Assembly: GCA_900318535.1 (NCBI GenBank)
Contig: ONKU01000011.1
Span: 44,306-108,305 of the forward strand
DNA from: an uncultured Prevotellaceae bacterium
Lineage (GTDB): Bacteria; Bacteroidota; Bacteroidia; Bacteroidales; Muribaculaceae
Direction of reading: 5' to 3'
DNA length: 64,000 nucleotides
Below are positions 1-64,000 of the stretch, in pieces. Below the pieces are notes generated by a model. The model was not told the origin of the DNA and did not search any database. It saw nothing but the letters and a program-made list of their open reading frames with translations. Each line of letters starts with the position of its first letter. The stretch's first letter is position 1. A program made the translations under genes and the position numbers.

Positions 1-100
1 CGGGAAGCGTGTTCTCGGGCAGGATGTCCATCCAATCATTGCAGGAGGTGGCGCCCACCATCAGCAGACCTGCAATCATGATATATTTCAGAAATTTCAT
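1..100 (-). CDS. SusD-like outer-membrane lipoprotein, N-terminus only
   Basis: Only the first 33 codons are inside the window; the gene continues past base 1. Translating the minus strand from the ATG at 100 gives a short basic start, a hydrophobic stretch and a lipobox ending in ATSC, followed by NDWMDILPENTLP. A lipidated cysteine followed by a short acidic 'D.LP.n' segment is the usual start of SusD family glycan-binding lipoproteins. It lies 39 bp downstream of a SusC gene in the same direction, which is the expected susC-susD order. Family assignment rests on the signal peptide and context; substrate cannot be told. Confidence 0.75.
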   Translation of the reverse strand, partial: MKFLKYIMIAGLLMVGATSCNDWMDILPENTLP

Positions 101-139
101 TGTCTTTATCTTTTTATGATGTTTGAAAAACTTGAAGAA

Positions 140-3100
140 TTAGAAGTCGATGGTTACACCAAAGGTGTAGGTAGCTGTCAACGGATAAACCTCGGTATCC
201 CAGCCCTCAGGATCGTTCAACTCGGGAGTGAAGCTGTTGGCCTTGAATAGGGTGAGGGGACGGTCGGCGGTAGCGCTCAGGCGCAGCGACGGCAGCGTGT
301 AGTTGCCCAGGTGGATGTTCCTGAAGGTGTAGCCGAGCGTGACGTTCTGGATGCGGAAGAAGTCGGCATCCTCAACGAAGAACGAGTTCACGCGCTGGTC
401 GCTGACGTTCCATGAGCGGATCCAGCCCTCGGCCGAGGGATACTTGTTGGTCGAGCCGGCACCGGTCCAGCGGTTAGCCACCTGATCGTGGTCGAAGTTG
501 TAGTTGGACTGGGCATAACGCAGGGCGCGCTTGCGGTTGTACATCTGTGCACCAGCGTTGCCGTAGGTGGTCAACGCGAAGTCCAGGTTCTTCCACTGGA
601 AGCCCAGGTTGATGCTGTAGATGAAGTTGGGCAGATAAGAGCCCAGGGTGGTGCGGTCCTCGCCGTCAACGATGCCGTCGCCGTTCAGGTCCTTATACTT
701 GAAGTCACCAGGCTGCAGACCGTTGGCTTGAGCGGTCCTGTCGGCGGCGCATTCCTGTTCGGTCTGATAGATGCCGTCAACAACGTAGCCGTAGAACGAG
801 TTCATCTCCTTGCCCACAAACTGATAGGTCTTACCACCGGCGATATAGGGGTTGCCGGCCAGGCTCTTCACCTCGTTCTTGAGGTAGGACAGATTGGCGC
901 CGATGTAGTACTTGAAGTCGTCACCCACACGGTCGGCCCAGTTGATGCTCACGTCAACACCAGTGTTGAGGATCTTACCGATGTTCTGCAGCAGCGTGCC
1001 GTTCTCGAAGGGCAGGCGCGGTGCAATCACAGCCTTGCGGGTCATGCGGTAGAACCAGTCGACGTCAACGCTCAAGCGGTTGTTCAGGGTAGCGAACTCA
1101 ACACCCACGTTGGTCTCGTCAACAACCTCCCACTTCAGGTTGGTGAAGTAGCTGTTGTTCTGGAAACCGGCGATGGTGGAGTTTCCGAACACGCCCGACG
1201 ACCAGGTGCCCGTCGATACCGAGCGGAAACCGTCGCTGGCGGGAACGGTGTTGTTACCCAGGCGACCCCAGCTGGCGCGCCACTTCAGGTAGTCCACAAC
1301 GTTCTGGTTATCCATGAAGCTTTCCTTGCTCATTACCCATGCTACACCAAACGAGGGATAGTAGCCCCAGGTCTCCTGGTACTTGCTGGTACCGTCGGCA
1401 CGGAAGGTGGCCATGAACAGGTACTTGCCCAGGTAGTCATAGTTGATACGGCCAAAGTAGCTGTTGCTGCGGTAGCGGGTACCGCCATCGCTGGCGCGGC
1501 GGCTGTCGCTCTCGGTGCTCAGGTCGATGTACTTGAATGCGTCATCACCGTCAACGATACCGTAGCCGATACCGTACAGGGAGTTGTACTTGTCCTCGCG
1601 CAGCGAGTGACCCAGCATCACGCCCAGGTTGTGGTCACCGAAGGTCTCCTTGTAGGTCAGCACGTTGTCCCAAATCCAGTTGTTGTAGTTGGACTCGGTC
1701 TTGCTTACCCACGACTTGTCGTTGCGCTGTACGGCGCTCACATAGAACTCGGGCATGTAAGTGCGGTTGTGCACGGCCGTGAAGTCATAGGAGTAGCTCG
1801 TCTTGAAGTTCAGCTTGCTGGGAATGAACGTGATTTGGGCATAGAAGTTGGTCAGATACTTGTTGATGTCATTCACGCTGTTCTGGTAGTTGGCCGTGGC
1901 AACGGGGTTGTAGAAGTTGTTGGTGAAGCCAACCGACTCGGGCGAACCGTAGTGGGTGGGGAAGGTGTTGTCATTCCTCTCGTCCATCACGGGATAGATG
2001 CCGGGAGCGTTGAACGCCTGCTGCCATGCGGCATTGTTGGGCGTGCGCTGCTTGCCCTTCGAGAAGATGCCGTTGAAGCCCACCTTCAGCCAGTTGGTAG
2101 CCTCGTAGTCGAGGGCGGCGCGGAAGTTCATGCGGTTGTAGAAGTTCTTCACGTCCATCACACCATCCTGATGCAGGTAGTTGATACCCAGCGAGTAGGT
2201 GGCCTTCTCGCCACCGCCGGTGATGGTCAGGCTGTGGTCGGTGATGGCTGCCGTACGCAGCAGTTCATTGTACCAGTTGGTGTCACTGCCGTAGGTCCAG
2301 TTGTGGAAGTCACCGCTGTAGTTGCCGCCATAGCGGTCGATCGAAGCTTTCATCGTCGATACATAGGCATCGTAGTTGGCCTCCATCAGCATCGTGGCAT
2401 ATTCGCTCGAATTGGCCATCTTCAGCACGTTGGTGGCCTTCTGGATACCATAGTAGCCGTTGTAGGTGATCTTCGCAGGCTGGTTCTTGTTGCCGTGCTT
2501 GGTGGTGATCAGCACAACACCGTTAGCGGCGCGCACACCGTAGATGGCGGCTGCCGAGGCGTCCTTCAGCACCGACATGTCGGCGATGTCGTTGGCGTTC
2601 AGGAAGTCGATGTTGTCATAGAACATCCCGTCCACAACATACAGCGGGCTGCCGCTGGTGAATGAACCGTTACCGCGGATGTGGACCTTGGGGCCCTCGC
2701 CGGGGGTACCGCTGTTCACCACGTTCACACCTGCCACCTTGCCCTGCATGGCGGCCATGGGTGACGCTGTGGGCACAGCCAGCAGCTCTTCACCTTTAAC
2801 GACAGCGATGGGTGCGGTCAAGTCCTTGGCTTGGGCCGAGCCGTAACCGATCACGACAACCTCGTCGAGGTTGCGCACGTCGTCTAGCAGTTGCACACTC
2901 ATCATTTCGCTGGCTTCCATCTCCACGGCCTGCATGCCCATGAAGGTGAACTTCAGCATGGCGCCATCGGGAACATTGGCAATCTCGAAGTTGCCGTCAA
3001 AGTCGGTGACTGCTCCCATCGTGGTCCCCAGGACCTTGACGGTGGCACCGATCACGGGCTCGTTGACCTGGTCAACGACCGTTCCTCTTACCGTGAGCGC

Positions 3101-3160
3101 ATGCAGGCTTGCAAAGGCACACGTCACAACGAGTAAGAGCATGAAAATTCTTTTTTTCAT
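140..3160 (-). CDS. SusC-like TonB-dependent outer-membrane receptor (second locus)
   Basis: A 1006-residue SusC/RagA family transporter that imports oligosaccharides across the outer membrane with a SusD partner and TonB energy. Visible parts: a signal peptide ending near ASLHA, a carboxypeptidase-D regulatory-like domain (about residues 22-100, with VVDQVNEPVIGATV and DFDGNFEI), the plug (about 105-225, with LYVVDGMFYDN and AAAIYGVRAANGVVLITTK), then a long beta-barrel ending in the aromatic residue F. Length is normal for SusC. The next gene downstream starts like SusD. The substrate is unknown. It is separated from the GH5-GH3 gene upstream by 227 bp with its own candidate -7 box, so it is probably a different transcription unit from the beta-glucan locus. 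Confidence 0.95.
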   Translation of the reverse strand: MKKRIFMLLLVVTCAFASLHALTVRGTVVDQVNEPVIGATVKVLGTTMGAVTDFDGNFEIANVPDGAMLKFTFMGMQAVEMEASEMMSVQLLDDVRNLDEVVVIGYGSAQAKDLTAPIAVVKGEELLAVPTASPMAAMQGKVAGVNVVNSGTPGEGPKVHIRGNGSFTSGSPLYVVDGMFYDNIDFLNANDIADMSVLKDASAAAIYGVRAANGVVLITTKHGNKNQPAKITYNGYYGIQKATNVLKMANSSEYATMLMEANYDAYVSTMKASIDRYGGNYSGDFHNWTYGSDTNWYNELLRTAAITDHSLTITGGGEKATYSLGINYLHQDGVMDVKNFYNRMNFRAALDYEATNWLKVGFNGIFSKGKQRTPNNAAWQQAFNAPGIYPVMDERNDNTFPTHYGSPESVGFTNNFYNPVATANYQNSVNDINKYLTNFYAQITFIPSKLNFKTSYSYDFTAVHNRTYMPEFYVSAVQRNDKSWVSKTESNYNNWIWDNVLTYKETFGDHNLGVMLGHSLREDKYNSLYGIGYGIVDGDDAFKYIDLSTESDSRRASDGGTRYRSNSYFGRINYDYLGKYLFMATFRADGTSKYQETWGYYPSFGVAWVMSKESFMDNQNVVDYLKWRASWGRLGNNTVPASDGFRSVSTGTWSSGVFGNSTIAGFQNNSYFTNLKWEVVDETNVGVEFATLNNRLSVDVDWFYRMTRKAVIAPRLPFENGTLLQNIGKILNTGVDVSINWADRVGDDFKYYIGANLSYLKNEVKSLAGNPYIAGGKTYQFVGKEMNSFYGYVVDGIYQTEQECAADRTAQANGLQPGDFKYKDLNGDGIVDGEDRTTLGSYLPNFIYSINLGFQWKNLDFALTTYGNAGAQMYNRKRALRYAQSNYNFDHDQVANRWTGAGSTNKYPSAEGWIRSWNVSDQRVNSFFVEDADFFRIQNVTLGYTFRNIHLGNYTLPSLRLSATADRPLTLFKANSFTPELNDPEGWDTEVYPLTATYTFGVTIDF

Positions 3161-3213
3161 TCGATTGTTTAATGTTAATGGTTGATAAAACTAATTTGTC
3201 GCAGTTCTGAGGG

Positions 3214-3221
3214 CAAATATA
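3214..3221 (-). promoter_or_regulatory. Candidate -7 box of the second susC gene
   Basis: The minus strand reads TATATTTG, an exact match to the Bacteroidota TAnnTTTG -7 box, 54 bp before the susC start. The -33 element is poor (TTGC about 20 bp upstream), as expected for an activated promoter. Confidence 0.5.
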
Positions 3222-3327
3222 AAGCTTTTTTTTGAAAAAATGCAATTTTTATAAAAATCTTACGCATTTTCTATTTAAATGGGTGATTTTGGCCATGTTC
3301 AAGCCGATAATGTGAGGTGTTTATGTG

Positions 3328-3367
3328 ACAGTAGGCAGGATGCATCAATTTGCTTCCTGCCTACTGT
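3328..3367 (-). terminator. Strong hairpin after the GH5-GH3 gene
   Basis: ACAGTAGGCAGGA and TCCTGCCTACTGT form a perfect 13-bp stem with a 14-base loop, 21 bp beyond the GH5-GH3 stop codon. In the direction of transcription the T-run precedes the stem rather than following it, so it may act as a 3' end stabiliser rather than a classical intrinsic terminator. Confidence 0.5.
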
Positions 3368-3387
3368 AAAAAGGTGTATATTGCCCT

Positions 3388-6300
3388 CTAGCGGACGGTG
3401 AAATCGGCCTTCAGCGGCAGCTTGTCGCTGGCTGTGCCCACGAGCATCGTGCGGTTGCCCAGTGACGTTGCCCAGTCGCCCTTAGCCTCGTCCCAATACT
3501 GGAACGCGCGACCGCCGATGGTGATGCTCACGTCGCGGCTCTCGCCAGGCTTTAAGGTAACTTTCTGGAATCCGCGCAGCTCCTTCACGGGCATATCGAC
3601 CGTAGCATTGTGGTCGCTCACGTACAGTTGGATCACCTCGGCACCGGTGCGGTTACCGGTGTTCTTGACGGTCACTGTAGCGGTCACGGTGCCGTCGGCA
3701 GCCACCTCGCGCTTGTCGAGGCGCAGGTTGCTCACGGCAAAGGTCGTGTAGCTCAGGCCGTGGCCGAAAGCAAAGGCGGGTTTCACGTCCTTCTGCTTGT
3801 CGGTCCAGCGGTAGCCCACATAGATGCCTTCCTTGTACTCCTCATCGATGATCTGGTGACCCTCGCGCCATGTTCCGGGATAGGACGCCAGGGCATGGGC
3901 ACCCAAGTCATTGAGGCTTACAGGCCAGGTGAACGGCAGTTTGCCCGAGGGGTTGGCATCGCCCACGAGAATGCTGGCGAATGCCTTGCCTGTCTCGCTG
4001 CCGATGAACCAGCCTTGCACGATGGCAGCGACCTTGTCGCGCCACGGCATGGCCACCGCGTCACCCGAGATGTTGACAAACACCACGTTCTTGTTCACAC
4101 GGGCCAATGCCTCGACCAGTGCATCCTGGCCGTAGGGCATGTCCATGTGCTTGCGGTCGTGACCCTCGGCATCCTGGTAGTCGCTCTTGTTCAGGCCGCC
4201 AAAAATGATGACATAGTCGGCCGTCTTGGCCTTGGCAACGGCTTCAGCGATCAGTTCGCTGGCGGGACGGTTCTCGGCCAATGATTGCTTGGCGACCACA
4301 CCATTGTACTCGCCGGTGGTGTCACCCACGTAGCCGCGGGCATAGTCCACCTCGATGCCTGTGCCTGCAAGACGGGCCTTGAGGCCCTCCAGCGGCAGGA
4401 TTTCGTGCTGAACCTTGAGCGAGCTGCTGCCGCCGCCGACGGTCATCATCTTGATGGCGTTTTCGCCGACAACCAGCACGCGCTTGGCACTGTTCAGGTC
4501 AATAGGCAAGACATTGCGCTTGTTCTGCAGCAGCACGATGCCGTCCTGGGCGATTTTCAAGGCAGCGTCATAGTGAGCCTCGCTGCACAGGAAACCCTGA
4601 GAACGATGGTTGTTCATCGTCGTGCGGAAGAACAGGCGCAGCACACGCCTCACCTTGTCGTCCAGTTCACGGGTGGTGAAATTGCCCTCTTGGATCATCT
4701 TCTTGTATGGCAGGGCCATGTGGTAGGCGTCGTAGGCGTTGCTTGCGCCCCATGCCAGACCGTCGGTCCAGCTGCCGAACTCCATGTCCAGGCCGTTCTT
4801 GACCGCCATCTCGGTGTCGTGGGCACCGCCCCAATCGCTAACCACCACGCCGTCAAATTTCCAGTCACCCTTGAGGATGTCGTTGAGTGTGTACTGGTTT
4901 TGGCAGCAGTGCTGGTCCTTGTAGAGGTTGTAGGAACCCATGATGCCCCAAGCGTGGCCCTCCTTGACGGCGGCCTCGAATGCGGGCAGATAGATCTCAC
5001 GCAGGGCGCGGTCACTCACGATGACGTTGACCTGATGGCGGTATTCCTCATCGTTGTTCAGGCAGAAGTGCTTGACACAGGCCGAGGTGCCCGTGCTTTG
5101 CAGTCCCTGGACGTAGGGCACTACCATGCGCGATGCCAGCAGCGGATCCTCGCCCATGTACTCAAAGTTGCGGCCGTTCAACGGAGTGCGGTTGATGTTC
5201 ACGCCAGGACCCAGGATCATGTCCTTGCCACGATAGCGCGCCTCCTCACCCAAACTGCGGCCGTAGAGCTCAGCCAGCACGGGATTCCATGAGGCTGCCA
5301 GGCAGGTCAGGGCGGGAAATGCCACGCACGAGTCGTTGGTCTGTCCTGCCTGTTCCCATTCGTCCCAGAGGACGTCGGGGCGCACGCCGTGAGGCCCATC
5401 GTCGGTCCAGAAGTCGGGAAATCCCAGGCGCTTCACGCCGGGTGACGAGAATTTGCTCTGGGCATGGATGACGGCAATTTTCTCATCGAGCGTCATGCGT
5501 GCCAAGGCGTCCTCGACGCGCTGCTCGATGGGTAACGTCTCGTCAAGATAGACAGGCACCTTCGGTGTCATTCCCAGCGACTGGATGTAGTCCATCTGCG
5601 GGTTGCAGTTCTCGTAACGGCTGTTTTCAGCATATTGCATCAGCAGATTGCGGAACGTTTCCTGGTCAGGACGGGCCTCGCGCAACTCCTTATAGGTGGT
5701 GCGGGGAGCCTCGGAGTACTTCACGACGATGCTGTCCCACATCTCGGGCCTGGTGATACCCATCATGCACGAGTTGTCAATCTTCTTGTAGGGCCAGAAC
5801 GTGTAGCCGATGTTGGCCTTTTTCATCACGTCGACCATCTGCGCCTGCCACTCGTTGCTGTTGTGCCCGGTCTCACCCATGTACATCGGCAGTCCCGTCT
5901 TGTCGCGGAAGTCGATGTAATCCTTGATGGCCTCGGCAGTGGCGTCGCCGCCATAGCGGTGGCAGGTGTACATGATGTTGTCGTCAAATTTCCAGTCGTT
6001 GAACATGAAGAAGTCAGAGTTCCAGCGGGCACCGCCCAACAGGATGACGTGGTTCTTGTCCACCTGACGGATGGCTTTAACGGTACGCTGGTAGAGCGGT
6101 TCGAGCTTCTTGTTCAGCTCATCCTTGTTCTCGAAATAGTGGGCGATTGGCTCGTTCATCAGCTCGTAGCCCAGAATCACCGGCTCGTCGCTGTAACGGG
6201 CGGCGATGCGCTGCCAGATGTCGCAGAACAACTGCTGGCTGGGCTCGCTCTCGAAGAGCCACGGATAGCCGTGACCGTCGTCGATGTTGTCACCGGTCTG

Positions 6301-6786
6301 GCCGCCGGGACAGTCGTGCATGTCGAGAATCAGATAGAGGCCTGCAGCACGGCACCATCTCACGACCGAGTCGATGCGTGCGAAGCCGTCCTGTTCGCTG
6401 GACCGTCCCATATAGTCCTCGTCGGTGAAAAGCCTGTAGTTGAAGGGCAGGCGAATGGTATTCGCCCCCTGGCGAGCGATGAAGCTGATGTCGGCGCGGG
6501 TGATGTAATTGTCCTTGAACTGACGCCAGAAATCGGCGGCAAAGTCAGGTCCCACGGCCTCCTTGATCATCAGGTCGATCATCCAGGGCGAGTTGGTCTT
6601 GCTGAAACCGAACATGTAGCCCTCGGGATTGAGCCAGTTGCCCAGGTTTGTACCTTGAATGTAGAGTTTTTCTCCGTTAGGTTGCACCAGATCGGTCCCT
6701 TCTACATGTACAAACTTGCCTTGGGGCTTAGCATGAAGCCCCAAGGCAAGAATAAGAGAGAGTATGATTAATAAAGATCCTCTCAT
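3388..6786 (-). CDS. GH5-GH3 two-enzyme fusion, beta-glucanase plus beta-glucosidase
   Basis: A 1132-residue secreted protein with two complete glycoside hydrolases. After a signal peptide (to about residue 19), residues 25-370 are a GH5 domain: the acid/base is E212 in GYELMNEPIAHY and the nucleophile is E305 in MYMGETGHNS. From about residue 415 to the end is a GH3 domain: TDDGPHGVRP, CVKHFCLNNDE, nucleophile D651 in VVVSDWGGAH, then the C-terminal domain and a fibronectin-III-like end. GH3 enzymes are usually exo-acting beta-glucosidases and GH5 enzymes usually endo-acting, so the fusion probably cuts a beta-glucan oligosaccharide internally and then to glucose, in the periplasm. It is the last gene of the susC(14.6 kb)-GH16 operon, 21 bp after GH16. 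The exact linkage specificity is inferred from neighbours. Confidence 0.92.
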   Translation of the reverse strand: MRGSLLIILSLILALGLHAKPQGKFVHVEGTDLVQPNGEKLYIQGTNLGNWLNPEGYMFGFSKTNSPWMIDLMIKEAVGPDFAADFWRQFKDNYITRADISFIARQGANTIRLPFNYRLFTDEDYMGRSSEQDGFARIDSVVRWCRAAGLYLILDMHDCPGGQTGDNIDDGHGYPWLFESEPSQQLFCDIWQRIAARYSDEPVILGYELMNEPIAHYFENKDELNKKLEPLYQRTVKAIRQVDKNHVILLGGARWNSDFFMFNDWKFDDNIMYTCHRYGGDATAEAIKDYIDFRDKTGLPMYMGETGHNSNEWQAQMVDVMKKANIGYTFWPYKKIDNSCMMGITRPEMWDSIVVKYSEAPRTTYKELREARPDQETFRNLLMQYAENSRYENCNPQMDYIQSLGMTPKVPVYLDETLPIEQRVEDALARMTLDEKIAVIHAQSKFSSPGVKRLGFPDFWTDDGPHGVRPDVLWDEWEQAGQTNDSCVAFPALTCLAASWNPVLAELYGRSLGEEARYRGKDMILGPGVNINRTPLNGRNFEYMGEDPLLASRMVVPYVQGLQSTGTSACVKHFCLNNDEEYRHQVNVIVSDRALREIYLPAFEAAVKEGHAWGIMGSYNLYKDQHCCQNQYTLNDILKGDWKFDGVVVSDWGGAHDTEMAVKNGLDMEFGSWTDGLAWGASNAYDAYHMALPYKKMIQEGNFTTRELDDKVRRVLRLFFRTTMNNHRSQGFLCSEAHYDAALKIAQDGIVLLQNKRNVLPIDLNSAKRVLVVGENAIKMMTVGGGSSSLKVQHEILPLEGLKARLAGTGIEVDYARGYVGDTTGEYNGVVAKQSLAENRPASELIAEAVAKAKTADYVIIFGGLNKSDYQDAEGHDRKHMDMPYGQDALVEALARVNKNVVFVNISGDAVAMPWRDKVAAIVQGWFIGSETGKAFASILVGDANPSGKLPFTWPVSLNDLGAHALASYPGTWREGHQIIDEEYKEGIYVGYRWTDKQKDVKPAFAFGHGLSYTTFAVSNLRLDKREVAADGTVTATVTVKNTGNRTGAEVIQLYVSDHNATVDMPVKELRGFQKVTLKPGESRDVSITIGGRAFQYWDEAKGDWATSLGNRTMLVGTASDKLPLKADFTVR

Positions 6787-6807
6787 AGAGTCATTTGGGT
6801 TAAACAG

Positions 6808-7914
6808 TTACTTCTTTTGGAATACGCGCACGTAATCCACTTCCATCGTAACAGGCAGCACGCTCTCGTCAACACCTTGAGCGCCACCCCAGTCGCCACC
6901 CCAAGCGAGGTTGAGGATAACGTAGAAGGGGTCATCGTAGGGCCAGTCGTCACGACCCAGTCCACGGTTGTCGTAGCTCAGCTGCACCTTACCGTCAACG
7001 TAGGTGGTGATGTTCTGGGCCGTCCATTCGATGGCATAGGTGTGGAACTCGCCCTCAGCACCCTTGCAATACATCTCATGGGTCACTTGGGTGCCATTGG
7101 AGTGAACGTGGGCCTTGGCATGAAGGCTCGACGACACATAGTCGGGATGGTAGCCCACCTCTTCCATGATGTCGATTTCGCCGTCATCGGGCCAAGAATG
7201 GAAGTTGACGGGCATCATCCAGAAGGCAGGCCAGGTACCCTTGCCCTTAGGCAGCTTGATGCTGGCCTCGATGTAGCCATACTTCCAGCCCTGTCTGTCC
7301 TTGGCATAGACGCGACCAGAGTAAATCTTGCCATTCTCCTTGAGTGCGGTGATGCGAAGTTTGCCGTCACGAATCTCGGTGACAAGGGCGCCGCCGGGCG
7401 TCTTGTGGTTCACGTAGTTCTGCAACTCGTGATTCACCCAACCGCTGTTCTGTACCTCATGCCTCCAGTCGTCGCCATTCAATTCAGAGCCCTTGTCGAA
7501 CTCATCGTGCCAAACAAGGCTGTAGCCGTCAGGAGCATAGTAGGCCGACTGCTCGGCAGCTTCCTGAGTGACACTGATGCTCTTGCGGGCCGCTCCCGAC
7601 ATGATGGTGACCGTAGCCGTGCGGACCTCGGTCATGGGATTTGCAGCAACGATGACTGCCATGGTGCCCGACTGTGAAGTGGTGTTCTTGGCGTCGATGG
7701 TGATGAAATCCTTGTCGGCATAGGCACCCCATTCCTTGCCTGTGGTAGTGACATTGATGGTGTAGGTGCCACCCGCAGCAGGAACGGTGATGTTGTCCTG
7801 CGAGACGGTGATGTTCACGTTCCCAGGCTGAGGCTCATCCTTGCCATCTCCACCGCAGCCCCAAAGGGCTACGGTGAGAGAAAGCAATAATGTGTAAAGC
7901 ATGAATCGTTTCAT
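6808..7914 (-). CDS. BACON-GH16 endo-beta-glucanase lipoprotein (laminarinase type)
   Basis: A 368-residue surface lipoprotein. The lipobox places the lipidated cysteine at C20 (ALWGCGGDGKDEPQP). Residues about 32-118 resemble a BACON domain (NITVPAAGGTYTINV, ISVTQEAA). Residues about 130-368 are GH16: the catalytic ExDxxE motif is E246-D248-E251 in GEIDIMEE, with LVWHDEFD at the start and WPAFWMMP before the motif. GH16 members with this motif hydrolyse beta-1,3 or beta-1,3/1,4 glucans. The acidic run behind the lipid anchor resembles a Bacteroidetes lipoprotein export signal, so a cell-surface location is likely. It sits between the glycan-binding lipoprotein and the GH5-GH3 gene with short gaps, as in laminarin loci of Bacteroides. 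Confidence 0.93.
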   Translation of the reverse strand: MKRFMLYTLLLSLTVALWGCGGDGKDEPQPGNVNITVSQDNITVPAAGGTYTINVTTTGKEWGAYADKDFITIDAKNTTSQSGTMAVIVAANPMTEVRTATVTIMSGAARKSISVTQEAAEQSAYYAPDGYSLVWHDEFDKGSELNGDDWRHEVQNSGWVNHELQNYVNHKTPGGALVTEIRDGKLRITALKENGKIYSGRVYAKDRQGWKYGYIEASIKLPKGKGTWPAFWMMPVNFHSWPDDGEIDIMEEVGYHPDYVSSSLHAKAHVHSNGTQVTHEMYCKGAEGEFHTYAIEWTAQNITTYVDGKVQLSYDNRGLGRDDWPYDDPFYVILNLAWGGDWGGAQGVDESVLPVTMEVDYVRVFQKK

Positions 7915-7933
7915 TTTGAAAGGTTATTCAGCT

Positions 7934-9862
7934 TTATTTGTGCTTTTGGATGATGATGTTGCTGACCTTGGCCTCAAAGCCGGCGGGACATCCACCGAAG
8001 TCGAGGATGAACTTACCCTGGTCAAACTCGATGTCTTCGCCATTGTTCTTGGCAACCACACCGATGAACTGGAGTACGTTCTCGCCATCCTCGAGGGCGA
8101 AGTCGCCCTTGTAGCACAGCGTGTTGGGATCGTTGGTCACGTCAGGATCCTTGTTGACCTTGACGGTGGCACGGCCCAGCTCCATGTTGGTGGTGATGGT
8201 GACGCGAACATCATAAGCCTGGCCCTTCTCGATGTGCAGGGGTACGCCATTGATAGCGCACTGGGCCTGCCACTCCGAGGCGGTACCTTCGTTGGCAGTG
8301 ATGGTATAAACACCGTTGGCAAAGGAGAAGCCCGGGTCAGCGATCTGTGACCAACCGGCATCTGCCCACCAGAAGCTCATCGTACCTGCAGTGTTGAAAC
8401 CTGCACCCAGGTTCTCGGCAGAATTCACATCTACCCACTCTACAGTAGGCTCGTCGGGGGTAACGGGCAGGATGGTGCCGTCATCGTTAGCATGGTCCTT
8501 GAGGACGATGTTAGAGATGTTGACGGTGGTACCAGCCTGGCAACCGCCGAAGTCGAAGAACAGGTTAACACGCTCCATGTCGATACCGGGCATGTCGCTC
8601 TTCCAGAAGATGTAGTCTTGGCCAGCTTTCAGGTCAACACGGTCGGCAAAGTAGAAGACATTGTCGTCTCCGTCCATCACGAGCTTCACGGTGACACCGT
8701 TCAGGTCCTTGTCGCTGTTGAGGATGCAGGAGAAGTCATAGTGCTTGTCGGCACTTGTCGAGATGTTGGTCGTCTTGAATGCCATCTGTGCCTGCCACTG
8801 ATCGGTAGTTGCCTCGGGCAGGAATACGGTATAGTCATTGCCATTGGCCTCAAAGCCGGGATCAGCAATCTGGTTCCAACCGGGAGCGTACCAGAAGAAC
8901 ATGTTGTATTCCACGTTCTTCCACATGTTGAAGTCGCTGTTGGGGTCAAATCCGGTGAATCCCTTCTCTTCGGGCTCGCTGGTGAAGATAAAGCGCCATG
9001 CGATACCACGGTCGGGAGCGTCATAGACGAGGACCATCTTCTTGGCCGTCAGCGTCTCGATACGGAACTTGGGATTCTCGTACTGGGCATCAGAGCTGAT
9101 GTAGGGGAACAAGGTGTTGGGAGCGAGCTGGATGTAGGTCTGCTTGCTCACGTTGCCGTCGGCGTCCTCCCAATCATACTCCTCGAAGCTCCAGGTACTG
9201 TTCTGGTTGCCGATAGTGGCGTCCCAGTCAGCACCTTGTGTGCCCCACTTGGTAGTACCGGTGTTGACATAGGTCAAGCCGTCTTCACCGGCATTGTAGA
9301 AGTAGTTGCCGCCCTTGCGGTTCTCAGCGGTGAAGCTGATGCGGTCGTCATACATACCGAAGTCCTTCTTCTCATCGGGCTGAGCTGACCACCATCCTGT
9401 ACCGGCAGTGCCGGCGGGGCCGCAAGCCAAGTGGGCCACTTCCTTGTGGTCGAAGCGCCACTCCTTCTCGGTGATGCGACGGAAGTCGTTGGTATAGTCA
9501 ATCTTGGACTCGTTGAAGGTATATTCCTTCTTGATACCGGTCTGGCTGATGCCGTTGCGGTTACCCAGGCGCAGCTCGATGGTGTGAGTGCCTGCCTCGT
9601 TGTTCTTGTAACCCACTTCCTGCAGGGTAGAGTAGGAGGTGCCGTCGAGAATCCAAATGGGATAGACACCAGGTCCAGGAGTGTAGTTGGCAATCATCTG
9701 GTTGGTCTCCTGGTCAACAGAGAGGTTGAAGTCAACACCGCTCACCGTGGGAAGACCGTTGGGGTCTGCTCCTTCAAATTCCTCGGGAGAGCAGGCCGTG
9801 AAAGCCATAGCCAATAACAGGATTGCTATTGCGCTGCTTATTTTGTTGATCTTGGTAATCAT
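7934..9862 (-). CDS. Surface glycan-binding lipoprotein with two tandem carbohydrate-binding modules
   Basis: A 642-residue lipoprotein (lipobox FTAC, C24, followed by SPEEFEGAD) in the position after susD where surface glycan-binding proteins are found. The second half holds two related modules of about 145 residues, near 335-480 and 495-640. Both contain a 'W.QIADPGF.....Y.....E..T..WQAQ' core and both end in an 'LDFGGC.AG..V.NI' strand. Such CBM4-like jelly rolls bind beta-glucans in neighbouring laminarin and mixed-linkage glucan loci. The N-terminal half has a PKD/Ig-like look. It has no catalytic motifs. The role in holding polysaccharide at the surface for GH16 and SusCD is inferred from context. 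Confidence 0.85.
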   Translation of the reverse strand: MITKINKISSAIAILLLAMAFTACSPEEFEGADPNGLPTVSGVDFNLSVDQETNQMIANYTPGPGVYPIWILDGTSYSTLQEVGYKNNEAGTHTIELRLGNRNGISQTGIKKEYTFNESKIDYTNDFRRITEKEWRFDHKEVAHLACGPAGTAGTGWWSAQPDEKKDFGMYDDRISFTAENRKGGNYFYNAGEDGLTYVNTGTTKWGTQGADWDATIGNQNSTWSFEEYDWEDADGNVSKQTYIQLAPNTLFPYISSDAQYENPKFRIETLTAKKMVLVYDAPDRGIAWRFIFTSEPEEKGFTGFDPNSDFNMWKNVEYNMFFWYAPGWNQIADPGFEANGNDYTVFLPEATTDQWQAQMAFKTTNISTSADKHYDFSCILNSDKDLNGVTVKLVMDGDDNVFYFADRVDLKAGQDYIFWKSDMPGIDMERVNLFFDFGGCQAGTTVNISNIVLKDHANDDGTILPVTPDEPTVEWVDVNSAENLGAGFNTAGTMSFWWADAGWSQIADPGFSFANGVYTITANEGTASEWQAQCAINGVPLHIEKGQAYDVRVTITTNMELGRATVKVNKDPDVTNDPNTLCYKGDFALEDGENVLQFIGVVAKNNGEDIEFDQGKFILDFGGCPAGFEAKVSNIIIQKHK

Positions 9863-9890
9863 AATATTTAATCTCTAAATTACTTGATGA

Positions 9891-11426
9891 TTAATAGTTG
9901 TTCTGAACCAGTGTGGGGTCAGCATCGAGCTCACTCTGTGCCAGAGGAATATACTTCTTGCTGGGAGTCCACGAGTTGGTACGGTAACCGTAGCTGTCGG
10001 GAACCAGGACGGTCGAAGCCTTCTGGGTTGCACCGGCAATGCCCTCGGCACGCACGAGGTCGAAGTAGCGCTTGCCCTCGCCACAGAATTCGAGATGACG
10101 CTCGTTGAAGATGTCATCGATGGTGACGCTGGTCAGATTGCCAAGTCCGGCACGGTTGCGAACCTCGTTCACATAGCCGGCAGCCTCGGCTGCACTGCCT
10201 CCGGTAAGGATCAACAGCTCAGCAGCGTTGAGCAGGGTCTCAGCATAGCGGTAGATGCGCTTGTTGTTGTTATAGTTCAGGTTCTTGCTGGTGGGGCAGT
10301 CCTTGTTGTTGTCGCTCTGGGGGCGATACTTGCCGTGCCAGATGTGGGTGTCCTGGTAGCGCTCGGTGTAGCTGTAGCCACGCACGTCCCAGCAGGTAAC
10401 ATCGCGACGCAGGTCGCCCTCGCTGTACATGTTGTAGGTTTCCACGCGCATGGGCAGGAAGCCCCAACCGTCGGCACCGCTGTCCCAGCCTTCACCGCCG
10501 CCCCAACCGTTGGGCGAGCACAGGGTGGGAAATACAGTGCCACCGGCAGCCATCGAGGTGCTCCAGTCGCGCTGTGCCTGGTCATCGTTGTAGTTGATCT
10601 CAAAGATGCTCTCGGCGCACCACTCACCGCTCTCCTGCCACAGGTCATAGAAGCTGGGGTTGAGCTTGTAGCTGCTGTCGCCAATGATCTGCTTCATGTA
10701 GGCGAGCGCCTGAGCATATCGGGCCTGGTCGTTCTGGTACATGACCATCTCGGCATAGAGCATGTAGGCAAAAGCCTGGCTCACGCGGCCAGCCTCGGCA
10801 TTGGGCCAACGCATGGGCAGCACGTTAGAAGCGATGATCTCTTCAAGCTCGGGAAGGAGATTGTTGTAGATCTCGTCGGCAGTGATCTGCGGAGCAGTAT
10901 AAGGCTGCGAGAGGTTCTCCAGATAGAAGGGCACGTTGCCGTAGTAGTGCCACAGGATATTATAATAGTACACGCGCAAGAGACGGGCCTGCATCTCCAT
11001 CGAACGACGGAAACTCTCGCTGGCTTCGGTTTCCCACGAAGCATACTTGATAGCATCGTTGCAACGCTTGATGCCGCTGTAGAAGTCGCCCCACAAGGTA
11101 GCGAGGGTGTTGTTGCCGTCGGCCTCGAAGTTGAACAGACGGTGCCAGTGCTGGTTGTCGGTGTTATCGGAACCGCCTACCCAGAAGTCGTCGCCCATGA
11201 TCTCGCCGTCAACGGTGAGGTCGTTGTAGGCGGTACCGTCCCAGTCGGGCCAGTGCAGAGGAGCGTAGGCTGCAGTGAGCGCCTCGTTAAGGGTCTCCTC
11301 GGTGGTGTAGTATTCCTCAAGGGGTTCACCCGTCGGGTTCTTCACCTCAAGAAAATCGTCGCTACAGGCAGTCAGTGCGAGAAATGCTGCACACAGGCCT
11401 GCTATGATATTAATATGCTTTTTCAT
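9891..11426 (-). CDS. SusD-like glycan-binding outer-membrane lipoprotein
   Basis: A 511-residue SusD/RagB family protein, partner of the SusC encoded just upstream (24 bp gap). It has a lipobox (LTAC, C21) followed by SDDFLEVKNPTGEP, helical repeats of the TPR kind, and the C-terminal motifs typical of the family: YVNEVRNRAGLG and FNERHLEFCGEGKRYFDLVRAEG. It caps the SusC barrel and delivers oligosaccharide to it. Length is normal. The beta-glucan substrate is inferred from the GH16 and GH5-GH3 genes downstream. Confidence 0.95.
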   Translation of the reverse strand: MKKHINIIAGLCAAFLALTACSDDFLEVKNPTGEPLEEYYTTEETLNEALTAAYAPLHWPDWDGTAYNDLTVDGEIMGDDFWVGGSDNTDNQHWHRLFNFEADGNNTLATLWGDFYSGIKRCNDAIKYASWETEASESFRRSMEMQARLLRVYYYNILWHYYGNVPFYLENLSQPYTAPQITADEIYNNLLPELEEIIASNVLPMRWPNAEAGRVSQAFAYMLYAEMVMYQNDQARYAQALAYMKQIIGDSSYKLNPSFYDLWQESGEWCAESIFEINYNDDQAQRDWSTSMAAGGTVFPTLCSPNGWGGGEGWDSGADGWGFLPMRVETYNMYSEGDLRRDVTCWDVRGYSYTERYQDTHIWHGKYRPQSDNNKDCPTSKNLNYNNNKRIYRYAETLLNAAELLILTGGSAAEAAGYVNEVRNRAGLGNLTSVTIDDIFNERHLEFCGEGKRYFDLVRAEGIAGATQKASTVLVPDSYGYRTNSWTPSKKYIPLAQSELDADPTLVQNNY

Positions 11427-11450
11427 ATTGATAATTTCTTTATTGGATTG

Positions 11451-14400
11451 TTAGAATGAGAGGTTGCATCCGACAGTGAAGGTGCGTGCTTGCGGATAGA
11501 TACCGTAGTCTACACCAAGGCTGGTGGAACCAGAACCGATTTCAGGATCGAAACCCCAATACTTGGTCCAGGTGAAGAGATTCTCGGCACGGCCATAAAT
11601 GCGCAGGCGGCTGATGCCGATCTTGTTGGTCAGGCTGGGGTGCAAGGTGTAACCGAGGGTGATGTTCTTCAGGCGCAGGTAGCTGCCGTCCTGAATGTAC
11701 ATGTCACTGCATACCCAGTTCTTGGAGTCACCCAGGGTGGGCACGGTGTTGCTGGTGCCTTCACCGGTCCAGCGCTGGAGTACCCAAGTGGGATAGTTAC
11801 CCGAGGCGATGTCCTGACGGTAGGTGGCGTCGAATACGTCGGCACCATGAACGCCCTGGAAGAAGACGCCAAAGTCGAAGCCCTTCCAGTCAACGTCGAA
11901 GGTCAGACCAAAGGTCCAGTCGGGCACACCGTTACCGATGTTGGTACGGTCGTCGCTGTTGATCTTGTTGTCACCGTTGGTGTCCACGAAGCGGAAGTCA
12001 CCAGGATTTGACGAGGTGCCGTACTTTGAGTTATAGGCGTCGGCCTCGGCCATGTTCTGGATGATGCCGTCGGTCTTGTAGCCATAGAAGAAGGGGAAGG
12101 GCTGGCCATTCTCGGCACGTGTGCCACCATCGCTGAACTGGCTGATGCCGTAGTTCAGGAAGCCGGTGTCGTTACCCAGGTTTTTCAGCTTGTTCTTCAG
12201 GTAAGAAGCGTTACCCTTCACATTGAAGTGTGCATCGGCGATGTTCCAGCGATAACCGAGCTCAAACTCGACACCGCTGTTTTCCATGTCACCCACGTTG
12301 GCCAGAGGACGGGCCTCACCCACGTAGCTGGGGATAGGCATCTCGATGATCATGCCGTTGGTCTTCTTGATATAATAGTCAACGCTGAAGGTCAACTTGT
12401 TGTTCCAGAAGCCGAAGTCGATACCGAGGTCGGTCTGTTCGCTCTCCTCCCACTTGAGGTCTTCGTTAGCCAGGCGGTTGGCCTTGGAGCCGTAAACCAT
12501 GGCTCCGGTCTGACCGAAGTAGTAGTTGCTGGTGTTGCCCAGAGCCGTCAAGGTGGTGTAAGCAAAGTCACCGATGTTGTCGTTACCGTTCTTACCCCAG
12601 CTGAAACGCAGTTTCAAGTTGTTAAGCCAGTCGCGCTGATCCTCCATGAACTTCTCGTTCATGATGTTCCAACCCAGCGAGAATGAGGGGAAGATACCGT
12701 AGCGGTGGTTTGAACCGAAACGGCTCGAACCGTCGCGGCGCACGGTTGCCTGGAACATGTAGCGCTCGTCGTAGTTGTAGCTGACACGGGCAAACAGTGA
12801 AGACAGGCGATGCTCGGTGTAGGGACCACCCCAAGCGCCCACGAGGCTCGTGGCACCGGTCATCTTGCCGTCGGCGTCGGTCGAGATCTCCAGATCGCCG
12901 CCGGTGGTGTAGTTGATGCTAGGCTTGTCGGGGTTCACGAGATACCAGTGTGAACCGCCCAGTTCGTCGCCCTTGAACTTCAAGGCACTCTGGCCGAGCA
13001 CGACACCGATGGTGTGCTTGCCGAAGGTCTTGTCGTAGGTTACGGTGTTCTCCACCTGCCAGGTGCAGTTGTTGCCCTTGAAGGCCACGGCCGAGGTGTG
13101 GTCGGCATTGTTGTTACCCGAGAGGTAGTACTCCTGCAGGGTAGCGCCATTGTAGCCCCAGAACGAAAGCTCAGCGCTGTAGGTGAAGTGGTACTTCAGA
13201 GCATCCCACAGCTGCAGGTCAACCGAGAACTTGGGCATGAACTTGTGGCTCCAGTTCTTGTTGGGATTGCCATGCATCATGGCGATGGGGTTGTTCTGCT
13301 CCTGATAGCTGCCGATGAAGCCGGGAATCGTGTAGGGCTGTCCGTTCTCATCCTTATACAGGTCGTATGCGCTGTAGCGGTCAATCATCTCCTGTGCGAT
13401 GGCACCTTTCAGGGTTACGGGCAGGGTGGGAGCGAGGTAGAGGGCCGAACCCAGGGGAGATCCCCAAGTGGAGTTGGCCTCGATGCCGGTGCTGTGCACG
13501 CGCATATAAGAAAGGTTAGCGCCCAGATCCAATTTGTTCAGGAAGTTGCGCTCCTTGGTGGCATCGATGAGGTTGAACATGTTGTTGGCGCGGATGGTCA
13601 GACGGTCATAGTTTGACTGGCCATAGTTACCGCCCACGATACCGTCTTGGGTGAAGTAACCCAGCGAGAGGTAGTAGTTCACCTTCTCTGAAGCACCGCT
13701 GATCGATACGTCGTGCTGCATGATGGGAGCATTGTCGTTGAAGAGCAGATCCTGCCAGTTGGTACCGAAGCCGACAATCTTGTCGCCGTTGGCGTCAACC
13801 AGGTTGTAGGGATCCTGATAGAGAGGAGACAGGCCGTTCTGCACGCGGCGCTCGTTCTGCAGGATAGCATAGTCGGTAGCGCCGGTCACTTTGCGCTTTC
13901 TCCAGGGGCTCTGCCAGCCATAGGAGAAATCGTAGTTGATGCTGGCCTTACCCATGCGGCCCTTCTTGGTCGTCACGAGGATAACACCGTTGGCGGCACG
14001 AGCACCGTAGATGGCACCCGATGCGGCATCCTTCAGCACCTCCATGCTCTCGATGTCATTGGGGTTGACGCTCTCCATACCGTACTGGTCGGTGGGCATG
14101 CCGTCAATGATGTAGAGTGGGTTGGAGTCGTTGATGGTGCCGATACCGCGGATGCGGATCATCGACTGTGCACCGGGCTGGCCCGACGAAGAGGTGACGT
14201 TGACACCGGCGGCCATACCCTTCAGGGCATCCTCGGCACGCAGACGGGTCTTGCCTGCCAGGTCTTCAGCTGAGACCTTAGCGATGGAGGCCGTCACAAC
14301 GCTCTTCTTCTGCACACCATAACCGATAACAACCACCTCGTTGAGCAACTCGGCGTCCTCGGTGATGACGATGTGCATGTTCTGGCCGGCAAGCACGGTC

Positions 14401-14639
14401 TGCTTACCATAGCCCACATAAGTGATTTCCAACTCGGCACCAGCGGGTGCGTTGATGGAGAAATTGCCGTCGAAGTCCGTAACGGTGGTGTTCGACGTTC
14501 CCTTTTGCACGATCGTAGCACCAATCACCGGCTCGCCGTTGGGGTCAACGACAGTACCCGTGAAGGTCTGATTCTGTGCAAATGCCGCTATGGACAGCAT
14601 GACTGTCAACAGCAGCGAAAGTAATTTTTTCTCTTTCAT
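11451..14639 (-). CDS. SusC-like TonB-dependent receptor of the beta-glucan locus
   Basis: A 1062-residue SusC family transporter, first gene of the five-gene locus. Signal peptide ends near AAFAQ; carboxypeptidase-D regulatory-like domain about 25-105 (VVDPNGEPVIGATI, DFDGNFSI); plug about 110-235 with LYIIDGMPTDQYG and GAIYGARAANGVILVTTK; then the barrel, ending in CNLSF. The start is fixed by the signal peptide. Upstream lies a 360-bp gap shared with the divergent DUF6377 regulator, which is the likely inducer-responsive control. Import of beta-glucan oligosaccharides is inferred from the enzymes in the operon. Confidence 0.96.
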   Translation of the reverse strand: MKEKKLLSLLLTVMLSIAAFAQNQTFTGTVVDPNGEPVIGATIVQKGTSNTTVTDFDGNFSINAPAGAELEITYVGYGKQTVLAGQNMHIVITEDAELLNEVVVIGYGVQKKSVVTASIAKVSAEDLAGKTRLRAEDALKGMAAGVNVTSSSGQPGAQSMIRIRGIGTINDSNPLYIIDGMPTDQYGMESVNPNDIESMEVLKDAASGAIYGARAANGVILVTTKKGRMGKASINYDFSYGWQSPWRKRKVTGATDYAILQNERRVQNGLSPLYQDPYNLVDANGDKIVGFGTNWQDLLFNDNAPIMQHDVSISGASEKVNYYLSLGYFTQDGIVGGNYGQSNYDRLTIRANNMFNLIDATKERNFLNKLDLGANLSYMRVHSTGIEANSTWGSPLGSALYLAPTLPVTLKGAIAQEMIDRYSAYDLYKDENGQPYTIPGFIGSYQEQNNPIAMMHGNPNKNWSHKFMPKFSVDLQLWDALKYHFTYSAELSFWGYNGATLQEYYLSGNNNADHTSAVAFKGNNCTWQVENTVTYDKTFGKHTIGVVLGQSALKFKGDELGGSHWYLVNPDKPSINYTTGGDLEISTDADGKMTGATSLVGAWGGPYTEHRLSSLFARVSYNYDERYMFQATVRRDGSSRFGSNHRYGIFPSFSLGWNIMNEKFMEDQRDWLNNLKLRFSWGKNGNDNIGDFAYTTLTALGNTSNYYFGQTGAMVYGSKANRLANEDLKWEESEQTDLGIDFGFWNNKLTFSVDYYIKKTNGMIIEMPIPSYVGEARPLANVGDMENSGVEFELGYRWNIADAHFNVKGNASYLKNKLKNLGNDTGFLNYGISQFSDGGTRAENGQPFPFFYGYKTDGIIQNMAEADAYNSKYGTSSNPGDFRFVDTNGDNKINSDDRTNIGNGVPDWTFGLTFDVDWKGFDFGVFFQGVHGADVFDATYRQDIASGNYPTWVLQRWTGEGTSNTVPTLGDSKNWVCSDMYIQDGSYLRLKNITLGYTLHPSLTNKIGISRLRIYGRAENLFTWTKYWGFDPEIGSGSTSLGVDYGIYPQARTFTVGCNLSF

Positions 14640-15000
14640 GTCACATTGTTTATTTGTTTAATAAAAAATATAATGTTGGTTACTGTTTGGTCATCTTGTG
14701 ATTGTAAAGGCTTTCAAAAGCTGGTTCTTGGGCCGTAGCCGCATCGCAAATTTAGATGAATATAAGATGTGTTGTTCACGATAAAAATGAAAAAGTGGAT
14801 GTTTTGAGATGCTATTTTGCTGCAATCCTCAACAAATCAGATATTTAATGATATTCATCAATCGTTAAAAAGTGGTTAAAATGAACCCCTGCCGAAAAAC
14901 ATGAAAAACGCCATTTCATCGAAGATTTTGCCATTTTTGTTGCTCGGGAGACAGATTAAACCTAAATTTGCCGACGCATTAAAAAAGAAGACCTTCTGAA
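14640..15000. promoter_or_regulatory. Divergent control region between the beta-glucan locus and its regulator
   Basis: 361 bp without a gene. On the minus strand a TAAATTTG box (14747-14754) lies about 108 bp before susC, with no clear -33 element. On the plus strand TAAATTTG at 14963-14970 preceded by TTG at 14940-14942 (20 bp spacing) can serve the regulator gene. The arrangement suits activation of susC by the divergent protein. I see no further gene. Confidence 0.55.
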
Positions 15001-16650
15001 ATGAAAAACCGAATTCTGATATATGTCCTGTTATTGTTGTTCGCGTCACCGGTTGTGATGGCTGATGAGATCAACCTGGGACAGGTGTACCGCCAGCTCG
15101 ACGAGGCCATTGAACACACCGACGAGTATGTGCTGCAACGTGAAAACCGCATCAAAGAGGCGAAAACAGCTCTTGTTAACGCCCGGGACGACAAAAAGCG
15201 ATATGAGATTTGCCGCCAGCTCTATGACGAGTATAGGCCCTACATGAACGATTCTGCCATCCATTACATCGACCGGTGCATCACCCTGGCCGAAGGACTG
15301 GGCAACCGAGTCCAAGTGCAAGAATGTCAGATACAGCTAGCCTGGCAGTGCACCGAGTCTGGAATGTATTATGAGGCGATGGATATCCTGCACAGCATTG
15401 ATACTGAGCAGATTAGTGACGCCCGTAGCCTCAATCAATACCACAGCACCCTTGCCCACCTTTACAGTGAGTTGGGGTATTATTGCAAGGTGCCGCGGCT
15501 CCAGCAGGCTTATTATGCCAAGGGTGACCAGTATAGGCAATTGATCGACCCGACTGTTTGCTCGAGTGATGAAGCATTGCAAATCAAGGAGGTGACATGT
15601 TTTGGCGCCGGTGATGCCCAGGGTGCACTGCGCTATAGCGACATGCGACTGAAACAAGTTAAGGAGGGATCCCACGAATTCGCCATAGTGGCATTTTACC
15701 GTTATCTGGACTATCAGTTGTCGGGCGACTCGGTGCAGGCGCGCTACTGGGTCACCCAATCGGCGCTGAGTGACGTCAGGAACGCCGTGATGGATCAGGG
15801 TGCCATGTGGGAATTGGCCAATCTACTCATGGCTGATGGGGATATGGACCGTGCCTACCGGTATATCCACTTTGCATGGCAATGCGCAAGCAAGTTCAAT
15901 ACGGTGAAGCGAAATAGCCAGATTTCGCCCGTTTTGACGGCCATTAGCGACAATTATGAGGCTTCTCTCAAGCGTGCTAACCGCCAACTTCTTTATTTGG
16001 CGATTGTGGCGAGTCTGCTGGCCGCCCTGTTCCTGGGCATCCTGTTCTACAGCAACAGTCAGCGCAAAAAGTTGGCACGGGCACGTAATGAGCTCAGTGC
16101 CAGCAATACGCAATTAGCAGAGCTGAACGCTCAGCTGTCGGATCTGAACAGCCGGATGCGCCAGACCAACATCAAACTCAACGAGTCAAACCGCGTCAAG
16201 GACGAATATGTGGGTCGTTTCATTCACCTGTGCTCTTTCTATATCGACCGTCTGGACGAGATGCGCAAGCGCATTCACAAGATGGTCAAGAGCAAAGATT
16301 TGGATGCCTTATACAAGTTTACCGAGGGTAACGATCTGAGGGATAAGAATTTGACGGATCTGTACGAGATGTTTGACAGCACCTTCCTGCATCTGTTTCC
16401 CAACTTCGTGAACGATTTCAATGCCCTTCTGAAGCCCGAATGCCGCATCTCCTTGCCCGACGAGGGGGTGCTGGGCACTGACCTGCGCATCTTTGCCCTC
16501 ATCCGCCTGGGCATCGAGGACAGCAGCCGCATTGCCGAGTTCCTGCATTACTCGGTCAACACTATCTACAACTACCGCGCGCGGGTCAAGAACGGCGCCC
16601 TAGACGACCGCGACGCCTTTGAAAGCCAGGTCAAGGCCATCGGCATGTAA
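15001..16650 (+). CDS. SusR-like membrane regulator, DUF6377 family
   Basis: A 549-residue protein with a signal-anchor start, a long periplasmic helical (TPR-like) domain, one membrane segment at about residues 329-350 (LLYLAIVASLLAALFLGILF), a short coiled coil (about 355-400), and a cytoplasmic C-terminal part with KDEYVGRFIHLCSFYID and, near the end, LRIFALIRLGI and SRIAEFLHYSVNTIYNYR. The last stretch is a winged-helix/LuxR-like DNA-binding unit typical of DUF6377. Proteins of this build sit beside polysaccharide loci in Bacteroidota and are taken to sense an oligosaccharide in the periplasm and switch on the neighbouring susC operon. It is divergent from that operon here. Direct evidence for the ligand is lacking. 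Confidence 0.88.
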   Translation: MKNRILIYVLLLLFASPVVMADEINLGQVYRQLDEAIEHTDEYVLQRENRIKEAKTALVNARDDKKRYEICRQLYDEYRPYMNDSAIHYIDRCITLAEGLGNRVQVQECQIQLAWQCTESGMYYEAMDILHSIDTEQISDARSLNQYHSTLAHLYSELGYYCKVPRLQQAYYAKGDQYRQLIDPTVCSSDEALQIKEVTCFGAGDAQGALRYSDMRLKQVKEGSHEFAIVAFYRYLDYQLSGDSVQARYWVTQSALSDVRNAVMDQGAMWELANLLMADGDMDRAYRYIHFAWQCASKFNTVKRNSQISPVLTAISDNYEASLKRANRQLLYLAIVASLLAALFLGILFYSNSQRKKLARARNELSASNTQLAELNAQLSDLNSRMRQTNIKLNESNRVKDEYVGRFIHLCSFYIDRLDEMRKRIHKMVKSKDLDALYKFTEGNDLRDKNLTDLYEMFDSTFLHLFPNFVNDFNALLKPECRISLPDEGVLGTDLRIFALIRLGIEDSSRIAEFLHYSVNTIYNYRARVKNGALDDRDAFESQVKAIGM

Positions 16651-16753
16651 ACCCAGGGTATCATCGGATCAAAGGATTCCCCTCCTTTTCAGCCATGCCG
16701 TTCTATTTAACGTGAGTTCGATGAAGTTTTATGCTGAGGCAACCCGTTGTTTT

Positions 16754-16781
16754 GTAGAAACGCAATATTTTGCGTCTCTAC
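16754..16781. repeat. Palindromic REP-like element
   Basis: GTAGAAACGCAA and TTGCGTCTCTAC form a 12-bp stem with one mismatch around a 4-base AT loop, between the convergent ends of two genes. A second element of the same design (arms around an AAATATT centre) is at 30996-31017. Such elements are often scattered through Bacteroidota genomes; here it may also end transcription in both directions. Confidence 0.55.
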
Positions 16782-16915
16782 ATGTAGAACAATGTCAATT
16801 TTAAATATAATTTGAATTATTTCCCGCACGCAGGGCGGTTATGATTGTGGCATTTGAATTATTAATGACACAGTCACATTCTTTTGCCGTGAGCTGCACA
16901 TCATGGGTTCATTTC

Positions 16916-18124
16916 CTAGAAGCGGATACCGACCAGGGCCGTGAAGTCGAGAAGGGAGCCAAAGAAGTGGTGGTTCTGGGACTTGTAACGGTGAAAATCT
17001 CCATAGCTCTGCAGTCCAACATAATATTTCTTGTGGTTATAGACAGCTCCCATGCGGGCACGTATGTTCAGAGACCAGGCGCTGGCGCGATCCTCATGCT
17101 GCGTTGCAAGCAGATGCCGATAGCCCACATAGGGCGTTACCGTGAAGTTGAGCAACCACTTCGGCCCCAGCACCCAGTTGTACCCATAGCCGGCCATGAC
17201 GCAATAGTCATTATAGAGGAAGTGAGGCATATCCTCGCCAGGTGGTATCTGTTCCTTAGCAATCTGTGGTAACTCCTCTATGTTAATGGACATATCGCGG
17301 TGCTGCAGGCAGATGCCGGCGATGAACGAGCCGGCGTTGCGTTTCTGGTACTTGGAGAAGCAGTAGGCTGCCGCCTGGGCATAACGGCGGTTGTTGAAGA
17401 AATAGTAAGCACTCATGCCGTAGGCCTTGCGGTGCAGTCCGCCAAATTCCTTGATGGTCATTTTCCATTTCTCGCCATCGGTCTTTCCTCTCACCCATGC
17501 AGTGGTGGTGCCTCGGTTTTCCATATAATAGGCCTCGGCGGCAAACCGGGCACAGGTGAAAGAGAAATCGACTTTGTTAGAAACCTTTTCGCCATTAATC
17601 AGGTTGGTGATACCTAAGGTATAACCCACACTCACCGCCATAAACGAGAGCTGGAATCCCATGTTTGCCGCTAACTTGCTGCGCATGTCCACGTTCAGGT
17701 CTTTGGCCGAAGGCTTACCCTGGTAATTATCGTTCCAGATATTGGACTTGTACATGAACTTCCAGTTCTTGCCTGTCCCGACAACATAGGCCGAGTCGTA
17801 GCTATTGAATGCCTTGTCGCCCCATTTATAGACTCTCCAGGCGAAACGCAGAAATTTAGGGTAATGGATTGTCTTACCCGTCAGGTCCACCTTACCATGC
17901 TTCAACGCACGCCACCAGTAAGTGCCGTCACGAATGGTGTCCCATGGCTCATTCATCTTTTCCTCGATGTGCTGCTTAGCACGGGCCTTTAACCGTTGGA
18001 ACTTATTCATGTTCTCGACAGTATCTACGGGCATTATAGTGTCGGCAGTCACTTCTTGCCCCCATCCTTCAAGTGAAGCCAGTCCCAAGATCAGAAACAA
18101 TAATATGCGGGCATATTTTACCAT
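16916..18124 (-). CDS. DUF4421 outer-membrane protein
   Basis: A 402-residue protein with a signal peptide (cleavage near LEGWGQ). It carries the DUF4421 hallmarks FNSYDSAYVVGTGKNWKFM, a beta-rich body (LSFMAVSVGYTLGI; many alternating aromatic strands) and an end VGIRF compatible with an outer-membrane barrel. The function of the family is unknown. A TAACTTTG -7 box (minus strand, 18153-18160) lies 29 bp upstream. It is convergent with the DUF6377 gene and has no operon partner. Confidence 0.8.
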   Translation of the reverse strand: MVKYARILLFLILGLASLEGWGQEVTADTIMPVDTVENMNKFQRLKARAKQHIEEKMNEPWDTIRDGTYWWRALKHGKVDLTGKTIHYPKFLRFAWRVYKWGDKAFNSYDSAYVVGTGKNWKFMYKSNIWNDNYQGKPSAKDLNVDMRSKLAANMGFQLSFMAVSVGYTLGITNLINGEKVSNKVDFSFTCARFAAEAYYMENRGTTTAWVRGKTDGEKWKMTIKEFGGLHRKAYGMSAYYFFNNRRYAQAAAYCFSKYQKRNAGSFIAGICLQHRDMSINIEELPQIAKEQIPPGEDMPHFLYNDYCVMAGYGYNWVLGPKWLLNFTVTPYVGYRHLLATQHEDRASAWSLNIRARMGAVYNHKKYYVGLQSYGDFHRYKSQNHHFFGSLLDFTALVGIRF

Positions 18125-18307
18125 TTGCCTAAATAATAACTGATTTTCGCGTCAAAGTTAAGTAAAAGTTTTGAGTCACTCATCATCGAGGTAATATTTT
18201 TAAACAGGATTCGCTCCATTCAATTAATCACATTTTCAAAGAACTCTTTGGCCACGCGACGTTGACGTTAGACCAGATTATGAGTTTTATTGTGCCAAAA
18301 ATGAGAA

Positions 18308-18450
18308 GGGGGGAATAAAAAATAGCCTGGTTCCCCCGTTTTTGTCTATTTTCTTCCACAGGAATATCTGTGAATGAAACCTTAATCGAAGCTGCTGATG
18401 TTTCTTTTTTTAATACAGATTATAACATCATCATTCATTGACTATATAGT
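18308..18450. repeat. Partial copy A of the recombination-type repeat
   Basis: Starts with GGGGGGAATA and matches the right-hand half of copy C (35680-35822), including TGAAACCTTAA and the AT-rich end before 'ATATA'. The left flank is unrelated to copies B and C. The rest of the 18125-18546 gap holds no gene that I can see. Confidence 0.75.
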
Positions 18451-18546
18451 GTCGTGTTGCAGCAGGATAAATGCACCTATTCCGTCTTAATGAAAGTTAA
18501 AGCGCGGTGGACGATGCTTTTTGATGGTTAAATGATGTGATTCGGT

Positions 18547-21051
18547 GTGTTGCTCGAAGACTCCGACGGCAAGTTCACTGCAGACTACAGCACTTATAAC
18601 TCAGGTATTGATCCCTCCAACTATTTTACGGCCGACTTATCCAGCCAGAGTGTTACCCTCGTCGATGGTGAAGCCTCCCTTAGCATGTTGGGTGAAGCCG
18701 TCTATTACATCGAACGCGAGTGGGATGAGGATAACAAGGTGGTCAAAGCGACCCAGAAGCCTCTTACTGATTTCATCGAGCTGAAAGGCAACAACAGTGA
18801 GGCCGCCTACAACCTTGAGTCTGGCAAATGGTATGTAGTAAGGTCGAATGTCGTGTGTAAGAAAATCATAGCTCCCGCGGGCGACCCGGCCCATCTCGTA
18901 TTGTGCGACGGAGCCTCTCTCACCTGCCAGGTTACCATTGGAGAAGGCCATGCGCTTCATATCTATGGTCAGGTCTATAATTCGGGTCGCATCGTGGCCT
19001 CGTCTATGGAAGAACCACTTCCTGTAAGTGAGCCCCCATATCATAAATTGATTTCGTCAGCAATTGGTTTTGCAGGCAACATGGGCACGTTGGTCATTCA
19101 TGGTGGTACGATTAACGCTACGAGTGAAAATACCGTGGCTGCTATCGGCGGAGGCAATGCTGTTGATAATTCTGGTCAAGGTGGACATCTCACCATTTAT
19201 GGCGGTACTGTTACGGCCACTGCAGGATATGAAGCGGCTGGAATCGGTGGCTCTCATGGTGATGACGGAGGTGTGACGATCATCTATGGTGGTGTAGTTA
19301 CCGCTCGAGGTGATGACAATGCTGCCGGCATCGGTGGCGGTAAATTTGGTGACGGAGGAACGCTCACCGTTAACGGAGGCTTTGTTTACGCTTATGGCGG
19401 CGAATATGGTGCCGGCATCGGTGGCGGTTCAAATGCTGATGGCGCTCATGTCACTGTCAACGGCGGTTACGTTTATGCTAAAGCCGGCACTGACGCTGCA
19501 GGTATCGGCAGCGGCGAACAAAGTGCTTTCTACTCCCCTTACGGTGGCTCACTGACCGTTACCCGTGGCGAAGTTCATGCCTTCGGCGACGGATGGGGCG
19601 CTGGAATTGGTGGCGGCGAGGATGCTGACGGTGCCGATGTCTTTATCACTGGCGGCATCGTGGAAGCCACAGCTGGCGATGATGTCGCTGATAAGAACGG
19701 AGGCGCCATTGGCAGTGAGGATGGTGACGGTCACCGTGGCACGCTCCGCTTCGGTGACGACATGAAGGTCAGTGCCGGCCAGAATTCCGGCAGCACTTCG
19801 GCATTCACCTCCGACCAGCGTGTTCCCGCTTGCTGGTTCCGTCCCTTTGCCCGTATCGAACCGTGCAACCACGCTGGCGCTACCTATACGATTGCCGACC
19901 TGACGCACACCATGCACTGCCGTTACTGCACTTACAGTCCAACCGAGGAGCACACCTTTGTTGACGGCATCTGCACCGTTTGCGGTGCAAGTGGTTCCAT
20001 CTGCACCGTCAGCATCTACCTGCCTGAAGCCGTAGATGGCCATTACACTGACGGCCACTATGCCAGTGAACCTCGCGTACAACAGTTTGCTACAGGAACT
20101 GTCATCAACCTTCCCGCTCCGCCCGTCTCCTACCTGCCCAATGGCGTGACCTTTGCTGGCTGGGCAGTTGGTACACCGACAGAACTGGGCATCACTTCCT
20201 ATTGGAAGGCTGAAGACGAGACCGTTCTCGAGGCAGGTGCAGAGTACACTATCAGTGCCGATGTCAACCTCACGGCCCGCTATACGGGTATTAATCTTAT
20301 TTTGGCCGACGATGCTGACAACTCAGAGATTCTTTACCAGAACAAAGGCAAGACAGCCCAGAGCGTCACGCTTATGGGCCGCACGCTTCACAAGGACAGC
20401 GCCTGGAATACCCTGTTCCTGCCATTCTCGCTCACAGCAGAGCAAATTGCAGTGAGCCCGCTGGCCGGTGCCGTGATAATGACGCTCGACGAAAGTGCAT
20501 TTAACGAGGCTACGCGAGAACTGACAATCAACTTTGCCCCAGCTGTAAGCATTGAGGCAGGAAAGCCCTACATCGTTAAGTGGACCGAGGGTACAGATAT
20601 TGAGAACCCTGTTTTCAATAACGTGACCATCAATAACGCCATAGCCAACACCTCGACAATCTATGTCGATTTCACTGGCACCTATTCGCCTGAGGTGATC
20701 TATAAGGAAGGCTATGTGATGAACAAGCTCTGCTTGTACGGCAATGCCCTACGCTTCCCCACTAGCGAGCAAGCACAGGTGAACGCCTTCCGCGCCTATT
20801 TTGAGTTGAGAAACATGGTGATGCCAGGCGACGTGAACGAAGATAGCCAAATCAACATCGCTGACGTGACCGCTCTCATCGACATCCTCCTGGGCGCGGC
20901 TGAAGAAAATGCATCAGCCGATGTCAACTTAGACGGTCAAATAAACATATCTGATGTGACCAAATTGATTGACGTTCTCCTCGGAGTAACCTCAATTAGT
21001 CCTATGACGCATATCGAGACCAATGTTGGTATCACCTTTGAATGGCAATAA
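18547..21051 (+). CDS. Glycine-rich repeat protein with dockerin-like C-terminus, 5' end degraded
   Basis: 834 codons open from a GTG at 18547. The middle (about residues 180-400) is a series of beta-solenoid-like repeats of about 32 residues built on 'AAGIGGG..ADGG.vTV.GG.V.A', as in right-handed parallel beta-helix surface proteins. Then come a Cys-rich strip (CRYCTYSPTEEHTFVDGICTVC cut into two CxxC pairs), an InlB-like/Listeria-type strand region (ARYTG), and a C-terminal type I dockerin-like pair (PGDVNEDSQINIADVTALID and ADVNLDGQINISDVTKLIDV). No signal peptide is present: in the same frame upstream are ATG at 18490 (14 codons, then TAA at 18529) and a TGA at 18538. The secreted form has probably been lost, or the start has been recombined away, at repeat copy A. 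It may be a pseudogene. Confidence 0.65.
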   Translation: MLLEDSDGKFTADYSTYNSGIDPSNYFTADLSSQSVTLVDGEASLSMLGEAVYYIEREWDEDNKVVKATQKPLTDFIELKGNNSEAAYNLESGKWYVVRSNVVCKKIIAPAGDPAHLVLCDGASLTCQVTIGEGHALHIYGQVYNSGRIVASSMEEPLPVSEPPYHKLISSAIGFAGNMGTLVIHGGTINATSENTVAAIGGGNAVDNSGQGGHLTIYGGTVTATAGYEAAGIGGSHGDDGGVTIIYGGVVTARGDDNAAGIGGGKFGDGGTLTVNGGFVYAYGGEYGAGIGGGSNADGAHVTVNGGYVYAKAGTDAAGIGSGEQSAFYSPYGGSLTVTRGEVHAFGDGWGAGIGGGEDADGADVFITGGIVEATAGDDVADKNGGAIGSEDGDGHRGTLRFGDDMKVSAGQNSGSTSAFTSDQRVPACWFRPFARIEPCNHAGATYTIADLTHTMHCRYCTYSPTEEHTFVDGICTVCGASGSICTVSIYLPEAVDGHYTDGHYASEPRVQQFATGTVINLPAPPVSYLPNGVTFAGWAVGTPTELGITSYWKAEDETVLEAGAEYTISADVNLTARYTGINLILADDADNSEILYQNKGKTAQSVTLMGRTLHKDSAWNTLFLPFSLTAEQIAVSPLAGAVIMTLDESAFNEATRELTINFAPAVSIEAGKPYIVKWTEGTDIENPVFNNVTINNAIANTSTIYVDFTGTYSPEVIYKEGYVMNKLCLYGNALRFPTSEQAQVNAFRAYFELRNMVMPGDVNEDSQINIADVTALIDILLGAAEENASADVNLDGQINISDVTKLIDVLLGVTSISPMTHIETNVGITFEWQ

Positions 21052-21097
21052 CCCGTAAACAGAAAGGAAATCATTGAGGATGTGCCATTATGAAGTG

Positions 21098-21129
21098 AAC
21101 CCCGAAAGTTAGACAAAACTTTTGGGGTT
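21098..21129 (+). terminator. Hairpin resembling an IS3-family end, possible terminator
   Basis: AACCCCGAAAGTT and AACTTTTGGGGTT form a 13-bp stem with one mismatch, 47 bp after the stop of the repeat-protein gene. The sequence around it (TGAAGTGAACCCCGAAAGTT) looks like the terminal inverted repeat of IS150-group elements, but no transposase is near. It can serve as a terminator. Confidence 0.5.
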
Positions 21130-21131
21130 TA

Positions 21132-21420
21132 TTATCATTAAGCATCATATATTATCAGTAAATATCATTTGGATCCAGGCACTCCAATAAAATCAGCGAG
21201 CAACCATCTGTATATCAAATGGTTGCTCGCATTTTGTGGAGCTGGAGGCTTTATCGAATGATATTACACACTAATCACATACTGATTGTGTGATAGTATA
21301 AACTAATGAAAATATTTGGTTATCAGTAGATTACAAATCAATGATTAATTTGTCGTATCACTCGATTAGTATGTTATATCCCAAAAGGGGGGAATACAAA
21401 ATAGGGGTTATTCCCCCCTT
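21132..21420. repeat. Copy B of the recombination-type repeat, left edge of island 1
   Basis: About 290 bp nearly the same as 35423-35711, including AGCATCATATATTATCAGTA, ACATACTGATTGTGTGATAG and the palindrome GGGGGAATA (21388-21396) / TATTCCCCC (21409-21417). Homology to copy C stops right after the palindrome. The remainder of 21052-21537 holds no gene. Confidence 0.85.
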
Positions 21421-21552
21421 TTCCTTTGGGAATCAAAGCTATTCTTGTTATTGTTAGGACAATAGTATAAAAAGCAGTGATTTGTTAGTGGTATACCATC
21501 ATTTTTGATTAATTTTGCAGGGATATCTATAACCTTTATGAACGGAATTAGC

Positions 21553-23628
21553 ATGAAAGAGAAATTGTTTACCAAATCGGCGTTCAAGATTGCGCTTGAG
21601 TGCCCTCGCAAGTTATATTACTATCGTAATCCTGAAATATACGCCAATGCTGATATGGAGGATGAGTTCCTTCTGGCGTTGGCTGAGGGTGGTTTCCAGG
21701 TTGGTGAGCTCGCCAAGATCTATTGCGGTGTTCCTCCCGAGAATGACATCAAGGAGAAGGACTATGAAGGCTCGCTGACTCGCACCCAGGAATTGATGCA
21801 ACAGCCAAAGGTGAATATTGCCGAGGCGGCGTTTCGCTATGGCAATCTGTTTGTGAGGGTGGATATCCTGAAGCGCGATGGCCATGTGATAGACTTGATT
21901 GAGGTTAAAGCTAAGTCATGGCACCCCGAAAAGGATAAATTTGAAGGGTCACGGCCCAAGGGTATCGTGCAAAGCGGCATTCGGTCTTATGTCTATGATG
22001 TGGCATTTCAGAAGTATGTCGTCACTCAAGCATTGAAAGAGATGTACCCTAATGAGACCTTTACTGTGCGAGCCCGGCTGATGATGGCGGACAAGAGCAA
22101 GACCGCTCATATCAACGGATTGAATCAACTGTTCAAAATCAAGAGGGTGGGCAAACAGGCCGAAATAGAGAGAGCCCCTAACATAGACCAAATACTGGTT
22201 CAGTCAGATGACCAGGTGCTGACGGCGTTTGACGTGGACGACTTATGCGACCGCGTGATTACAGGCGTGACAACAGAGCAAGGCAAGGACGGCTATATGC
22301 TCAATATGAAGTTCCTGGATTATGTCAACGCGATGTCGAAGTATTACTGCAGTAATACGCAGTTCCCCGACATCCACCTTGGCTCTGAATGCGTTGGTTG
22401 CCAGTTCCATAGCGACGGAAGCGACGGGAAACGTGACGGCTATCGCGAATGCTGGAAGGCGGCAGCGGGTTTCAATGACAGCGACTTCAACGAGCCGCTT
22501 GTGAAGGACCTGTGGGGCGCTTACATCAATCGAGGCGATTGGATACAAAAAGGCGTCTATAAAATGGTCGACATCACCGAGGACTTGTTGTCTCGTCACA
22601 CCGATAAACCGTCTTCTAACGGTCTGGACCACAAAGAGCGCAAGTGGCTACAGATTGCTATGTCTACAGACAATAAGGAATTGCTGGCAGACTATGCCAG
22701 CGACATTCTGGACTGCGGGGCTTATCTTGATGTCGAAGGGCTGAGGACTGAAATGGCAAAATGGAAGTTCCCCTTGCACATGATTGACTTTGAGACCACG
22801 GCAGTGGCCTTGCCCTATTATGTGGGGATGCGTCCTTATGAGCAGGTGGCGTTTCAGTTCTCGCATCACATCATCGAGGAAACCGATGATGGCGGCTACA
22901 CCATCCGCCACGCTGGGCAGTACCTCAATGAGGATGTTACCAAGTTCCCCAACTTCGAGTTCGTTCGTGCCTTGCGTGAGCAACTATCTAATGATGAAGG
23001 CACCATCTTCCGCTATGCTACTCACGAAAATTCAATACTGAATGCCATTCGTCGACAGTTGGATGAAAGCGATGAGGTGGATAGAGAGGAACTAATCGCA
23101 TTTATTGACGAGATTACACATGAATCGAAAACCAAGAGGGAAGGCGGTCCGCGCGACATGGTCGATCTGCTGGAGGTGGTGAAGCGTTACTTCTACGAAC
23201 CGCAAGAGATGGGTGGCAGTAACAGTATCAAGGTGGTGCTGCCTGCTGTGCTCAACGTGTCACAATTCCTCAAGGACAAGTACTCCAAGCCCATCTACGG
23301 CAAAGAGATACCCAGCCAGAACATCCCTTCGACCAATCCGATTGCCTGGATTGTCACCGATACGACAGGCCATGTCGAGAATCCATACCACCTGTTGCCG
23401 TCTGTAAGTAAATTGCTCGGCATCGCTATTATTGATGATGAGATGCTTGAGAAGATGGGCGAGGACATGACCATCGCCAACGGTGGCGCAGCCCTCACAG
23501 CCTACAACAAACTGATGTTCTGCAACGGCAACATGAGTGACGCCCTGCGCGAGGCCCTGCTCCGCTACTGCGAACTCGACACGATGGCCATGGTCTTTAT
23601 CTGGGAATTTTTCAACGATAATGTTTAA
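21553..23628 (+). CDS. Cas4/AddB-like Fe-S nuclease fused to an RNase H-fold exonuclease-like domain (DUF2779)
   Basis: About 691 residues from the ATG at 21553 (an ATG at 21538 is also possible). The N-terminal half has the signature of an iron-sulfur PD-(D/E)XK nuclease: C17 in ALECPRKLYYYRN, catalytic D103 (VRVDIL) and E117-V-K119 (LIEVKAKS), and a distal cysteine set C280, C283, C300. The C-terminal half is DUF2779: a DEDD-like start (HMIDFETT, D412/E414), RYATHENSIL, MVDLLEVVKRYF and a late LLRYCELD. DNA end processing is likely. It is the first gene after repeat copy B, with a TAATTTTG -7 box at 21510-21517, and is followed after 21 bp by the HNH gene. DUF2779 genes occur in defence islands, but their precise role is not known to me. 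Confidence 0.85.
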   Translation: MKEKLFTKSAFKIALECPRKLYYYRNPEIYANADMEDEFLLALAEGGFQVGELAKIYCGVPPENDIKEKDYEGSLTRTQELMQQPKVNIAEAAFRYGNLFVRVDILKRDGHVIDLIEVKAKSWHPEKDKFEGSRPKGIVQSGIRSYVYDVAFQKYVVTQALKEMYPNETFTVRARLMMADKSKTAHINGLNQLFKIKRVGKQAEIERAPNIDQILVQSDDQVLTAFDVDDLCDRVITGVTTEQGKDGYMLNMKFLDYVNAMSKYYCSNTQFPDIHLGSECVGCQFHSDGSDGKRDGYRECWKAAAGFNDSDFNEPLVKDLWGAYINRGDWIQKGVYKMVDITEDLLSRHTDKPSSNGLDHKERKWLQIAMSTDNKELLADYASDILDCGAYLDVEGLRTEMAKWKFPLHMIDFETTAVALPYYVGMRPYEQVAFQFSHHIIEETDDGGYTIRHAGQYLNEDVTKFPNFEFVRALREQLSNDEGTIFRYATHENSILNAIRRQLDESDEVDREELIAFIDEITHESKTKREGGPRDMVDLLEVVKRYFYEPQEMGGSNSIKVVLPAVLNVSQFLKDKYSKPIYGKEIPSQNIPSTNPIAWIVTDTTGHVENPYHLLPSVSKLLGIAIIDDEMLEKMGEDMTIANGGAALTAYNKLMFCNGNMSDALREALLRYCELDTMAMVFIWEFFNDNV

Positions 23629-23649
23629 CTTAATAAAATAATATGTGTG

Positions 23650-24909
23650 ATGGCAAAAGATGATAAGAACAAGAGACAGCAAAAGCCCCCAATAGAGAAA
23701 GAACAATTAAAGTATAGCATTTCAAAAAGAGGGAAAGGCAAATCTGAAAGGGCTGACTATCCTTCTGCTGATAAAATTGAGTCAAGGAGTTCTACAGTAG
23801 CTAGGGCTATGGCATCGACTTTAATGCCGAGAATTGCTGCAACGAATGATGAAAGACGTTCTATAGTATTGTTATCATTAGGAAACATTGTTAATCCAAA
23901 CGGGGAGAATATTATAAACGTTACAAATAATGGAAATATTAATGATGAAAACAAAGATGAAATAGTATTAATTAGAGATAAAAATAATCAAGTTATAACC
24001 ACATTGAAGTTAGAACATTTAAAATGTGTCTATTGCGGCCAAAAAGCGACGCATCTTGATCATCTATTCGCTTTTATTAAGGACAAGAAACCTACTGGAT
24101 ATTTTACAGAACCAGCCAATCTTGTACCTTGCTGTGATCAATGCAATCAAAAGAAAGGCGCAAAGGATTGGTATCAGTATATGATTGGTCTTGAAAATTC
24201 AGACAAAGAGTATTTTATAAACAAATTGGATAATTATTGCCACGAGAAGCACTTACCAGACAGAAATGGAAAGGTATTTGATATAAACGGAAAAACCGCA
24301 CAGAATGAGCATGTATTGGATTTCATGGGTGATGCTGAAATTAATAAATGGTGGAGTAAATTGTATAATGAAGTCGTAAACGCCCTCCATGATGCTCAGA
24401 TTCAGATTGATGCCTTCAAAGCGGGCATTAAGTACTCAATTAGGAGTTCAGTAACCGCTGTGGATACGAATTTCGAACAGTATTTTGCAGGATTAATTCA
24501 AAAGGAAATAGAAGAACTATTTCCCGAAATAAAAGATATGATAACAATAAAAGAGAAAGACATAAAAGAGAGACTTCATCACGAATTTGAAAGACAAATA
24601 ACAGATAATATAAATCAAAAGAATAATACTCAATCATCAGAAAAGAAGAGACAAAAGTCCTTTACGCTTTTAGAATATGGATTTAGGTTGGGTCAGAATT
24701 GGGAGGAATGGGAGGAACCCCACGACACAAAAGACAATAATGATAATGATATCGCAAAGAAACTATACGTCGCAGCAAAAAAAGCGTTTATTTTGGGATT
24801 TAATTATGCTAAACAACACGATTGTGAAACATTGAAAAGATGTATTAGAAGGGGTTGGCTGAACGATGTGATAATTCCTGTGACTGTGACTGAAAAGTCA
24901 AAAGATTAG
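23650..24909 (+). CDS. HNH endonuclease domain protein
   Basis: About 419 residues from the ATG at 23650. The centre holds an HNH/zinc module: LEHLKCVYCGQKATHLDHLF (CxxC then DH) followed by NLVPCCDQCNQKKG. The N-terminal 110 residues are basic and polar; the C-terminal 250 are helical with no motif I recognise. The gene is much more AT-rich than the DUF2779 gene 21 bp upstream, so the two may have different origins although they are probably cotranscribed. Nuclease activity on DNA is likely; the target is unknown. Confidence 0.82.
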   Translation: MAKDDKNKRQQKPPIEKEQLKYSISKRGKGKSERADYPSADKIESRSSTVARAMASTLMPRIAATNDERRSIVLLSLGNIVNPNGENIINVTNNGNINDENKDEIVLIRDKNNQVITTLKLEHLKCVYCGQKATHLDHLFAFIKDKKPTGYFTEPANLVPCCDQCNQKKGAKDWYQYMIGLENSDKEYFINKLDNYCHEKHLPDRNGKVFDINGKTAQNEHVLDFMGDAEINKWWSKLYNEVVNALHDAQIQIDAFKAGIKYSIRSSVTAVDTNFEQYFAGLIQKEIEELFPEIKDMITIKEKDIKERLHHEFERQITDNINQKNNTQSSEKKRQKSFTLLEYGFRLGQNWEEWEEPHDTKDNNDNDIAKKLYVAAKKAFILGFNYAKQHDCETLKRCIRRGWLNDVIIPVTVTEKSKD

Positions 24910-24912
24910 ATT

Positions 24913-24990
24913 GTCTAGTTTTTCCGACAGAGAGTCCAGTTTTACCGACGGAAAAGTGTGGGACGGATCGAAAGGTTCGTCCTACTTTTG
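24913..24990 (+). promoter_or_regulatory. Shared operator-promoter, copy 1 (upstream of HTH protein 1)
   Basis: Two tandem operators, GTCTAGTTTTTCCGAC (24913-24928) and GTCCAGTTTTACCGAC (24934-24949), 21 bp apart, followed 34 bp later by the -7 box TACTTTTG (24983-24990). There is no good -33 box. The same layout occurs at 26523, 28942 and 32842. Confidence 0.85.
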
Positions 24991-25014
24991 CAGTGTCATT
25001 TTTTTTGAATGGCC

Positions 25015-25046
25015 TTTGCTTAATTTGAAAAGATTTTGTATATTTG
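25015..25046 (+). promoter_or_regulatory. Second, consensus promoter of HTH protein 1
   Basis: TTTG (25015-25018), 20 bp, TATATTTG (25039-25046): an exact Bacteroidota promoter 34 bp before the ATG. It would give basal transcription independent of the shared operators. Confidence 0.6.
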
Positions 25047-25079
25047 TCGAAGGTAGTAATTATAATAATAAATAGAGAT

Positions 25080-26216
25080 ATGGCAGAGAAATATCACGTT
25101 GGAAATGAGATTAAGAAAGAATTGAGTGCTCAAGGTAAGTCGGCCAGATGGTTGGCTAATGAGATTTGCCTCACGCCGCAGGCTGTGTATGACATTTTCA
25201 AGAAGGATGACATCAATACTGACCGCCTGATAAAGATTCAGCGTGTGCTGGGGCGCGACTTTTTCATGGAATATTCTCAATATGTTAAAAATGGGGGCGT
25301 TGTAGCTAATGAGGAGGACGAGAGTGTACTCCAGGAGCGTTTTGCACTGCTGATGCCCGAGGACAAGCTGCGTGTGCTCAAGCGCGAGACTTATGAAGAA
25401 CTGATTGAGGAGTTTGTTTTGACAGAGCACCACAAGCCGTTAGTGATTTTCACTAACGATCCCTATATTAAAGGCACCGTCGAGCGTGTTGTTGACAGAG
25501 AGTTGAAAACAGGTAAAATATATTATGTGGATTTGATTGGCATGCGCAAGAAAGGCATATCAGATGATGCCACCATCAGCCAAGTCCTTGCAATGCCTCA
25601 CCCTATTATGCATGTGGGATGTAATGGTGGCAATGAGTCGTTCAGTTTTATGGTCAAGCTGGCTCAGGAAACCGGCAAGAAAGTTTTTGCCTACTGTATG
25701 GAAAAAAACCATTTGAACAACTTCACAAACAACCTTGAGTATTATGACAGAGCGATTCAACTCTTTAGTGCCTGGCATGAGCAAATCCATTTTGCCTTTG
25801 TTGACGATGAGCGGCAGACCTATAGGCAGACACGGCAACTATTTTTGGCCAATTGGGGTAATGACATCTTGAGTTACATTAGGGCTTTCATACCTATTTT
25901 GTCTAAAGAAGAGAACGAGAAGAAAATCTGGGAATGGCTGAACAACCCCCAGCAGCTATATGGCGCCTACAGGGAATACCTTGATGTTAAGGCTGCTGAT
26001 TTACCCAGATTAAAAGATTTCAGCCTCATGTATATGGATGATGAAGTGAACATCAAGCAGAATGGCTTGCGCTGGAACATCAGCCTACCCGTGGATCAGC
26101 TAACAGTGCAGAGCAACCACAACGTATTAATGAAGATAGTGCCTCTCCATCTGTCCACATGGATCGATATTGACTGTAACGGAATCAGAGACTATGAAGA
26201 TTCACCATTGCATTAA
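25080..26216 (+). CDS. HTH protein 1 of the island regulon, C-terminal domain unrecognised
   Basis: About 378 residues from the ATG at 25080, the first start after the consensus promoter. Residues about 5-70 form an XRE-type helix-turn-helix (KKELSAQGKSARWLANEI, LTPQAVYDIFKK). The rest (about 95-378) is a mixed alpha/beta domain with KPLVIFTNDPYIKG, HVGCNGGNESFSF and WHEQIHFAFVDDE, but no Walker A motif. HTH protein 2 at 33.7 kb has the same layout and similar segments (STPLLILEAGYTFG; RHEQFFIVVY), so the two are paralogues. The gene is preceded by shared operator copy 1, so it may be an autoregulated sensor-regulator of the set. I do not recognise the family. Confidence 0.75.
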   Translation: MAEKYHVGNEIKKELSAQGKSARWLANEICLTPQAVYDIFKKDDINTDRLIKIQRVLGRDFFMEYSQYVKNGGVVANEEDESVLQERFALLMPEDKLRVLKRETYEELIEEFVLTEHHKPLVIFTNDPYIKGTVERVVDRELKTGKIYYVDLIGMRKKGISDDATISQVLAMPHPIMHVGCNGGNESFSFMVKLAQETGKKVFAYCMEKNHLNNFTNNLEYYDRAIQLFSAWHEQIHFAFVDDERQTYRQTRQLFLANWGNDILSYIRAFIPILSKEENEKKIWEWLNNPQQLYGAYREYLDVKAADLPRLKDFSLMYMDDEVNIKQNGLRWNISLPVDQLTVQSNHNVLMKIVPLHLSTWIDIDCNGIRDYEDSPLH

Positions 26217-26243
26217 TATTTCAGAACAAGATAACATCTGGAT

Positions 26244-26513
26244 ATGAGCAGGAGCAAATTAAGGAGTCGCTGGATGCGAAAGTGTTGGGGTTCGACCGAC
26301 GAACGGAATCCTCATCGGTTGGACGAGATGCCGAAGAACAGGCCATCCCGTCACATCGTGATGCGCTGCAGCAGTGTCGAATGGCTTCAGGAGAGTGGCT
26401 CCTTTGGCGGCCACAAGGTCAAGCATGAGGGGCACCGAATGGTGAGTGGTATCGTTCGACAAAAAGTGAAAGAAGAGTTGCGCCAGCAGATTTCGGATGA
26501 ATTATCAGAGTAG
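26244..26513 (+). pseudogene. Doubtful 89-codon ORF, possibly a frame-disrupted remnant
   Basis: The frame is open for 89 codons, but the first half is unusually rich in Arg and Trp while the last 40 residues (VKEELRQQISDELSE) look like a real helical C-terminus. In another frame, about 26229-26428, a more natural peptide is read (EQEQIKESLDAKVLGFDRRT) that stops at TGA. Together they look like one small gene broken by a frameshift. Low confidence. Confidence 0.3.
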
Positions 26514-26522
26514 AATGACGCT

Positions 26523-26601
26523 GTCAAGTTTTTCCGACAGGTGGTGTCCAGTTTAACCGACGAAAAATCGTAGGTCAGGTTTTGGATTCGATATAATTTT
26601 G
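26523..26601 (+). promoter_or_regulatory. Shared operator-promoter, copy 2 (upstream of the 303-residue unknown)
   Basis: GTCAAGTTTTTCCGAC (26523-26538) and GTCCAGTTTAACCGAC (26546-26561), 23 bp apart, then after 33 bp the -7 box TAATTTTG (26594-26601). No proper -33 box is visible, which suggests dependence on an activator. The bases after the -7 box (GCAGCGTCAAA) match copies 1 and 4. Confidence 0.85.
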
Positions 26602-26672
26602 CAGCGTCAAACCTTCGGAGATTGGGATTTGGCGCTGCTTAAGATTATTCATCAATTAAAACATATCGAATT

Positions 26673-27584
26673 ATGACAGTAAAAGAATTAAAGAACGCCC
26701 TGCTGGGCATCAGCGAGCCTATCGACCGCATCGCCGGTTTCTGTGACAACTATGACCAGATGTTTGACCACTGCGAGGTGCGTGTTAACGAGAACACCGT
26801 GGAGATTGACACCGATAAGGACCTTTTCGATCCCAAAAACTATCAGACTGTTACCGAATCTATTGCTCAGATTCTTGCCTTGCCCGATGAGATGGATAAC
26901 CACTTCGTTTTGTATGAGGGCGTGGACAATCATGCCGAGACTGTCCTGCTCACGCGAGATATCCGCAGGGTCACTGTCGTGAACGGCACAACGGGGTGTG
27001 GGATCAGTCTGCAAGGTCCGCAGCCGAGTGGCATATTGAATCAACATTGCTATTTGACTAAATTGTTCGTGAACGATGAGCGAGCCAAGTCGCTCAACCA
27101 GGAGTTTTACGATTTCCTGGACGAATTGGACATCACCTGTGACTTCATGGATTCCCGTGAAACGGATGAAGGCATTTTCGTCCAATTTCTCGCTGACGGG
27201 GTCTCGAGTGCGACGGTGATTGCCTTGATGGCCGGCACATTCAAGGATGTGGTTTTCTGCCGCGTTCCGTATGACAGCAGTGATGAGGTAATCAATCGAC
27301 TCACAAACGACCATGAAGGCCACTGCTGGGGCAAGCATGCAGCCGTCTACGTGCCTGCCGATGACCGTGAAAGTGTTATCAACTATGAGCGTTATAAGTA
27401 TTGCATTCAGGACATGGTCTATGCCAAGAGGGAGTGTGATACCGAGCAGGAGGCGGTGCAGTTCATCGCCGAGCACAACCCTGACAAGGAACTGGGCGAC
27501 ATTGCAGTGCGCTTTGTCAGCCGCTACATCGAGAATCCTCTTGACCTCATCCTGAAGCCTTGGCCAGAAGATGATTACGAGTAA
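26673..27584 (+). CDS. Unrecognised 303-residue acidic protein of the island regulon
   Basis: I do not recognise this protein. It is soluble, acidic (many Asp/Glu), with no signal peptide, membrane segment or nucleotide-binding motif. Notable stretches are FDHCEVRVNENTVEID, VNGTTGCGISLQGPQPSG, a central 'FYDFLDELDITCDFMDS', and HCWGKHAAVYVPADD. It ends in LILKPWPEDDYE. It starts 71 bp after the -7 box of shared operator copy 2 and is followed by the hydrolase gene, which also has its own -7 box. Its membership in the co-regulated set is the only functional clue. Confidence 0.75.
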   Translation: MTVKELKNALLGISEPIDRIAGFCDNYDQMFDHCEVRVNENTVEIDTDKDLFDPKNYQTVTESIAQILALPDEMDNHFVLYEGVDNHAETVLLTRDIRRVTVVNGTTGCGISLQGPQPSGILNQHCYLTKLFVNDERAKSLNQEFYDFLDELDITCDFMDSRETDEGIFVQFLADGVSSATVIALMAGTFKDVVFCRVPYDSSDEVINRLTNDHEGHCWGKHAAVYVPADDRESVINYERYKYCIQDMVYAKRECDTEQEAVQFIAEHNPDKELGDIAVRFVSRYIENPLDLILKPWPEDDYE

Positions 27585-27610
27585 CCTTTAAGTTATTCAG
27601 TAAAAATGAC

Positions 27611-27618
27611 TATATTTG
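27611..27618 (+). promoter_or_regulatory. Candidate -7 box of the hydrolase gene
   Basis: TATATTTG, exact TAnnTTTG, 31-37 bp before the two possible ATG starts of the hydrolase, with a TTTA -33-like element about 19 bp upstream. Confidence 0.5.
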
Positions 27619-27648
27619 CATTCAGAAAAATATCAATTTAATGATTTC

Positions 27649-28821
27649 ATGACTATGAACGAGAAGAAGATAAAAGTTTATGCTCAAGTTGGAGACGATT
27701 TGCTCTTTGATGTATATGTGACCGTTTCTCAAGAAGCGTGGGACAACGAGATAGATGCTCTTGAAGGGGCGGTGAGGGACGACATTGAGAACTGTGAGGA
27801 CGATGAGGACCTTGAGGATGAATTTGATGAGGAAACTAATGAAGGTTCATCGACCAATAAGGACAACTATTATGGTGGCTATATCGGCACAACTGATGGT
27901 AATAGCCATGGTTATACTTCTGCCCAAGGACAAATCGCTTACCACTTGGTTTCCTGTCAATTCGGTAGTATATTGGCAGACCTCGGAGTTCTCGAGCAAC
28001 TGCGTGATGCCATCGTTGAGGATCTTGTTAAGTGTGATGCTGACCATCGGTATGAGGAAGAGTTGCTGATGCTTAAACGTATCAATAATTTTGTGCAAGC
28101 GATGTTGGGAGAAGATGCGGATGATTGCGAATTGTACGAAGATTGTGGCAGCGGCGATGAAGAACAGATCGTTACTATTTGGGATCGCTATCCTCTTGAA
28201 CTGTTGGATGAACTGGCCGAGAGAGTTTATGGCGTTCCACAAAAGAAAACCATCGTTTATCTGCATGGCTACGGATCCAGTAGCCAGAGTAGCACCATGA
28301 AATATCTGGCCAAAAACATGCCGGATTACAACGTGATTGCCCCGGATATTCCCATTGACCCAGCAGAGGCTCTACCGTTCTTGAAGGACTATTGCAGGAC
28401 TCATCATGCCGACCTTGTGATCGGCACCAGCATGGGTGGCATGTATGCCATGCAGATGGCGGGCATGCTGCGAATCTGCGTTAATCCTGCTCTACATCTG
28501 TCTGAAGTGAAGGGTGTCCTGCAGGTAGGTACTTTTGAGCGTTTCCAGCCGACCGCCGATGGGCAGACCCACTACACAATTACCGAAGAAATCATCGAGC
28601 ATTTCAAGGAAATGGAACAGAACCTCTTTGTTCGCGAGAGAAATGAAGGTAAGTACGATTGTTGGGGCTTCTTTGCCGACGGGGACACACTTGTGAACTG
28701 CAAGGACGAGTTTGCCCAACATTTCACTCATGTGGAAGATTTCCATGGCGAACACCGCATGAACGAGTCCGTCCTTCACGACGTCATCATTCCCGCCGCC
28801 AAAAGAATCCTCAAGGAGTAA
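27649..28821 (+). CDS. YqiA-like alpha/beta hydrolase with an acidic N-terminal domain
   Basis: About 390 residues from the ATG at 27649 (or 27655). The C-terminal 200 residues are an alpha/beta hydrolase of the YqiA/YcfP esterase type: KTIVYLHGYGSSSQSS, nucleophile Ser in VIGTSMGGMYAMQ, acid in FFADGDTLVN, and a late His in GEHRMNES. The N-terminal 190 residues are unusual for that family: a beta-rich start (KIKVYAQVGDDLLFDVYV), then a very acidic run (ENCEDDEDLEDEFDEE) and a helical part. Ordinary YqiA is about 190 residues, so this is a fusion. A terminator follows at 28911. It lies in the same direction right after the 303-residue unknown. Confidence 0.8.
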   Translation: MTMNEKKIKVYAQVGDDLLFDVYVTVSQEAWDNEIDALEGAVRDDIENCEDDEDLEDEFDEETNEGSSTNKDNYYGGYIGTTDGNSHGYTSAQGQIAYHLVSCQFGSILADLGVLEQLRDAIVEDLVKCDADHRYEEELLMLKRINNFVQAMLGEDADDCELYEDCGSGDEEQIVTIWDRYPLELLDELAERVYGVPQKKTIVYLHGYGSSSQSSTMKYLAKNMPDYNVIAPDIPIDPAEALPFLKDYCRTHHADLVIGTSMGGMYAMQMAGMLRICVNPALHLSEVKGVLQVGTFERFQPTADGQTHYTITEEIIEHFKEMEQNLFVRERNEGKYDCWGFFADGDTLVNCKDEFAQHFTHVEDFHGEHRMNESVLHDVIIPAAKRILKE

Positions 28822-28910
28822 TAGCCCTAGATGACTTATTGAGTTAGTTGTTCGGCATGACCTTCAGCATTGTGTCAACTCGCTGATATTCAACCCCTAA
28901 TCAATGATCG

Positions 28911-28941
28911 ACAAGCTCTGATGTTTTCAGAGCTTGTTTTT
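28911..28941 (+). terminator. Intrinsic terminator after the hydrolase gene
   Basis: ACAAGCTCTGA and TCAGAGCTTGT form a perfect 11-bp stem with a 5-base loop, followed by TTTTT. It separates the hydrolase unit from shared operator copy 3, which starts one base later. Confidence 0.85.
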
Positions 28942-29020
28942 GTCCAGTTTTTCCGACGCTGGGTGTCAAGATATACCGACGCGAAACGCTTTTTGGGGTC
29001 GTTGGACGGCTGTAATTTTG
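28942..29020 (+). promoter_or_regulatory. Shared operator-promoter, copy 3 (upstream of the membrane peptide-AAA+ pair)
   Basis: GTCCAGTTTTTCCGAC (28942-28957) and GTCAAGATATACCGAC (28965-28980), 23 bp apart, then after 33 bp the -7 box TAATTTTG (29013-29020). TTTG at 28992-28995 is 17 bp before the -7 box. Confidence 0.85.
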
Positions 29021-29048
29021 CACCATGAAAAATATGAAAGGAGAAAAT

Positions 29049-29249
29049 ATGGTTAAATCGATTTTTGCATCGCTTTTATTGCTGGCAAGCATCGCTATCG
29101 TCTGCTTCCCGCTGCTGGTCGTGTGGGTGGGCATTACGGCCCATCTGTCCTTCTGGGGTCACATTTGCGTGACCTCCTTTGGCTTGTTCCTGTGCTATCT
29201 GGTCAAGCCTGTGTCAATCCTTACCGGTAACGATTATCAACTTTTCTAA
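29049..29249 (+). CDS. Small two-span membrane protein paired with the AAA+ ATPase
   Basis: 66 residues from the ATG at 29049, chosen because AAAGGAGAAAAT just before it is a good ribosome binding site (rare in this phylum) and because the ATG at 29025 lies only 4 bp after the -7 box. Two hydrophobic segments are clear: SIFASLLLLASIAIVCFPLL and ITAHLSFWGHICVTSFGLFL. No family recognised. It is the first gene after shared operator copy 3 and ends 12 bp before the AAA+ gene, so the two should be translated together; it may anchor the ATPase to the membrane. Confidence 0.7.
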   Translation: MVKSIFASLLLLASIAIVCFPLLVVWVGITAHLSFWGHICVTSFGLFLCYLVKPVSILTGNDYQLF

Positions 29250-29261
29250 CACCTGTTGCCA

Positions 29262-30929
29262 ATGAACGAGATTGATCAAATCATTGAAAAGATGACGCAA
29301 TTTGAGGTCATTGAGAGTGTTGTGCGCAATGCTCAGGATTCTGAATTGGATGCCGCGTTCTTTAAACACGTCGGTCCTTTCCTGAAAAAGATCGCTGACA
29401 AGCAAAATCTTACCGAGGATCAAGCACTGATGTTTTGTCTAATGATGAACTTCTGTGACAGTTCGCACATTAGATTGGGTGAACTGGCTCGCCATACGGG
29501 CTTGTCCACCGTTCATCTGTTGAAGTACCTTAACGACATCGATGAACTGGTCAAGCGTGGCTTCCTCAAGTTGACCATCAGACATAACGACGGAGGCTAC
29601 GCCATCCGTCATGAGGTAATCAAGGCCTTGAAGCAGGACAAGGCTTTTGAGAAGGTCTCTCATCGAGGTATCACTTGCCCAGAGATGTTCGACTTGATTG
29701 GGCAAGTTTTGATCGAGGAGGATGATTATGACGCTCAGCAGGAGCAGATTCAGAATCTGTTCCAGGATAATCCTCAATTGCACATAGCACAGGTCATCAA
29801 GGGGTATCAGCTCAATGCTGATGATACCATGTTGTTGATACTGTTCTGTTTCCTGTATGTGGACAATGATGACGATATGGTAAGGATTTCAGACCTCGGC
29901 GAACTCATCGACAGCCAGCGCCTGTTGCGCTCATGGAACCGCACTCTGTCGAGGGAGCAGCACCCGTTGCAGGAAAAGAAACTGATTGAGTTCAATAGCC
30001 TCAGCCCGATGATTGACACCCGTTACTATCGCCTAACCGACGAGGCTAAGGCCAATTTGTTGAGCGAAATGGACATCTGCGTCAAAAAGAAGTCAAAGAA
30101 GAAAGAGTTACCCAAGGACTTTGTCGACCATAAGAGCGTTGTAGCCAAACAGATGTTCTACACCAGCAAAAACCAGGCTCAGGTGGAGCGCCTCTCGCAG
30201 TTGCTTGAGGAGAAGAAGTTCCGCGATGTGTGCCGCCGCATGAAAGAGCGTGGTATGCGCACTGGTTTTGCGTGCCTTTTCTATGGCGCGCCTGGTACCG
30301 GCAAGACCGAGACCGTGATGCAACTTGCCCGGCAGATGAAGCGCGACGTCATGGTCGTGGATTTCGCACAAATCCGCAGCAAGTGGGTAGGGGACAGCGA
30401 GAAGAACATCAAGGGCGTGTTTGAGCGCTATCGCCATTTCTGCAAACAACTGCGCCGCAAGCCCATCCTGCTTTTTAACGAGGCCGACGCAGTGATCAAT
30501 ACCCGCCAGGAGCAGGCCACCCACAGCGTGGATAAGATGGAGAACACCATGCAGAACATCATCCTGCAGGAGATGGAACAGTTCGACGGCATCATAATTG
30601 CCACGACCAACCTAGTCCAGAATATGGACCCTGCCTTCGAGCGCCGCTTCCTCTACAAAATCCAGTTCGAGCGCCCCGATGCTGAGGTGAGGCAACACCT
30701 CTGGCAGGAAATGATTCCCGAACTGGACACTGGTGAGTGCCAGGCGCTGGGTATGCAGTTCGACTTCAGCGGAGGCCAGATCGAAAATGTGGCCCGCAAA
30801 TATGCCATCAACACCATCCTCAACGACATCGAGCCAAGCAACCGCTTGACCGAGCTGACCACACTCTGCCGCGAGGAATGCCTCAACTACACCGAGTCAA
30901 CGCGAACCCACGTCGGCTTCGTCGCCTAA
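29262..30929 (+). CDS. AAA+ ATPase with winged-helix-like N-terminal half
   Basis: About 555 residues from the ATG at 29262. The C-terminal 230 residues are an AAA+ module of the CDC48/FtsH kind: Walker A FYGAPGTGKTET, pore-loop-like IRSKWVGDSEKNIKGVF, Walker B ILLFNEADA (N in place of the usual first D), sensor 1 IIATTN, arginine finger FERRF. The N-terminal 300 residues are helical with winged-helix-like parts (LGELARHTGLSTVHLLKYL; EKKLIEFN) and a linker KKKSKKKELPKD. Similar ATPases are found in Bacteroidota next to unknown genes. Remodelling of a DNA-bound or membrane complex is inferred only. Confidence 0.82.
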   Translation: MNEIDQIIEKMTQFEVIESVVRNAQDSELDAAFFKHVGPFLKKIADKQNLTEDQALMFCLMMNFCDSSHIRLGELARHTGLSTVHLLKYLNDIDELVKRGFLKLTIRHNDGGYAIRHEVIKALKQDKAFEKVSHRGITCPEMFDLIGQVLIEEDDYDAQQEQIQNLFQDNPQLHIAQVIKGYQLNADDTMLLILFCFLYVDNDDDMVRISDLGELIDSQRLLRSWNRTLSREQHPLQEKKLIEFNSLSPMIDTRYYRLTDEAKANLLSEMDICVKKKSKKKELPKDFVDHKSVVAKQMFYTSKNQAQVERLSQLLEEKKFRDVCRRMKERGMRTGFACLFYGAPGTGKTETVMQLARQMKRDVMVVDFAQIRSKWVGDSEKNIKGVFERYRHFCKQLRRKPILLFNEADAVINTRQEQATHSVDKMENTMQNIILQEMEQFDGIIIATTNLVQNMDPAFERRFLYKIQFERPDAEVRQHLWQEMIPELDTGECQALGMQFDFSGGQIENVARKYAINTILNDIEPSNRLTELTTLCREECLNYTESTRTHVGFVA

Positions 30930-30995
30930 ATAAAAAACAACTGATTCATCTGAATAATCTGAGCTAATCATCATTCATTCAATCGCCATCATGTA

Positions 30996-31017
30996 GAGCC
31001 GCGAAATATTGCGGCTC
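30996..31017. repeat. Palindromic REP-like element, second copy
   Basis: GAGCCGC and GCGGCTC form a perfect 7-bp stem (extended by flanking pairs) around GAAATATT. Same design as the element at 16754-16781. It lies in the 159-bp gap after the AAA+ gene and could act as a 3' hairpin. Confidence 0.5.
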
Positions 31018-31088
31018 TCAAAGGCGGATGTCAATTCATTAAACATTAACCAGAGAGCAAGTCAACAACTTGCGAACTTTTAAGAAAC

Positions 31089-31265
31089 ATGGAACGATAC
31101 AAAGTCTATTTTAAAATCAAGGGAGACGACTGTCTCAACATTTACTACACCAGTGCCACCTGCGAGCAAGAGGCCATCTGGCAATGGCAAGCCAGCTTCT
31201 TCGCCAAGAACAACGAGTGCGAATTCCTCAGTGTGAAACTTGCTTCACCAGAAAAGAATCAGTAA
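31089..31265 (+). CDS. 58-residue small protein, unrecognised
   Basis: ATG at 31089, stop at 31263-31265. It reads MERYKVYFKIKGDDCLNIYY, then TSATCEQEAIWQWQASFFAK and a beta-strand-like end. The amphipathic beta start and the aromatic helix look like a real compact domain (an 'A..F' ferredoxin-like half fold). It lies between the AAA+ and the PD-(D/E)XK genes, same direction. No known family. Coding status is judged from composition and position. Confidence 0.55.
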   Translation: MERYKVYFKIKGDDCLNIYYTSATCEQEAIWQWQASFFAKNNECEFLSVKLASPEKNQ

Positions 31266-31284
31266 CTTTGCTTTGCCAATTCAA

Positions 31285-31342
31285 AAAGAGAAAGCCGAAT
31301 CGCATGAAAGGAAGTAGGCAATAACTTAATCTGAAGATTATT
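31285..31342 (+). repeat. Duplicated 5' leader, copy 1
   Basis: The sequence AAAGCCGAATCGCATGAAAG to GATTATT just before the ATG at 31343 is repeated before the ATG at 32997. It contains a 6-codon ORF, ATG AAA GGA AGT AGG CAA then TAA. See the finding on the leader. Confidence 0.75.
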
Positions 31343-32704
31343 ATGGCACAAAACAACTGGGACGAGATTTTTAAATTCAACAATGATTCAAATGTCAATC
31401 AACTGAGAAACATTTATTCTACTCCTTCTTGGTTCGAGATATTGGGTGTTGACCGGATTGAGGCATTGCATAGCAATTTTATTGCTTGGTTTTTAAGCAA
31501 TAAGAATTTGGGACTCAATCCAAGCGATAATGCCATGACCAGGTTTGTTGATGTGGTTATAAAAAAGAGTAAAGAGCAACTGGCAAAAGAAATTGATTCA
31601 GATTTCATCAATTCTGTGGCATCACGAGGCATAGTCATCAAGGATATTGATGTTGATAAAGAAGTATCCTATAAAGACAGCAAAAAAAACAATCGTATTG
31701 ATTTGATTGTCACTTGTGAAATCTGCGTTAATAACGAAGAGAAAGAACTTGTGCTTTATATCGAGAACAAAGTAGGTGCCAATGAAACGTTCAACAAAAG
31801 CAGCGATCAGTTTCAAACTCAAGTTTATTATGACCAGTATCATGAAGTTGATGATGCAGATAGGATCCAACTTTTTGTGTTCCTATCTCCTTATGACAAC
31901 GCAAAATGTGATTGCAATGAATTCATTAAAGTCACTTACAATGATTTGCTGATGTATGTACTTAAACCTATTGCTAATATACCCGCCATTAGTAAACATG
32001 ACAGATGCTTCATCAATGAATACATCAGAACTCTGGGTGCTCAAGTGTTGAATCACCAAGACATGGGTTTTGTAATGGCTATTACTGACGAAGAAGAGCA
32101 TGCATATTCTGAGATTTACAGGGTGTTTAGCCCATTATTCATGAGTGCAATGGCTGCTAAAATCTCAGAACGGTACAGAAAAAGCTCACCACAAACGAAA
32201 GAAAAATGGTCCAAGAAGTTGAATGAATGGGGATTAGATTTCGTTAATGAACCAGATGAGCAACTTGTCGCTTTTTGGGACAATAACAGCGCCTTAATTA
32301 AAAACACGATAGATATAGCAGCACCACAAAATAAAGGCGATCTGTTAGATGCCATTAATGTCATTCTCAAAGACAGGACAAAATATACAATAAAGTATAT
32401 GGATGAAAAGCCCAGAATGCTGAATAAGAGTCATTTGGCGAGTGAAATCGTTAATGCATATATCCTGTTGAATGGGCTAAATGAAAATGATTTAGATGCT
32501 TTAAGACGATTTTTCAACAATATTAGAGAACCATTTATTCTTGACAAAAAACCAGTTCAAAGCAATGAGAGGGCGCTTTACGATCCTGTAAACTTAGGTA
32601 CTAGGCAAATATGGATTCCTAATCATTGTTGGCCCGCAGGAAGCCGTCCATTTGAACGCTTACTCAAGGTAGCTGGCAAAATAGAAGGATTGACAATAGA
32701 ATAA
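31343..32704 (+). CDS. PD-(D/E)XK nuclease superfamily protein (PDDEXK_4 type)
   Basis: 453 residues. The N-terminal half carries the family marks: LHSNFIAWFLSN at the start, NNRIDLIVTCEI (catalytic Asp), LVLYIENKVGANET (E-x-K) and QTQVYYDQY. This is the PF14281-like PD-(D/E)XK family common in phage-defence regions. The C-terminal half is helical and ends in a WxP-rich strand region (RQIWIPNHCWPAGSRPFE). The gene has the duplicated leader directly upstream and a strong terminator downstream (32767). DNA cleavage is likely; specificity unknown. Confidence 0.82.
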   Translation: MAQNNWDEIFKFNNDSNVNQLRNIYSTPSWFEILGVDRIEALHSNFIAWFLSNKNLGLNPSDNAMTRFVDVVIKKSKEQLAKEIDSDFINSVASRGIVIKDIDVDKEVSYKDSKKNNRIDLIVTCEICVNNEEKELVLYIENKVGANETFNKSSDQFQTQVYYDQYHEVDDADRIQLFVFLSPYDNAKCDCNEFIKVTYNDLLMYVLKPIANIPAISKHDRCFINEYIRTLGAQVLNHQDMGFVMAITDEEEHAYSEIYRVFSPLFMSAMAAKISERYRKSSPQTKEKWSKKLNEWGLDFVNEPDEQLVAFWDNNSALIKNTIDIAAPQNKGDLLDAINVILKDRTKYTIKYMDEKPRMLNKSHLASEIVNAYILLNGLNENDLDALRRFFNNIREPFILDKKPVQSNERALYDPVNLGTRQIWIPNHCWPAGSRPFERLLKVAGKIEGLTIE

Positions 32705-32766
32705 ACTCGAAAAGTCAAAAATGTAGGCTTTTATCTTAAGCAAATCTTGATAAAAATAGTATATTT

Positions 32767-32803
32767 GCCATTGGATTGTTAAGGCAATCCAGTGGCATTT
32801 TAA
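32767..32803 (+). terminator. Intrinsic terminator after the PD-(D/E)XK gene
   Basis: GCCATTGGATTG and CAATCCAGTGGC form a 12-bp stem with one mismatch and a 6-base loop, followed by ATTTTAATT. It isolates this unit from shared operator copy 4. Confidence 0.75.
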
Positions 32804-32841
32804 TTGAAACAACCATCACTCCACGATGCAGTGATGTGTGT

Positions 32842-32920
32842 GTCAAGTTTTTCTGACATGGCTGTCCAGAATGACGATACAAAAAAACTTGGTGGGGTTT
32901 GACGGTGTGTAGTAATTTTG
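32842..32920 (+). promoter_or_regulatory. Shared operator-promoter, copy 4 (upstream of the YubB-like gene)
   Basis: GTCAAGTTTTTCTGAC (32842-32857) and a more divergent GTCCAGAATGACGATA (32864-32879), 22 bp apart, then after 34 bp the -7 box TAATTTTG (32913-32920) with TTGG 20 bp before it. The following GCAACGTCAAA matches copies 1 and 2. Confidence 0.8.
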
Positions 32921-32942
32921 CAACGTCAAATCGACAACCAAG

Positions 32943-32996
32943 AAAAAGCCGAATCGCTTGAAAGGACGTAGGCAGTAACTTAACAATGAGATTATT
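32943..32996 (+). repeat. Duplicated 5' leader, copy 2
   Basis: Near-identical to 31285-31342, ending at the ATG at 32997. The short ORF here starts with TTG: TTG AAA GGA CGT AGG CAG then TAA. Confidence 0.75.
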
Positions 32997-33665
32997 ATGG
33001 CAAACTACATGTTATCAAATTATGTGATTGAGGGCAAGAAGGCCGAACTAGACGAGTTTGAGGCCATGCTGCGTCGTCTTGAAGCGATGAAGGAAGAAGA
33101 CTTTCCTATCAAAGATGTGAGTTGGGGTTCGACATGGCTCGGTTTTATTATCAACGAATTAGGCCAGGATTGGAATGGGTATAATTGCAAAGGGGCGTGG
33201 CATAACCTTGAGCGTCGCGGTGATGATGCGCTTGCTATCACTTTTGAATCGGCTTGGGAGGCTCCAGAAGGCATGTTGGACCTTATTGCTGAGAGATGGT
33301 CCAGTTTCAAATATTACTTCTATCGTGAAGAGCCGGGCAGCGAGGTTTATGAGACCAATGATGTCGAGGGAAAATATTTTCCGTGCCGTTATTATCTGCG
33401 TGGCTTAGTGCCCAACGATAGCGAAGAGGCCATGGATGGTTTTTTGCAGTTTGATGAATATCTGAACACTGAAGAAGACGCTTTGGCCTATATGTGCAAC
33501 AAACTCAATCATCCCGTCAAGAGCTTGGTTGACATCGAGACTTGGAATGCGGAATTGGAAAAGCTGAGCGAGGAAAATGACGATTACTGCGATTGCTACA
33601 TCTATATGAACGAAATAGACGTTTTAGTTGAACTTGATTTTGATGGCATTGAGCCGATATGTTGA
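32997..33665 (+). CDS. YubB/DUF1281-like ferredoxin-fold protein
   Basis: 222 residues, acidic, no signal peptide. The pattern 'KKAELDEFEAML ... DVSWGSTWLGF ... ITFESAWEAPEGMLDLIAERW ... FYREEPG' matches the layout of the YubB/DUF1281 (Api92-like) ferredoxin-like family found on plasmids and phages, where function is unknown. The C-terminal third (AEKLSEENDDYCDCYIYMN-like end) is specific to this protein. It starts 76 bp after the -7 box of shared operator copy 4 and is followed after 41 bp by HTH protein 2, so the two form one unit. Confidence 0.65.
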   Translation: MANYMLSNYVIEGKKAELDEFEAMLRRLEAMKEEDFPIKDVSWGSTWLGFIINELGQDWNGYNCKGAWHNLERRGDDALAITFESAWEAPEGMLDLIAERWSSFKYYFYREEPGSEVYETNDVEGKYFPCRYYLRGLVPNDSEEAMDGFLQFDEYLNTEEDALAYMCNKLNHPVKSLVDIETWNAELEKLSEENDDYCDCYIYMNEIDVLVELDFDGIEPIC

Positions 33666-33706
33666 CCAAACATTAACATATTGATGATAATAAATCAATA
33701 ATATCG

Positions 33707-35203
33707 ATGAAAGAAGAGGACAAAAAAAAGAAAAAAATAGGGCAGATTATCAAGGCGGAGGTGGAACGTCAAGGACTGAGCGCCACTCAATTTGCCGACA
33801 AGATTTGTGTTTCCCGCACCAACGTTTATGGAATCTACGATCGGAGGACCATTGATTCCGGTTTGCTGGCTAAAATCTCAGAGGTACTGCATCATAATTT
33901 CTTTGAAGAGCTGAGCCAAAGGGTCAACTTGAAGTTAGGAATTGTATCATCCCCAATGGCCAACTTGAAGTTACATTCATTGAGCGATATTGTGGAAAAT
34001 GTAGTGGACGGTGATTTGTATGCCACTCATGAATTCGCCAAGGAGCGTGAAGGTCTCAAGGCGTTGCTCAAGGAATATTTCGAGAGCGATCAGAGTACAC
34101 CCTTACTTATCCTTGAGGCCGGCTATACCTTCGGCGCTCGCGAGGTGGTAAAGCAAGTGGCAAATGAGGTGTTTCCTGGGACAGGCTCAGCTCCGTGTCC
34201 CAAACTATTGGACGCGGCTAAGTTGAATTCCGAATCAGCCAAGGTTTTTATTGACTATATAGACCGCAACACGTTTGACTCCGTTGAAGAAAGCAAGAAA
34301 CGGCTGAACGAAATCTGCTATGTGCAGAGCGGTGTGAACAAGAAGATGGTGTGCATCATCCACACCGACCCCATCATGCCCCAGTCTGGTAAGAACGATG
34401 TTCAAACGTTTGACCAATGGGGGAATGAGATGTCTCTTTTCCCAGAGCGCCACGAGCAGTTCTTCATCGTGGTTTATCGCTGGAACAGGAACAGTCTTTT
34501 GTCATGGGCTACGGATGCAGGATTGCATAAACAGGTCCTGAACTACATTAGCAAACATCAGATTCCAGAGGACACCCGCAAGGATTATCAGCTAATGAAC
34601 ATTCGTGCGTCATTTTTTGAAATCCTCTTGGGGTTACCTCCCTTGGATAATGGCATAGATTATCCCACCGCCCAAGCCTACATGCCGAGCGAGTGGCAAT
34701 ATGCCTCGGACTTCATCGCCGCTGGACATGACCTTGATGAAGAGGAGCCCCTGCACGATTTCATTCAAGACATTATCGATTTTAACGAGATGTGCGCCAA
34801 GCAAAATAGTGCTGCAGAAAAGCCTAAAACCAAGTATCTAGAGTGTAACGTTGAGGTCGATGGTTATCTCGTCGAAGGATTAAAGCTGGTCTTGACCGAA
34901 ACCGAAGCTGGGGCACTGGCAGATCTCTATCATCAAGCCTGGGAAACCGACCTGAAAGGTCTGGACGAGTATGATGACATGGACAAGTTCTTCCCCTGGT
35001 TGGAGGAGCATAATCCGGAGATGGCACAAGCATTGGTGGAAGCTGCCGAAGCCGCTTTGGCCGATCTGCTGGCCCAGGATCTTGAAGGCATATACACCGA
35101 GAATATCCCTCATGTAGCTCCACAAAGTTTTGATGATTATTGGGCTGTAGAAGCTGGCCTAAAATACAACATCATGCCCTGTGACCTCCCCAAGTGGAAA
35201 TAA
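33707..35203 (+). CDS. HTH protein 2 of the island regulon, paralogue of HTH protein 1
   Basis: 498 residues. A lysine-rich start leads into an XRE-type helix-turn-helix (about 10-70: VERQGLSATQFADKICVSR and TNVYGIYDRR). The middle domain (about 110-330) resembles HTH protein 1: STPLLILEAGYTFGAREVVK and RHEQFFIVVYRWNRNS. It has no Walker A motif, so if it descends from an NTPase it is inactive. The C-terminal 130 residues (LECNVEVDGYLVEGLKLVLT, then helices) are extra. It is cotranscribed with the YubB-like gene. It is the last gene before repeat copy C. Function as a regulator of the shared operators is inferred from the HTH and location. Confidence 0.75.
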   Translation: MKEEDKKKKKIGQIIKAEVERQGLSATQFADKICVSRTNVYGIYDRRTIDSGLLAKISEVLHHNFFEELSQRVNLKLGIVSSPMANLKLHSLSDIVENVVDGDLYATHEFAKEREGLKALLKEYFESDQSTPLLILEAGYTFGAREVVKQVANEVFPGTGSAPCPKLLDAAKLNSESAKVFIDYIDRNTFDSVEESKKRLNEICYVQSGVNKKMVCIIHTDPIMPQSGKNDVQTFDQWGNEMSLFPERHEQFFIVVYRWNRNSLLSWATDAGLHKQVLNYISKHQIPEDTRKDYQLMNIRASFFEILLGLPPLDNGIDYPTAQAYMPSEWQYASDFIAAGHDLDEEEPLHDFIQDIIDFNEMCAKQNSAAEKPKTKYLECNVEVDGYLVEGLKLVLTETEAGALADLYHQAWETDLKGLDEYDDMDKFFPWLEEHNPEMAQALVEAAEAALADLLAQDLEGIYTENIPHVAPQSFDDYWAVEAGLKYNIMPCDLPKWK

Positions 35204-35288
35204 GATTTTACGAAAAATGATTTTGTGCAGTATAGGGCTCTAAAACAAAACCTTCTAAGGGTAGTGGAGTGCTGATGCTCCAGGAAAA

Positions 35289-35310
35289 GGGGGAATATAA
35301 CGGGGGAATA
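35289..35310 (+). repeat. Two direct GGGGGAATA boxes upstream of copy C
   Basis: GGGGGAATA at 35289-35297 and again at 35302-35310, 13 bp apart, the same box that forms the centre of copies A, B and C. They may be arm-type binding sites of the recombinases encoded next door. Confidence 0.6.
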
Positions 35311-35422
35311 TAGTGGCGATAATAAATACATAAATAACTGAAAACCAATGGCTTGTAAGTGAATCTATTGGAGCTGGATGCTCCAAGCCGTCACACACAG
35401 CGAGAGAAAGGTAGGTAATTCT

Positions 35423-35839
35423 TTATCATTGAGCATCATATATTATCAGTAAATATCATTTGGAGCAATCTGGCTCCAATAAAAACAACGAGTAACTATC
35501 TGTATATCAGATGATTACTCGTGCTCCGTGGAGCTGGAGGTTTTATCGAATGATATTACATACTAATCACATACTGATTGTGTGATAGTATAAACTAATG
35601 AAAATATTTGGTTATCAGTCAGTTGCAGGCTGATGATTAATTTGTCATATCACACGATTAATATGTTATATCACAAAACGGGGGAATACAAAATAGGGGT
35701 TATTCCCCCCTTTTTATCCATTTTCCGATGAAACAGGAAATCCATCAATGAAACCTTAAACGAGGCTATGATGTTTTTGTTTAAATGCCGATTGTAACAT
35801 TGTTATTCATAGACGGTTATATCACTTTTTTATTCCCCC
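35423..35839. repeat. Copy C of the recombination-type repeat, right edge of island 1
   Basis: The left half (35423-35711) matches copy B, the right half (35680-35822) matches copy A, and the palindrome GGGGGAATA (35680-35688) / TATTCCCCC (35701-35709) is shared by both halves. Another TATTCCCCC lies at 35831-35839. The whole 35204-35952 gap has no gene; it is filled by these repeats and ends in a TATTTTTG -7 box (35916-35923). Confidence 0.85.
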
Positions 35840-35952
35840 TTTCGCAGGATTATGATCATATTATATCATAAGCTATCATATTATATCACAATTAAATATG
35901 TGCTTGTATTTGTACTATTTTTGTGCAGAAGAGATCAATAAAAAGATTAGAA

Positions 35953-37377
35953 ATGAGAGAAATTAGGTACAATACAAGAACTTTTCTTAATGCAAAGAAT
36001 CAAGTTGTGATTCGTGTGAGGTGGAACAATAAAAAATCGGAAGTTGGCTTTTCGATCGGAATGACTGTCGACCCGATGAAATGGGATCCTGATACACAGC
36101 GCCCCATTCGTGCATCTACACACATTGTGGGGAACGATAGAATTCCTTCGCGAGTCATCAATGAGAGAATACAAGAATTCTTGGAGACCATTCAAGAAGT
36201 ATTTTCAGAATATATGTTGAGGGGAAGTATTCCCACGCCGGATGATTTACGCGAATTGGTTAATGAGAAACTTGGACGTGCGAAAAAGGTTGCCGAACCG
36301 GAAAATGACACACCACGCCCAAAGACACTGCCCGAGATTTTCAACATATTTCTTTCTGAGGGCGCCAAGGAGCGTGACTGGACTAGTACTGTCCATTATA
36401 AGTATGAGCAGATATGGAAGCAACTTATGGGTTGTGACCCTGAAGTCACACTTGAAACACTCGATAAGGACAAGATGGTTGAACTCAAGGAATGGTATGT
36501 CAGGCACAACTACCGCAACCGTACTATCACTAAGCAATTCAGGATTCTGAAGTCGTTCTTGAGGTGGATGAAAGCAAATGGCTACCCTGTCCTTGATAGT
36601 GCCATAGGTTACACCCCTCACTTGACTGTAACCAAAAAGAATGTCACCTACCTGACGTTCAATGAACTGATGCAGTTCTTTAATCACAAATTCTCGCTTA
36701 ACCAGAAATATCTGGAACGAGCCCGTGATCTGTTTTGCTTCATGGCTTTCACTTCGTTGCGTTATTCTGATTTAGCGCAACTCAAAAGGGCTCATGTCAC
36801 CTCAAGGGGCATTGATTTATACACTAAAAAGACATCTGACCATCTCACGATACCGATTATTGATAAGGCACAGAAGATTATCGATAAATATGCTGACTAT
36901 CAGTCTGAAAACGGCAGCTTGTTTCCTGTTCCCTCAGCACAAAAATTGAATGATTACATCAAGCTTGCAGCAAAGGAAGCGGGACTTGATAGGGAGGTCA
37001 TCAATACCTATTACATCGGCACCAAGCGTTACGACGAAATCAATAAGTTCTATGATATCATTGGTTGTCATGATGGACGCCGCACCTTTGTATGCTGCTC
37101 GCTGGCTTTCGGTATTCCTGCAGCGGTGGTAATGTCTATCACTGGTCACAAGGACTATGAGAGTATGAAGCCCTACATTGAAATCGCCAACGAAACCAAG
37201 CGCTATGAGTTGGATAAGTGGAACGGCAAGGAATGGAAGATCCGCATCACAGAACTGCTAGACAAGTTCGATGAGGCTAAACTCAAAAAGTTATATAAGT
37301 ACGCTAAAAAGCTGGAGTTAGCGGATAAGAGCACAGTCTCGGAAAACGTTGAGAATGCTGAAGACGCAATAAGTTAA
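35953..37377 (+). CDS. Tyrosine recombinase 1 (integrase)
   Basis: About 474 residues from the ATG at 35953 (a GTG at 35923 is in frame but overlaps the -7 box). Arm-type N-terminal domain (RTFLNAKNQVVIRVRW), core-binding SAM-like domain (about 125-215), and a catalytic domain with R270 (TSLRYSDL), H373-x-x-R376 (HDGRRTF), H399 (TGHKD) and Y408 (MKPYIE). This is the build of Bacteroidota integrative-element integrases. It starts 243 bp after the palindrome of copy C and is followed after 165 bp by a second recombinase. All catalytic residues are present. Confidence 0.93.
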   Translation: MREIRYNTRTFLNAKNQVVIRVRWNNKKSEVGFSIGMTVDPMKWDPDTQRPIRASTHIVGNDRIPSRVINERIQEFLETIQEVFSEYMLRGSIPTPDDLRELVNEKLGRAKKVAEPENDTPRPKTLPEIFNIFLSEGAKERDWTSTVHYKYEQIWKQLMGCDPEVTLETLDKDKMVELKEWYVRHNYRNRTITKQFRILKSFLRWMKANGYPVLDSAIGYTPHLTVTKKNVTYLTFNELMQFFNHKFSLNQKYLERARDLFCFMAFTSLRYSDLAQLKRAHVTSRGIDLYTKKTSDHLTIPIIDKAQKIIDKYADYQSENGSLFPVPSAQKLNDYIKLAAKEAGLDREVINTYYIGTKRYDEINKFYDIIGCHDGRRTFVCCSLAFGIPAAVVMSITGHKDYESMKPYIEIANETKRYELDKWNGKEWKIRITELLDKFDEAKLKKLYKYAKKLELADKSTVSENVENAEDAIS

Positions 37378-37542
37378 TGCTTTTGAGAATGTAAAAAAAA
37401 CTAGTTGGGTTTGCTAAAGAATGCCTGAGGCCGCAAGTCAAGATCACAGTGGGGGCTATTAATAGATATCGCATGAGTGATATTCACCGGATTATAGAAG
37501 GCGGCGACTCCAATCACACTTTCTTATTATTGAACTATTGTT

Positions 37543-38919
37543 ATGGACAAGCATCGACAGAATTTTTATGATAAGTGTAAATTGAGGTTTTATTTGCCTT
37601 TTACTAAATCTTCAAATCCTGGCACAATTTACCTGACGACATATATAGATGGCAAGCATTATCGATGTTCTACACACCTTAAAGTGTATCCCAACCAGTG
37701 GAATTCCGAGAAGCAGCTGGCGGTTATTTCTAATGTCCAGTCTCAATTGGACAACCACAATAATGAGATTGTCAATGAACAATTAAATAAGTTGAGACGT
37801 TACTACTCAGAATTTATTGAATATGTAAGCAACAATTATGTCACCGATATATTAGAAACACTCAAACAATTTATCTTTCGAGATGATGCTAAAACCAAGT
37901 TAGTCCTCGTATATGTTGCTGCTGAAGCGCTGGAGTATTATCATAAATATGTAAAGCCTTCAATCAAAGAGAGCACAAAACGGCAAAATGAATCTCTTTT
38001 GAGCGAGTTCGGCCGTTTCGTTGATACGTTACCTAAAAATGATAAAACAATGCAAATCTTTAGCCAGAAAGGTTTGAATATGTACAAGGAATACCTGATT
38101 GATAAGATGAACAGAAGCAAAACGGATGGCAAAATGAGGAACTTCGGGGTCGGTCAATTGAATCGTTGCGGAGCTATTATCGCTATGCTGATTAACAAAG
38201 TGTTCGTCCCAAGAGAAATCGTCTCCAACTTTGTGGTTTGGATTAAAGTGGATGACCCTCGCAGAGAAGACCAAATTGGTTATTTCCCCCTGTTTGATGA
38301 CGAAGTTGCCGCGATTGAGAATTGTTCTGGACTAACTCCCGTCGAAGAAGAATACCGTGATTTATTCTTACTTCACATCGAATGTGGACAGCGCGTTTCT
38401 GACTTGGCTAAACTGCTCACAGGAAAGTATGATGTAAAAAAAGGAAAGAGATACAACTTCATTGTCGTTACGACAATGAAGGAGAACATCAAAGCTATTA
38501 TTCCTTTAACGCCTAGGATGAGAATGCTAATGGACAGAGTAAAAAAACAGAAGCTAGTTGACCCTATTGAGTTTGAAAGAAAGACCAAAGGCAAAGGCAA
38601 TAATACATATAATGAAGCCATTAGGCGGATAGCAAAAAAGGCTGGATTGAATAGGACCATCGTTAAAATTGATTCAACTCAAAAAGAAGTGAAGAAACCA
38701 CTATACGAAACGATAACCAGCCATTACGCTCGGTGTACGTTCATTACTAATATGATAAAAAAAGGAGAAAGCCCAGAAGAAGTACGCAGAATGTCAGGCC
38801 ATGCTTCTGATGAAATGATCAGAACAGTCTATGCGCAGTTAACAGATGAAGAAATAATCAAAAACCTAGAATCAAGGCTTAAACTAAATCACGATGAAAA
38901 TGGCATAACAATGGATTAA
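37543..38919 (+). CDS. Tyrosine recombinase 2 (integrase)
   Basis: 458 residues. N-terminal arm-type domain (LRFYLPFTKS, IYLTTYIDGKHYRCS), SAM-like domain (about 120-230), and a catalytic domain with R284 (CGQRVSDL), H394-x-x-R397 (SHYARCTF), H420 (MSGHAS) and Y430 (RTVYAQL). It is only distantly like recombinase 1. Tandem tyrosine recombinase genes are common at the ends of Bacteroidota mobile elements. It is complete. The 210-bp gap that follows has no gene apart from the promoter of the phosphoesterase. Confidence 0.93.
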   Translation: MDKHRQNFYDKCKLRFYLPFTKSSNPGTIYLTTYIDGKHYRCSTHLKVYPNQWNSEKQLAVISNVQSQLDNHNNEIVNEQLNKLRRYYSEFIEYVSNNYVTDILETLKQFIFRDDAKTKLVLVYVAAEALEYYHKYVKPSIKESTKRQNESLLSEFGRFVDTLPKNDKTMQIFSQKGLNMYKEYLIDKMNRSKTDGKMRNFGVGQLNRCGAIIAMLINKVFVPREIVSNFVVWIKVDDPRREDQIGYFPLFDDEVAAIENCSGLTPVEEEYRDLFLLHIECGQRVSDLAKLLTGKYDVKKGKRYNFIVVTTMKENIKAIIPLTPRMRMLMDRVKKQKLVDPIEFERKTKGKGNNTYNEAIRRIAKKAGLNRTIVKIDSTQKEVKKPLYETITSHYARCTFITNMIKKGESPEEVRRMSGHASDEMIRTVYAQLTDEEIIKNLESRLKLNHDENGITMD

Positions 38920-39070
38920 GCCATCTTCCTTTTTATATATCCGTATAGCAATTGTCTTGGTCGATTCAAAAGAGAACCAAATAGTTGATTTTTACATGAT
39001 TTATAACTCAATATTGCGAACAGAAAGGTTTTCAAAATAATATTGTAATTCAGTCAATAACTCATGTGTA

Positions 39071-39101
39071 TTGTCTGATTATCGAATAATCACTAATTTT
39101 G
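39071..39101 (+). promoter_or_regulatory. Promoter of the metallophosphoesterase gene
   Basis: TTG (39071-39073), 20 bp, TAATTTTG (39094-39101), 28 bp before the ATG. Confidence 0.55.
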
Positions 39102-39129
39102 TTGACAGAATAAGACCACTGAATAAAAC

Positions 39130-39894
39130 ATGAAGATTCAATTTGCATCTGATTTACACTTGGAGTTCCGAGAGAACTGGCGATATCTAAGGGACAATGG
39201 CCCCATGGACGTGAAGGGTGACATCCTGGTCTTGGCTGGGGACACGGGTTACCTGGGAGACGACATGTACAGCGTGCACCCATTCTGGGACTGGGCGTCC
39301 GAAAACTTTGAGCAAGTGCTGGTCGCACTGGGCAACCACGAGTTTTATAAATACTACGACCTAAAGACGATACAGGACGGACTGGTGGGCGAAATCCGCC
39401 CCAATGTTCACTACTACTATAACAAGGTCGTAACGATCCAGGATGTGGACTTCATCATATCCACCCTGTGGGCCCATATCGACATGGACAACGCCTTCGT
39501 CAGCGAGCGAGGCGTGGCCGACTTCTACCGCATCGTCTATGGCGAAAACCTGTTGAGGTATTCTGATTTCAACGGAGAGCATCAGCGCTGCCTCGACTTC
39601 ATCAAGAAGTCCGTCAGCGCCAGCCAGGCCAAGCACAAGGTCGTTGTCACCCACCATGTTCCATCCTATCAACTGGTCGCCCCAGAGTTCCAGGGCAGCC
39701 GCATCAACGGCGCATTCACCGTCGAACTGACCGACTACATAGCCGACAGCGGAATCGACTATTGGATCTATGGCCACTCCCACCGCAACATAGACAAGAC
39801 CATCGGCTCCACCCGCTGCCTCTGCAACCAATTCGGCTACGTCTCCTACAACGAACACCTCATCTTCGATAGGACAAAGATTATTGAGATATGA
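39130..39894 (+). CDS. Calcineurin-like metallophosphoesterase
   Basis: 254 residues with the full metal-binding motif series: FASDLHLEF (D-x-H), LAGDTG (GD), LGNHEFYKY (GNHE), VVTHHVPS (H) and YGHSHRN (GHxH). A two-metal phosphoesterase acting on an unknown cyclic nucleotide, nucleotide or phosphoprotein. The first 37 residues are nearly repeated in the chimeric ORF at 41.8-42.1 kb on the opposite strand. No operon partner. Confidence 0.92.
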   Translation: MKIQFASDLHLEFRENWRYLRDNGPMDVKGDILVLAGDTGYLGDDMYSVHPFWDWASENFEQVLVALGNHEFYKYYDLKTIQDGLVGEIRPNVHYYYNKVVTIQDVDFIISTLWAHIDMDNAFVSERGVADFYRIVYGENLLRYSDFNGEHQRCLDFIKKSVSASQAKHKVVVTHHVPSYQLVAPEFQGSRINGAFTVELTDYIADSGIDYWIYGHSHRNIDKTIGSTRCLCNQFGYVSYNEHLIFDRTKIIEI

Positions 39895-40636
39895 GATATT
39901 GATTGTAGATACTGAAAGAGACATTTAAAACAACTAAAGGCCGCTCCAAAAGTAATAAGAAACCTTATAAACAAGAAACAACAATACGCCCCAAAATTTG
40001 GACTGCTGGCGACACATCAACAGGCCGGCGGCGAATGGGGTGACAACATATAAACATAACAAGATGGAGAAGGACCTGCTGGCGAAGAGTCAGTCGGACA
40101 ACCACCATCACCCGGACGATGACCCATTGGAGTGACACCGTAACCTCAAGACGTTACACCGTTCACTTTAGTGGCGAGCCCGGAGAAGTAGCGATATCGG
40201 TGCTGGAGAAGCATTGACGTTGCTACTTCTTTTTTTTTGCTTTTCAAAATTGTAATTACCTTAAAATCAGAGAAAAGCAAATATAACAGCCTCGGAAAAG
40301 TCAGCCGTTTTCAAAAAAATCTCGAAAATGGCTGATTTTTATGATAAAAAATGTGCTTTTATTTTTCTGGGATGAGGGTAAAATGGGTAGTTCCAGAAAA
40401 ATAAAACGATGTTTCGTGAGCTGTAAACCCATTCAGTGATAAAACCGCCAAACTGTCAACCCTGTTTAGGCGAACGATAAAATTAGTGTAAACCAACTTA
40501 GTTAATCGCTCTCAAATCTGTCAAGTATTCTTAGGGATAGTCACCCTCAAGGCAAGTGATTAAATGTATTTTGTTTTGGTGTGCCGAAATGTGGCATTGG
40601 ATCGAGTTATTTTTGCGGCAAAAATGCCATTTGGCC
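39895..40636. other. 742-bp gap: hairpins, one short ORF, ATPase promoter
   Basis: No convincing gene. An ATG at 40064 opens 23 codons ending NHHHPDDDPLE, too short to call. GTAAC/GTTAC at 40140-40157 forms a small hairpin, and a terminator follows at 40184. A TATTTTTG -7 box at 40608-40615 supports the ATG at 40637 as start of the ATPase. Confidence 0.5.
40184..40238 (+). terminator. Intrinsic terminator in the gap after the phosphoesterase
   Basis: AGAAGTAGC and GCTACTTCT form a perfect 9-bp stem followed by an 8-base T-run. It lies 290 bp after the stop codon of the phosphoesterase, so a separate short transcript may end here. Confidence 0.75.
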
Positions 40637-41383
40637 ATGAAAGAGAATATCTATTTGAGACGAATCAGGAGACGAGAAGGGGAATGGGATACGAGCAAAT
40701 ACCCATTCTCCATTCCAGTGATTAGAGACTTTACTGAGTTTAGATTTGAGAAGTCGGTGACCTATATCGTTGGAGGCAACGGATCGGGGAAATCGACGTT
40801 ACTCGAAGCGATTGCTGTTTTGCTGCGTATCAATCCCGAAGGCGGCTCCCGTCATTTCAACTTCCATACAGAAGAGACCCATTCATCATTGTATGACGCA
40901 CTGATCGCATCCCAAGCAAGCCTGCGTTATCGTGACACGTATTTCTTCAGGGCAGAGAGTTTCTACAACGTAAACTCAGAGATTGAGAGGTTGGCCAGAA
41001 TTGAGCCCAAGATGTTGAAGGCATATGGAGGAAAGAGCCTTCATCATCTATCGCATGGGGAAGGGTTTATGGCGTTAATTACAAATCGCCTGTCAGGTCG
41101 GGGCATCTACATTTTTGACGAACCCGAGGCGGCGCTCTCCTTCCAAAACCAGCTGCAGTTCCTGTTATGGATCAAAGATGTGGTCAAGAAAGGAGCTCAA
41201 ATCATCATTGCCACCCACTCACCCGTCATTCTTTCTTATCCAAACGCATCCATCCACGAGATCAAGGATGGCCAACTGGTGCCCACACAATATCGCGACT
41301 GCAGTGTCTATCGCGATCTTTATGGCTTCCTTCTCAACCGTGAAGGCTGCCTCCAAGAACTCGGCCTCTTCGAAAAAGACTAA
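40637..41383 (+). CDS. ABC-type ATPase of the COG3910 kind
   Basis: About 248 residues from the ATG at 40637, chosen because the -7 box at 40608 excludes the upstream start. Walker A IVGGNGSGKSTLL, signature LHHLSHGEGF, Walker B GIYIFDEPEAALS, switch His in IIATHSP. A stand-alone soluble ABC ATPase like those in defence and repair contexts; it lacks the coiled coil of SMC/RecF proteins and a nuclease domain. Downstream gene is convergent, so no operon partner is visible. Exact function unknown. Confidence 0.88.
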   Translation: MKENIYLRRIRRREGEWDTSKYPFSIPVIRDFTEFRFEKSVTYIVGGNGSGKSTLLEAIAVLLRINPEGGSRHFNFHTEETHSSLYDALIASQASLRYRDTYFFRAESFYNVNSEIERLARIEPKMLKAYGGKSLHHLSHGEGFMALITNRLSGRGIYIFDEPEAALSFQNQLQFLLWIKDVVKKGAQIIIATHSPVILSYPNASIHEIKDGQLVPTQYRDCSVYRDLYGFLLNREGCLQELGLFEKD

Positions 41384-41414
41384 AGGAGGCAAATCAATGT
41401 TTTAGGATTAGCCC

Positions 41415-41819
41415 TCAATGCATCAGCATAATCAAACACACGTCGAAGGCCATAATTAGAGTAAACGCTATAACATAGACGACAAGATTCACTATCGCAT
41501 AAGTGGTGTTCCATTCTTTAGCGATAGTCATAAGATCCGAGTAGCAGTGAGCAAATACCTCGTTTATGGTACCTGGGTAGTAATGTTTGAACACAGCCCA
41601 GTATCCGAAGACATTAAATAGGAAGTAGATGATACAAGCGGCTATACATAACGGATTTGTAGTTGACACGGCTATTCCGAGCATTACAAGAGCCATAACC
41701 ACACATAACAACGGCCAAAGGTGGATGCAGATATAAACACTGGCTTTCTCATAATTCCAACCAAAGGGGCGGCCTATTTGAGCGAGACAGACACACAGGA
41801 ATTGAAATACCTTGTCCAT
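41415..41819 (-). CDS. Small multi-span membrane protein, unrecognised
   Basis: 134 residues with four hydrophobic segments: about 30-50 (ICIHLWPLLCVVMALVML), 56-74 (PLCIAACIIYFLFNVFGY) and, in the last 30 residues, NLVVYVIAFTLIMAFDVC-LIML. No signal peptide cut or known motif. It lies 10 bp after the chimeric ORF and may once have been cotranscribed with an ADP-ribosylglycohydrolase gene. Confidence 0.6.
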   Translation of the reverse strand: MDKVFQFLCVCLAQIGRPFGWNYEKASVYICIHLWPLLCVVMALVMLGIAVSTTNPLCIAACIIYFLFNVFGYWAVFKHYYPGTINEVFAHCYSDLMTIAKEWNTTYAIVNLVVYVIAFTLIMAFDVCLIMLMH

Positions 41820-41829
41820 AACGAAACTT

Positions 41830-42105
41830 TTAATACTTGATGACTTCCATCATTCCTTGGATGACCTCTTCGAGTTGATCACGATAAATCAGGCCGTCGA
41901 CATACTCTGAAGGGATAGCATTGAATCCGAATTTGGCTCCGAGGATAGAACAAGCAACGGCAGCGTTGGTGTCGGCATCACCACCAGCACGGACAACAGC
42001 CAGCACGAGGACGTCGCCTTTAACATCCATTGGTCCTTGCTCTCTCAACACACGCCAGTTCTCACGAAACTCCAGGTGCAGGTCAGATGCGTATTGAATT
42101 CTCAT
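41830..42105 (-). pseudogene. Chimera: phosphoesterase N-terminus joined to ADP-ribosylglycohydrolase C-terminus
   Basis: 91 codons in one frame. Residues 1-36 (MRIQYASDLHLEFRENW, then GPMDVKGDVLVLA) match the start of the metallophosphoesterase at 39130. Residues 37-91 (VRAGGDADTNAAVACSILGA) are the end of an ADP-ribosylglycohydrolase (DraG family), including the GGDxDTN metal-binding motif and the usual IP-x-L-L end. Neither enzyme can be complete. The join is in frame at 'LVLA|VVRAGG'. It looks like the product of an illegitimate deletion between two formerly neighbouring genes. Confidence 0.8.
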
Positions 42106-42187
42106 GATAATCTATTTGATACTGGTTTGTCAATATACCAACACAGATAATAAACCACTCCAATAAACTCATTAATATGGTACCAGC

Positions 42188-42709
42188 TTACACTTCATGG
42201 GCTTCAATGGATACGCATCTGGTTCCTTCTAGGCCGAGACGATCATTAGCGACAAGTTCTATGGCTTCCTCTCTTGCATCGTGTTTGTTAACGGCAGTAA
42301 TGCTTAGTCGTTCTTTCTCGCCTAGTTCAGTCACGATATCCACTTTGTAATGGTGGATGGTGTCGTATTCCTTGTTTATCACTGCAGCCTCAACCAGTGA
42401 AGTGGTCCAGTTGATGATTTCTGCCGGCGCCTTGCGGATATTCTTCAGCAGCTTTACTTTCACCGGGGCATCGGTACCGTCGGGGTTGACCTTGCGGAAT
42501 CGTTTACATCCACAGGAACATTCCCAGATAGGCGGACGACGGGGAATATTGTCACCACCCATCATACCTTCCCTGCGATATTTCAGAAAGAACTCCACCT
42601 CGGTCATATCCCCTGTGCCGTATATGATATCGACAATACCACCTCCACAAATCGGACATTTCCTCGGCTTGCGTTCTACATCAATGATTCTTGGACGACT
42701 GATCAACAT
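42188..42709 (-). CDS. Zinc-ribbon protein, unrecognised
   Basis: 173 residues. Two cysteine pairs, KCPICGGG (near residue 18) and WECSCGCKRF (near 62-68), make a zinc ribbon. The C-terminal half has a beta-alpha pattern (HYKVDIVTELGEKERLSITA). No family known to me. It is 12 bp after the 96-residue gene that overlaps mcrC, so it may be the last gene of the mcrBC operon. Confidence 0.65.
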   Translation of the reverse strand: MLISRPRIIDVERKPRKCPICGGGIVDIIYGTGDMTEVEFFLKYRREGMMGGDNIPRRPPIWECSCGCKRFRKVNPDGTDAPVKVKLLKNIRKAPAEIINWTTSLVEAAVINKEYDTIHHYKVDIVTELGEKERLSITAVNKHDAREEAIELVANDRLGLEGTRCVSIEAHEV

Positions 42710-42721
42710 AGGCTTTTCTGT

Positions 42722-43012
42722 TTATGATCTCCACATTATTTTAGCATTCTCGGGACTTACATCTTCATCTTCCAACAGATATAGACCTCGGCGGAAGGGC
42801 TCACTCTCCGTTATGGACACAAGCTCAATGGTAAAGCACTTTATGACGATCTGTGTATCCTCGATTTTGAACTTGAAGATATTCTTGTACTTGGCGTCCT
42901 TCTCGACAAGCTCGTCTTCGTTCAGGTCGAATCGCTTTACAACGGCATCATGCATACTGTAATTCTCACCGAATTTATCGACGAAGAGCTGCCAATTCTT
43001 TATTTCTTTCAT
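42722..43012 (-). CDS. 96-residue protein translationally coupled to mcrC
   Basis: 96 residues beginning MKEIKNWQLFVDKFGENYSM, with 'HDAVVKRFDLNEDEL' and a beta-rich C-terminus (IEDTQIVIKCFTIELVSI). It resembles small immunity-like proteins in size and the 'W..F...f....HDA.v' pattern, but no known function. Its ATG overlaps the mcrC stop by 4 bp (43009-43012), so it should be made together with McrC. Confidence 0.7.
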   Translation of the reverse strand: MKEIKNWQLFVDKFGENYSMHDAVVKRFDLNEDELVEKDAKYKNIFKFKIEDTQIVIKCFTIELVSITESEPFRRGLYLLEDEDVSPENAKIMWRS

Positions 43013-44058
43013 GATTGAACGATGCTATCTAATTGTTTTTTTATGTGGTCAAAATCTTGGTTTAGGTCCAATGACCTAACGTATAACTTGTTCCCGTCCT
43101 TATGAGGGTACATGAAATCCATTTTGCCCTCAGATAATGTCTGAGCATAAAGGAGCATACCATCAACCAACCCAGTATGATCTGTGTCATAATTCATAAC
43201 ATAAGAGTTAATCTGATAGAAGTTCAGTGATTTGAGAATGTTTTTCCCCATATGCTCAAGTAGTGAATGGGAATGATATTTAGCGTCTATTATTAAAGTC
43301 CGCTCACCGACTCTAAGGAAAATGTCGGTCTGCATGATAGGTAGTGCTGACTTTGATTCGGCTGAAACCTTCTCCATCTCAAAGTTCCATTCGATACGTG
43401 CTGCCCTGGGTTTGCATTCTGGATAGTGACGTCGGTAATACTCCAAAATGAATTTTTCATACAGACGGCTCATGTGATCGTCTGAGAATGTATTCATGCA
43501 ATACTCTCCTCTGTCGGTTGTCAAGATTAGATTATCAAGAACGAAGTAGCAAATATAGATCAACATTCTATAACGTCTGCTATTACGATCAAATCTAATG
43601 GCAGACCACCTGATACAAGCCGGGTCGATAGTAGATACTTCAGAGAGGTAAAGTGACATCTTCTTGAGAGCGTCTTTTCTCTCCTTCTTAACATTCCCGT
43701 GCTTTATCAAAAGGACAGCGGTTGTCTTGATAATCTGATTGAAGATATTATCTACAGAAAGCTCATCGTAATCACAGTCTAACAATCTCTTTCTAGCTGC
43801 AAGATTTCTCATACTGCCATTAAGATCCAGCTTGCCTTTCAACGAAGACATTGTTTCGTGTTTTAAGACATATTCCTTACGAAGACCTTGTTTTAGTTGA
43901 ACAGAAAAACCTCTTACAAGAATCTCGGCAAACAAATCATGAATGTTGTCGAAATCCTCAGTAGCAATCTTCTCATAATAATTCTGGCGCAGCTCTTGGA
44001 AGGCATAGGCCAGCATGTGGAAGATATTCTTAATTAGTATTCCATTGTCTTTAGTCAT
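43009..44058 (-). CDS. mcrC: McrC nuclease subunit of a McrBC-type modification-dependent restriction system
   Basis: 349 residues. The N-terminal half matches McrC (GILIKNIFHMLAYAF; HETMSSLKGKLDL). The C-terminal nuclease has the PD-(D/E)XK core: D245 in MQTDIFLRVG and D258-A-K260 in TLIIDAKYHSHS. McrC joins the GTPase McrB and cuts DNA when the complex meets modified cytosines. The start overlaps the end of mcrB by 8 bp. The 96-residue gene overlaps its end. Confidence 0.9.
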   Translation of the reverse strand: MTKDNGILIKNIFHMLAYAFQELRQNYYEKIATEDFDNIHDLFAEILVRGFSVQLKQGLRKEYVLKHETMSSLKGKLDLNGSMRNLAARKRLLDCDYDELSVDNIFNQIIKTTAVLLIKHGNVKKERKDALKKMSLYLSEVSTIDPACIRWSAIRFDRNSRRYRMLIYICYFVLDNLILTTDRGEYCMNTFSDDHMSRLYEKFILEYYRRHYPECKPRAARIEWNFEMEKVSAESKSALPIMQTDIFLRVGERTLIIDAKYHSHSLLEHMGKNILKSLNFYQINSYVMNYDTDHTGLVDGMLLYAQTLSEGKMDFMYPHKDGNKLYVRSLDLNQDFDHIKKQLDSIVQS

Positions 44059-46864
44059 TAAACAGTCCCATCAGTTTACCAGCCTGCTGCTCATATAGGT
44101 CGTTATTATCAAACCAATACTCTCTCAACATAGGAAGCACATCAAACTCGATCGTGTTCTTAAGCCACTCTTCAGTGATGTGTTCTTGATTGCAAAAATA
44201 GCTGTGACCAATGCAGAATCCATCGCCTAATGAATCATCATCAGCAATGATAAGATTCAATGATTTAATCGCTTCAATAACCTGATCAAATAACGGGCTG
44301 TTTTGGCCTTTCTGGTATTGAATGAAACCATCAGAATCAAATCCAGGTTTCATGTCAAAGAAACTGAAACGCCTACGTAAAGCATAATCAATCATCGCTA
44401 GACTTCGATCGGCAGTGTTCATCATGCCGATAATATATAAGTTAGACGGAACATCGAACGGCTCATCACTATATGCTAGCTTTACAGTTTCTCCACGATA
44501 GTCATTTTCAATCAGCATTAGCAGCTCTCCAAAGATCTTACTCATATTCCCTCGGTTGATTTCATCGATGATAAAGAAATATGGTCTATCTGGATCGGCT
44601 TTTGCTTGTTTGCAGAATTTATAGAAGACTCCTTTCTTCAAGAAAAACCCTCCTTCTTCATTGGGCTTATATCCCATAATGAAGTCCTCATAGGCATAAC
44701 TTTGGTGGAACTGAATGAACTCCACTCTCGACGGATCCTTTTCTCCCATTATTGAATAAGCTAACCGTTTCGCTGAAAATGTTTTTCCAACGCCGGGGGC
44801 ACCTTGAAGAATGATGTTTTTCTTTGACAACAGTAGGGCCTTCATACGACGATACGATTCTTTCGGGAGATAAACTTCATTCAAGAAATCGTCTTCGGTG
44901 TATTTAGCATTATTTTTCTCTTCAACTTTGGGGTTATATTCCCTGATTACATCCATCAACGTATTAAACTCGTCTTCAGTCAACTTATAAAATGACCCTT
45001 GAGAGTTTTTTAAATACTCCATCTCCGATAAGTCTGGGATTGGACGAAAGGTCGAGAAATCTATTGGTGACGGAAGCGACTCCGTTTTCTGAAAGATTAT
45101 TCTCTTGCCGTCATTAGCTTTAGCCACTTCGGCTAGAGCAACAATTTGTTTTGTGGGGGTGGATTCATATCCAATAACAATATCTCCCTCTTTTGCATCC
45201 AAGAAATTCTGGAAGATACGACGTTTGTTACCATTGTCGTTATATAAAGTATAGCCTTTAATGTCTCCCACTTTCATGTCGCTTATACTCCATATCTTGG
45301 GGTTTGCAACGAGCCACCAATATCTTTTAGTAGACGATGAATCAGAGTTCTTACTATCGAAAAGGTTCTCCAGATCCGTCACATAATTTGGATATTTGGT
45401 AATGTCCGTCAAAGTTTTCATAACGGTCTGGTGAGGTGCATCCCACTCACCGATATGGGTCCATTCAACAGAACGAATATTGCAGAAGTCATACGAAGTA
45501 TCATACTGATAATCTCCTGTAACAATGCCCCTTCCAAGGATTTTAGATTTCCCTTGTTTAACGATAATGACATCTCCTGGTTTCATTACTTTAGTAAACT
45601 CCCATACAGCCAGCCTGTCGTTAGTAAAGGAGCTATTCTTGTCGTTATAGACTTCTTGCATTTTTGCTCCCACTTCTTCTATGCTGTTGTATTGCGATAA
45701 ATCGCCCATATCTGACCAGCCAATACAAATGAGTTTCTTCTCTTGACAAAGGGACCACATAGAAGCATTCTCACCAGGGGCATACATCCAATATCTGATA
45801 TCTGAGTTCGTGTCTGAATCTGAAGCAAGAGCAGACTCTATTTTTTCTACTTTTTCACCAACAAGATCATCCAACTGATGCAATTCATCAATGAGAATAT
45901 CTGCAAGATCTTCTATCGAATCAGCTGAAATGTCCCAGCCGTCATTATTTATTCTAAAGCCTAAATTACCTTTTCCCCACGGGAATTCAGATAGCCCATC
46001 TATGTCCCTTAATGATTCAAACTGTTTTTTTGTACTCTTCTCTTCGCAATGAAGCTCAACGAAAACGGTTTCACCATCATGATTGGCTTTTGCAGACTTA
46101 TCCCAACATAATTCATAATGACAGTCTGACGAATTCAGTTTGTTATTATTGGTTCCGATCCAGATGTAGTTGCGTCCGCCTTGATTTGCTTTCAGCCTAT
46201 CATCATGCTTAAGTTTTTCTCGTACTACGCTCTTTAATTGCCTGGATAGCTCTTTAGTATTGTTCGATAATAAAGCGTATAAATCATCATGATACTGATA
46301 AATATCTTTGCCGTTTCTCCGATCTATCAAAAAATATTGAATATCTGAGATTTCCTTCTGCTCAGGCTTATCCATACCAAGTTCTTTGGCAATGGCATTA
46401 AGCCATTCTCGCTTGTAGATGGGTATCAATGTTTCATCAGAGTACAAGTAGGCAATCTTCCACTTGAACACATCACCAAGTTCGTCAATAGCATCAATTT
46501 CCTCAAAATCACCTTTTGATGCAAGCTCAGCTACTCTCACTACGGCATCCCTGACGACAATATAAGCATCTTGTGCTGTCTCTTTATTATACTTTCTGTA
46601 CCAGGCATATTGGTCATCAGCTTGCATGTAAGCGGCATTAGGCTTATTGATATACTTATAAATGCCGAACTTGAAAGAGGAGCCCCCTTTCATCGAACCT
46701 ATCGCTTGCGTTTTGATTTCAATCCAATAACAGAACGTATCAACTAAGTCAACTTCATGGAGGTTGGTATACTTCTCCAAAGGCATTTCTTTTAGATACT
46801 CAAGAGGAAACACCTCTTGAAACTGCTTGTATAACTCTCGCCGTGCTTTAATTGTGTCTGCCAT
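44051..46864 (-). CDS. mcrB: McrB-like AAA+ subunit with two EVE-type reader domains
   Basis: 937 residues. N-terminal about 1-345 is helical with a restriction-like LHEVDLVDTFCYWIEIKTQ segment (possibly a nuclease-fold relic). About 357-500 is one EVE/PUA-like domain (RYWMYAPGENASMW, CIGWSDMGD, VIIVKQGKSKILGRG). About 514-640 is a second (RYWWLVANPKIW, DIVIGYESTPTKQIVALAEV). About 670-880 is the McrB AAA+ motor: Walker A LQGAPGVGKTFSA, Walker B FFIIDEINRGN, sensor MMNTADRS, RRRFSFFDM. EVE domains bind modified cytosine, so the target is probably 5mC/5hmC-type DNA. It precedes mcrC. A TATATTTG -7 box (minus, 46953-46960) lies about 90 bp upstream. Confidence 0.9.
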   Translation of the reverse strand: MADTIKARRELYKQFQEVFPLEYLKEMPLEKYTNLHEVDLVDTFCYWIEIKTQAIGSMKGGSSFKFGIYKYINKPNAAYMQADDQYAWYRKYNKETAQDAYIVVRDAVVRVAELASKGDFEEIDAIDELGDVFKWKIAYLYSDETLIPIYKREWLNAIAKELGMDKPEQKEISDIQYFLIDRRNGKDIYQYHDDLYALLSNNTKELSRQLKSVVREKLKHDDRLKANQGGRNYIWIGTNNNKLNSSDCHYELCWDKSAKANHDGETVFVELHCEEKSTKKQFESLRDIDGLSEFPWGKGNLGFRINNDGWDISADSIEDLADILIDELHQLDDLVGEKVEKIESALASDSDTNSDIRYWMYAPGENASMWSLCQEKKLICIGWSDMGDLSQYNSIEEVGAKMQEVYNDKNSSFTNDRLAVWEFTKVMKPGDVIIVKQGKSKILGRGIVTGDYQYDTSYDFCNIRSVEWTHIGEWDAPHQTVMKTLTDITKYPNYVTDLENLFDSKNSDSSSTKRYWWLVANPKIWSISDMKVGDIKGYTLYNDNGNKRRIFQNFLDAKEGDIVIGYESTPTKQIVALAEVAKANDGKRIIFQKTESLPSPIDFSTFRPIPDLSEMEYLKNSQGSFYKLTEDEFNTLMDVIREYNPKVEEKNNAKYTEDDFLNEVYLPKESYRRMKALLLSKKNIILQGAPGVGKTFSAKRLAYSIMGEKDPSRVEFIQFHQSYAYEDFIMGYKPNEEGGFFLKKGVFYKFCKQAKADPDRPYFFIIDEINRGNMSKIFGELLMLIENDYRGETVKLAYSDEPFDVPSNLYIIGMMNTADRSLAMIDYALRRRFSFFDMKPGFDSDGFIQYQKGQNSPLFDQVIEAIKSLNLIIADDDSLGDGFCIGHSYFCNQEHITEEWLKNTIEFDVLPMLREYWFDNNDLYEQQAGKLMGLFND

Positions 46865-47084
46865 AATTGGTCTATGATATGTTGGTGATTATTTGTTTCT
46901 TCTTTTGTATGTTAGTCGTTGACAAATCTTGTTGTTTTAGTCTAGATGCCCACAAATATACGTATTATTCTAACTAAGTGAACTGGTATGGAGTGGAATT
47001 TGCACGTTTTTGGAAAGTGACTCTCACATTTTATTTCGTCATGCCAGTATTTCATACAAACTAATTGTTATGAGTAATGAGATA

Positions 47085-49334
47085 TCATTTCTTATTTTTC
47101 TTTTGATAATTCTTAGCTTTTATCATGTTTTGAATAATATGTAATGTTCTTTCATTTTCATTACATTTATTATCTTTATTATCAGTATCCTTTTTATTAC
47201 TCCATTCATTGACATAATCCACAAAAGTGTTATTGAAAAAAACTCTGAATATAATCCTTCTTTTTTCTATAAATGACGAATTAATTTTCGACGTAAGTTC
47301 TATTAATTCATTTAATGTATTGACATCGATGTGAATTATCAGCAATGGAGTTGTCAAACAATTATATAAGTAATCAATTGATTCTTTTATATCTTCTATT
47401 TTATTGAAGCCTAGACCAATATGTATAGTATAAACATTATCAATTTCGTGAGGGATTTGCTGTACATAATTAGGGTAAACAAACAATTCTCTCCTAATCT
47501 GATACCTTTCCATGCTTCCAGCTATATTATTCATACTTTTAAACATTAATCTCTCAGATATTAAATCATTATTAGTAATTTCTATAATGTTTTTTTCTAT
47601 ATCACTAATTAAATATCTGATTTTATAAATCGTATTAGTGTAAGGATTATCATAGAAAGCAAGAAACACATCCAAAATCTTGTTAATATTATTATAGTAA
47701 TAATGGTATTTAAATAACTTCTCTATATTATGTTCTTTACTATCATTAAGACTGATATTAAAATAATCGTCTATAATAGCATACTGATTTCTCAAACGGC
47801 GTAAAAACATTTCCCATAATTCATAAATCAAATGACATAGATATTTAGAATCTGCAAATGCTTTTTTATTGGGATTTGGAGATAGTTTTTTTATTTGGTT
47901 AATCTTATGGTTAATGGCTATATCACTAAAATCTTCTTCCGTCTTGGAATAGAGAAAATCTAAATAGTTTATGCAATCTAAAAGTTTCTTGTTATTATAT
48001 AATCTATATATATCTGCATGAAAACTCTTCGCCATATCGAGGCCTTTGGCTATGTATTGTTTTCCTGGGTGCTCAAAAGAATCAATTGCCAAGAAAAACT
48101 CCCAAAAACTTCTATGTGAGAATTTTCTTTCTCCATTACTAGTTCGATTGACCAAAGACCGTTCTTCATATGAGTAAGGATCCTTTTCATAACCATTATT
48201 TACTATAAATCTGTTATATTGGAATTCTGATAAAAACAATTCTTTAGATGCGCGCCATTGGTCATACATATAGATTGCCAAACATTTGGAAAAAGATATC
48301 AGTTGTGCTTTCGTAACATCGGTGTTAATCTCGATTTCTCTTTCAAACCATTTTTCAATAATTCTATAATAAATTTCAACAGTTGTAATGTTATCATTAC
48401 CATTATCATTTAGGTCTATTAGGTCATCCATGAACGATAGTACCATGGGGCGTGACATGATATCTATGCTTTTATTGGCAATGTTTCGTGCTTTTCTATA
48501 AATATCTGGAGCAGATCCGTATTTTTCTTTTAGATATGTATCTACTTCATTATCATTAAAAGGAGAGATATAAATCCTATTATATTGGATTCTTCTATTA
48601 TTGGATGCCCCACTAACTGGTATGCTCCATGTGTGTGGCTCATTTTCAGCATCTTTATAAAATTGTGTTCTACAAGTTATGATGACAAACCTAAAGTCAT
48701 GGGATACACTTTCTAAATCCTTCATGAATGCAGCTAAATCTTTAGAGGCTTGAATGTTTTCATCAAGAGCATCTAATAATAGAATAGATTGATTTACTCT
48801 TCCATCTTTTATTTTGCTAATATCTTCAATGACTTTAGGATTAGCTAATGATTTAATATATATAGGATAAGTATTTTTTCTAAGCCTACATTTTTTAATA
48901 TATTTATAAAAAAGAGCAGCCAGAAATGTTGATTTGCCCATCCCTGAACCACCCATTATTATGTAGCGATTCTTGTCGAATGAGTCAGCCTTCGATTCAA
49001 ATTCAACCAATAGTTTTTTTAATAATGAAAAACGACTAGAGGAAATAAGAATATTCTCGCCATCATGGGGCGGTTCATATTGCCCCATAGTAGGTATATA
49101 TTTTTTGGATTTAATTAGTTTTATTTTCTCGTTATCGGCGATTTCGCTTAACTTTGAGATTTCGTTTTTGCGCCACGTTTTTTTTCTTATTATTTTTATT
49201 ATTCTTTTTATTATCCAAATAATAAAAGAGATAATCGCAGTAGCAATAGTTACCACACTTGCAACTCGCCCTAACGGATCTTCTGTGAAGAACTCCGATA
49301 CAGCATTAATGATATTTGAGAAGTCAAAATCCAT
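47085..49334 (-). CDS. Membrane-anchored NACHT-type NTPase
   Basis: 749 residues. One membrane segment near residues 23-46 (VASVVTIATAIISFIIWIIK), a basic linker, then a STAND/NACHT core: Walker A IIMGGSGMGKSTFL (128-141), Walker B SILLLDALDEN (183-193), sensor FVIITCRTQF (217-226). The remaining 450 residues are helical with no recognisable repeat and could be the sensing part. Bacterial NACHT proteins include antiphage sensors. It stands alone in its transcription unit, next to mcrBC. A defence function is inferred. The gene is AT-rich compared with the polysaccharide locus. Confidence 0.8.
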   Translation of the reverse strand: MDFDFSNIINAVSEFFTEDPLGRVASVVTIATAIISFIIWIIKRIIKIIRKKTWRKNEISKLSEIADNEKIKLIKSKKYIPTMGQYEPPHDGENILISSSRFSLLKKLLVEFESKADSFDKNRYIIMGGSGMGKSTFLAALFYKYIKKCRLRKNTYPIYIKSLANPKVIEDISKIKDGRVNQSILLLDALDENIQASKDLAAFMKDLESVSHDFRFVIITCRTQFYKDAENEPHTWSIPVSGASNNRRIQYNRIYISPFNDNEVDTYLKEKYGSAPDIYRKARNIANKSIDIMSRPMVLSFMDDLIDLNDNGNDNITTVEIYYRIIEKWFEREIEINTDVTKAQLISFSKCLAIYMYDQWRASKELFLSEFQYNRFIVNNGYEKDPYSYEERSLVNRTSNGERKFSHRSFWEFFLAIDSFEHPGKQYIAKGLDMAKSFHADIYRLYNNKKLLDCINYLDFLYSKTEEDFSDIAINHKINQIKKLSPNPNKKAFADSKYLCHLIYELWEMFLRRLRNQYAIIDDYFNISLNDSKEHNIEKLFKYHYYYNNINKILDVFLAFYDNPYTNTIYKIRYLISDIEKNIIEITNNDLISERLMFKSMNNIAGSMERYQIRRELFVYPNYVQQIPHEIDNVYTIHIGLGFNKIEDIKESIDYLYNCLTTPLLIIHIDVNTLNELIELTSKINSSFIEKRRIIFRVFFNNTFVDYVNEWSNKKDTDNKDNKCNENERTLHIIQNMIKAKNYQKKNKK

Positions 49335-49357
49335 ATGGTTTCAGCTTTATTATATCG

Positions 49358-49388
49358 CAAAGATACAGATAATAATGTGAATTTCAAA
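49358..49388 (-). promoter_or_regulatory. Promoter of the NACHT gene
   Basis: Minus strand TTTG (49385-49388), 19 bp, TATCTTTG (49358-49365), 24 bp before the ATG. Close to the consensus. Confidence 0.65.
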
Positions 49389-49485
49389 AAATGCCACCTT
49401 TAGACGGTTGTGGGGTGGGTGAAATAGCACTAATTTTGCAGTCGAAACCCAACTTAGATGGAATCAAGGGGTTCTGCCCGAAAAC

Positions 49486-49680
49486 TTGTCTGCCGAACGT
49501 GTACACATTTCCCGGCGGTCCTTACGAAAAGCTAATCCCTCCATCTATTTAATTGACAAGGGCTGTATGCTGCACGAATCTGGTTATAATGTCCATTGTA
49601 AATCCTTCCTGGTCTATGGTGAGCGCCCCTGTACGATCTCTCATGCAGCCTTGTCAACGGTTTCTTATAAAGGCTCATGA
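49486..49680 (+). CDS. Doubtful 64-codon ORF overlapping the small HTH gene
   Basis: Opens with a TTG start, so the N-terminus is uncertain. It ends in TGA overlapping the ATG of the HTH gene (ATGA), the form of translational coupling. A TAATTTTG box lies at 49430-49437. The peptide (KANPSIYLIDKGCMLHESGY) resembles nothing I know. An inverted pair, TTGACAAGGGCTGTA and TGCAGCCTTGTCAA, lies within it, so this DNA may be regulatory instead. Confidence 0.3.
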   Translation: MSAERVHISRRSLRKANPSIYLIDKGCMLHESGYNVHCKSFLVYGERPCTISHAALSTVSYKGS

Positions 49681-49874
49681 TTATGGACATCGCAACTTCT
49701 ATAACAAAACTAAGAACCAGCAGACTCTATACGAGAAAGGCGCTGGCTGAGAAAGCAGGGATTAACCTTCGGCACCTTATCGCTGTTGAGGATGGTAGAG
49801 AAGAAGCTACTCAACAGGATATAGAGGCCATTAGTCGAGTATTCCATGTAAAACCGGAAGATTGGTTAAAGTGA
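49677..49874 (+). CDS. Small XRE-type HTH regulator
   Basis: 65 residues (start ATG at 49677 or 49683), almost nothing but a helix-turn-helix: SITKLRTSRLYTRKALAEKA, LRHLIAVEDGREEAT, and VFHVKPEDWLK. It could repress its own unit. The 81-residue gene follows after one base. Small XRE plus small partner gene is a layout of antitoxin-toxin pairs and of restriction controllers; which one is not decidable here. Confidence 0.75.
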   Translation: MIMDIATSITKLRTSRLYTRKALAEKAGINLRHLIAVEDGREEATQQDIEAISRVFHVKPEDWLK

Positions 49875-49875
49875 G

Positions 49876-50121
49876 ATGGAATGCTATGTGATAACGACCC
49901 ACCTGATAGATAACCCCAAGATTACTTTCTACTACAGGGGAACAGCTAATGAGGAAGGTGTATCTTTCGCCATGAATACTATAGTGGGATTTGATATCTC
50001 AGATGCAACGGTTTTACACAATAAAGAGGATGCCATTCAACTTTGTGAGAAGCTGAACGAGGATGAAGATAGTCTACTCAAGTATGGTTTTGAGGCGTTC
50101 GTTGTTGAAAAAACGGAGTAG
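49876..50121 (+). CDS. 81-residue partner of the small HTH gene, unrecognised
   Basis: 81 residues, a short alpha/beta protein: MECYVITTHLIDNPKITFYY, a middle SFAMNTIVGFDIS and a C-terminal helix (EDAIQLCEKLNEDEDS). One base separates it from the HTH gene, so they are cotranscribed. It contains no toxin motif that I recognise. Confidence 0.6.
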   Translation: MECYVITTHLIDNPKITFYYRGTANEEGVSFAMNTIVGFDISDATVLHNKEDAIQLCEKLNEDEDSLLKYGFEAFVVEKTE

Positions 50122-50220
50122 ACTGTTACAGCAAAACGGACTATGTTGTTACAGATATGATGCTTTTGGGGGACTGAATGAACGGCTAAGTTCCTGAATA
50201 TGCAGCTTACCCTTTTATGA

Positions 50221-50469
50221 TTATATCTTAATGATGTTATTCTCGTCAATAACTTGCAACTTGTTTTGATCGTCCAGCGGGATCCAAACAAGTTCACGAA
50301 CAGAACCTTCCACACTGGGCGCAACTTTAGGTACAATCATATCTTGCCTTACTCGTTGACTGCCGTGTAAGAATTTACGCCAGTCCTCCAAACTCATCTC
50401 AACAATGAAGAAGCTTGGTTTTACTGCTTTGTAGTATATGAGTGCAATTGCTACTTTCATAATAATCAA
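50221..50469 (-). CDS. 82-residue unknown, last gene before the MORC operon
   Basis: 82 residues (or 78 from the second ATG, MKVAIALIYYKAVKPSFFIV), ending in DENNIIKI. It is on the same strand as the EVE-HNH gene, 36 bp after it, and could be the ninth gene of that operon. No family recognised. Confidence 0.5.
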   Translation of the reverse strand: MIIMKVAIALIYYKAVKPSFFIVEMSLEDWRKFLHGSQRVRQDMIVPKVAPSVEGSVRELVWIPLDDQNKLQVIDENNIIKI

Positions 50470-50505
50470 TTATAGTTAGTCATAAATGTCGCTAAATCCT
50501 TCAAA

Positions 50506-51753
50506 TTATTCCGTTTTAGACTGAAGAACACTTTGTAATTCTTCGATGGACATCAGGTGGCCATTAACTGTTCGATGAAGCATAGCATGGCAGTTTGGGC
50601 AGACAGGGATGAGATCTTTTACGGGATCCACCACATAGCCCTCTCCAATCGTTGAAATGGGAACTAAATGATGAACGTGGATGAATCCTTCTCCAATCTC
50701 ACCATACTTTTTACCAAAATCTAAACCGCAGACATGGCAATAACATCCATGAGCCTCTATGCATTGCCTCCTCGCTTCTGGGTTTCGCTCATACTGATTA
50801 ACTATCAGAGTTTTCTTAGCACCCTCTATTAATTCTTCAGGGTTCTCAATTTCCTCGTAATCAAGATGGTCTCCTTCTATGTCCCCAATGACTGAAAGTA
50901 TATATGATAGTAATTGCTCATTTGGCTTTTGAGGTGACATTATGGAACCTTTTAAACCATGCTTCTTTAGAGTGTCAAAATCCAGTTCTCGCAAATAGAT
51001 CTCCTTTATATGCTTCAAACGAGTACAATATTGGTATGTGATGGGCCCAGGAGGATTGACTGAATAAGCACTATCATCGATGGCTTCTGATACCGGGACA
51101 TTGGTCCTGGTGACTTCTGTTATATGCCTAATGGTTGATTCCGGATGTGAACAATAGATGAGTACGATATCCCCAACGTTAAGATTGTTCTTGTTCTTAT
51201 TCTGCCAATCGATATACTCGTTGTCCCTGAAGAAGTCATGCAATCGGAACTCATTTTCATTAGAAGGGAAAATCCAGTATTTCCTCAACTCGGCTTTATT
51301 GTAGAAGCTGCTGAAGACTTGCTTTATCAACAATAAATCTGAAATGATTTGATCAAAAACAATGTTCCATCGCTTTGGTTCGTCTATTTCCAAATGGCGG
51401 ATAAGAGCGGCTTCTCCTTTTGTATTTAGTCTCTTCCAATTAAGCTGCCTACCTATCAGAGATTCAATTCTCTCCTTATAACGGTTATAATAGATATCCC
51501 AGGTATCGACATCCCTAAAATAGGCTGCTACAGAAATCTCTTGCTTGTTGAAATTAATCCCGGCACAAAGATGGTACGGCCCCATTGAAACAGCAAAGTC
51601 CTGGTAATATCTCACATCTGCGTATGGGTGCGGCTTGAACTCAGCACAAAAAGCTTCATCTTGTGCTGAATAGTCATTAAACCGCTTCCAGAATCGTTGA
51701 TATTGGCGTTGTAGTTCAGTTTGTGGTTTTATTTTGACTTCTTTGATAGCCAT
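50506..51753 (-). CDS. DUF4268-EVE-HNH endonuclease
   Basis: 415 residues in three parts: about 15-148 DUF4268 (FWKRFNDYSAQDEAF, GPYHLCAGINFNKQEISVAA); about 155-260 an EVE-type modified-base reader (KYWIFPSNENEFRLHDFF, VGDIVLIYCSHPESTIRHI); about 335-395 an HNH nuclease with a CHVCGLDF zinc pair, HVHHLVPI and VCPNCHAMLH. EVE-HNH nucleases are modification-dependent restriction enzymes. It lies last in the methyltransferase-MORC operon, so it may add a second cutting enzyme or police non-self modification. Confidence 0.88.
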   Translation of the reverse strand: MAIKEVKIKPQTELQRQYQRFWKRFNDYSAQDEAFCAEFKPHPYADVRYYQDFAVSMGPYHLCAGINFNKQEISVAAYFRDVDTWDIYYNRYKERIESLIGRQLNWKRLNTKGEAALIRHLEIDEPKRWNIVFDQIISDLLLIKQVFSSFYNKAELRKYWIFPSNENEFRLHDFFRDNEYIDWQNKNKNNLNVGDIVLIYCSHPESTIRHITEVTRTNVPVSEAIDDSAYSVNPPGPITYQYCTRLKHIKEIYLRELDFDTLKKHGLKGSIMSPQKPNEQLLSYILSVIGDIEGDHLDYEEIENPEELIEGAKKTLIVNQYERNPEARRQCIEAHGCYCHVCGLDFGKKYGEIGEGFIHVHHLVPISTIGEGYVVDPVKDLIPVCPNCHAMLHRTVNGHLMSIEELQSVLQSKTE

Positions 51754-51763
51754 AATAACTAAC

Positions 51764-52207
51764 TTATTTGTTGAGATAAATACCGATTAATATATTGCGT
51801 AGTTGTTGACGATTATCATCATTAAGCAATAAATCAAACAGTTCGCGATCAATTTCAGCATACTTATAGTAACGATGCAATGACTGGAGAGTATTAGCTA
51901 TAGGGATTACGCCCTCTTCCTTTGGAACAAGTTTCCAAAAGGGTTCGGAACGCATATAAAAGAAAGGCATTCCAATATTTGGGTGAAAATGGTCTAAATG
52001 AGACGCATAGAGAAGTGCGTTAGTAGCAAACGTTTCAATAAGTTCTTTACTCAAAGTAACTCGTGTAGAAGTGATTGTGCCTGTTTCCACTAGGTCGATT
52101 ACAGACAAAAGTAGCAAAGGTTTGTGAGGAGACAATTTATTTGCCACCTTATTAACTCTGAGGTTTAAGAAACAATATTGATAATATGCTAGGTCCCTAT
52201 ATGCCAA
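51764..52207 (-). CDS. Stand-alone ScoMcrA-type N-terminal/sulfur-binding-like domain
   Basis: 147 residues. The pattern 'LSPHKPLLLLSVIDLVETG ... FHPNIGMPFFYMRSEPFWKLVP' matches the N-terminal domains of COG3440 restriction enzymes such as ScoMcrA, which read modified (including phosphorothioated) DNA before an HNH. Here that domain stands alone, 10 bp upstream of the EVE-HNH gene, as if one enzyme were split in two. DNA-modification binding is a family-based inference. Confidence 0.6.
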   Translation of the reverse strand: MAYRDLAYYQYCFLNLRVNKVANKLSPHKPLLLLSVIDLVETGTITSTRVTLSKELIETFATNALLYASHLDHFHPNIGMPFFYMRSEPFWKLVPKEEGVIPIANTLQSLHRYYKYAEIDRELFDLLLNDDNRQQLRNILIGIYLNK

Positions 52208-52219
52208 TTTATTAAAAAA

Positions 52220-53212
52220 TTATGGCCTTACTATTTCAACATCCATATCAATATCAAACCGATCAGCCAATTCATCTAAAATATTCTTCTTGGTTTCAGT
52301 GCTGTGATAGCAATTTAAGTACGTATTTGGTGCGATGAGTTTCTGTGATCGGCTATACCTTTCGTTATCAGATAGTCTATCTGAAATCAAGGGGATCCCT
52401 ACAATCTTGCGATCATATTGTTTTGCCTTATCAACGCCAATATATAATATGGCCTCAATAAAAGTGCGCCAGGCGGCATTTCGTTCAATTACGGTTCCAT
52501 CTGGTAATGTAACACGAAGGTTAGTGCGAGGCCCTTGTTGCCTTTGGTTTGAGTATGAGGGGGTTGTATAGTGATCGCCGTCGGGCATAATGATTCTTAC
52601 TGATACCTGCTCGCCTAATTGTTTTGCGATTTTTTCAATAAGGCGCTTTTTAGCTCTCGTGCTACAGTTTGTCATTAGGTAATAACCTCCTATTTCGACC
52701 TGAGCATTAGCATATTTTTCATGTAATTTATCACTAACCAATGGATAATAGTTCATTTGAAGATTTAATGAGCGAACGCGTTCAATCCCAAATTTTTCAA
52801 TAGTATTTGCTAATACCTCTTTGGCTTTATTACTTTCGAAAACAGTACCGTCAGGAAACTCAACTATCAATCTCTTTTTCGTACTTGGCTCAGATTGGGC
52901 ATATTGTTGTATGTTTCCCTCAAGAATTGAGGACAATTCATCAGTTGAACTAACTACAACATCTTCCTGACGTAGTATGCTTATCTGAAGATCATCTTCA
53001 TCAGGTAGATAATTAATCTCTATTGTCAACGGCCGCTTAATATCTTTTATCTTGGACGAGACAGTTTCCCGAATCAATGGTATGACATTTTCATTGATAT
53101 ACTCGTCTTCAAGGTCCTCAATAGTTTGAAGTTGTGAACTTTCCGGTGATATGCCAGCTTGTTTGAGGATATCAAGAGCAAAATAGAGTTCGTCTAACGT
53201 GGGCTTTGCCAT
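52220..53212 (-). CDS. Unknown operon protein with two copies of a 98-residue module
   Basis: 330 residues, no known family. Residues 113-209 and 231-330 are two copies of one module: 'L.VtlPDGTVie......f...I...Gi......n ... PLiSD.L ... YLm...ST..KK.ildeiA...d..v.v.Iv'. The same module ends the 368-residue protein encoded 7 bp upstream. The N-terminal 110 residues are acidic and helical. No catalytic residues are obvious, so target recognition or subunit contact is more likely than cutting. Confidence 0.7.
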   Translation of the reverse strand: MAKPTLDELYFALDILKQAGISPESSQLQTIEDLEDEYINENVIPLIRETVSSKIKDIKRPLTIEINYLPDEDDLQISILRQEDVVVSSTDELSSILEGNIQQYAQSEPSTKKRLIVEFPDGTVFESNKAKEVLANTIEKFGIERVRSLNLQMNYYPLVSDKLHEKYANAQVEIGGYYLMTNCSTRAKKRLIEKIAKQLGEQVSVRIIMPDGDHYTTPSYSNQRQQGPRTNLRVTLPDGTVIERNAAWRTFIEAILYIGVDKAKQYDRKIVGIPLISDRLSDNERYSRSQKLIAPNTYLNCYHSTETKKNILDELADRFDIDMDVEIVRP

Positions 53213-53219
53213 AATTATT

Positions 53220-54326
53220 CTATTGAATTAAAATTTTACAATCTAGTTTAATTACACTGCATATCTTTTTCAATATGTCCGAAACCTGATATGACGATAG
53301 ATTTGAATACATGTAGGTTTGGGGTGATAATTCCAACGAATAATCTCCACCACCATGAGGCTTATCCTGAATTAATCTTTCACCGTCAACCATTATAGCG
53401 AGTTTTTTCACTATTCCAACTCCCACACTATTAATCATTAATGACAATAATTGAACGGAAGTTTGTGACGATATTTTTTTCCCGTTTGGAAGAACTACAA
53501 AAACCTTTCTATCATCAGACTTATCTTCAACAAGTTTTTTGTATTCAGATGCTTGATCTTCAACCAACGAGATATCATCGATAAGTTTTACTTCCTGAAA
53601 TTTATCAAGATAATTATAAATAAGATTTTTCCAATTATTGAATCCCATATTCGGATAGAATGAGCCAAATGTATTCATACAAGAAGCGATAATTGTCATT
53701 CTATCAGATTGGGCATCTTGTAACTCGTTTACCAATAGCATAACCGAAGAATCTTCCTCTATTTTTTCAAGCATGCCCGATATTGTGGAAATCTCTTCTT
53801 GTTCCTCTTCAGCGTTTATTGTTTGGATGGAAGACTGTGAAGATTCAACGAAACTAAAATAGTTATCTATTGTTGAAAAAAACACAATCGTGTCTTCTGC
53901 TTTAAAAAGCACGAATCTATCTCCATTTGTCAAATGTGCAGTCTTTATCTCCCCAGGCAAAACACTTTCTTGAATGGATTTTCTGCTAAAAAAAGAGACA
54001 TATGACCGTCTGTTGAGCCTTGATTTGGATTTGACTGGATCCCAACATACAAATAATTTATTGTCGAGATCATATCCCAAAAACAAGAATCTTGCAGGAC
54101 TATCTTTTATTGATTCAAATGCAGTGTGCTGTGGGAGTTGAGCCCTGGTAACATTATCAGGATATGGTCTCCCAGCATACGAGATGCATTTGAGATACAC
54201 ATAATATTCAACTTCCTCAAATAAGAAGTGTACAATGATATCTTTGCTCAGCAGTTTAAAGTCAGAATGGCTTTTGAAACTGGCAATAAAGATATCTATT
54301 AACTCTTTATTTTTGGGATATGGCAT
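53220..54326 (-). CDS. Unknown operon protein sharing the C-terminal module
   Basis: 368 residues. The N-terminal 160 form a beta-rich domain (VEYYVYLKCISYAGRPYPDN, RAQLPQHTAFESI, FLFLGYDLDNKLFVCWDP) that has the look of an N-terminal reader of a type II restriction enzyme. A helical linker (180-270) leads to one copy of the 98-residue module (273-368, KVFVVLPNGKKISSQ to LDCKILIQ). It is 2 bp downstream of the DUF4420 gene. No specific family recognised. Confidence 0.7.
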   Translation of the reverse strand: MPYPKNKELIDIFIASFKSHSDFKLLSKDIIVHFLFEEVEYYVYLKCISYAGRPYPDNVTRAQLPQHTAFESIKDSPARFLFLGYDLDNKLFVCWDPVKSKSRLNRRSYVSFFSRKSIQESVLPGEIKTAHLTNGDRFVLFKAEDTIVFFSTIDNYFSFVESSQSSIQTINAEEEQEEISTISGMLEKIEEDSSVMLLVNELQDAQSDRMTIIASCMNTFGSFYPNMGFNNWKNLIYNYLDKFQEVKLIDDISLVEDQASEYKKLVEDKSDDRKVFVVLPNGKKISSQTSVQLLSLMINSVGVGIVKKLAIMVDGERLIQDKPHGGGDYSLELSPQTYMYSNLSSYQVSDILKKICSVIKLDCKILIQ

Positions 54327-54328
54327 AA

Positions 54329-55300
54329 CTACAATGATTTATAAAGCTTGTGATCAGAACTCTGGATATCTAATTCCACAATATCCGTGAGATTACTTCT
54401 AAAGTGTATTGACGTCACACCACTTGGAACATCGGATAAGGAAATTTTGGGGATATTTCGGTAGTCAAAAAATCTAAGCGAGCTATTCGAATAATTATAA
54501 TCGAAATAGATTTTTGCTACTTCGTCAATGTGTGTACCTAAAGTCTGAGTCACAATCTCCCGTAATCGAATAAGAGCTTCAACATCATCTATCTTATTAC
54601 TAATTCTGTCTACCAAATCAAGAATATTAGTTCCCATCGGAGATTTCATCACAAACACAGATGATATTACTAACTCTGCTCCATCACTAGGATGAAGTTG
54701 TTCTATTGCGAAGGTGTGTTCTCTAACAGGCCCAGTGGTTGCTTTTACCTCAATAAGGTCTTTTCCGTCATTAAAATCAAATTTATCCGTAGGCTCAACG
54801 TGCCATGAATTTAATAAGTATATCGGATCCTTTGACTGTTCTATAATAAAAAGTTCAGCCCACAAACCTTTTACAACCTCCTGTGACAAATGCTTTGGTG
54901 CAGTAAATAACCCAATAACTTTTGATATCTCGGTTTTTAAATCCGACACGTTAGGTATTGGCGGTAATTTTCTTAGTATGAGGTAAACTACTTCGAGGAA
55001 ATATTTCTGGAAGTCAGTATTAATAGAGTTTAACTGAATTAAAGAATACTCCTTCTGGGTACTTCCTCCAACACTAATATCTGTTATTGAACATTGACAA
55101 TTGAAGGCTACATTAAAGAGTTTGAGCTTGATATCGCTGACATTAGCATTGTTAACACATTCAATAAAGAATATTGGAAACCCCTCTGAGGTTACACCTA
55201 TTCTATGTGGCATTGAAGAATTAATAATATCTACAACGTAACTATCATTATCTGCTACGTTGCTTACTAACGCTTGAAATATTTCATATAAATTATTCAT
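54329..55300 (-). CDS. DUF4420 PD-(D/E)XK protein of the MORC-Z1 system
   Basis: About 323 residues from the ATG at 55298-55300, which overlaps the Z1 stop by 8 bp. The middle has the nuclease core: GLWAELFIIEQS, DKFDFNDGKDLIEVKATTGP (catalytic D with E-V-K) and HTFAIEQL. This is the DUF4420 'PD-(D/E)XK motif' family that accompanies Z1 and MORC-like proteins. It is the probable DNA-cutting subunit. Confidence 0.88.
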   Translation of the reverse strand: MNNLYEIFQALVSNVADNDSYVVDIINSSMPHRIGVTSEGFPIFFIECVNNANVSDIKLKLFNVAFNCQCSITDISVGGSTQKEYSLIQLNSINTDFQKYFLEVVYLILRKLPPIPNVSDLKTEISKVIGLFTAPKHLSQEVVKGLWAELFIIEQSKDPIYLLNSWHVEPTDKFDFNDGKDLIEVKATTGPVREHTFAIEQLHPSDGAELVISSVFVMKSPMGTNILDLVDRISNKIDDVEALIRLREIVTQTLGTHIDEVAKIYFDYNYSNSSLRFFDYRNIPKISLSDVPSGVTSIHFRSNLTDIVELDIQSSDHKLYKSL

Positions 55301-57485
55301 CTTCATCAGTGGTGTCAGTTGAAACAAACGAAGTCCCTAAAGACTGCGGATAGTAAATAGCCAGATTATACAGATCTTTTTTGTGAAACTCTGCTCGTAA
55401 TAACGAATCTTTAAGTTCGATATGATAGATCTGAACACATATTGAGTCCTCAAATTTAATCTCTCGGTCTCCTGGATATGAACCATTCTTAGCATGTCCC
55501 ATTTGAAGATTGTTCGGCTTGCCATCAGGATTCAATTTGCGTTCCTGCAATGAATCAACCCCATAAGCCATCTCAAAAACATATACGAATTTAAGATTCT
55601 CCTTTTCTTTAAGATAGGAAAGATACTGTATCGTTACGATTTTTCGAGTTATATTTGGGACATCTAGATATTTGACATCTTTAAAGAAATCAATAAAACG
55701 ATCAATATCAATCTTAGCAAATCTATGGTTTCGGTTCGGATTTCCTTCATAATCATGAAACAACGTTGTTTGGCTAGAAATCTCACTAAGAAATTTAGAT
55801 ATAACAACTTTGTTTGGCTCCATGCAATCGGAAGAAAGCATCTGCCTCCAGCCATAGAGTTTATCTCTAATGAGTTTCTGTGATAAGATGTTGGTTCTTG
55901 TTGGATTAAGGCTATCAGCGAGAACCATAGCTTTTGCGTTTTTTGAGAACTCAGCTAATGTTTCGTATTGTTTTAGGTTTGCTCGTAATACTTCCTCGTG
56001 TTCAACATAATCATTGTATTCCGTAATACTCTTAATGGGCAGAAACAAACGACAAACATCGATGTATGGCATTTTATATCCAAAAAAGCGGCAACGTTGT
56101 TCAATAGTGTCTGCTGTCGCCTTTCCTTTTGACGATCTGGGCATGTATGTAATCGATAAGTTTTCTACCGTAAAACCACGATTTAACATATCTGCCCCTA
56201 CTAGAATATGCGCTGGGGACGTTGACCAATCAACATCTTTTTCTGCGTCTCCCTGTATTAAATGAATATGAACCCGAAGAAGGATATCATACAAATTATC
56301 AAAGACCGCATCGAAAGATGGGCAATCATTAACATAAATGGCGATGTCCTCATAGTCTTTTAAAAAATTAGACTTGAGCATTTCAACATAAGTTGAAATG
56401 TTTTCTTCAAACACATTAATCCATTGTTGAATTGTATTAGTAATCCAGATCGCAAATTTTTCATTAGATTCCTTCAATCCGTCAGGGTGAACCATCATTG
56501 ACAGAAAATCTTTTCTGTGTTGTTTATATACAACGATTCCGACACTCAACACGAATTGACGCAGGGCGGAAATTAATGAACTTGGCCTATCTGTTAGAGG
56601 ATTTCGTTTATAATGATAAACCTCATCTTCTGGAATTTCCCGAATAAGATTCATCTCTTGGTTTTTAAAGAAAAACTTGCCTCCGGTATATCCTTTTCCA
56701 GGTGTTAAAACCGTATGATATTTCGGAGAGAGAAAATCTGAGTTATCAATTAAAAAAGCTGCCTGAGGAGTTGCGGTATACTGAATATATGAATGATTGG
56801 GTAAGGACTTTTTTAAATTAAGAATACTCGCATATGTTCTGCTATATTCATCTTCTTCCCAATCTTCTTTTCCTGAGTTCTTTTTAGCAAAAGTGTTAAA
56901 GCTAGACTGATCTGCCTCATCATCAATGATAAGCACTCCTCTATTTGATATAAGCGGCTGTATATATGGGCTTGTAAAAACATTTGCCAATCTATTGATA
57001 TGTAAATAATGCTTTAAAATAGGAAAAAGCAAAACCATTCCATCCCTTTTGATGAAATTTTTAACCCTATTGATTTCAGGAAAATTATTTACGTCTACAG
57101 CTTCATCAAAAATTTGGTAATGAGAATCAAAGCTCTGGGTCTTTAAGTCTTTTTTGAGACGTCGAACCGTTTGACCAAGAAGATTTGTTTTTGTGCCAGT
57201 AAAATAAATAATGATTTTATAGTTATTGTCTGCTGCAAGTGCTGAAAGAGTTGTGAAAGACATTGTTTTTCCACTCTGCACATACCCAACAGCAATATTA
57301 GTTATAGAATCATTTACATTGGGAGATATGCAATGCTTTAGAATATTGATTGCTTCATCGATCAATGTTCCTTTAGACTGCTCATCTATCTTTAATGAAT
57401 TAACCAGAGACAATGTATTATCTCCGATTATGACTTTGTGTGATGCAGGCGAATCGCTTTTGATTATACTAATTATCTCATTCAT
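55293..57485 (-). CDS. Z1-domain superfamily II helicase-like protein
   Basis: 730 residues. Walker A in AVGYVQSGKTMSFTTLSA (about 66-83), Walker B in RGVLIIDDEADQSSFN, and the Z1 region with HILVGADMLNRGFTVENL and MPRSSKGKATADTIEQRCR. Pfam Z1 was defined by Iyer and colleagues next to SF2 helicases in MORC-linked restriction systems. It should move along or unwind DNA for the DUF4420 nuclease. Its start overlaps the stop of the GHKL ATPase by 4 bp. Confidence 0.92.
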   Translation of the reverse strand: MNEIISIIKSDSPASHKVIIGDNTLSLVNSLKIDEQSKGTLIDEAINILKHCISPNVNDSITNIAVGYVQSGKTMSFTTLSALAADNNYKIIIYFTGTKTNLLGQTVRRLKKDLKTQSFDSHYQIFDEAVDVNNFPEINRVKNFIKRDGMVLLFPILKHYLHINRLANVFTSPYIQPLISNRGVLIIDDEADQSSFNTFAKKNSGKEDWEEDEYSRTYASILNLKKSLPNHSYIQYTATPQAAFLIDNSDFLSPKYHTVLTPGKGYTGGKFFFKNQEMNLIREIPEDEVYHYKRNPLTDRPSSLISALRQFVLSVGIVVYKQHRKDFLSMMVHPDGLKESNEKFAIWITNTIQQWINVFEENISTYVEMLKSNFLKDYEDIAIYVNDCPSFDAVFDNLYDILLRVHIHLIQGDAEKDVDWSTSPAHILVGADMLNRGFTVENLSITYMPRSSKGKATADTIEQRCRFFGYKMPYIDVCRLFLPIKSITEYNDYVEHEEVLRANLKQYETLAEFSKNAKAMVLADSLNPTRTNILSQKLIRDKLYGWRQMLSSDCMEPNKVVISKFLSEISSQTTLFHDYEGNPNRNHRFAKIDIDRFIDFFKDVKYLDVPNITRKIVTIQYLSYLKEKENLKFVYVFEMAYGVDSLQERKLNPDGKPNNLQMGHAKNGSYPGDREIKFEDSICVQIYHIELKDSLLRAEFHKKDLYNLAIYYPQSLGTSFVSTDTTDEDE

Positions 57486-59023
57486 ATCATTCCAAAAAAC
57501 GAATTAAACCTATTTCTAAAAAGCATACCCGTTGAATCTGAATCAGATACAAAAGACAATTCTGTAGCAACAAGAGTCTTGATAAAATAAGAAACAGATT
57601 CCATAATATCTTCTTCTGTGAGATTGGAATCAAAGAACTTATTTCTCATATTGATCCGAGCAACACATTCGTTGCCATGCATGTTAAAAGTATATAAGTT
57701 CTGAGATGTCTCACCATTATAACATTCAATTTTTAAGATAAACTTCTTGCCATTGATGCCAACTTCTGTGGTGATTGACTCAGAATTCTCAGGCTTCTGT
57801 AAAGTTACATCTTCTTTTGGTATTTCTTCTTTGGGATTTACTTCTTTCGAACCTTCTTTGGGATCTTCTTTCGGAATGACAACATTGATTGGTTTTTTTA
57901 TTTGTTCTGCAATCTTTTTTACAAGTTTATTACCAATCTTTGCTTTCGCAGTTTGTGATTTAGGCTTAACATAATTTTGACCTTGCCCAAAGATGTCGAA
58001 AGACTTATCTTTAGCGATGTCGTCTCTCAGAACTTGAATGAATGCTTCAAAGTCTTCATCTTCTTGGAATGAACTTTTAGTGAAACTAACGTCAAAACCT
58101 TCAATCTCTAATTCTCCAAAAATACGTTTATATCTTGGCGAACCTTCTTGTCCACACAAAGATAGCGGACGGTATTTATTCTCGCCACTACTGCCAATAA
58201 CCCTACCTCTTCGGAATAGAAGAAAACCATTGTTGTCTGATGTACTCATTGTCTCCAACAAAGCAATAAATCCCTTTGCAACATATTTGCCAACTTCTTT
58301 TCCGTCTTTGTATTTAGGGGCGATAAAGTTAATCTCTTTGTACCAATTCACCTTTTTCCCCTCAGGAGTCCGGTAATAGGGTGCATTAAGAATATTTAGA
58401 GGCTCGTAAACTAGAAGTTCGCCATTAACAACTAACTCTAATTCCTTATCTCTTATAAACTTAGTGTAGATACTGGCCAAGTGCTTTTTAATGTGGCCTA
58501 TTTGCCTTGGTCTTGGCTTGTTTTGCGATAGACTTGAAAGAGTAATCGTCGTATAATGGTCACCTATTGGGCATTCTTCGATTTTAACGTCTAAATCAAG
58601 TTTTTGGTGCGCCGTAACATCATTAACGTCAAATACTACTGTCTTTTTCATGTTTTCATTCAAAGCAGTCGTTTCAACTTTCCAAACATTAGACAGCCAT
58701 ATTGATGACACTTTCATTCCCATGCCAAATTCATTTAAACCTGAGGCATCTAAAGGAATATTGGCTAGTTCAAAGGCTCTTTGAAAGTTGCCTTCTGCGA
58801 TTCCACCGGCATTGTCTGTTACAATAATTAGGTCATCTTGAATTGATATCTCAACCCTTAATCTTCCATTTGGGTTAATTTTGGAAAGAATCGCCTTATT
58901 GTCTATATAACTCTGGATAGAGTTATCCACATATTCCGCTAAAGCGTACCAAACTTTATTATTTATAAACCTAAAGGTTGAATACACAAGTGGTTTTGTA
59001 GCTATGGAAACTTTATTTGTCAT
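57482..59023 (-). CDS. MORC/MutL-like GHKL ATPase
   Basis: 513 residues. GHKL motifs: N box YALAEYVDNSIQS (E30, D33, N34), G1 VTDNAGGIAEG (D70), G2 NEFGMGMKVSSIWLSN (98-112), then an S5-like transducer domain. About residues 350-400 are a low-complexity KEDPKEGSKEVNPKEEIPKE linker, and the last 110 residues are a separate beta-rich domain. It is the second gene of the operon, overlapping the methyltransferase stop by 4 bp. In the class described by Iyer, Abhiman and Aravind (2008), this ATPase is thought to work as a clamp on DNA for restriction. Confidence 0.92.
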   Translation of the reverse strand: MTNKVSIATKPLVYSTFRFINNKVWYALAEYVDNSIQSYIDNKAILSKINPNGRLRVEISIQDDLIIVTDNAGGIAEGNFQRAFELANIPLDASGLNEFGMGMKVSSIWLSNVWKVETTALNENMKKTVVFDVNDVTAHQKLDLDVKIEECPIGDHYTTITLSSLSQNKPRPRQIGHIKKHLASIYTKFIRDKELELVVNGELLVYEPLNILNAPYYRTPEGKKVNWYKEINFIAPKYKDGKEVGKYVAKGFIALLETMSTSDNNGFLLFRRGRVIGSSGENKYRPLSLCGQEGSPRYKRIFGELEIEGFDVSFTKSSFQEDEDFEAFIQVLRDDIAKDKSFDIFGQGQNYVKPKSQTAKAKIGNKLVKKIAEQIKKPINVVIPKEDPKEGSKEVNPKEEIPKEDVTLQKPENSESITTEVGINGKKFILKIECYNGETSQNLYTFNMHGNECVARINMRNKFFDSNLTEEDIMESVSYFIKTLVATELSFVSDSDSTGMLFRNRFNSFFGMI

Positions 59024-60375
59024 AAGATTATAAGTCGTTTAGCGATATGTTTAACTAAGGTAGCATTGACAGCATTGCCTAATGCTTCGAAAATACGAGT
59101 TACCGAAAGAGGATACCCATCAGCAGTATAATTAAAGTCTAAATTGTATAACCCTTGCAACTTTGCCGCTTCCTTAACAGAAAGGTACCTTCCTTTTGAT
59201 GGGTGACCTTCGATAATTCGTTCTTGGGGTAAATCAACCCAAGGTAATATTGGTATTTGTGTCCCAACTAGATTCAGCGCGGGAATGAATGTTGGTAATT
59301 TAACTCTTATACCAGATGCCCTATATTGAATGATTTTATCTTGAAGGGTTGGAGTAGCATTTGCACCACAGTTCCATTCAAGTTTTTGATGGCTATTCTC
59401 ATATGACTCAATTTTTTTGAGCCAAATGTCAAGCCACTTCTTATGTTTGAGATAGAATTCACGATTCTGCTCGATGTAACGTATTTTCCATTTGGGAAAG
59501 TGTTCGTCTTTCCCTGTTCGAGCATAATTCGGGATTTGCAAAAGGCAATCATCTAATGATTTGCCATTAATGATTTTTCCCAATTTACCTCGTTTCCCAT
59601 TTAGGTCTTTAATTGATTGATGAGCAGGCACAACATCACGGTACTCATAGGTCGCGCCAAACTCCATTGCCCATATCGGGAATTGAGGGATTGTGTCACC
59701 GTTATGAATCGTATTATTAATAAACTCTTGCCATACCTGAAGATGTTCATAAATCTCAGGTTTTAGCAGTTGAATATTAGAATCATTTGTTTCTATAACC
59801 TTTGTGATGTCGCAATTGGCATTCTCAATGGGGCTTGGGAATGTATAATTGTTAATATCTCCAAATTCGCGATTGATACCGACAATATAGATTCTTTTAC
59901 GATGCTGTGGAATATTGAATTGATGAGGAGATAGTATCTCTGATTTAACATCATACCCTAATTCGGATAGCTTGGACTTAATCGTGTTCCATGTGTTCCC
60001 ATCATCATGTCCTCTTAAATTGGCAACATTCTCGAGAAGAAGATACTTAGGTTTATGGTATTCTAAAATGTCACAAATGTTATAAAACAAATTACCCCTT
60101 CCAATATCCTTAAAGCCTTCACGTTTTCCTGCTTGGCTGAAAGGTTGACAAGGAAAGCCAGCACACAAAATATCATGAGTGGGTATTGAACTTGGCTCTA
60201 TCTGGGTGATATCTCCTTGTATTTCGGACTCGGGAAAATTTCTTTTATAGAGCAGTTGAAGATCTGGTTTAATTTCGGAAGCAAAAACACATTTACAGCC
60301 AAGTTGCTTAAGGGCATAGTGAAATCCACCAAGTCCAGCAAAAAGGTCTATAAATTTTAATGGTTCCGATAGCAT
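59020..60375 (-). CDS. DNA (cytosine-5) methyltransferase
   Basis: About 451 residues from ATG 60375 (an in-frame ATG at 60402 adds 9). Motif I IDLFAGLGGFHYAL, catalytic motif IV AGFPCQPFSQAGKREG, motif VI LLLENVANL, motif VIII QHRKRIYIVG, motif X ALGNAVNATL. The target-recognition region (about 210-360) is specific and does not let me predict a site. It is the first gene of the operon and should protect host DNA from the MORC-Z1-DUF4420 machinery. Confidence 0.95.
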   Translation of the reverse strand: MLSEPLKFIDLFAGLGGFHYALKQLGCKCVFASEIKPDLQLLYKRNFPESEIQGDITQIEPSSIPTHDILCAGFPCQPFSQAGKREGFKDIGRGNLFYNICDILEYHKPKYLLLENVANLRGHDDGNTWNTIKSKLSELGYDVKSEILSPHQFNIPQHRKRIYIVGINREFGDINNYTFPSPIENANCDITKVIETNDSNIQLLKPEIYEHLQVWQEFINNTIHNGDTIPQFPIWAMEFGATYEYRDVVPAHQSIKDLNGKRGKLGKIINGKSLDDCLLQIPNYARTGKDEHFPKWKIRYIEQNREFYLKHKKWLDIWLKKIESYENSHQKLEWNCGANATPTLQDKIIQYRASGIRVKLPTFIPALNLVGTQIPILPWVDLPQERIIEGHPSKGRYLSVKEAAKLQGLYNLDFNYTADGYPLSVTRIFEALGNAVNATLVKHIAKRLIIL

Positions 60376-60410
60376 ATCTGTACCTAATAGATTTATAATC
60401 ACTTAAAAAC

Positions 60411-60471
60411 AAACTCCAACGCAGTCCCTGCAGGCCGACCAAAGCCTATATAACCGCAAAGGAGTTTGCTA
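60411..60471 (-). other. Inverted repeat in the methyltransferase leader
   Basis: CAAACTCC (60411-60418) and GGAGTTTG (60462-60469) face each other across 43 bp in the leader of the methyltransferase mRNA. It could fold over the start region; nothing more can be said. Confidence 0.4.
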
Positions 60472-60502
60472 TATCGTTCATGTTATTGGTCGCTTCCAGG
60501 TG

Positions 60503-60542
60503 ATAAGAAGATTATATCTTCTTATTCGTGACTGCAAATATA
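60503..60542 (-). promoter_or_regulatory. Promoter and palindromic operator of the methyltransferase-MORC operon
   Basis: On the minus strand TATATTTG (60535-60542) is an exact -7 box. Immediately downstream, across the expected start point, lies a perfect palindrome: ATAAGAAGAT (60503-60512), TAT, ATCTTCTTAT (60516-60525). A repressor bound there would block transcription. Confidence 0.65.
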
Positions 60543-60725
60543 CTAAAAATATCAATAATTCCAGCCAAAATCAATATAAATCATATCCAAACGGCCCTGA
60601 AACGAGAAAAACGCGGATAATGGCGGGGTATAGCCTTATGTAATGATGAAAAAGGAGATTCAAATGGTATTGTCTCCTTATTATTGGAATTGATATATAT
60701 AATTTATTCAAATTCAATTATATTT

Positions 60726-61325
60726 ATGGAAGAAGAAAGAAAAAAACTTAGAGTTATTCATGTGTTTGACAATGTTGAAGATGCTGCTAATGAGATGTTC
60801 AGAAATATAGACGGGACCACAAAGAAGTCTAGCGTACATTGTATGGTTGGTGAAGAACAATTTTTGATAAATGTCGCTTATACTGTGTATCTTTATCTGC
60901 TACATTATGAAGCTGGCCTAATATCAAAAGCTGAATTGGATTTATTTTTGAGAACGAAACCTCTTCCAGCTAAAACCCTTGTTAATGTCAGTCCTGTGGA
61001 GTTCAACTTTGTATTTAGATCGAGCATTAATAAGCGCTTTTACACCAATAGGGAATATTATCTTGAAGATTTAGATCTAGAAGATGCTTATTCTGTCATT
61101 ATGGAATCCTATGATGAATTGTCAAACATGTATTCATTCGACATCATAATTGAACAGATGCAAAAAATGGTTACGGAGTTTAAGGCGGCTCATCGTGATT
61201 TTGATAAAATGACAATGGATGAAAGAATTACAAAGTTTCGGTCATGGAATGGAAATGAGGATTATATAAATAATAACTTTTTAGTCAGCTTACTAGATAA
61301 ATGTAGGAAAGATACACGTGAGTAG
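60726..61325 (+). CDS. Unknown 199-residue protein, first gene of the small-gene operon
   Basis: 199 residues from the ATG at 60726. Starts MEEERKKLRVIHVFDNVEDA and is largely helical with acidic stretches (EYYLEDLDLEDAYSVIME). No motif I recognise. It is followed after 3 bp by the first A-type small gene, so it belongs to the same operon. Confidence 0.65.
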   Translation: MEEERKKLRVIHVFDNVEDAANEMFRNIDGTTKKSSVHCMVGEEQFLINVAYTVYLYLLHYEAGLISKAELDLFLRTKPLPAKTLVNVSPVEFNFVFRSSINKRFYTNREYYLEDLDLEDAYSVIMESYDELSNMYSFDIIIEQMQKMVTEFKAAHRDFDKMTMDERITKFRSWNGNEDYINNNFLVSLLDKCRKDTRE

Positions 61326-61328
61326 ATT

Positions 61329-61592
61329 ATGAATATCGACGTAAAAAAGGAGGACATTAAGAAAATCGGAAATACAAAGTACAATGAAGGTGGATTCCTG
61401 GCGATAATATGCGACGGGGACACTTGTAACATTGAAGAGATTCTATTGAGATCCATATTGAAGTGCTTCGGCGATGATTACAAGGTCATTAAGACTGAGG
61501 ACTATATATGGGAAAATGATGAGGGAGAAGTAGTATACGAAATTCTGTATGTCACAAACCTACCGTATGAGATATATGATATGATAAAATGA
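61329..61592 (+). CDS. A-type small acidic protein, copy 1
   Basis: 87 residues, starting MNIDVKKEDIKKIG and containing 'NIEEILLRSILKCFGDDYKV' and 'ILYVTNLPYEIYD'. The gene at 62212 encodes a clear paralogue. Function unknown. Its stop overlaps the next start by 4 bp. Confidence 0.65.
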   Translation: MNIDVKKEDIKKIGNTKYNEGGFLAIICDGDTCNIEEILLRSILKCFGDDYKVIKTEDYIWENDEGEVVYEILYVTNLPYEIYDMIK

Positions 61593-61939
61593 TTCAATTA
61601 ATGCAAGCGCTGTTCTCTACTATGCCAGAGACAGCGCAACAGCCGATGACCGATTTCCGCAGATCGTGTCTTGAGGCTGAGGAGAAAAATGAGTTAGATG
61701 CGGCACCGAGTGATATGGATGACAGGCTGCAACCGGGTGATCCATATGCCGATGAGATCAAGAGACTGGAGACTGAATACGGGCCTCTCATAGAAGGACA
61801 TCACCTCACAGTTCAATTACAAGATTTGCTGGCCATAATTCCAAGGGCAAGGAGGCGAATTACTGCCTATAACGGCTTGGTCAAGGAACTGGCCAATAGG
61901 GGTGTAACCTTAATCATCAAATCACGAAAAACAAAATGA
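61589..61939 (+). CDS. B-type small basic-ended protein, copy 1
   Basis: 116 residues. The C-terminal 40 (DLLAIIPRARRRITAYNGLV, GVTLIIKSRKTK) match the next gene. The N-terminal half is acidic and looks disordered. Its start and stop both overlap neighbours by 4 bp, a sign of translational coupling. Confidence 0.65.
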   Translation: MIQLMQALFSTMPETAQQPMTDFRRSCLEAEEKNELDAAPSDMDDRLQPGDPYADEIKRLETEYGPLIEGHHLTVQLQDLLAIIPRARRRITAYNGLVKELANRGVTLIIKSRKTK

Positions 61940-62196
61940 AGTACAGCCATAGAAATGAACTTGAGGAACGCTATTTCAGCATGGATATTGCAGCCCTCAA
62001 ACAATATGACAATGGATTCACCACCGCCTATGATGACGGTGGCGATTATGAGCTGACGATAAAGCTGATGGACCTTTTTGTGATATGTCCAAGGAAACGA
62101 TCAAGAAAGCAGCAATATGGGCGACTTGTTAACTTTCTGGCATCGAAAGGCATCACGTTGAGGATCATCAGCAGAAAACGAGATAAAAACAACTAA
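61936..62196 (+). CDS. B-type small protein, copy 2
   Basis: 86 residues, MKYSHRNELEERYFS then 'LTIKLMDLFVICPRKRSRKQ' and 'LASKGITLRIISRK'. The last 45 residues match the preceding B-type protein, so the two genes come from a duplication. Function unknown. Confidence 0.65.
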   Translation: MKYSHRNELEERYFSMDIAALKQYDNGFTTAYDDGGDYELTIKLMDLFVICPRKRSRKQQYGRLVNFLASKGITLRIISRKRDKNN

Positions 62197-62211
62197 TAAT
62201 TAGACAGTTAT

Positions 62212-62481
62212 ATGAATATTGAAGTTGAGAAAAATGATATTATGAAGATTGGATATAAAAGAATCAATTTCGCAGGGGTTCTTGGTATCGTTTCCGATAG
62301 TGATACCGCAAATGTAGAAGAAATACTTTTGCGTTGTATCTTGAAGTGTTTTGGTGAAACATACATTATCACTAAGGTCGAAGACTGTGTGATGGTAGAT
62401 GAAGATGACTTATATGATGACATTATGTTCATCACAAACCTGCCGTTTGAGATGTTCGAAAAGGTTGACCGTGATGTTTAG
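62212..62481 (+). CDS. A-type small acidic protein, copy 2
   Basis: 89 residues, MNIEVEKNDIMKIG and 'NVEEILLRCILKCFGETYII', 'IMFITNLPFEMFE': a paralogue of the protein encoded at 61329. It is the last gene of the operon and is followed by a terminator. Confidence 0.65.
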   Translation: MNIEVEKNDIMKIGYKRINFAGVLGIVSDSDTANVEEILLRCILKCFGETYIITKVEDCVMVDEDDLYDDIMFITNLPFEMFEKVDRDV

Positions 62482-62531
62482 GGTTACGAATATTCTGAAT
62501 TTTTTATAAAATTATAGTTTCATGTTATCCG

Positions 62532-62569
62532 ATTCAGGGTGCTGTGAAGCACTCTGGATTGTTTTTTTT
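62532..62569 (+). terminator. Intrinsic terminator of the small-gene operon
   Basis: ATTCAGGGTGC and GCACTCTGGAT form an 11-bp stem (two G-U pairs) with loop TGTGAA, followed by TG and an 8-base T-run. The 115 bp between it and the helicase-like gene hold no gene. Confidence 0.8.
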
Positions 62570-62684
62570 GCCCCTTCTGCTTCCTGTAATGAAATTTTTA
62601 GAAATCAAAACCCCTCAAAATCTTACATGTATATGAAAGACATTATTTGGCTTTCAATAACTGATTTTTTAAATAATAAAAACA

Positions 62685-64000
62685 ATGACAAATTATTTTA
62701 TTGAAGTACCTAAAGAGTACCAGTATCTGTCGAATTGGACAGATTTTGATAGCATTATGCCGTCGGGACATGTCATCTTGAACAAGTCGATATGCGGTTG
62801 CGGCTGTACGGATTACTACCTAACAAACGACCTGCCGGTAATTCTTGTGAGTCCGAGAAAGGCTTTGATCACAAGTAAACTTAAAGGAAGTAGGACTGCA
62901 GGCAAACTGTTCTATTTTGACAGGAGCAACGGTGGTGATGCTAGCGACACTATAACCGCCATGGGTGATTACCTGAGCTTTTGTGGAGGGAATCCATTTG
63001 GTAGTCAACTGTTAGTGCCCAAAATTATGGTGACTTATGACTCCCTGCATTATGTGGTTGACGCTTTGACGAATTGGAACCTGATGGACAGATTCACGAT
63101 AGTTGTGGACGAGTTCACTTGCATCTTCACCGATGTCAAGTTCAAGGGATCGGTTGAGGTCAACCTGTTGCACCAATTGGAAACATTGCCCAACAGAACC
63201 GTCTATATCAGTGCCACGCCGTTGAAGGATGCGTACCTTAGCGTCCTTGGTCAGTTTCAGAACCTGCCTTATGTGACGCTGCAATGGGACCCGAGCAGGG
63301 TTGAGACTGTTAACGTGTATTACTCGAAGATGACAAGCCCTGTTAGCGCAATAGGCCAAATCATCAAGGATTATAGAAGAAGCGGCGTCTTCAAGTCTAA
63401 GATCGTCAATGGGCAACGCGTGGACTCGACAGAGGCGGTGTTCTTTCTCAACAGTGTGGAAGACATCGTAAGAATTATCAGGAAGTACACCCTGACACCG
63501 GCAGAAACGATGGTTATATGTGCTGATACCGCAAGTAACTGGGCCCGCCTTAAGAGAATTCAATTCTCTATCGGGACTGTACCCAACGAGACGGAATACA
63601 CGACATTGAACAAGCCGTTCATGTTTGTTACCAAGTGTTCGTTTGAGGGCACCGACTTCTATTCGGACAGTTCAACCTCGTATGTGTTTGCCGACTGTCA
63701 CTGGGACAATCTCGCTCTCGACATATCCATCGACCTGCCGCAGATAGCGGGACGCTGCAGATCCAAGAACAATCCTTTCAGGAAAGAGATCTTCTACTAC
63801 TACAAGCACAAGAACAGTGACCTTGAAGGGCAGATGAACTTGAATGAACTGCTTCAGCATTACGCTGACAAACGGGCAGACTCCATTCAGCAGGTATCGG
63901 AACTGCAGAACGTGACCCATAAAGGCCACAAGGACCGCATCCTGCAGGCTCAGGAGAAGAACCATTACACCATAGATTACGTGGATGCCGTAGATAATCC
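62685..64000 (+). CDS. SF2 helicase-like protein with a degenerate P-loop, N-terminal part
   Basis: Open from the ATG at 62685 to the end of the window (438+ codons); no stop codon is met. The Walker A position reads SICGCGCTDYYL, where the usual GKT is GCT, so the lysine is missing. Walker B is TIVVDEFTCIF, motif III is YISATPLKD, and a motif VI-like QIAGRCRSKNNPF follows. The layout resembles the herpesvirus origin-binding/DEAD-like proteins of Bacteroidota mobile elements, which often have an altered P-loop. Whether it hydrolyses ATP is doubtful. It has its own unit after the terminator. Confidence 0.75.
   Translation, partial: MTNYFIEVPKEYQYLSNWTDFDSIMPSGHVILNKSICGCGCTDYYLTNDLPVILVSPRKALITSKLKGSRTAGKLFYFDRSNGGDASDTITAMGDYLSFCGGNPFGSQLLVPKIMVTYDSLHYVVDALTNWNLMDRFTIVVDEFTCIFTDVKFKGSVEVNLLHQLETLPNRTVYISATPLKDAYLSVLGQFQNLPYVTLQWDPSRVETVNVYYSKMTSPVSAIGQIIKDYRRSGVFKSKIVNGQRVDSTEAVFFLNSVEDIVRIIRKYTLTPAETMVICADTASNWARLKRIQFSIGTVPNETEYTTLNKPFMFVTKCSFEGTDFYSDSSTSYVFADCHWDNLALDISIDLPQIAGRCRSKNNPFRKEIFYYYKHKNSDLEGQMNLNELLQHYADKRADSIQQVSELQNVTHKGHKDRILQAQEKNHYTIDYVDAVDN

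Follow-up and report, generated by a model that had tools for sequence, protein, structure and literature searches.

Paired GTC-N10-GAC sites support a dedicated regulon in genomic islands of a Muribaculaceae genus

Four transcription units in the analyzed window, a 64,000-nucleotide stretch of contig ONKU01000011.1 from an uncultured Muribaculaceae bacterium, are each preceded by a pair of GTC-N10-GAC sites at a fixed distance from a promoter, and comparison of related sequences supports the view that these sites mark a dedicated regulon. The four pairs are probably (roughly a two-in-three chance) tandem operators of a single regulator encoded by the island itself, most likely HTH1, possibly together with its paralogue HTH2. 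A hidden regulon had been proposed in the preliminary description, and the proposal withstands comparison with relatives: the same genes carry the sites there, the promoter distance is fixed, and the sites occur practically nowhere else. The open-access literature searched for the site and the island contained no report of either. The regulatory elements in the window are as follows.

24913-24949, + strand: unit 1 operator pair (sites 24913-24928 and 24934-24949); the pair precedes HTH1 in 6 genomes
24961-24982, no strand assigned: imperfect palindrome GGACGGATCGAAAGGTTCGTCC, recognized by eye between the site pair and the -7 box
24983-24990, + strand: unit 1 -7 box TACTTTTG
26523-26561, + strand: unit 2 operator pair (sites 26523-26538 and 26546-26561)
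26594-26601, + strand: unit 2 -7 box TAATTTTG
26601-26638, + strand: strong hairpin where the unit 2 transcript is expected to have its 5' end
28942-28980, + strand: unit 3 operator pair (sites 28942-28957 and 28965-28980)
29013-29020, + strand: unit 3 -7 box TAATTTTG
32842-32880, + strand: unit 4 operator pair (site 32842-32857 and variant second site 32864-32880)
32913-32920, + strand: unit 4 -7 box TAATTTTG
32946-32973, + strand: shared 5' leader element AAGCCGAATCGCTTGAAAGGACGTAGGC, with a second copy at 31292-31319 before the PD-(D/E)XK gene

All four pairs start where they had first been placed (24913, 26523, 28942, and 32842) and lie on the + strand, which is the strand of the genes. 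At up to 3 mismatches, 7 sites were detected in the window against 0.89 expected, a number reached in none of 100 shuffles. Of the two 16-mers originally quoted for the sites, GTCCAGTTTTTCCGAC occurs exactly only at 28942 and GTCCAGTTTTACCGAC only at 24934, the other five sites found in the window being 1-3 bases off. The second site of the fourth pair (32864, GTCCAGAATGACGATAC) was missed by this search at 3 mismatches and represents a variant second-site form that is seen again in relatives; because site 2 of unit 4-type promoters differs in sequence, the two bound dimers may not be equivalent. The start-to-start spacing within pairs is 21, 23, 23, and 22 bp in units 1-4, in agreement with the 21-23 bp claimed, and the distance from site 1 to the -7 box is 70, 71, 71, and 71 bp; the second site is separated from the box by 32-33 bp rather than the 33-34 bp given earlier.

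The -7 boxes of the four units consist of TACTTTTG once and TAATTTTG three times. The TAnnTTTG -7 box of the Bacteroidota primary-sigma promoter (consensus from PMC7366714) is present in all 26 units compared. It starts 70-72 bp past site 1 in 26/26 units from 7 genomes (the seventh contributing one unit), the units having been picked by their sites and the box taken as the first TAnnTTTG more than 50 bp on; with this motif occurring about once per 1,760-1,880 bp, the chance of falling into a 3-bp slot is p about 0.0016-0.0017. The earlier statement that most of the promoters lack a good -33 box applies to units 1 and 2, which have none at a fitting distance, but not to unit 3 (TTTG) or unit 4 (CTTGG). 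Across relatives, TTTG near -33 is found in units of type 4 and some units of types 2 and 3, and is missing from most others. Similarly, the bases following the box, described as common to three of the four units, are complete (GCAnCGTCAAA) in two only (26601 and 32920) and differ in unit 1 (GCAGTGTCATT) and unit 3 (GCACCATGAAA). In addition, a sequence like the GGACGGATCGAAAGGTTCGTCC palindrome is present in 5 of 6 HTH1 promoters, the one in genome G072 lacking it, and constitutes a candidate repressor or autoregulatory site. The hairpin at the 5' end of unit 2 has a predicted energy of -20.7 to -25.7 kcal/mol in 6/6 genomes, and leaders of the AAGCCGAATCGCTTGAAAGGACGTAGGC type occur in 7 copies in 4 genomes, ahead of different genes. 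A search of the 20-40 kb region with Rfam at gathering thresholds gave no match.

The island and its immediate neighbor encode the following proteins.

21553-23628, + strand: DUF2779 protein (E 3.9e-21), left neighbor of the backbone in 5 of 6 islands
23647-24909, + strand: HNH nuclease-like cargo, directly upstream of unit 1
25080-26216, + strand: HTH1, 378 aa, XRE-type HTH (weak Pfam HTH_3 match) and orphan C-terminal domain
26244-26513, + strand: small ORF p89, conserved in three relatives at about 71-73% identity
26673-27584, + strand: P303, a 303-aa protein, 81-91% identical in three relatives
27649-28821, + strand: alpha/beta hydrolase with a UPF0227/YqiA-like domain
29049-29249, + strand: small membrane peptide; AAGGAG precedes the ATG at 29049, and an upstream ATG lies at 29025
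29262-30929, + strand: AAA+ ATPase, C-terminal half IetA-like
31343-32704, + strand: PD-(D/E)XK nuclease-like cargo (PDDEXK_4; PADLOC candidate PDC-S26)
32997-33665, + strand: 222-aa protein, earlier called YubB-like, with a weak match to the Api92-like ferredoxin-fold DUF1281_C
33707-35203, + strand: HTH2, a 498-aa paralogue of HTH1

HTH1, P303, the hydrolase, the membrane peptide, the AAA+ protein, and HTH2 form a conserved backbone, from which some genomes lack some parts. The notion of a single multi-part system holds for this backbone; it does not extend to the cargo, nucleases included, which varies by genome. The PD-(D/E)XK counterpart in G050 has its own operator pair and the window copy has none. 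The membrane peptide has the same start region in 5 other islands, and the DUF1281_C match of the 222-aa protein (E 0.0005) lies under the curated cut-off. Comparison of P303 with solved structures yielded nothing useful (best E 0.27). Remote P303 homologues (31-37% identical) occupy 13 loci in 12 genomes, none of which harbors an operator pair; L086 contains one stray single-pattern match. The defence-type likeness of the island lies in its AAA+, nuclease, and HNH genes, which resemble PADLOC models, and from the IetA-like AAA+, PD-(D/E)XK, and HNH genes we infer a defence-like function. The island may also respond to an inducer, for which the preliminary description suggested stress or phage.

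Similar pairs precede orthologous units of the island in 5 more genomes of the genus, with the box at its fixed distance; all pair-bearing genomes belong to this one genus of rumen Prevotella-like bacteria, and several are incomplete MAGs. In a comparison covering 22 units, orthologues have a mean identity of 0.82-0.92 within site 1 and 0.92-1.0 within the -7 box, against 0.26-0.40 in the 16 bp upstream. For different units of one genome, the corresponding means are 0.89 (site 1) and 0.87 (-7 box), with 0.34-0.46 for the DNA separating these two elements. The flank just upstream of site 1 is near random, and similarity starts sharply at site 1, right after the upstream genes. The DNA from site 2 to the -7 box is also fairly conserved among orthologues (0.65-0.85), which means that some of the resemblance is due to recent common descent. 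Concerted evolution of the sites within genomes is unsupported, the change at site 1 being not significant (14.35 vs 14.22 identical bases, permutation p 0.21). At the level of sequence, comparison thus establishes that the sites exist with this geometry, that they are conserved although the flanks upstream have diverged, and that they are confined to the islands.

Within the own genome, the site (one mismatch or strict pair) occurs at these four places only. In 8 whole genomes, 33 of 35 one-mismatch single sites belong to islands or to the remnant in G072, and both strays lie inside coding genes; the reversed control gave 6 sites. Applied to 101 genus genomes, a loose pair pattern retrieved 11 matches, of which 10 are true pairs, distributed over 4 islands, and 1 is a hairpin (reversed control, 4). 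The strict pair was found in 0/313 genomes from 29 other genera of the family and in no viral contig, and among 84,980 species it was recovered from 3 related MAGs and 1 unrelated record. The sites are not scattered at random away from promoters, each pair preceding a -7 box, and no sign of a mobile repeat family was seen.

Since the sites are confined to the islands and the strict pair is nearly absent elsewhere, an island-coded regulator is likelier than a host one. Control by a host-wide transcription factor would suit promoters of the ordinary Bacteroidota type, but it is highly improbable given the whole-genome scans: the own genome holds no further copies, and wherever the island is missing from a genus genome, the loose pair search came up without a true pair. 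It is also very unlikely that the pairs are transposon ends or recombination sites bounding exchangeable cassettes, with the promoter as a passenger. The sharp onset of similarity at site 1, the cargo that varies by genome, the shared leader ahead of different genes, and two tyrosine integrases at 35953-38919 are all compatible with such an origin; however, the sites lie on the gene strand in every unit, and in place of inverted terminal copies there is direct, single-strand orientation only, as no inverted copy turned up in the window (up to 3 mismatches allowed) or in the islands (score above 13.5 bits). Moreover, orthologous places hold pairs in several species, and elsewhere in the 8 genomes scanned there are only two chance single sites, in genes. 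A search of the other island stretches turned up no relative of the window integrases and only a resolvase gene, in G050, and no transposase family appeared among the Pfam matches of the proteins scanned. The pairs also look like the paired terminal repeats of IS21-type ends, but this idea was dropped because inverted sites do not occur and the own genome has just two IstB-like matches, located on other contigs, of which one exceeds the cut-off.

HTH1 is likely the protein that binds the sites. It is the best candidate because G072, a genome in which neither P303 nor HTH2 was found, retains an intact HTH1 (48% identical) immediately preceded by a double operator. Of the 101 genus genomes, 7 encode an HTH1 homologue, which includes the HTH in 6 of them, and all 7 have operator sites; G059 (82% complete) combines HTH1 with four operator units, with no HTH2 found. 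The PQAVYDIFKK recognition-helix region is nearly constant in the 6 HTH-bearing copies of HTH1, whereas its equivalent in HTH2 is variable. The two proteins align by hhalign (A1 vs A2) with a probability of 97.7 over 123 columns, and their HTH_3 scores are 18.1 (HTH1) and 16.9 bits (HTH2) against a curated cut-off of 23. The HTH region is matched in genomes of the order (best E 9.8e-17); HTH1 gave weak HTH matches only among solved structures (best E 0.23) and none in plasmids, phages, or viral contigs. The AlphaFold model of HTH1, built from 3 sequences, is poor (mean pLDDT 52.6) and was therefore used for rough secondary structure only; it hints at an alpha/beta C-terminal domain.

That HTH2, or an HTH1-HTH2 pair, is the real binder appears unlikely, although several observations point that way. 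HTH2 was found in 6 of the 101 genomes, and operator DNA accompanies it in each. One of the six is G096, where the operator unit is damaged and the HTH2 frame shortened, with no HTH1 found in this assembly (83% complete, 340 contigs). In G029, HTH2 retains its HTH and the HTH1 homologue has none, yet three operator units with a shared CTGAC variant persist; unless its role has passed to HTH2 or a further protein, HTH1 therefore cannot be the only binder in that genome. Nevertheless, G059 and G072 possess operators with no HTH2 found, and the HTH2 recognition helix varies while the site does not. In a second reading of the sign of control, the pair is a repressor operator and a silent island is released by a signal sensed through the C-terminal domain of HTH1 or HTH2. 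CapW, a defence-island regulator, represses. An inhibitory role is discussed for BrxR in PMC9122589, and RptR represses through direct repeats according to PMC12255303; such precedents, and the palindrome near the -7 box in 5 of 6 HTH1 promoters, which sits where a repressor would, speak for repression. It is nonetheless rather improbable, as the pair ends 32-33 bp before the -7 box, beyond the polymerase-contact region for simple occlusion, and activation accounts better for the fixed distance and for the weakness of the -33 boxes in units 1 and 2.

The upstream position and the partly weak -33 boxes favor activation. A dimer would occupy each GTC-N10-GAC site, placing two dimers two helical turns apart, centered about 52 and 75 bp before the expected start, on one DNA face just upstream of the -33 region, from where they would help RNA polymerase onto a promoter whose -7 box is good but whose -33 box is often poor. 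Because the promoter of HTH1 itself bears the pair, the circuit would be autoregulated, possibly within limits set by the second palindrome that lies between pair and -7 box. The result would be coordinated expression of P303, the hydrolase, the membrane peptide, the AAA+ ATPase, HTH2, and exchangeable nuclease-type cargo.

Several known systems share parts of this arrangement. The AAA+ protein matches models of IetA, whose partner IetS is a subtilisin-like protease, but it scores 98.4 bits against a cut-off of 510, and the scan of the window proteins revealed no subtilisin-like protease partner. The controller (C) proteins of type II restriction-modification (R-M) systems are small and HTH-only, whereas HTH1 (378 aa) has a large C-terminal domain and HTH2 comprises 498 aa. 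As described in PMC3758141, C.Esp1396I binds as HTH dimers to paired pseudo-symmetric operators with GAC/GTC contacts, which lie ahead of the promoter of the regulator itself and of further promoters in that system, as the paired sites do here; the arms are separated by a T-rich N10 here and by a TATA spacer there. Paired operators ahead of the regulator gene and other system genes are thus common to both, and HNH and PD-(D/E)XK genes accompany the regulator, but no methyltransferase was found in the four units or by Pfam among the 21.5-35.2 kb proteins scanned (all but p89 and a 58-aa ORF). A C5 methylase is located at 59023-60402, 24 kb away. By analogy, the island appears to work like an R-M controller system but is not one. 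RptR, which represses a phage defence island (PMC12255303), is also an island-encoded autoregulator with repeated sites in the island promoter, site and regulator being kept together; however, it is a 9-kDa protein acting on TAGCTA repeats over the -10 box of the island promoter, in contrast to the far-upstream pair at several promoters here. BrxR and CapW (wHTH-WYL-WCX) resemble the proposed regulator in being dedicated to, and encoded with, a defence system (for BrxR, PMC9122589), but HTH1 and HTH2 have no WYL match. A WYL protein lies further off in G060, and proteins of similar start occur in G029 and G059.

In our judgment, little is known, particularly for Bacteroidota, about how defence-like islands switch many genes on together. 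The present island has an operator of known sequence and geometry and one main candidate regulator, which is sufficient for direct binding and reporter assays, and its decayed counterpart in G072 may serve as a minimal autoregulated unit. The regulon also indicates which neighboring genes belong together, including P303 and the C-terminal domains of HTH1 and HTH2, which have no informative family match. As a tentative possibility, the system may be a portable regulatory plug-in, in which new effectors would join the regulon through copies of a fixed-geometry promoter module composed of the double operator, the -7 box, and sometimes a common leader. The island would then keep one regulator pair, in which the HTH is joined to an orphan sensor domain of perhaps alpha/beta type, and place exchangeable nucleases under the same sensor.

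Four pairs of a 16-bp site lie between positions 24913 and 32920 of the window (G000:C30:44306-108305), each before one transcription unit:

24913, gene strand: pair of unit 1, encoding HTH1 (378 aa)
26523, gene strand: pair of unit 2, encoding P303 (303 aa) and a hydrolase
28942, gene strand: pair of unit 3, encoding a membrane peptide and an AAA+ protein
32842, gene strand: pair of unit 4, encoding a YubB-like protein and HTH2 (498 aa)

All four pairs named in the preliminary description were recovered; the window contains seven sites at three or fewer mismatches, compared with 0.89 expected, and this number was reached in 0 of 100 shuffles. The own genome (2.92 Mb, 43 contigs) contains no further sites beyond these four places, either at one mismatch or as the strict pair. 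The consensus of 26 first sites from window and relatives is TGTCMAGTTTTTCCGACA, with GTC exact in 25 and GAC in all 26, separated by N10, and the start-to-start distance between site 1 and site 2 varies from 21 to 23 bp. Because the inner spacing is constant and the outer spacing variable, the pattern suggests that GTC-N10-GAC is the unit bound by a protein.

The view that the units share one double-operator promoter is upheld by their geometry: the -7 box (TAnnTTTG) starts 70 bp (10 units), 71 bp (13) or 72 bp (3) past the start of site 1 in 26/26 units from seven genomes, a count that excludes a damaged unit in the related genome G096 (72 bp; its site 1 contains one additional base). Among orthologous units (22 units, excluding three extra units and the second unit-4 copy of G050), mean identity is 0.26-0.40 in the 16 bp upstream of site 1, 0.82-0.92 in site 1, 0.64-0.85 in site 2, 0.65-0.85 between site 2 and the box, and 0.92-1.0 in the -7 box. 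When different unit types within one genome are compared, high values are confined to site 1 (0.89), site 2 (0.65) and the -7 box (0.87), against 0.28 for the upstream DNA, 0.34-0.46 for the intervening DNA and 0.50 for the 16 bp past the box; judged by these identities, the operator and the -7 box are therefore above all what the four transcription units have in common. A -33-like element at a fitting distance is absent from window units 1 and 2 but present in units 3 and 4, so the earlier remark that most units lack a good -33 box applies to the first two and not to the others. In relatives, the element is always found in the unit 4 type, the other types being mixed or without it.

Given the -7 consensus of Bacteroidota promoters in PMC7366714, transcription is expected to start a few bases past the box, which would put site 1 near -75 and site 2 near -52. 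Both would then lie farther upstream than the core contacts of the polymerase, with two turns separating them, as for an activator that binds as two dimers. An additional palindrome, which may serve as a damping site, sits directly before the -7 box in the HTH1 promoters of five genomes.

In unit 2, a strong hairpin (26601-26638, about -21 to -26 kcal/mol) directly follows the -7 box in 6/6 genomes; owing to this position, the P303 mRNA probably begins with the hairpin, which may be a stability element or an attenuator. In addition, a 28-nt leader element occurs in seven copies before different genes (window 31292-31319 and 32946-32973; also G050, G060 and G088). Of these, five come after an operator pair; the other two (window 31292 and G050 24140) do not, and TAACTTTG lies a short way before the copy at 31292.

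A matrix built from the seven window sites was applied to the window as well as to five further islands of the genus, in which it identified six units in G050, four each in G059 and G060, three in G029, and two in G088 (plus two on a second contig). In the main island stretches scanned, all matches above 13.5 bits belong to units, and non-unit matches reach at most 13.4 bits. The proposed search of related genomes thus found units in five other islands, but the backbone is incomplete in several. Its order is a DUF2779 protein, nuclease-type cargo, [pair] HTH1, small ORFs, [pair] P303, hydrolase and cargo, followed by [pair] membrane peptide, AAA+, cargo, [pair] cargo and HTH2. In G060, the DUF2779 protein is missing from its usual end, and the membrane peptide is followed by an HNH gene with no AAA+ gene after it. 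The nearest AAA+ genes of G059 are ~40% identical and HTH2 was not found there, while G029 has no fourth pair before HTH2. In G050 the PD-(D/E)XK gene is headed by an operator unit of its own; the window copy is not. A 6857-bp G096 contig (L122) is a decaying island remnant with an extra base in operator site 1, an in-frame stop in the membrane-peptide gene and a shortened HTH2 frame.

Random scatter of the sites, raised earlier as the outcome that would weigh against a shared regulon, was not seen. Among one-mismatch sites in eight genomes, 33 of 35 lie within islands or a remnant in G072 and the other two are stray hits within genes, so that control by a host-wide regulator is unlikely. Across 101 genus genomes, the loose pair pattern matched 11 times: four islands account for 10 of these, and the remaining match is a long hairpin in G066. 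The reversed control pattern matched 4 times. The strict pair pattern is absent from 313 genomes representing 29 further genera of the family and was not found in viral contigs; among 84,980 species it occurs in six stretches, five of them in three related MAGs and the sixth in a MAG from a gammaproteobacterium.

The candidate regulators HTH1 and HTH2 are paralogous across the HTH and the beginning of the C-terminal domain. HTH1 homologues occur in 7/101 genus genomes, six of them with the HTH domain, and HTH2 in 6/101; in a sample of 393 genomes from the order, HTH1 matches outside the own genome span the HTH region only. G072 is especially informative. Its HTH1 is intact and has the double operator GTCAAGTTTTACCGACA-N5-ATCAAGTTTTACCGACA, with a -7 box 70 bp on; the neighbours are a short ORF of hydrolase-like type and another that resembles the membrane peptide by eye, and P303 and HTH2 gave no matches. 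G059 likewise has sites and HTH1 without detected HTH2. Speaking against a simple assignment to HTH1 are G029, which has sites yet an HTH1 homologue (290 aa) without HTH, and G096, where HTH1 was not detected beside the damaged unit. At L080:8977-10203 in G029, the HTH1 homologue that lacks its HTH domain is preceded by an operator and a small membrane peptide.

Profile searches found no informative family match for P303 or the C-terminal domains of HTH1 and HTH2. Remote P303 relatives without operators are present in twelve other genus genomes, so P303 occurs in other settings too. The AAA+ protein matches the PADLOC model IetA (E 2.8e-30), the PD-(D/E)XK protein matches PDC-S26 (E 1.4e-19), and the HNH domain is also matched by a PADLOC model; these matches are no proof of a defence system. 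Short proteins alike at their start lie inside or beside the G050 and G060 islands (L017:19119-19496 and L020:2839-3186), the former being sigma-70-like (regions 1.2 and 2), and no similar ORF was noticed in the window. A WYL-WCX regulator (L020:1545-2492) lies near the G060 island, and proteins of similar start lie near those of G029 and G059. Past the window's island core lie:

35953-38919: tandem pair of tyrosine integrase genes, directly past the core
39130-39894 and 41830-42105: ORFs on opposite strands with near-identical starts (MKIQFASDLHLEFREN / MRIQYASDLHLEFREN), the second much shorter
43009-60402, minus strand: separate defence-like operons
43009-46864, minus strand: McrBC-type pair (AAA_5/EVE and McrBC)
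55293-60402, minus strand: C5 methylase, HATPase and Z1-domain set

The island stretches of the other genomes yielded no relative of these integrases, only a resolvase gene in G050.

As described in PMC3758141, the R-M controller is an HTH dimer acting on paired operators with GAC/GTC contacts at its own and other promoters of the system, and the island similarly places paired operators before the candidate regulator's own and other promoters. The island circuit also resembles RptR, which according to PMC12255303 is an island-encoded autoregulator with repeated sites. The island system belongs to neither type, because protein size, site and site position differ and the units yielded no modification gene. 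Open-access literature searched by topic yielded no report of the island or site.
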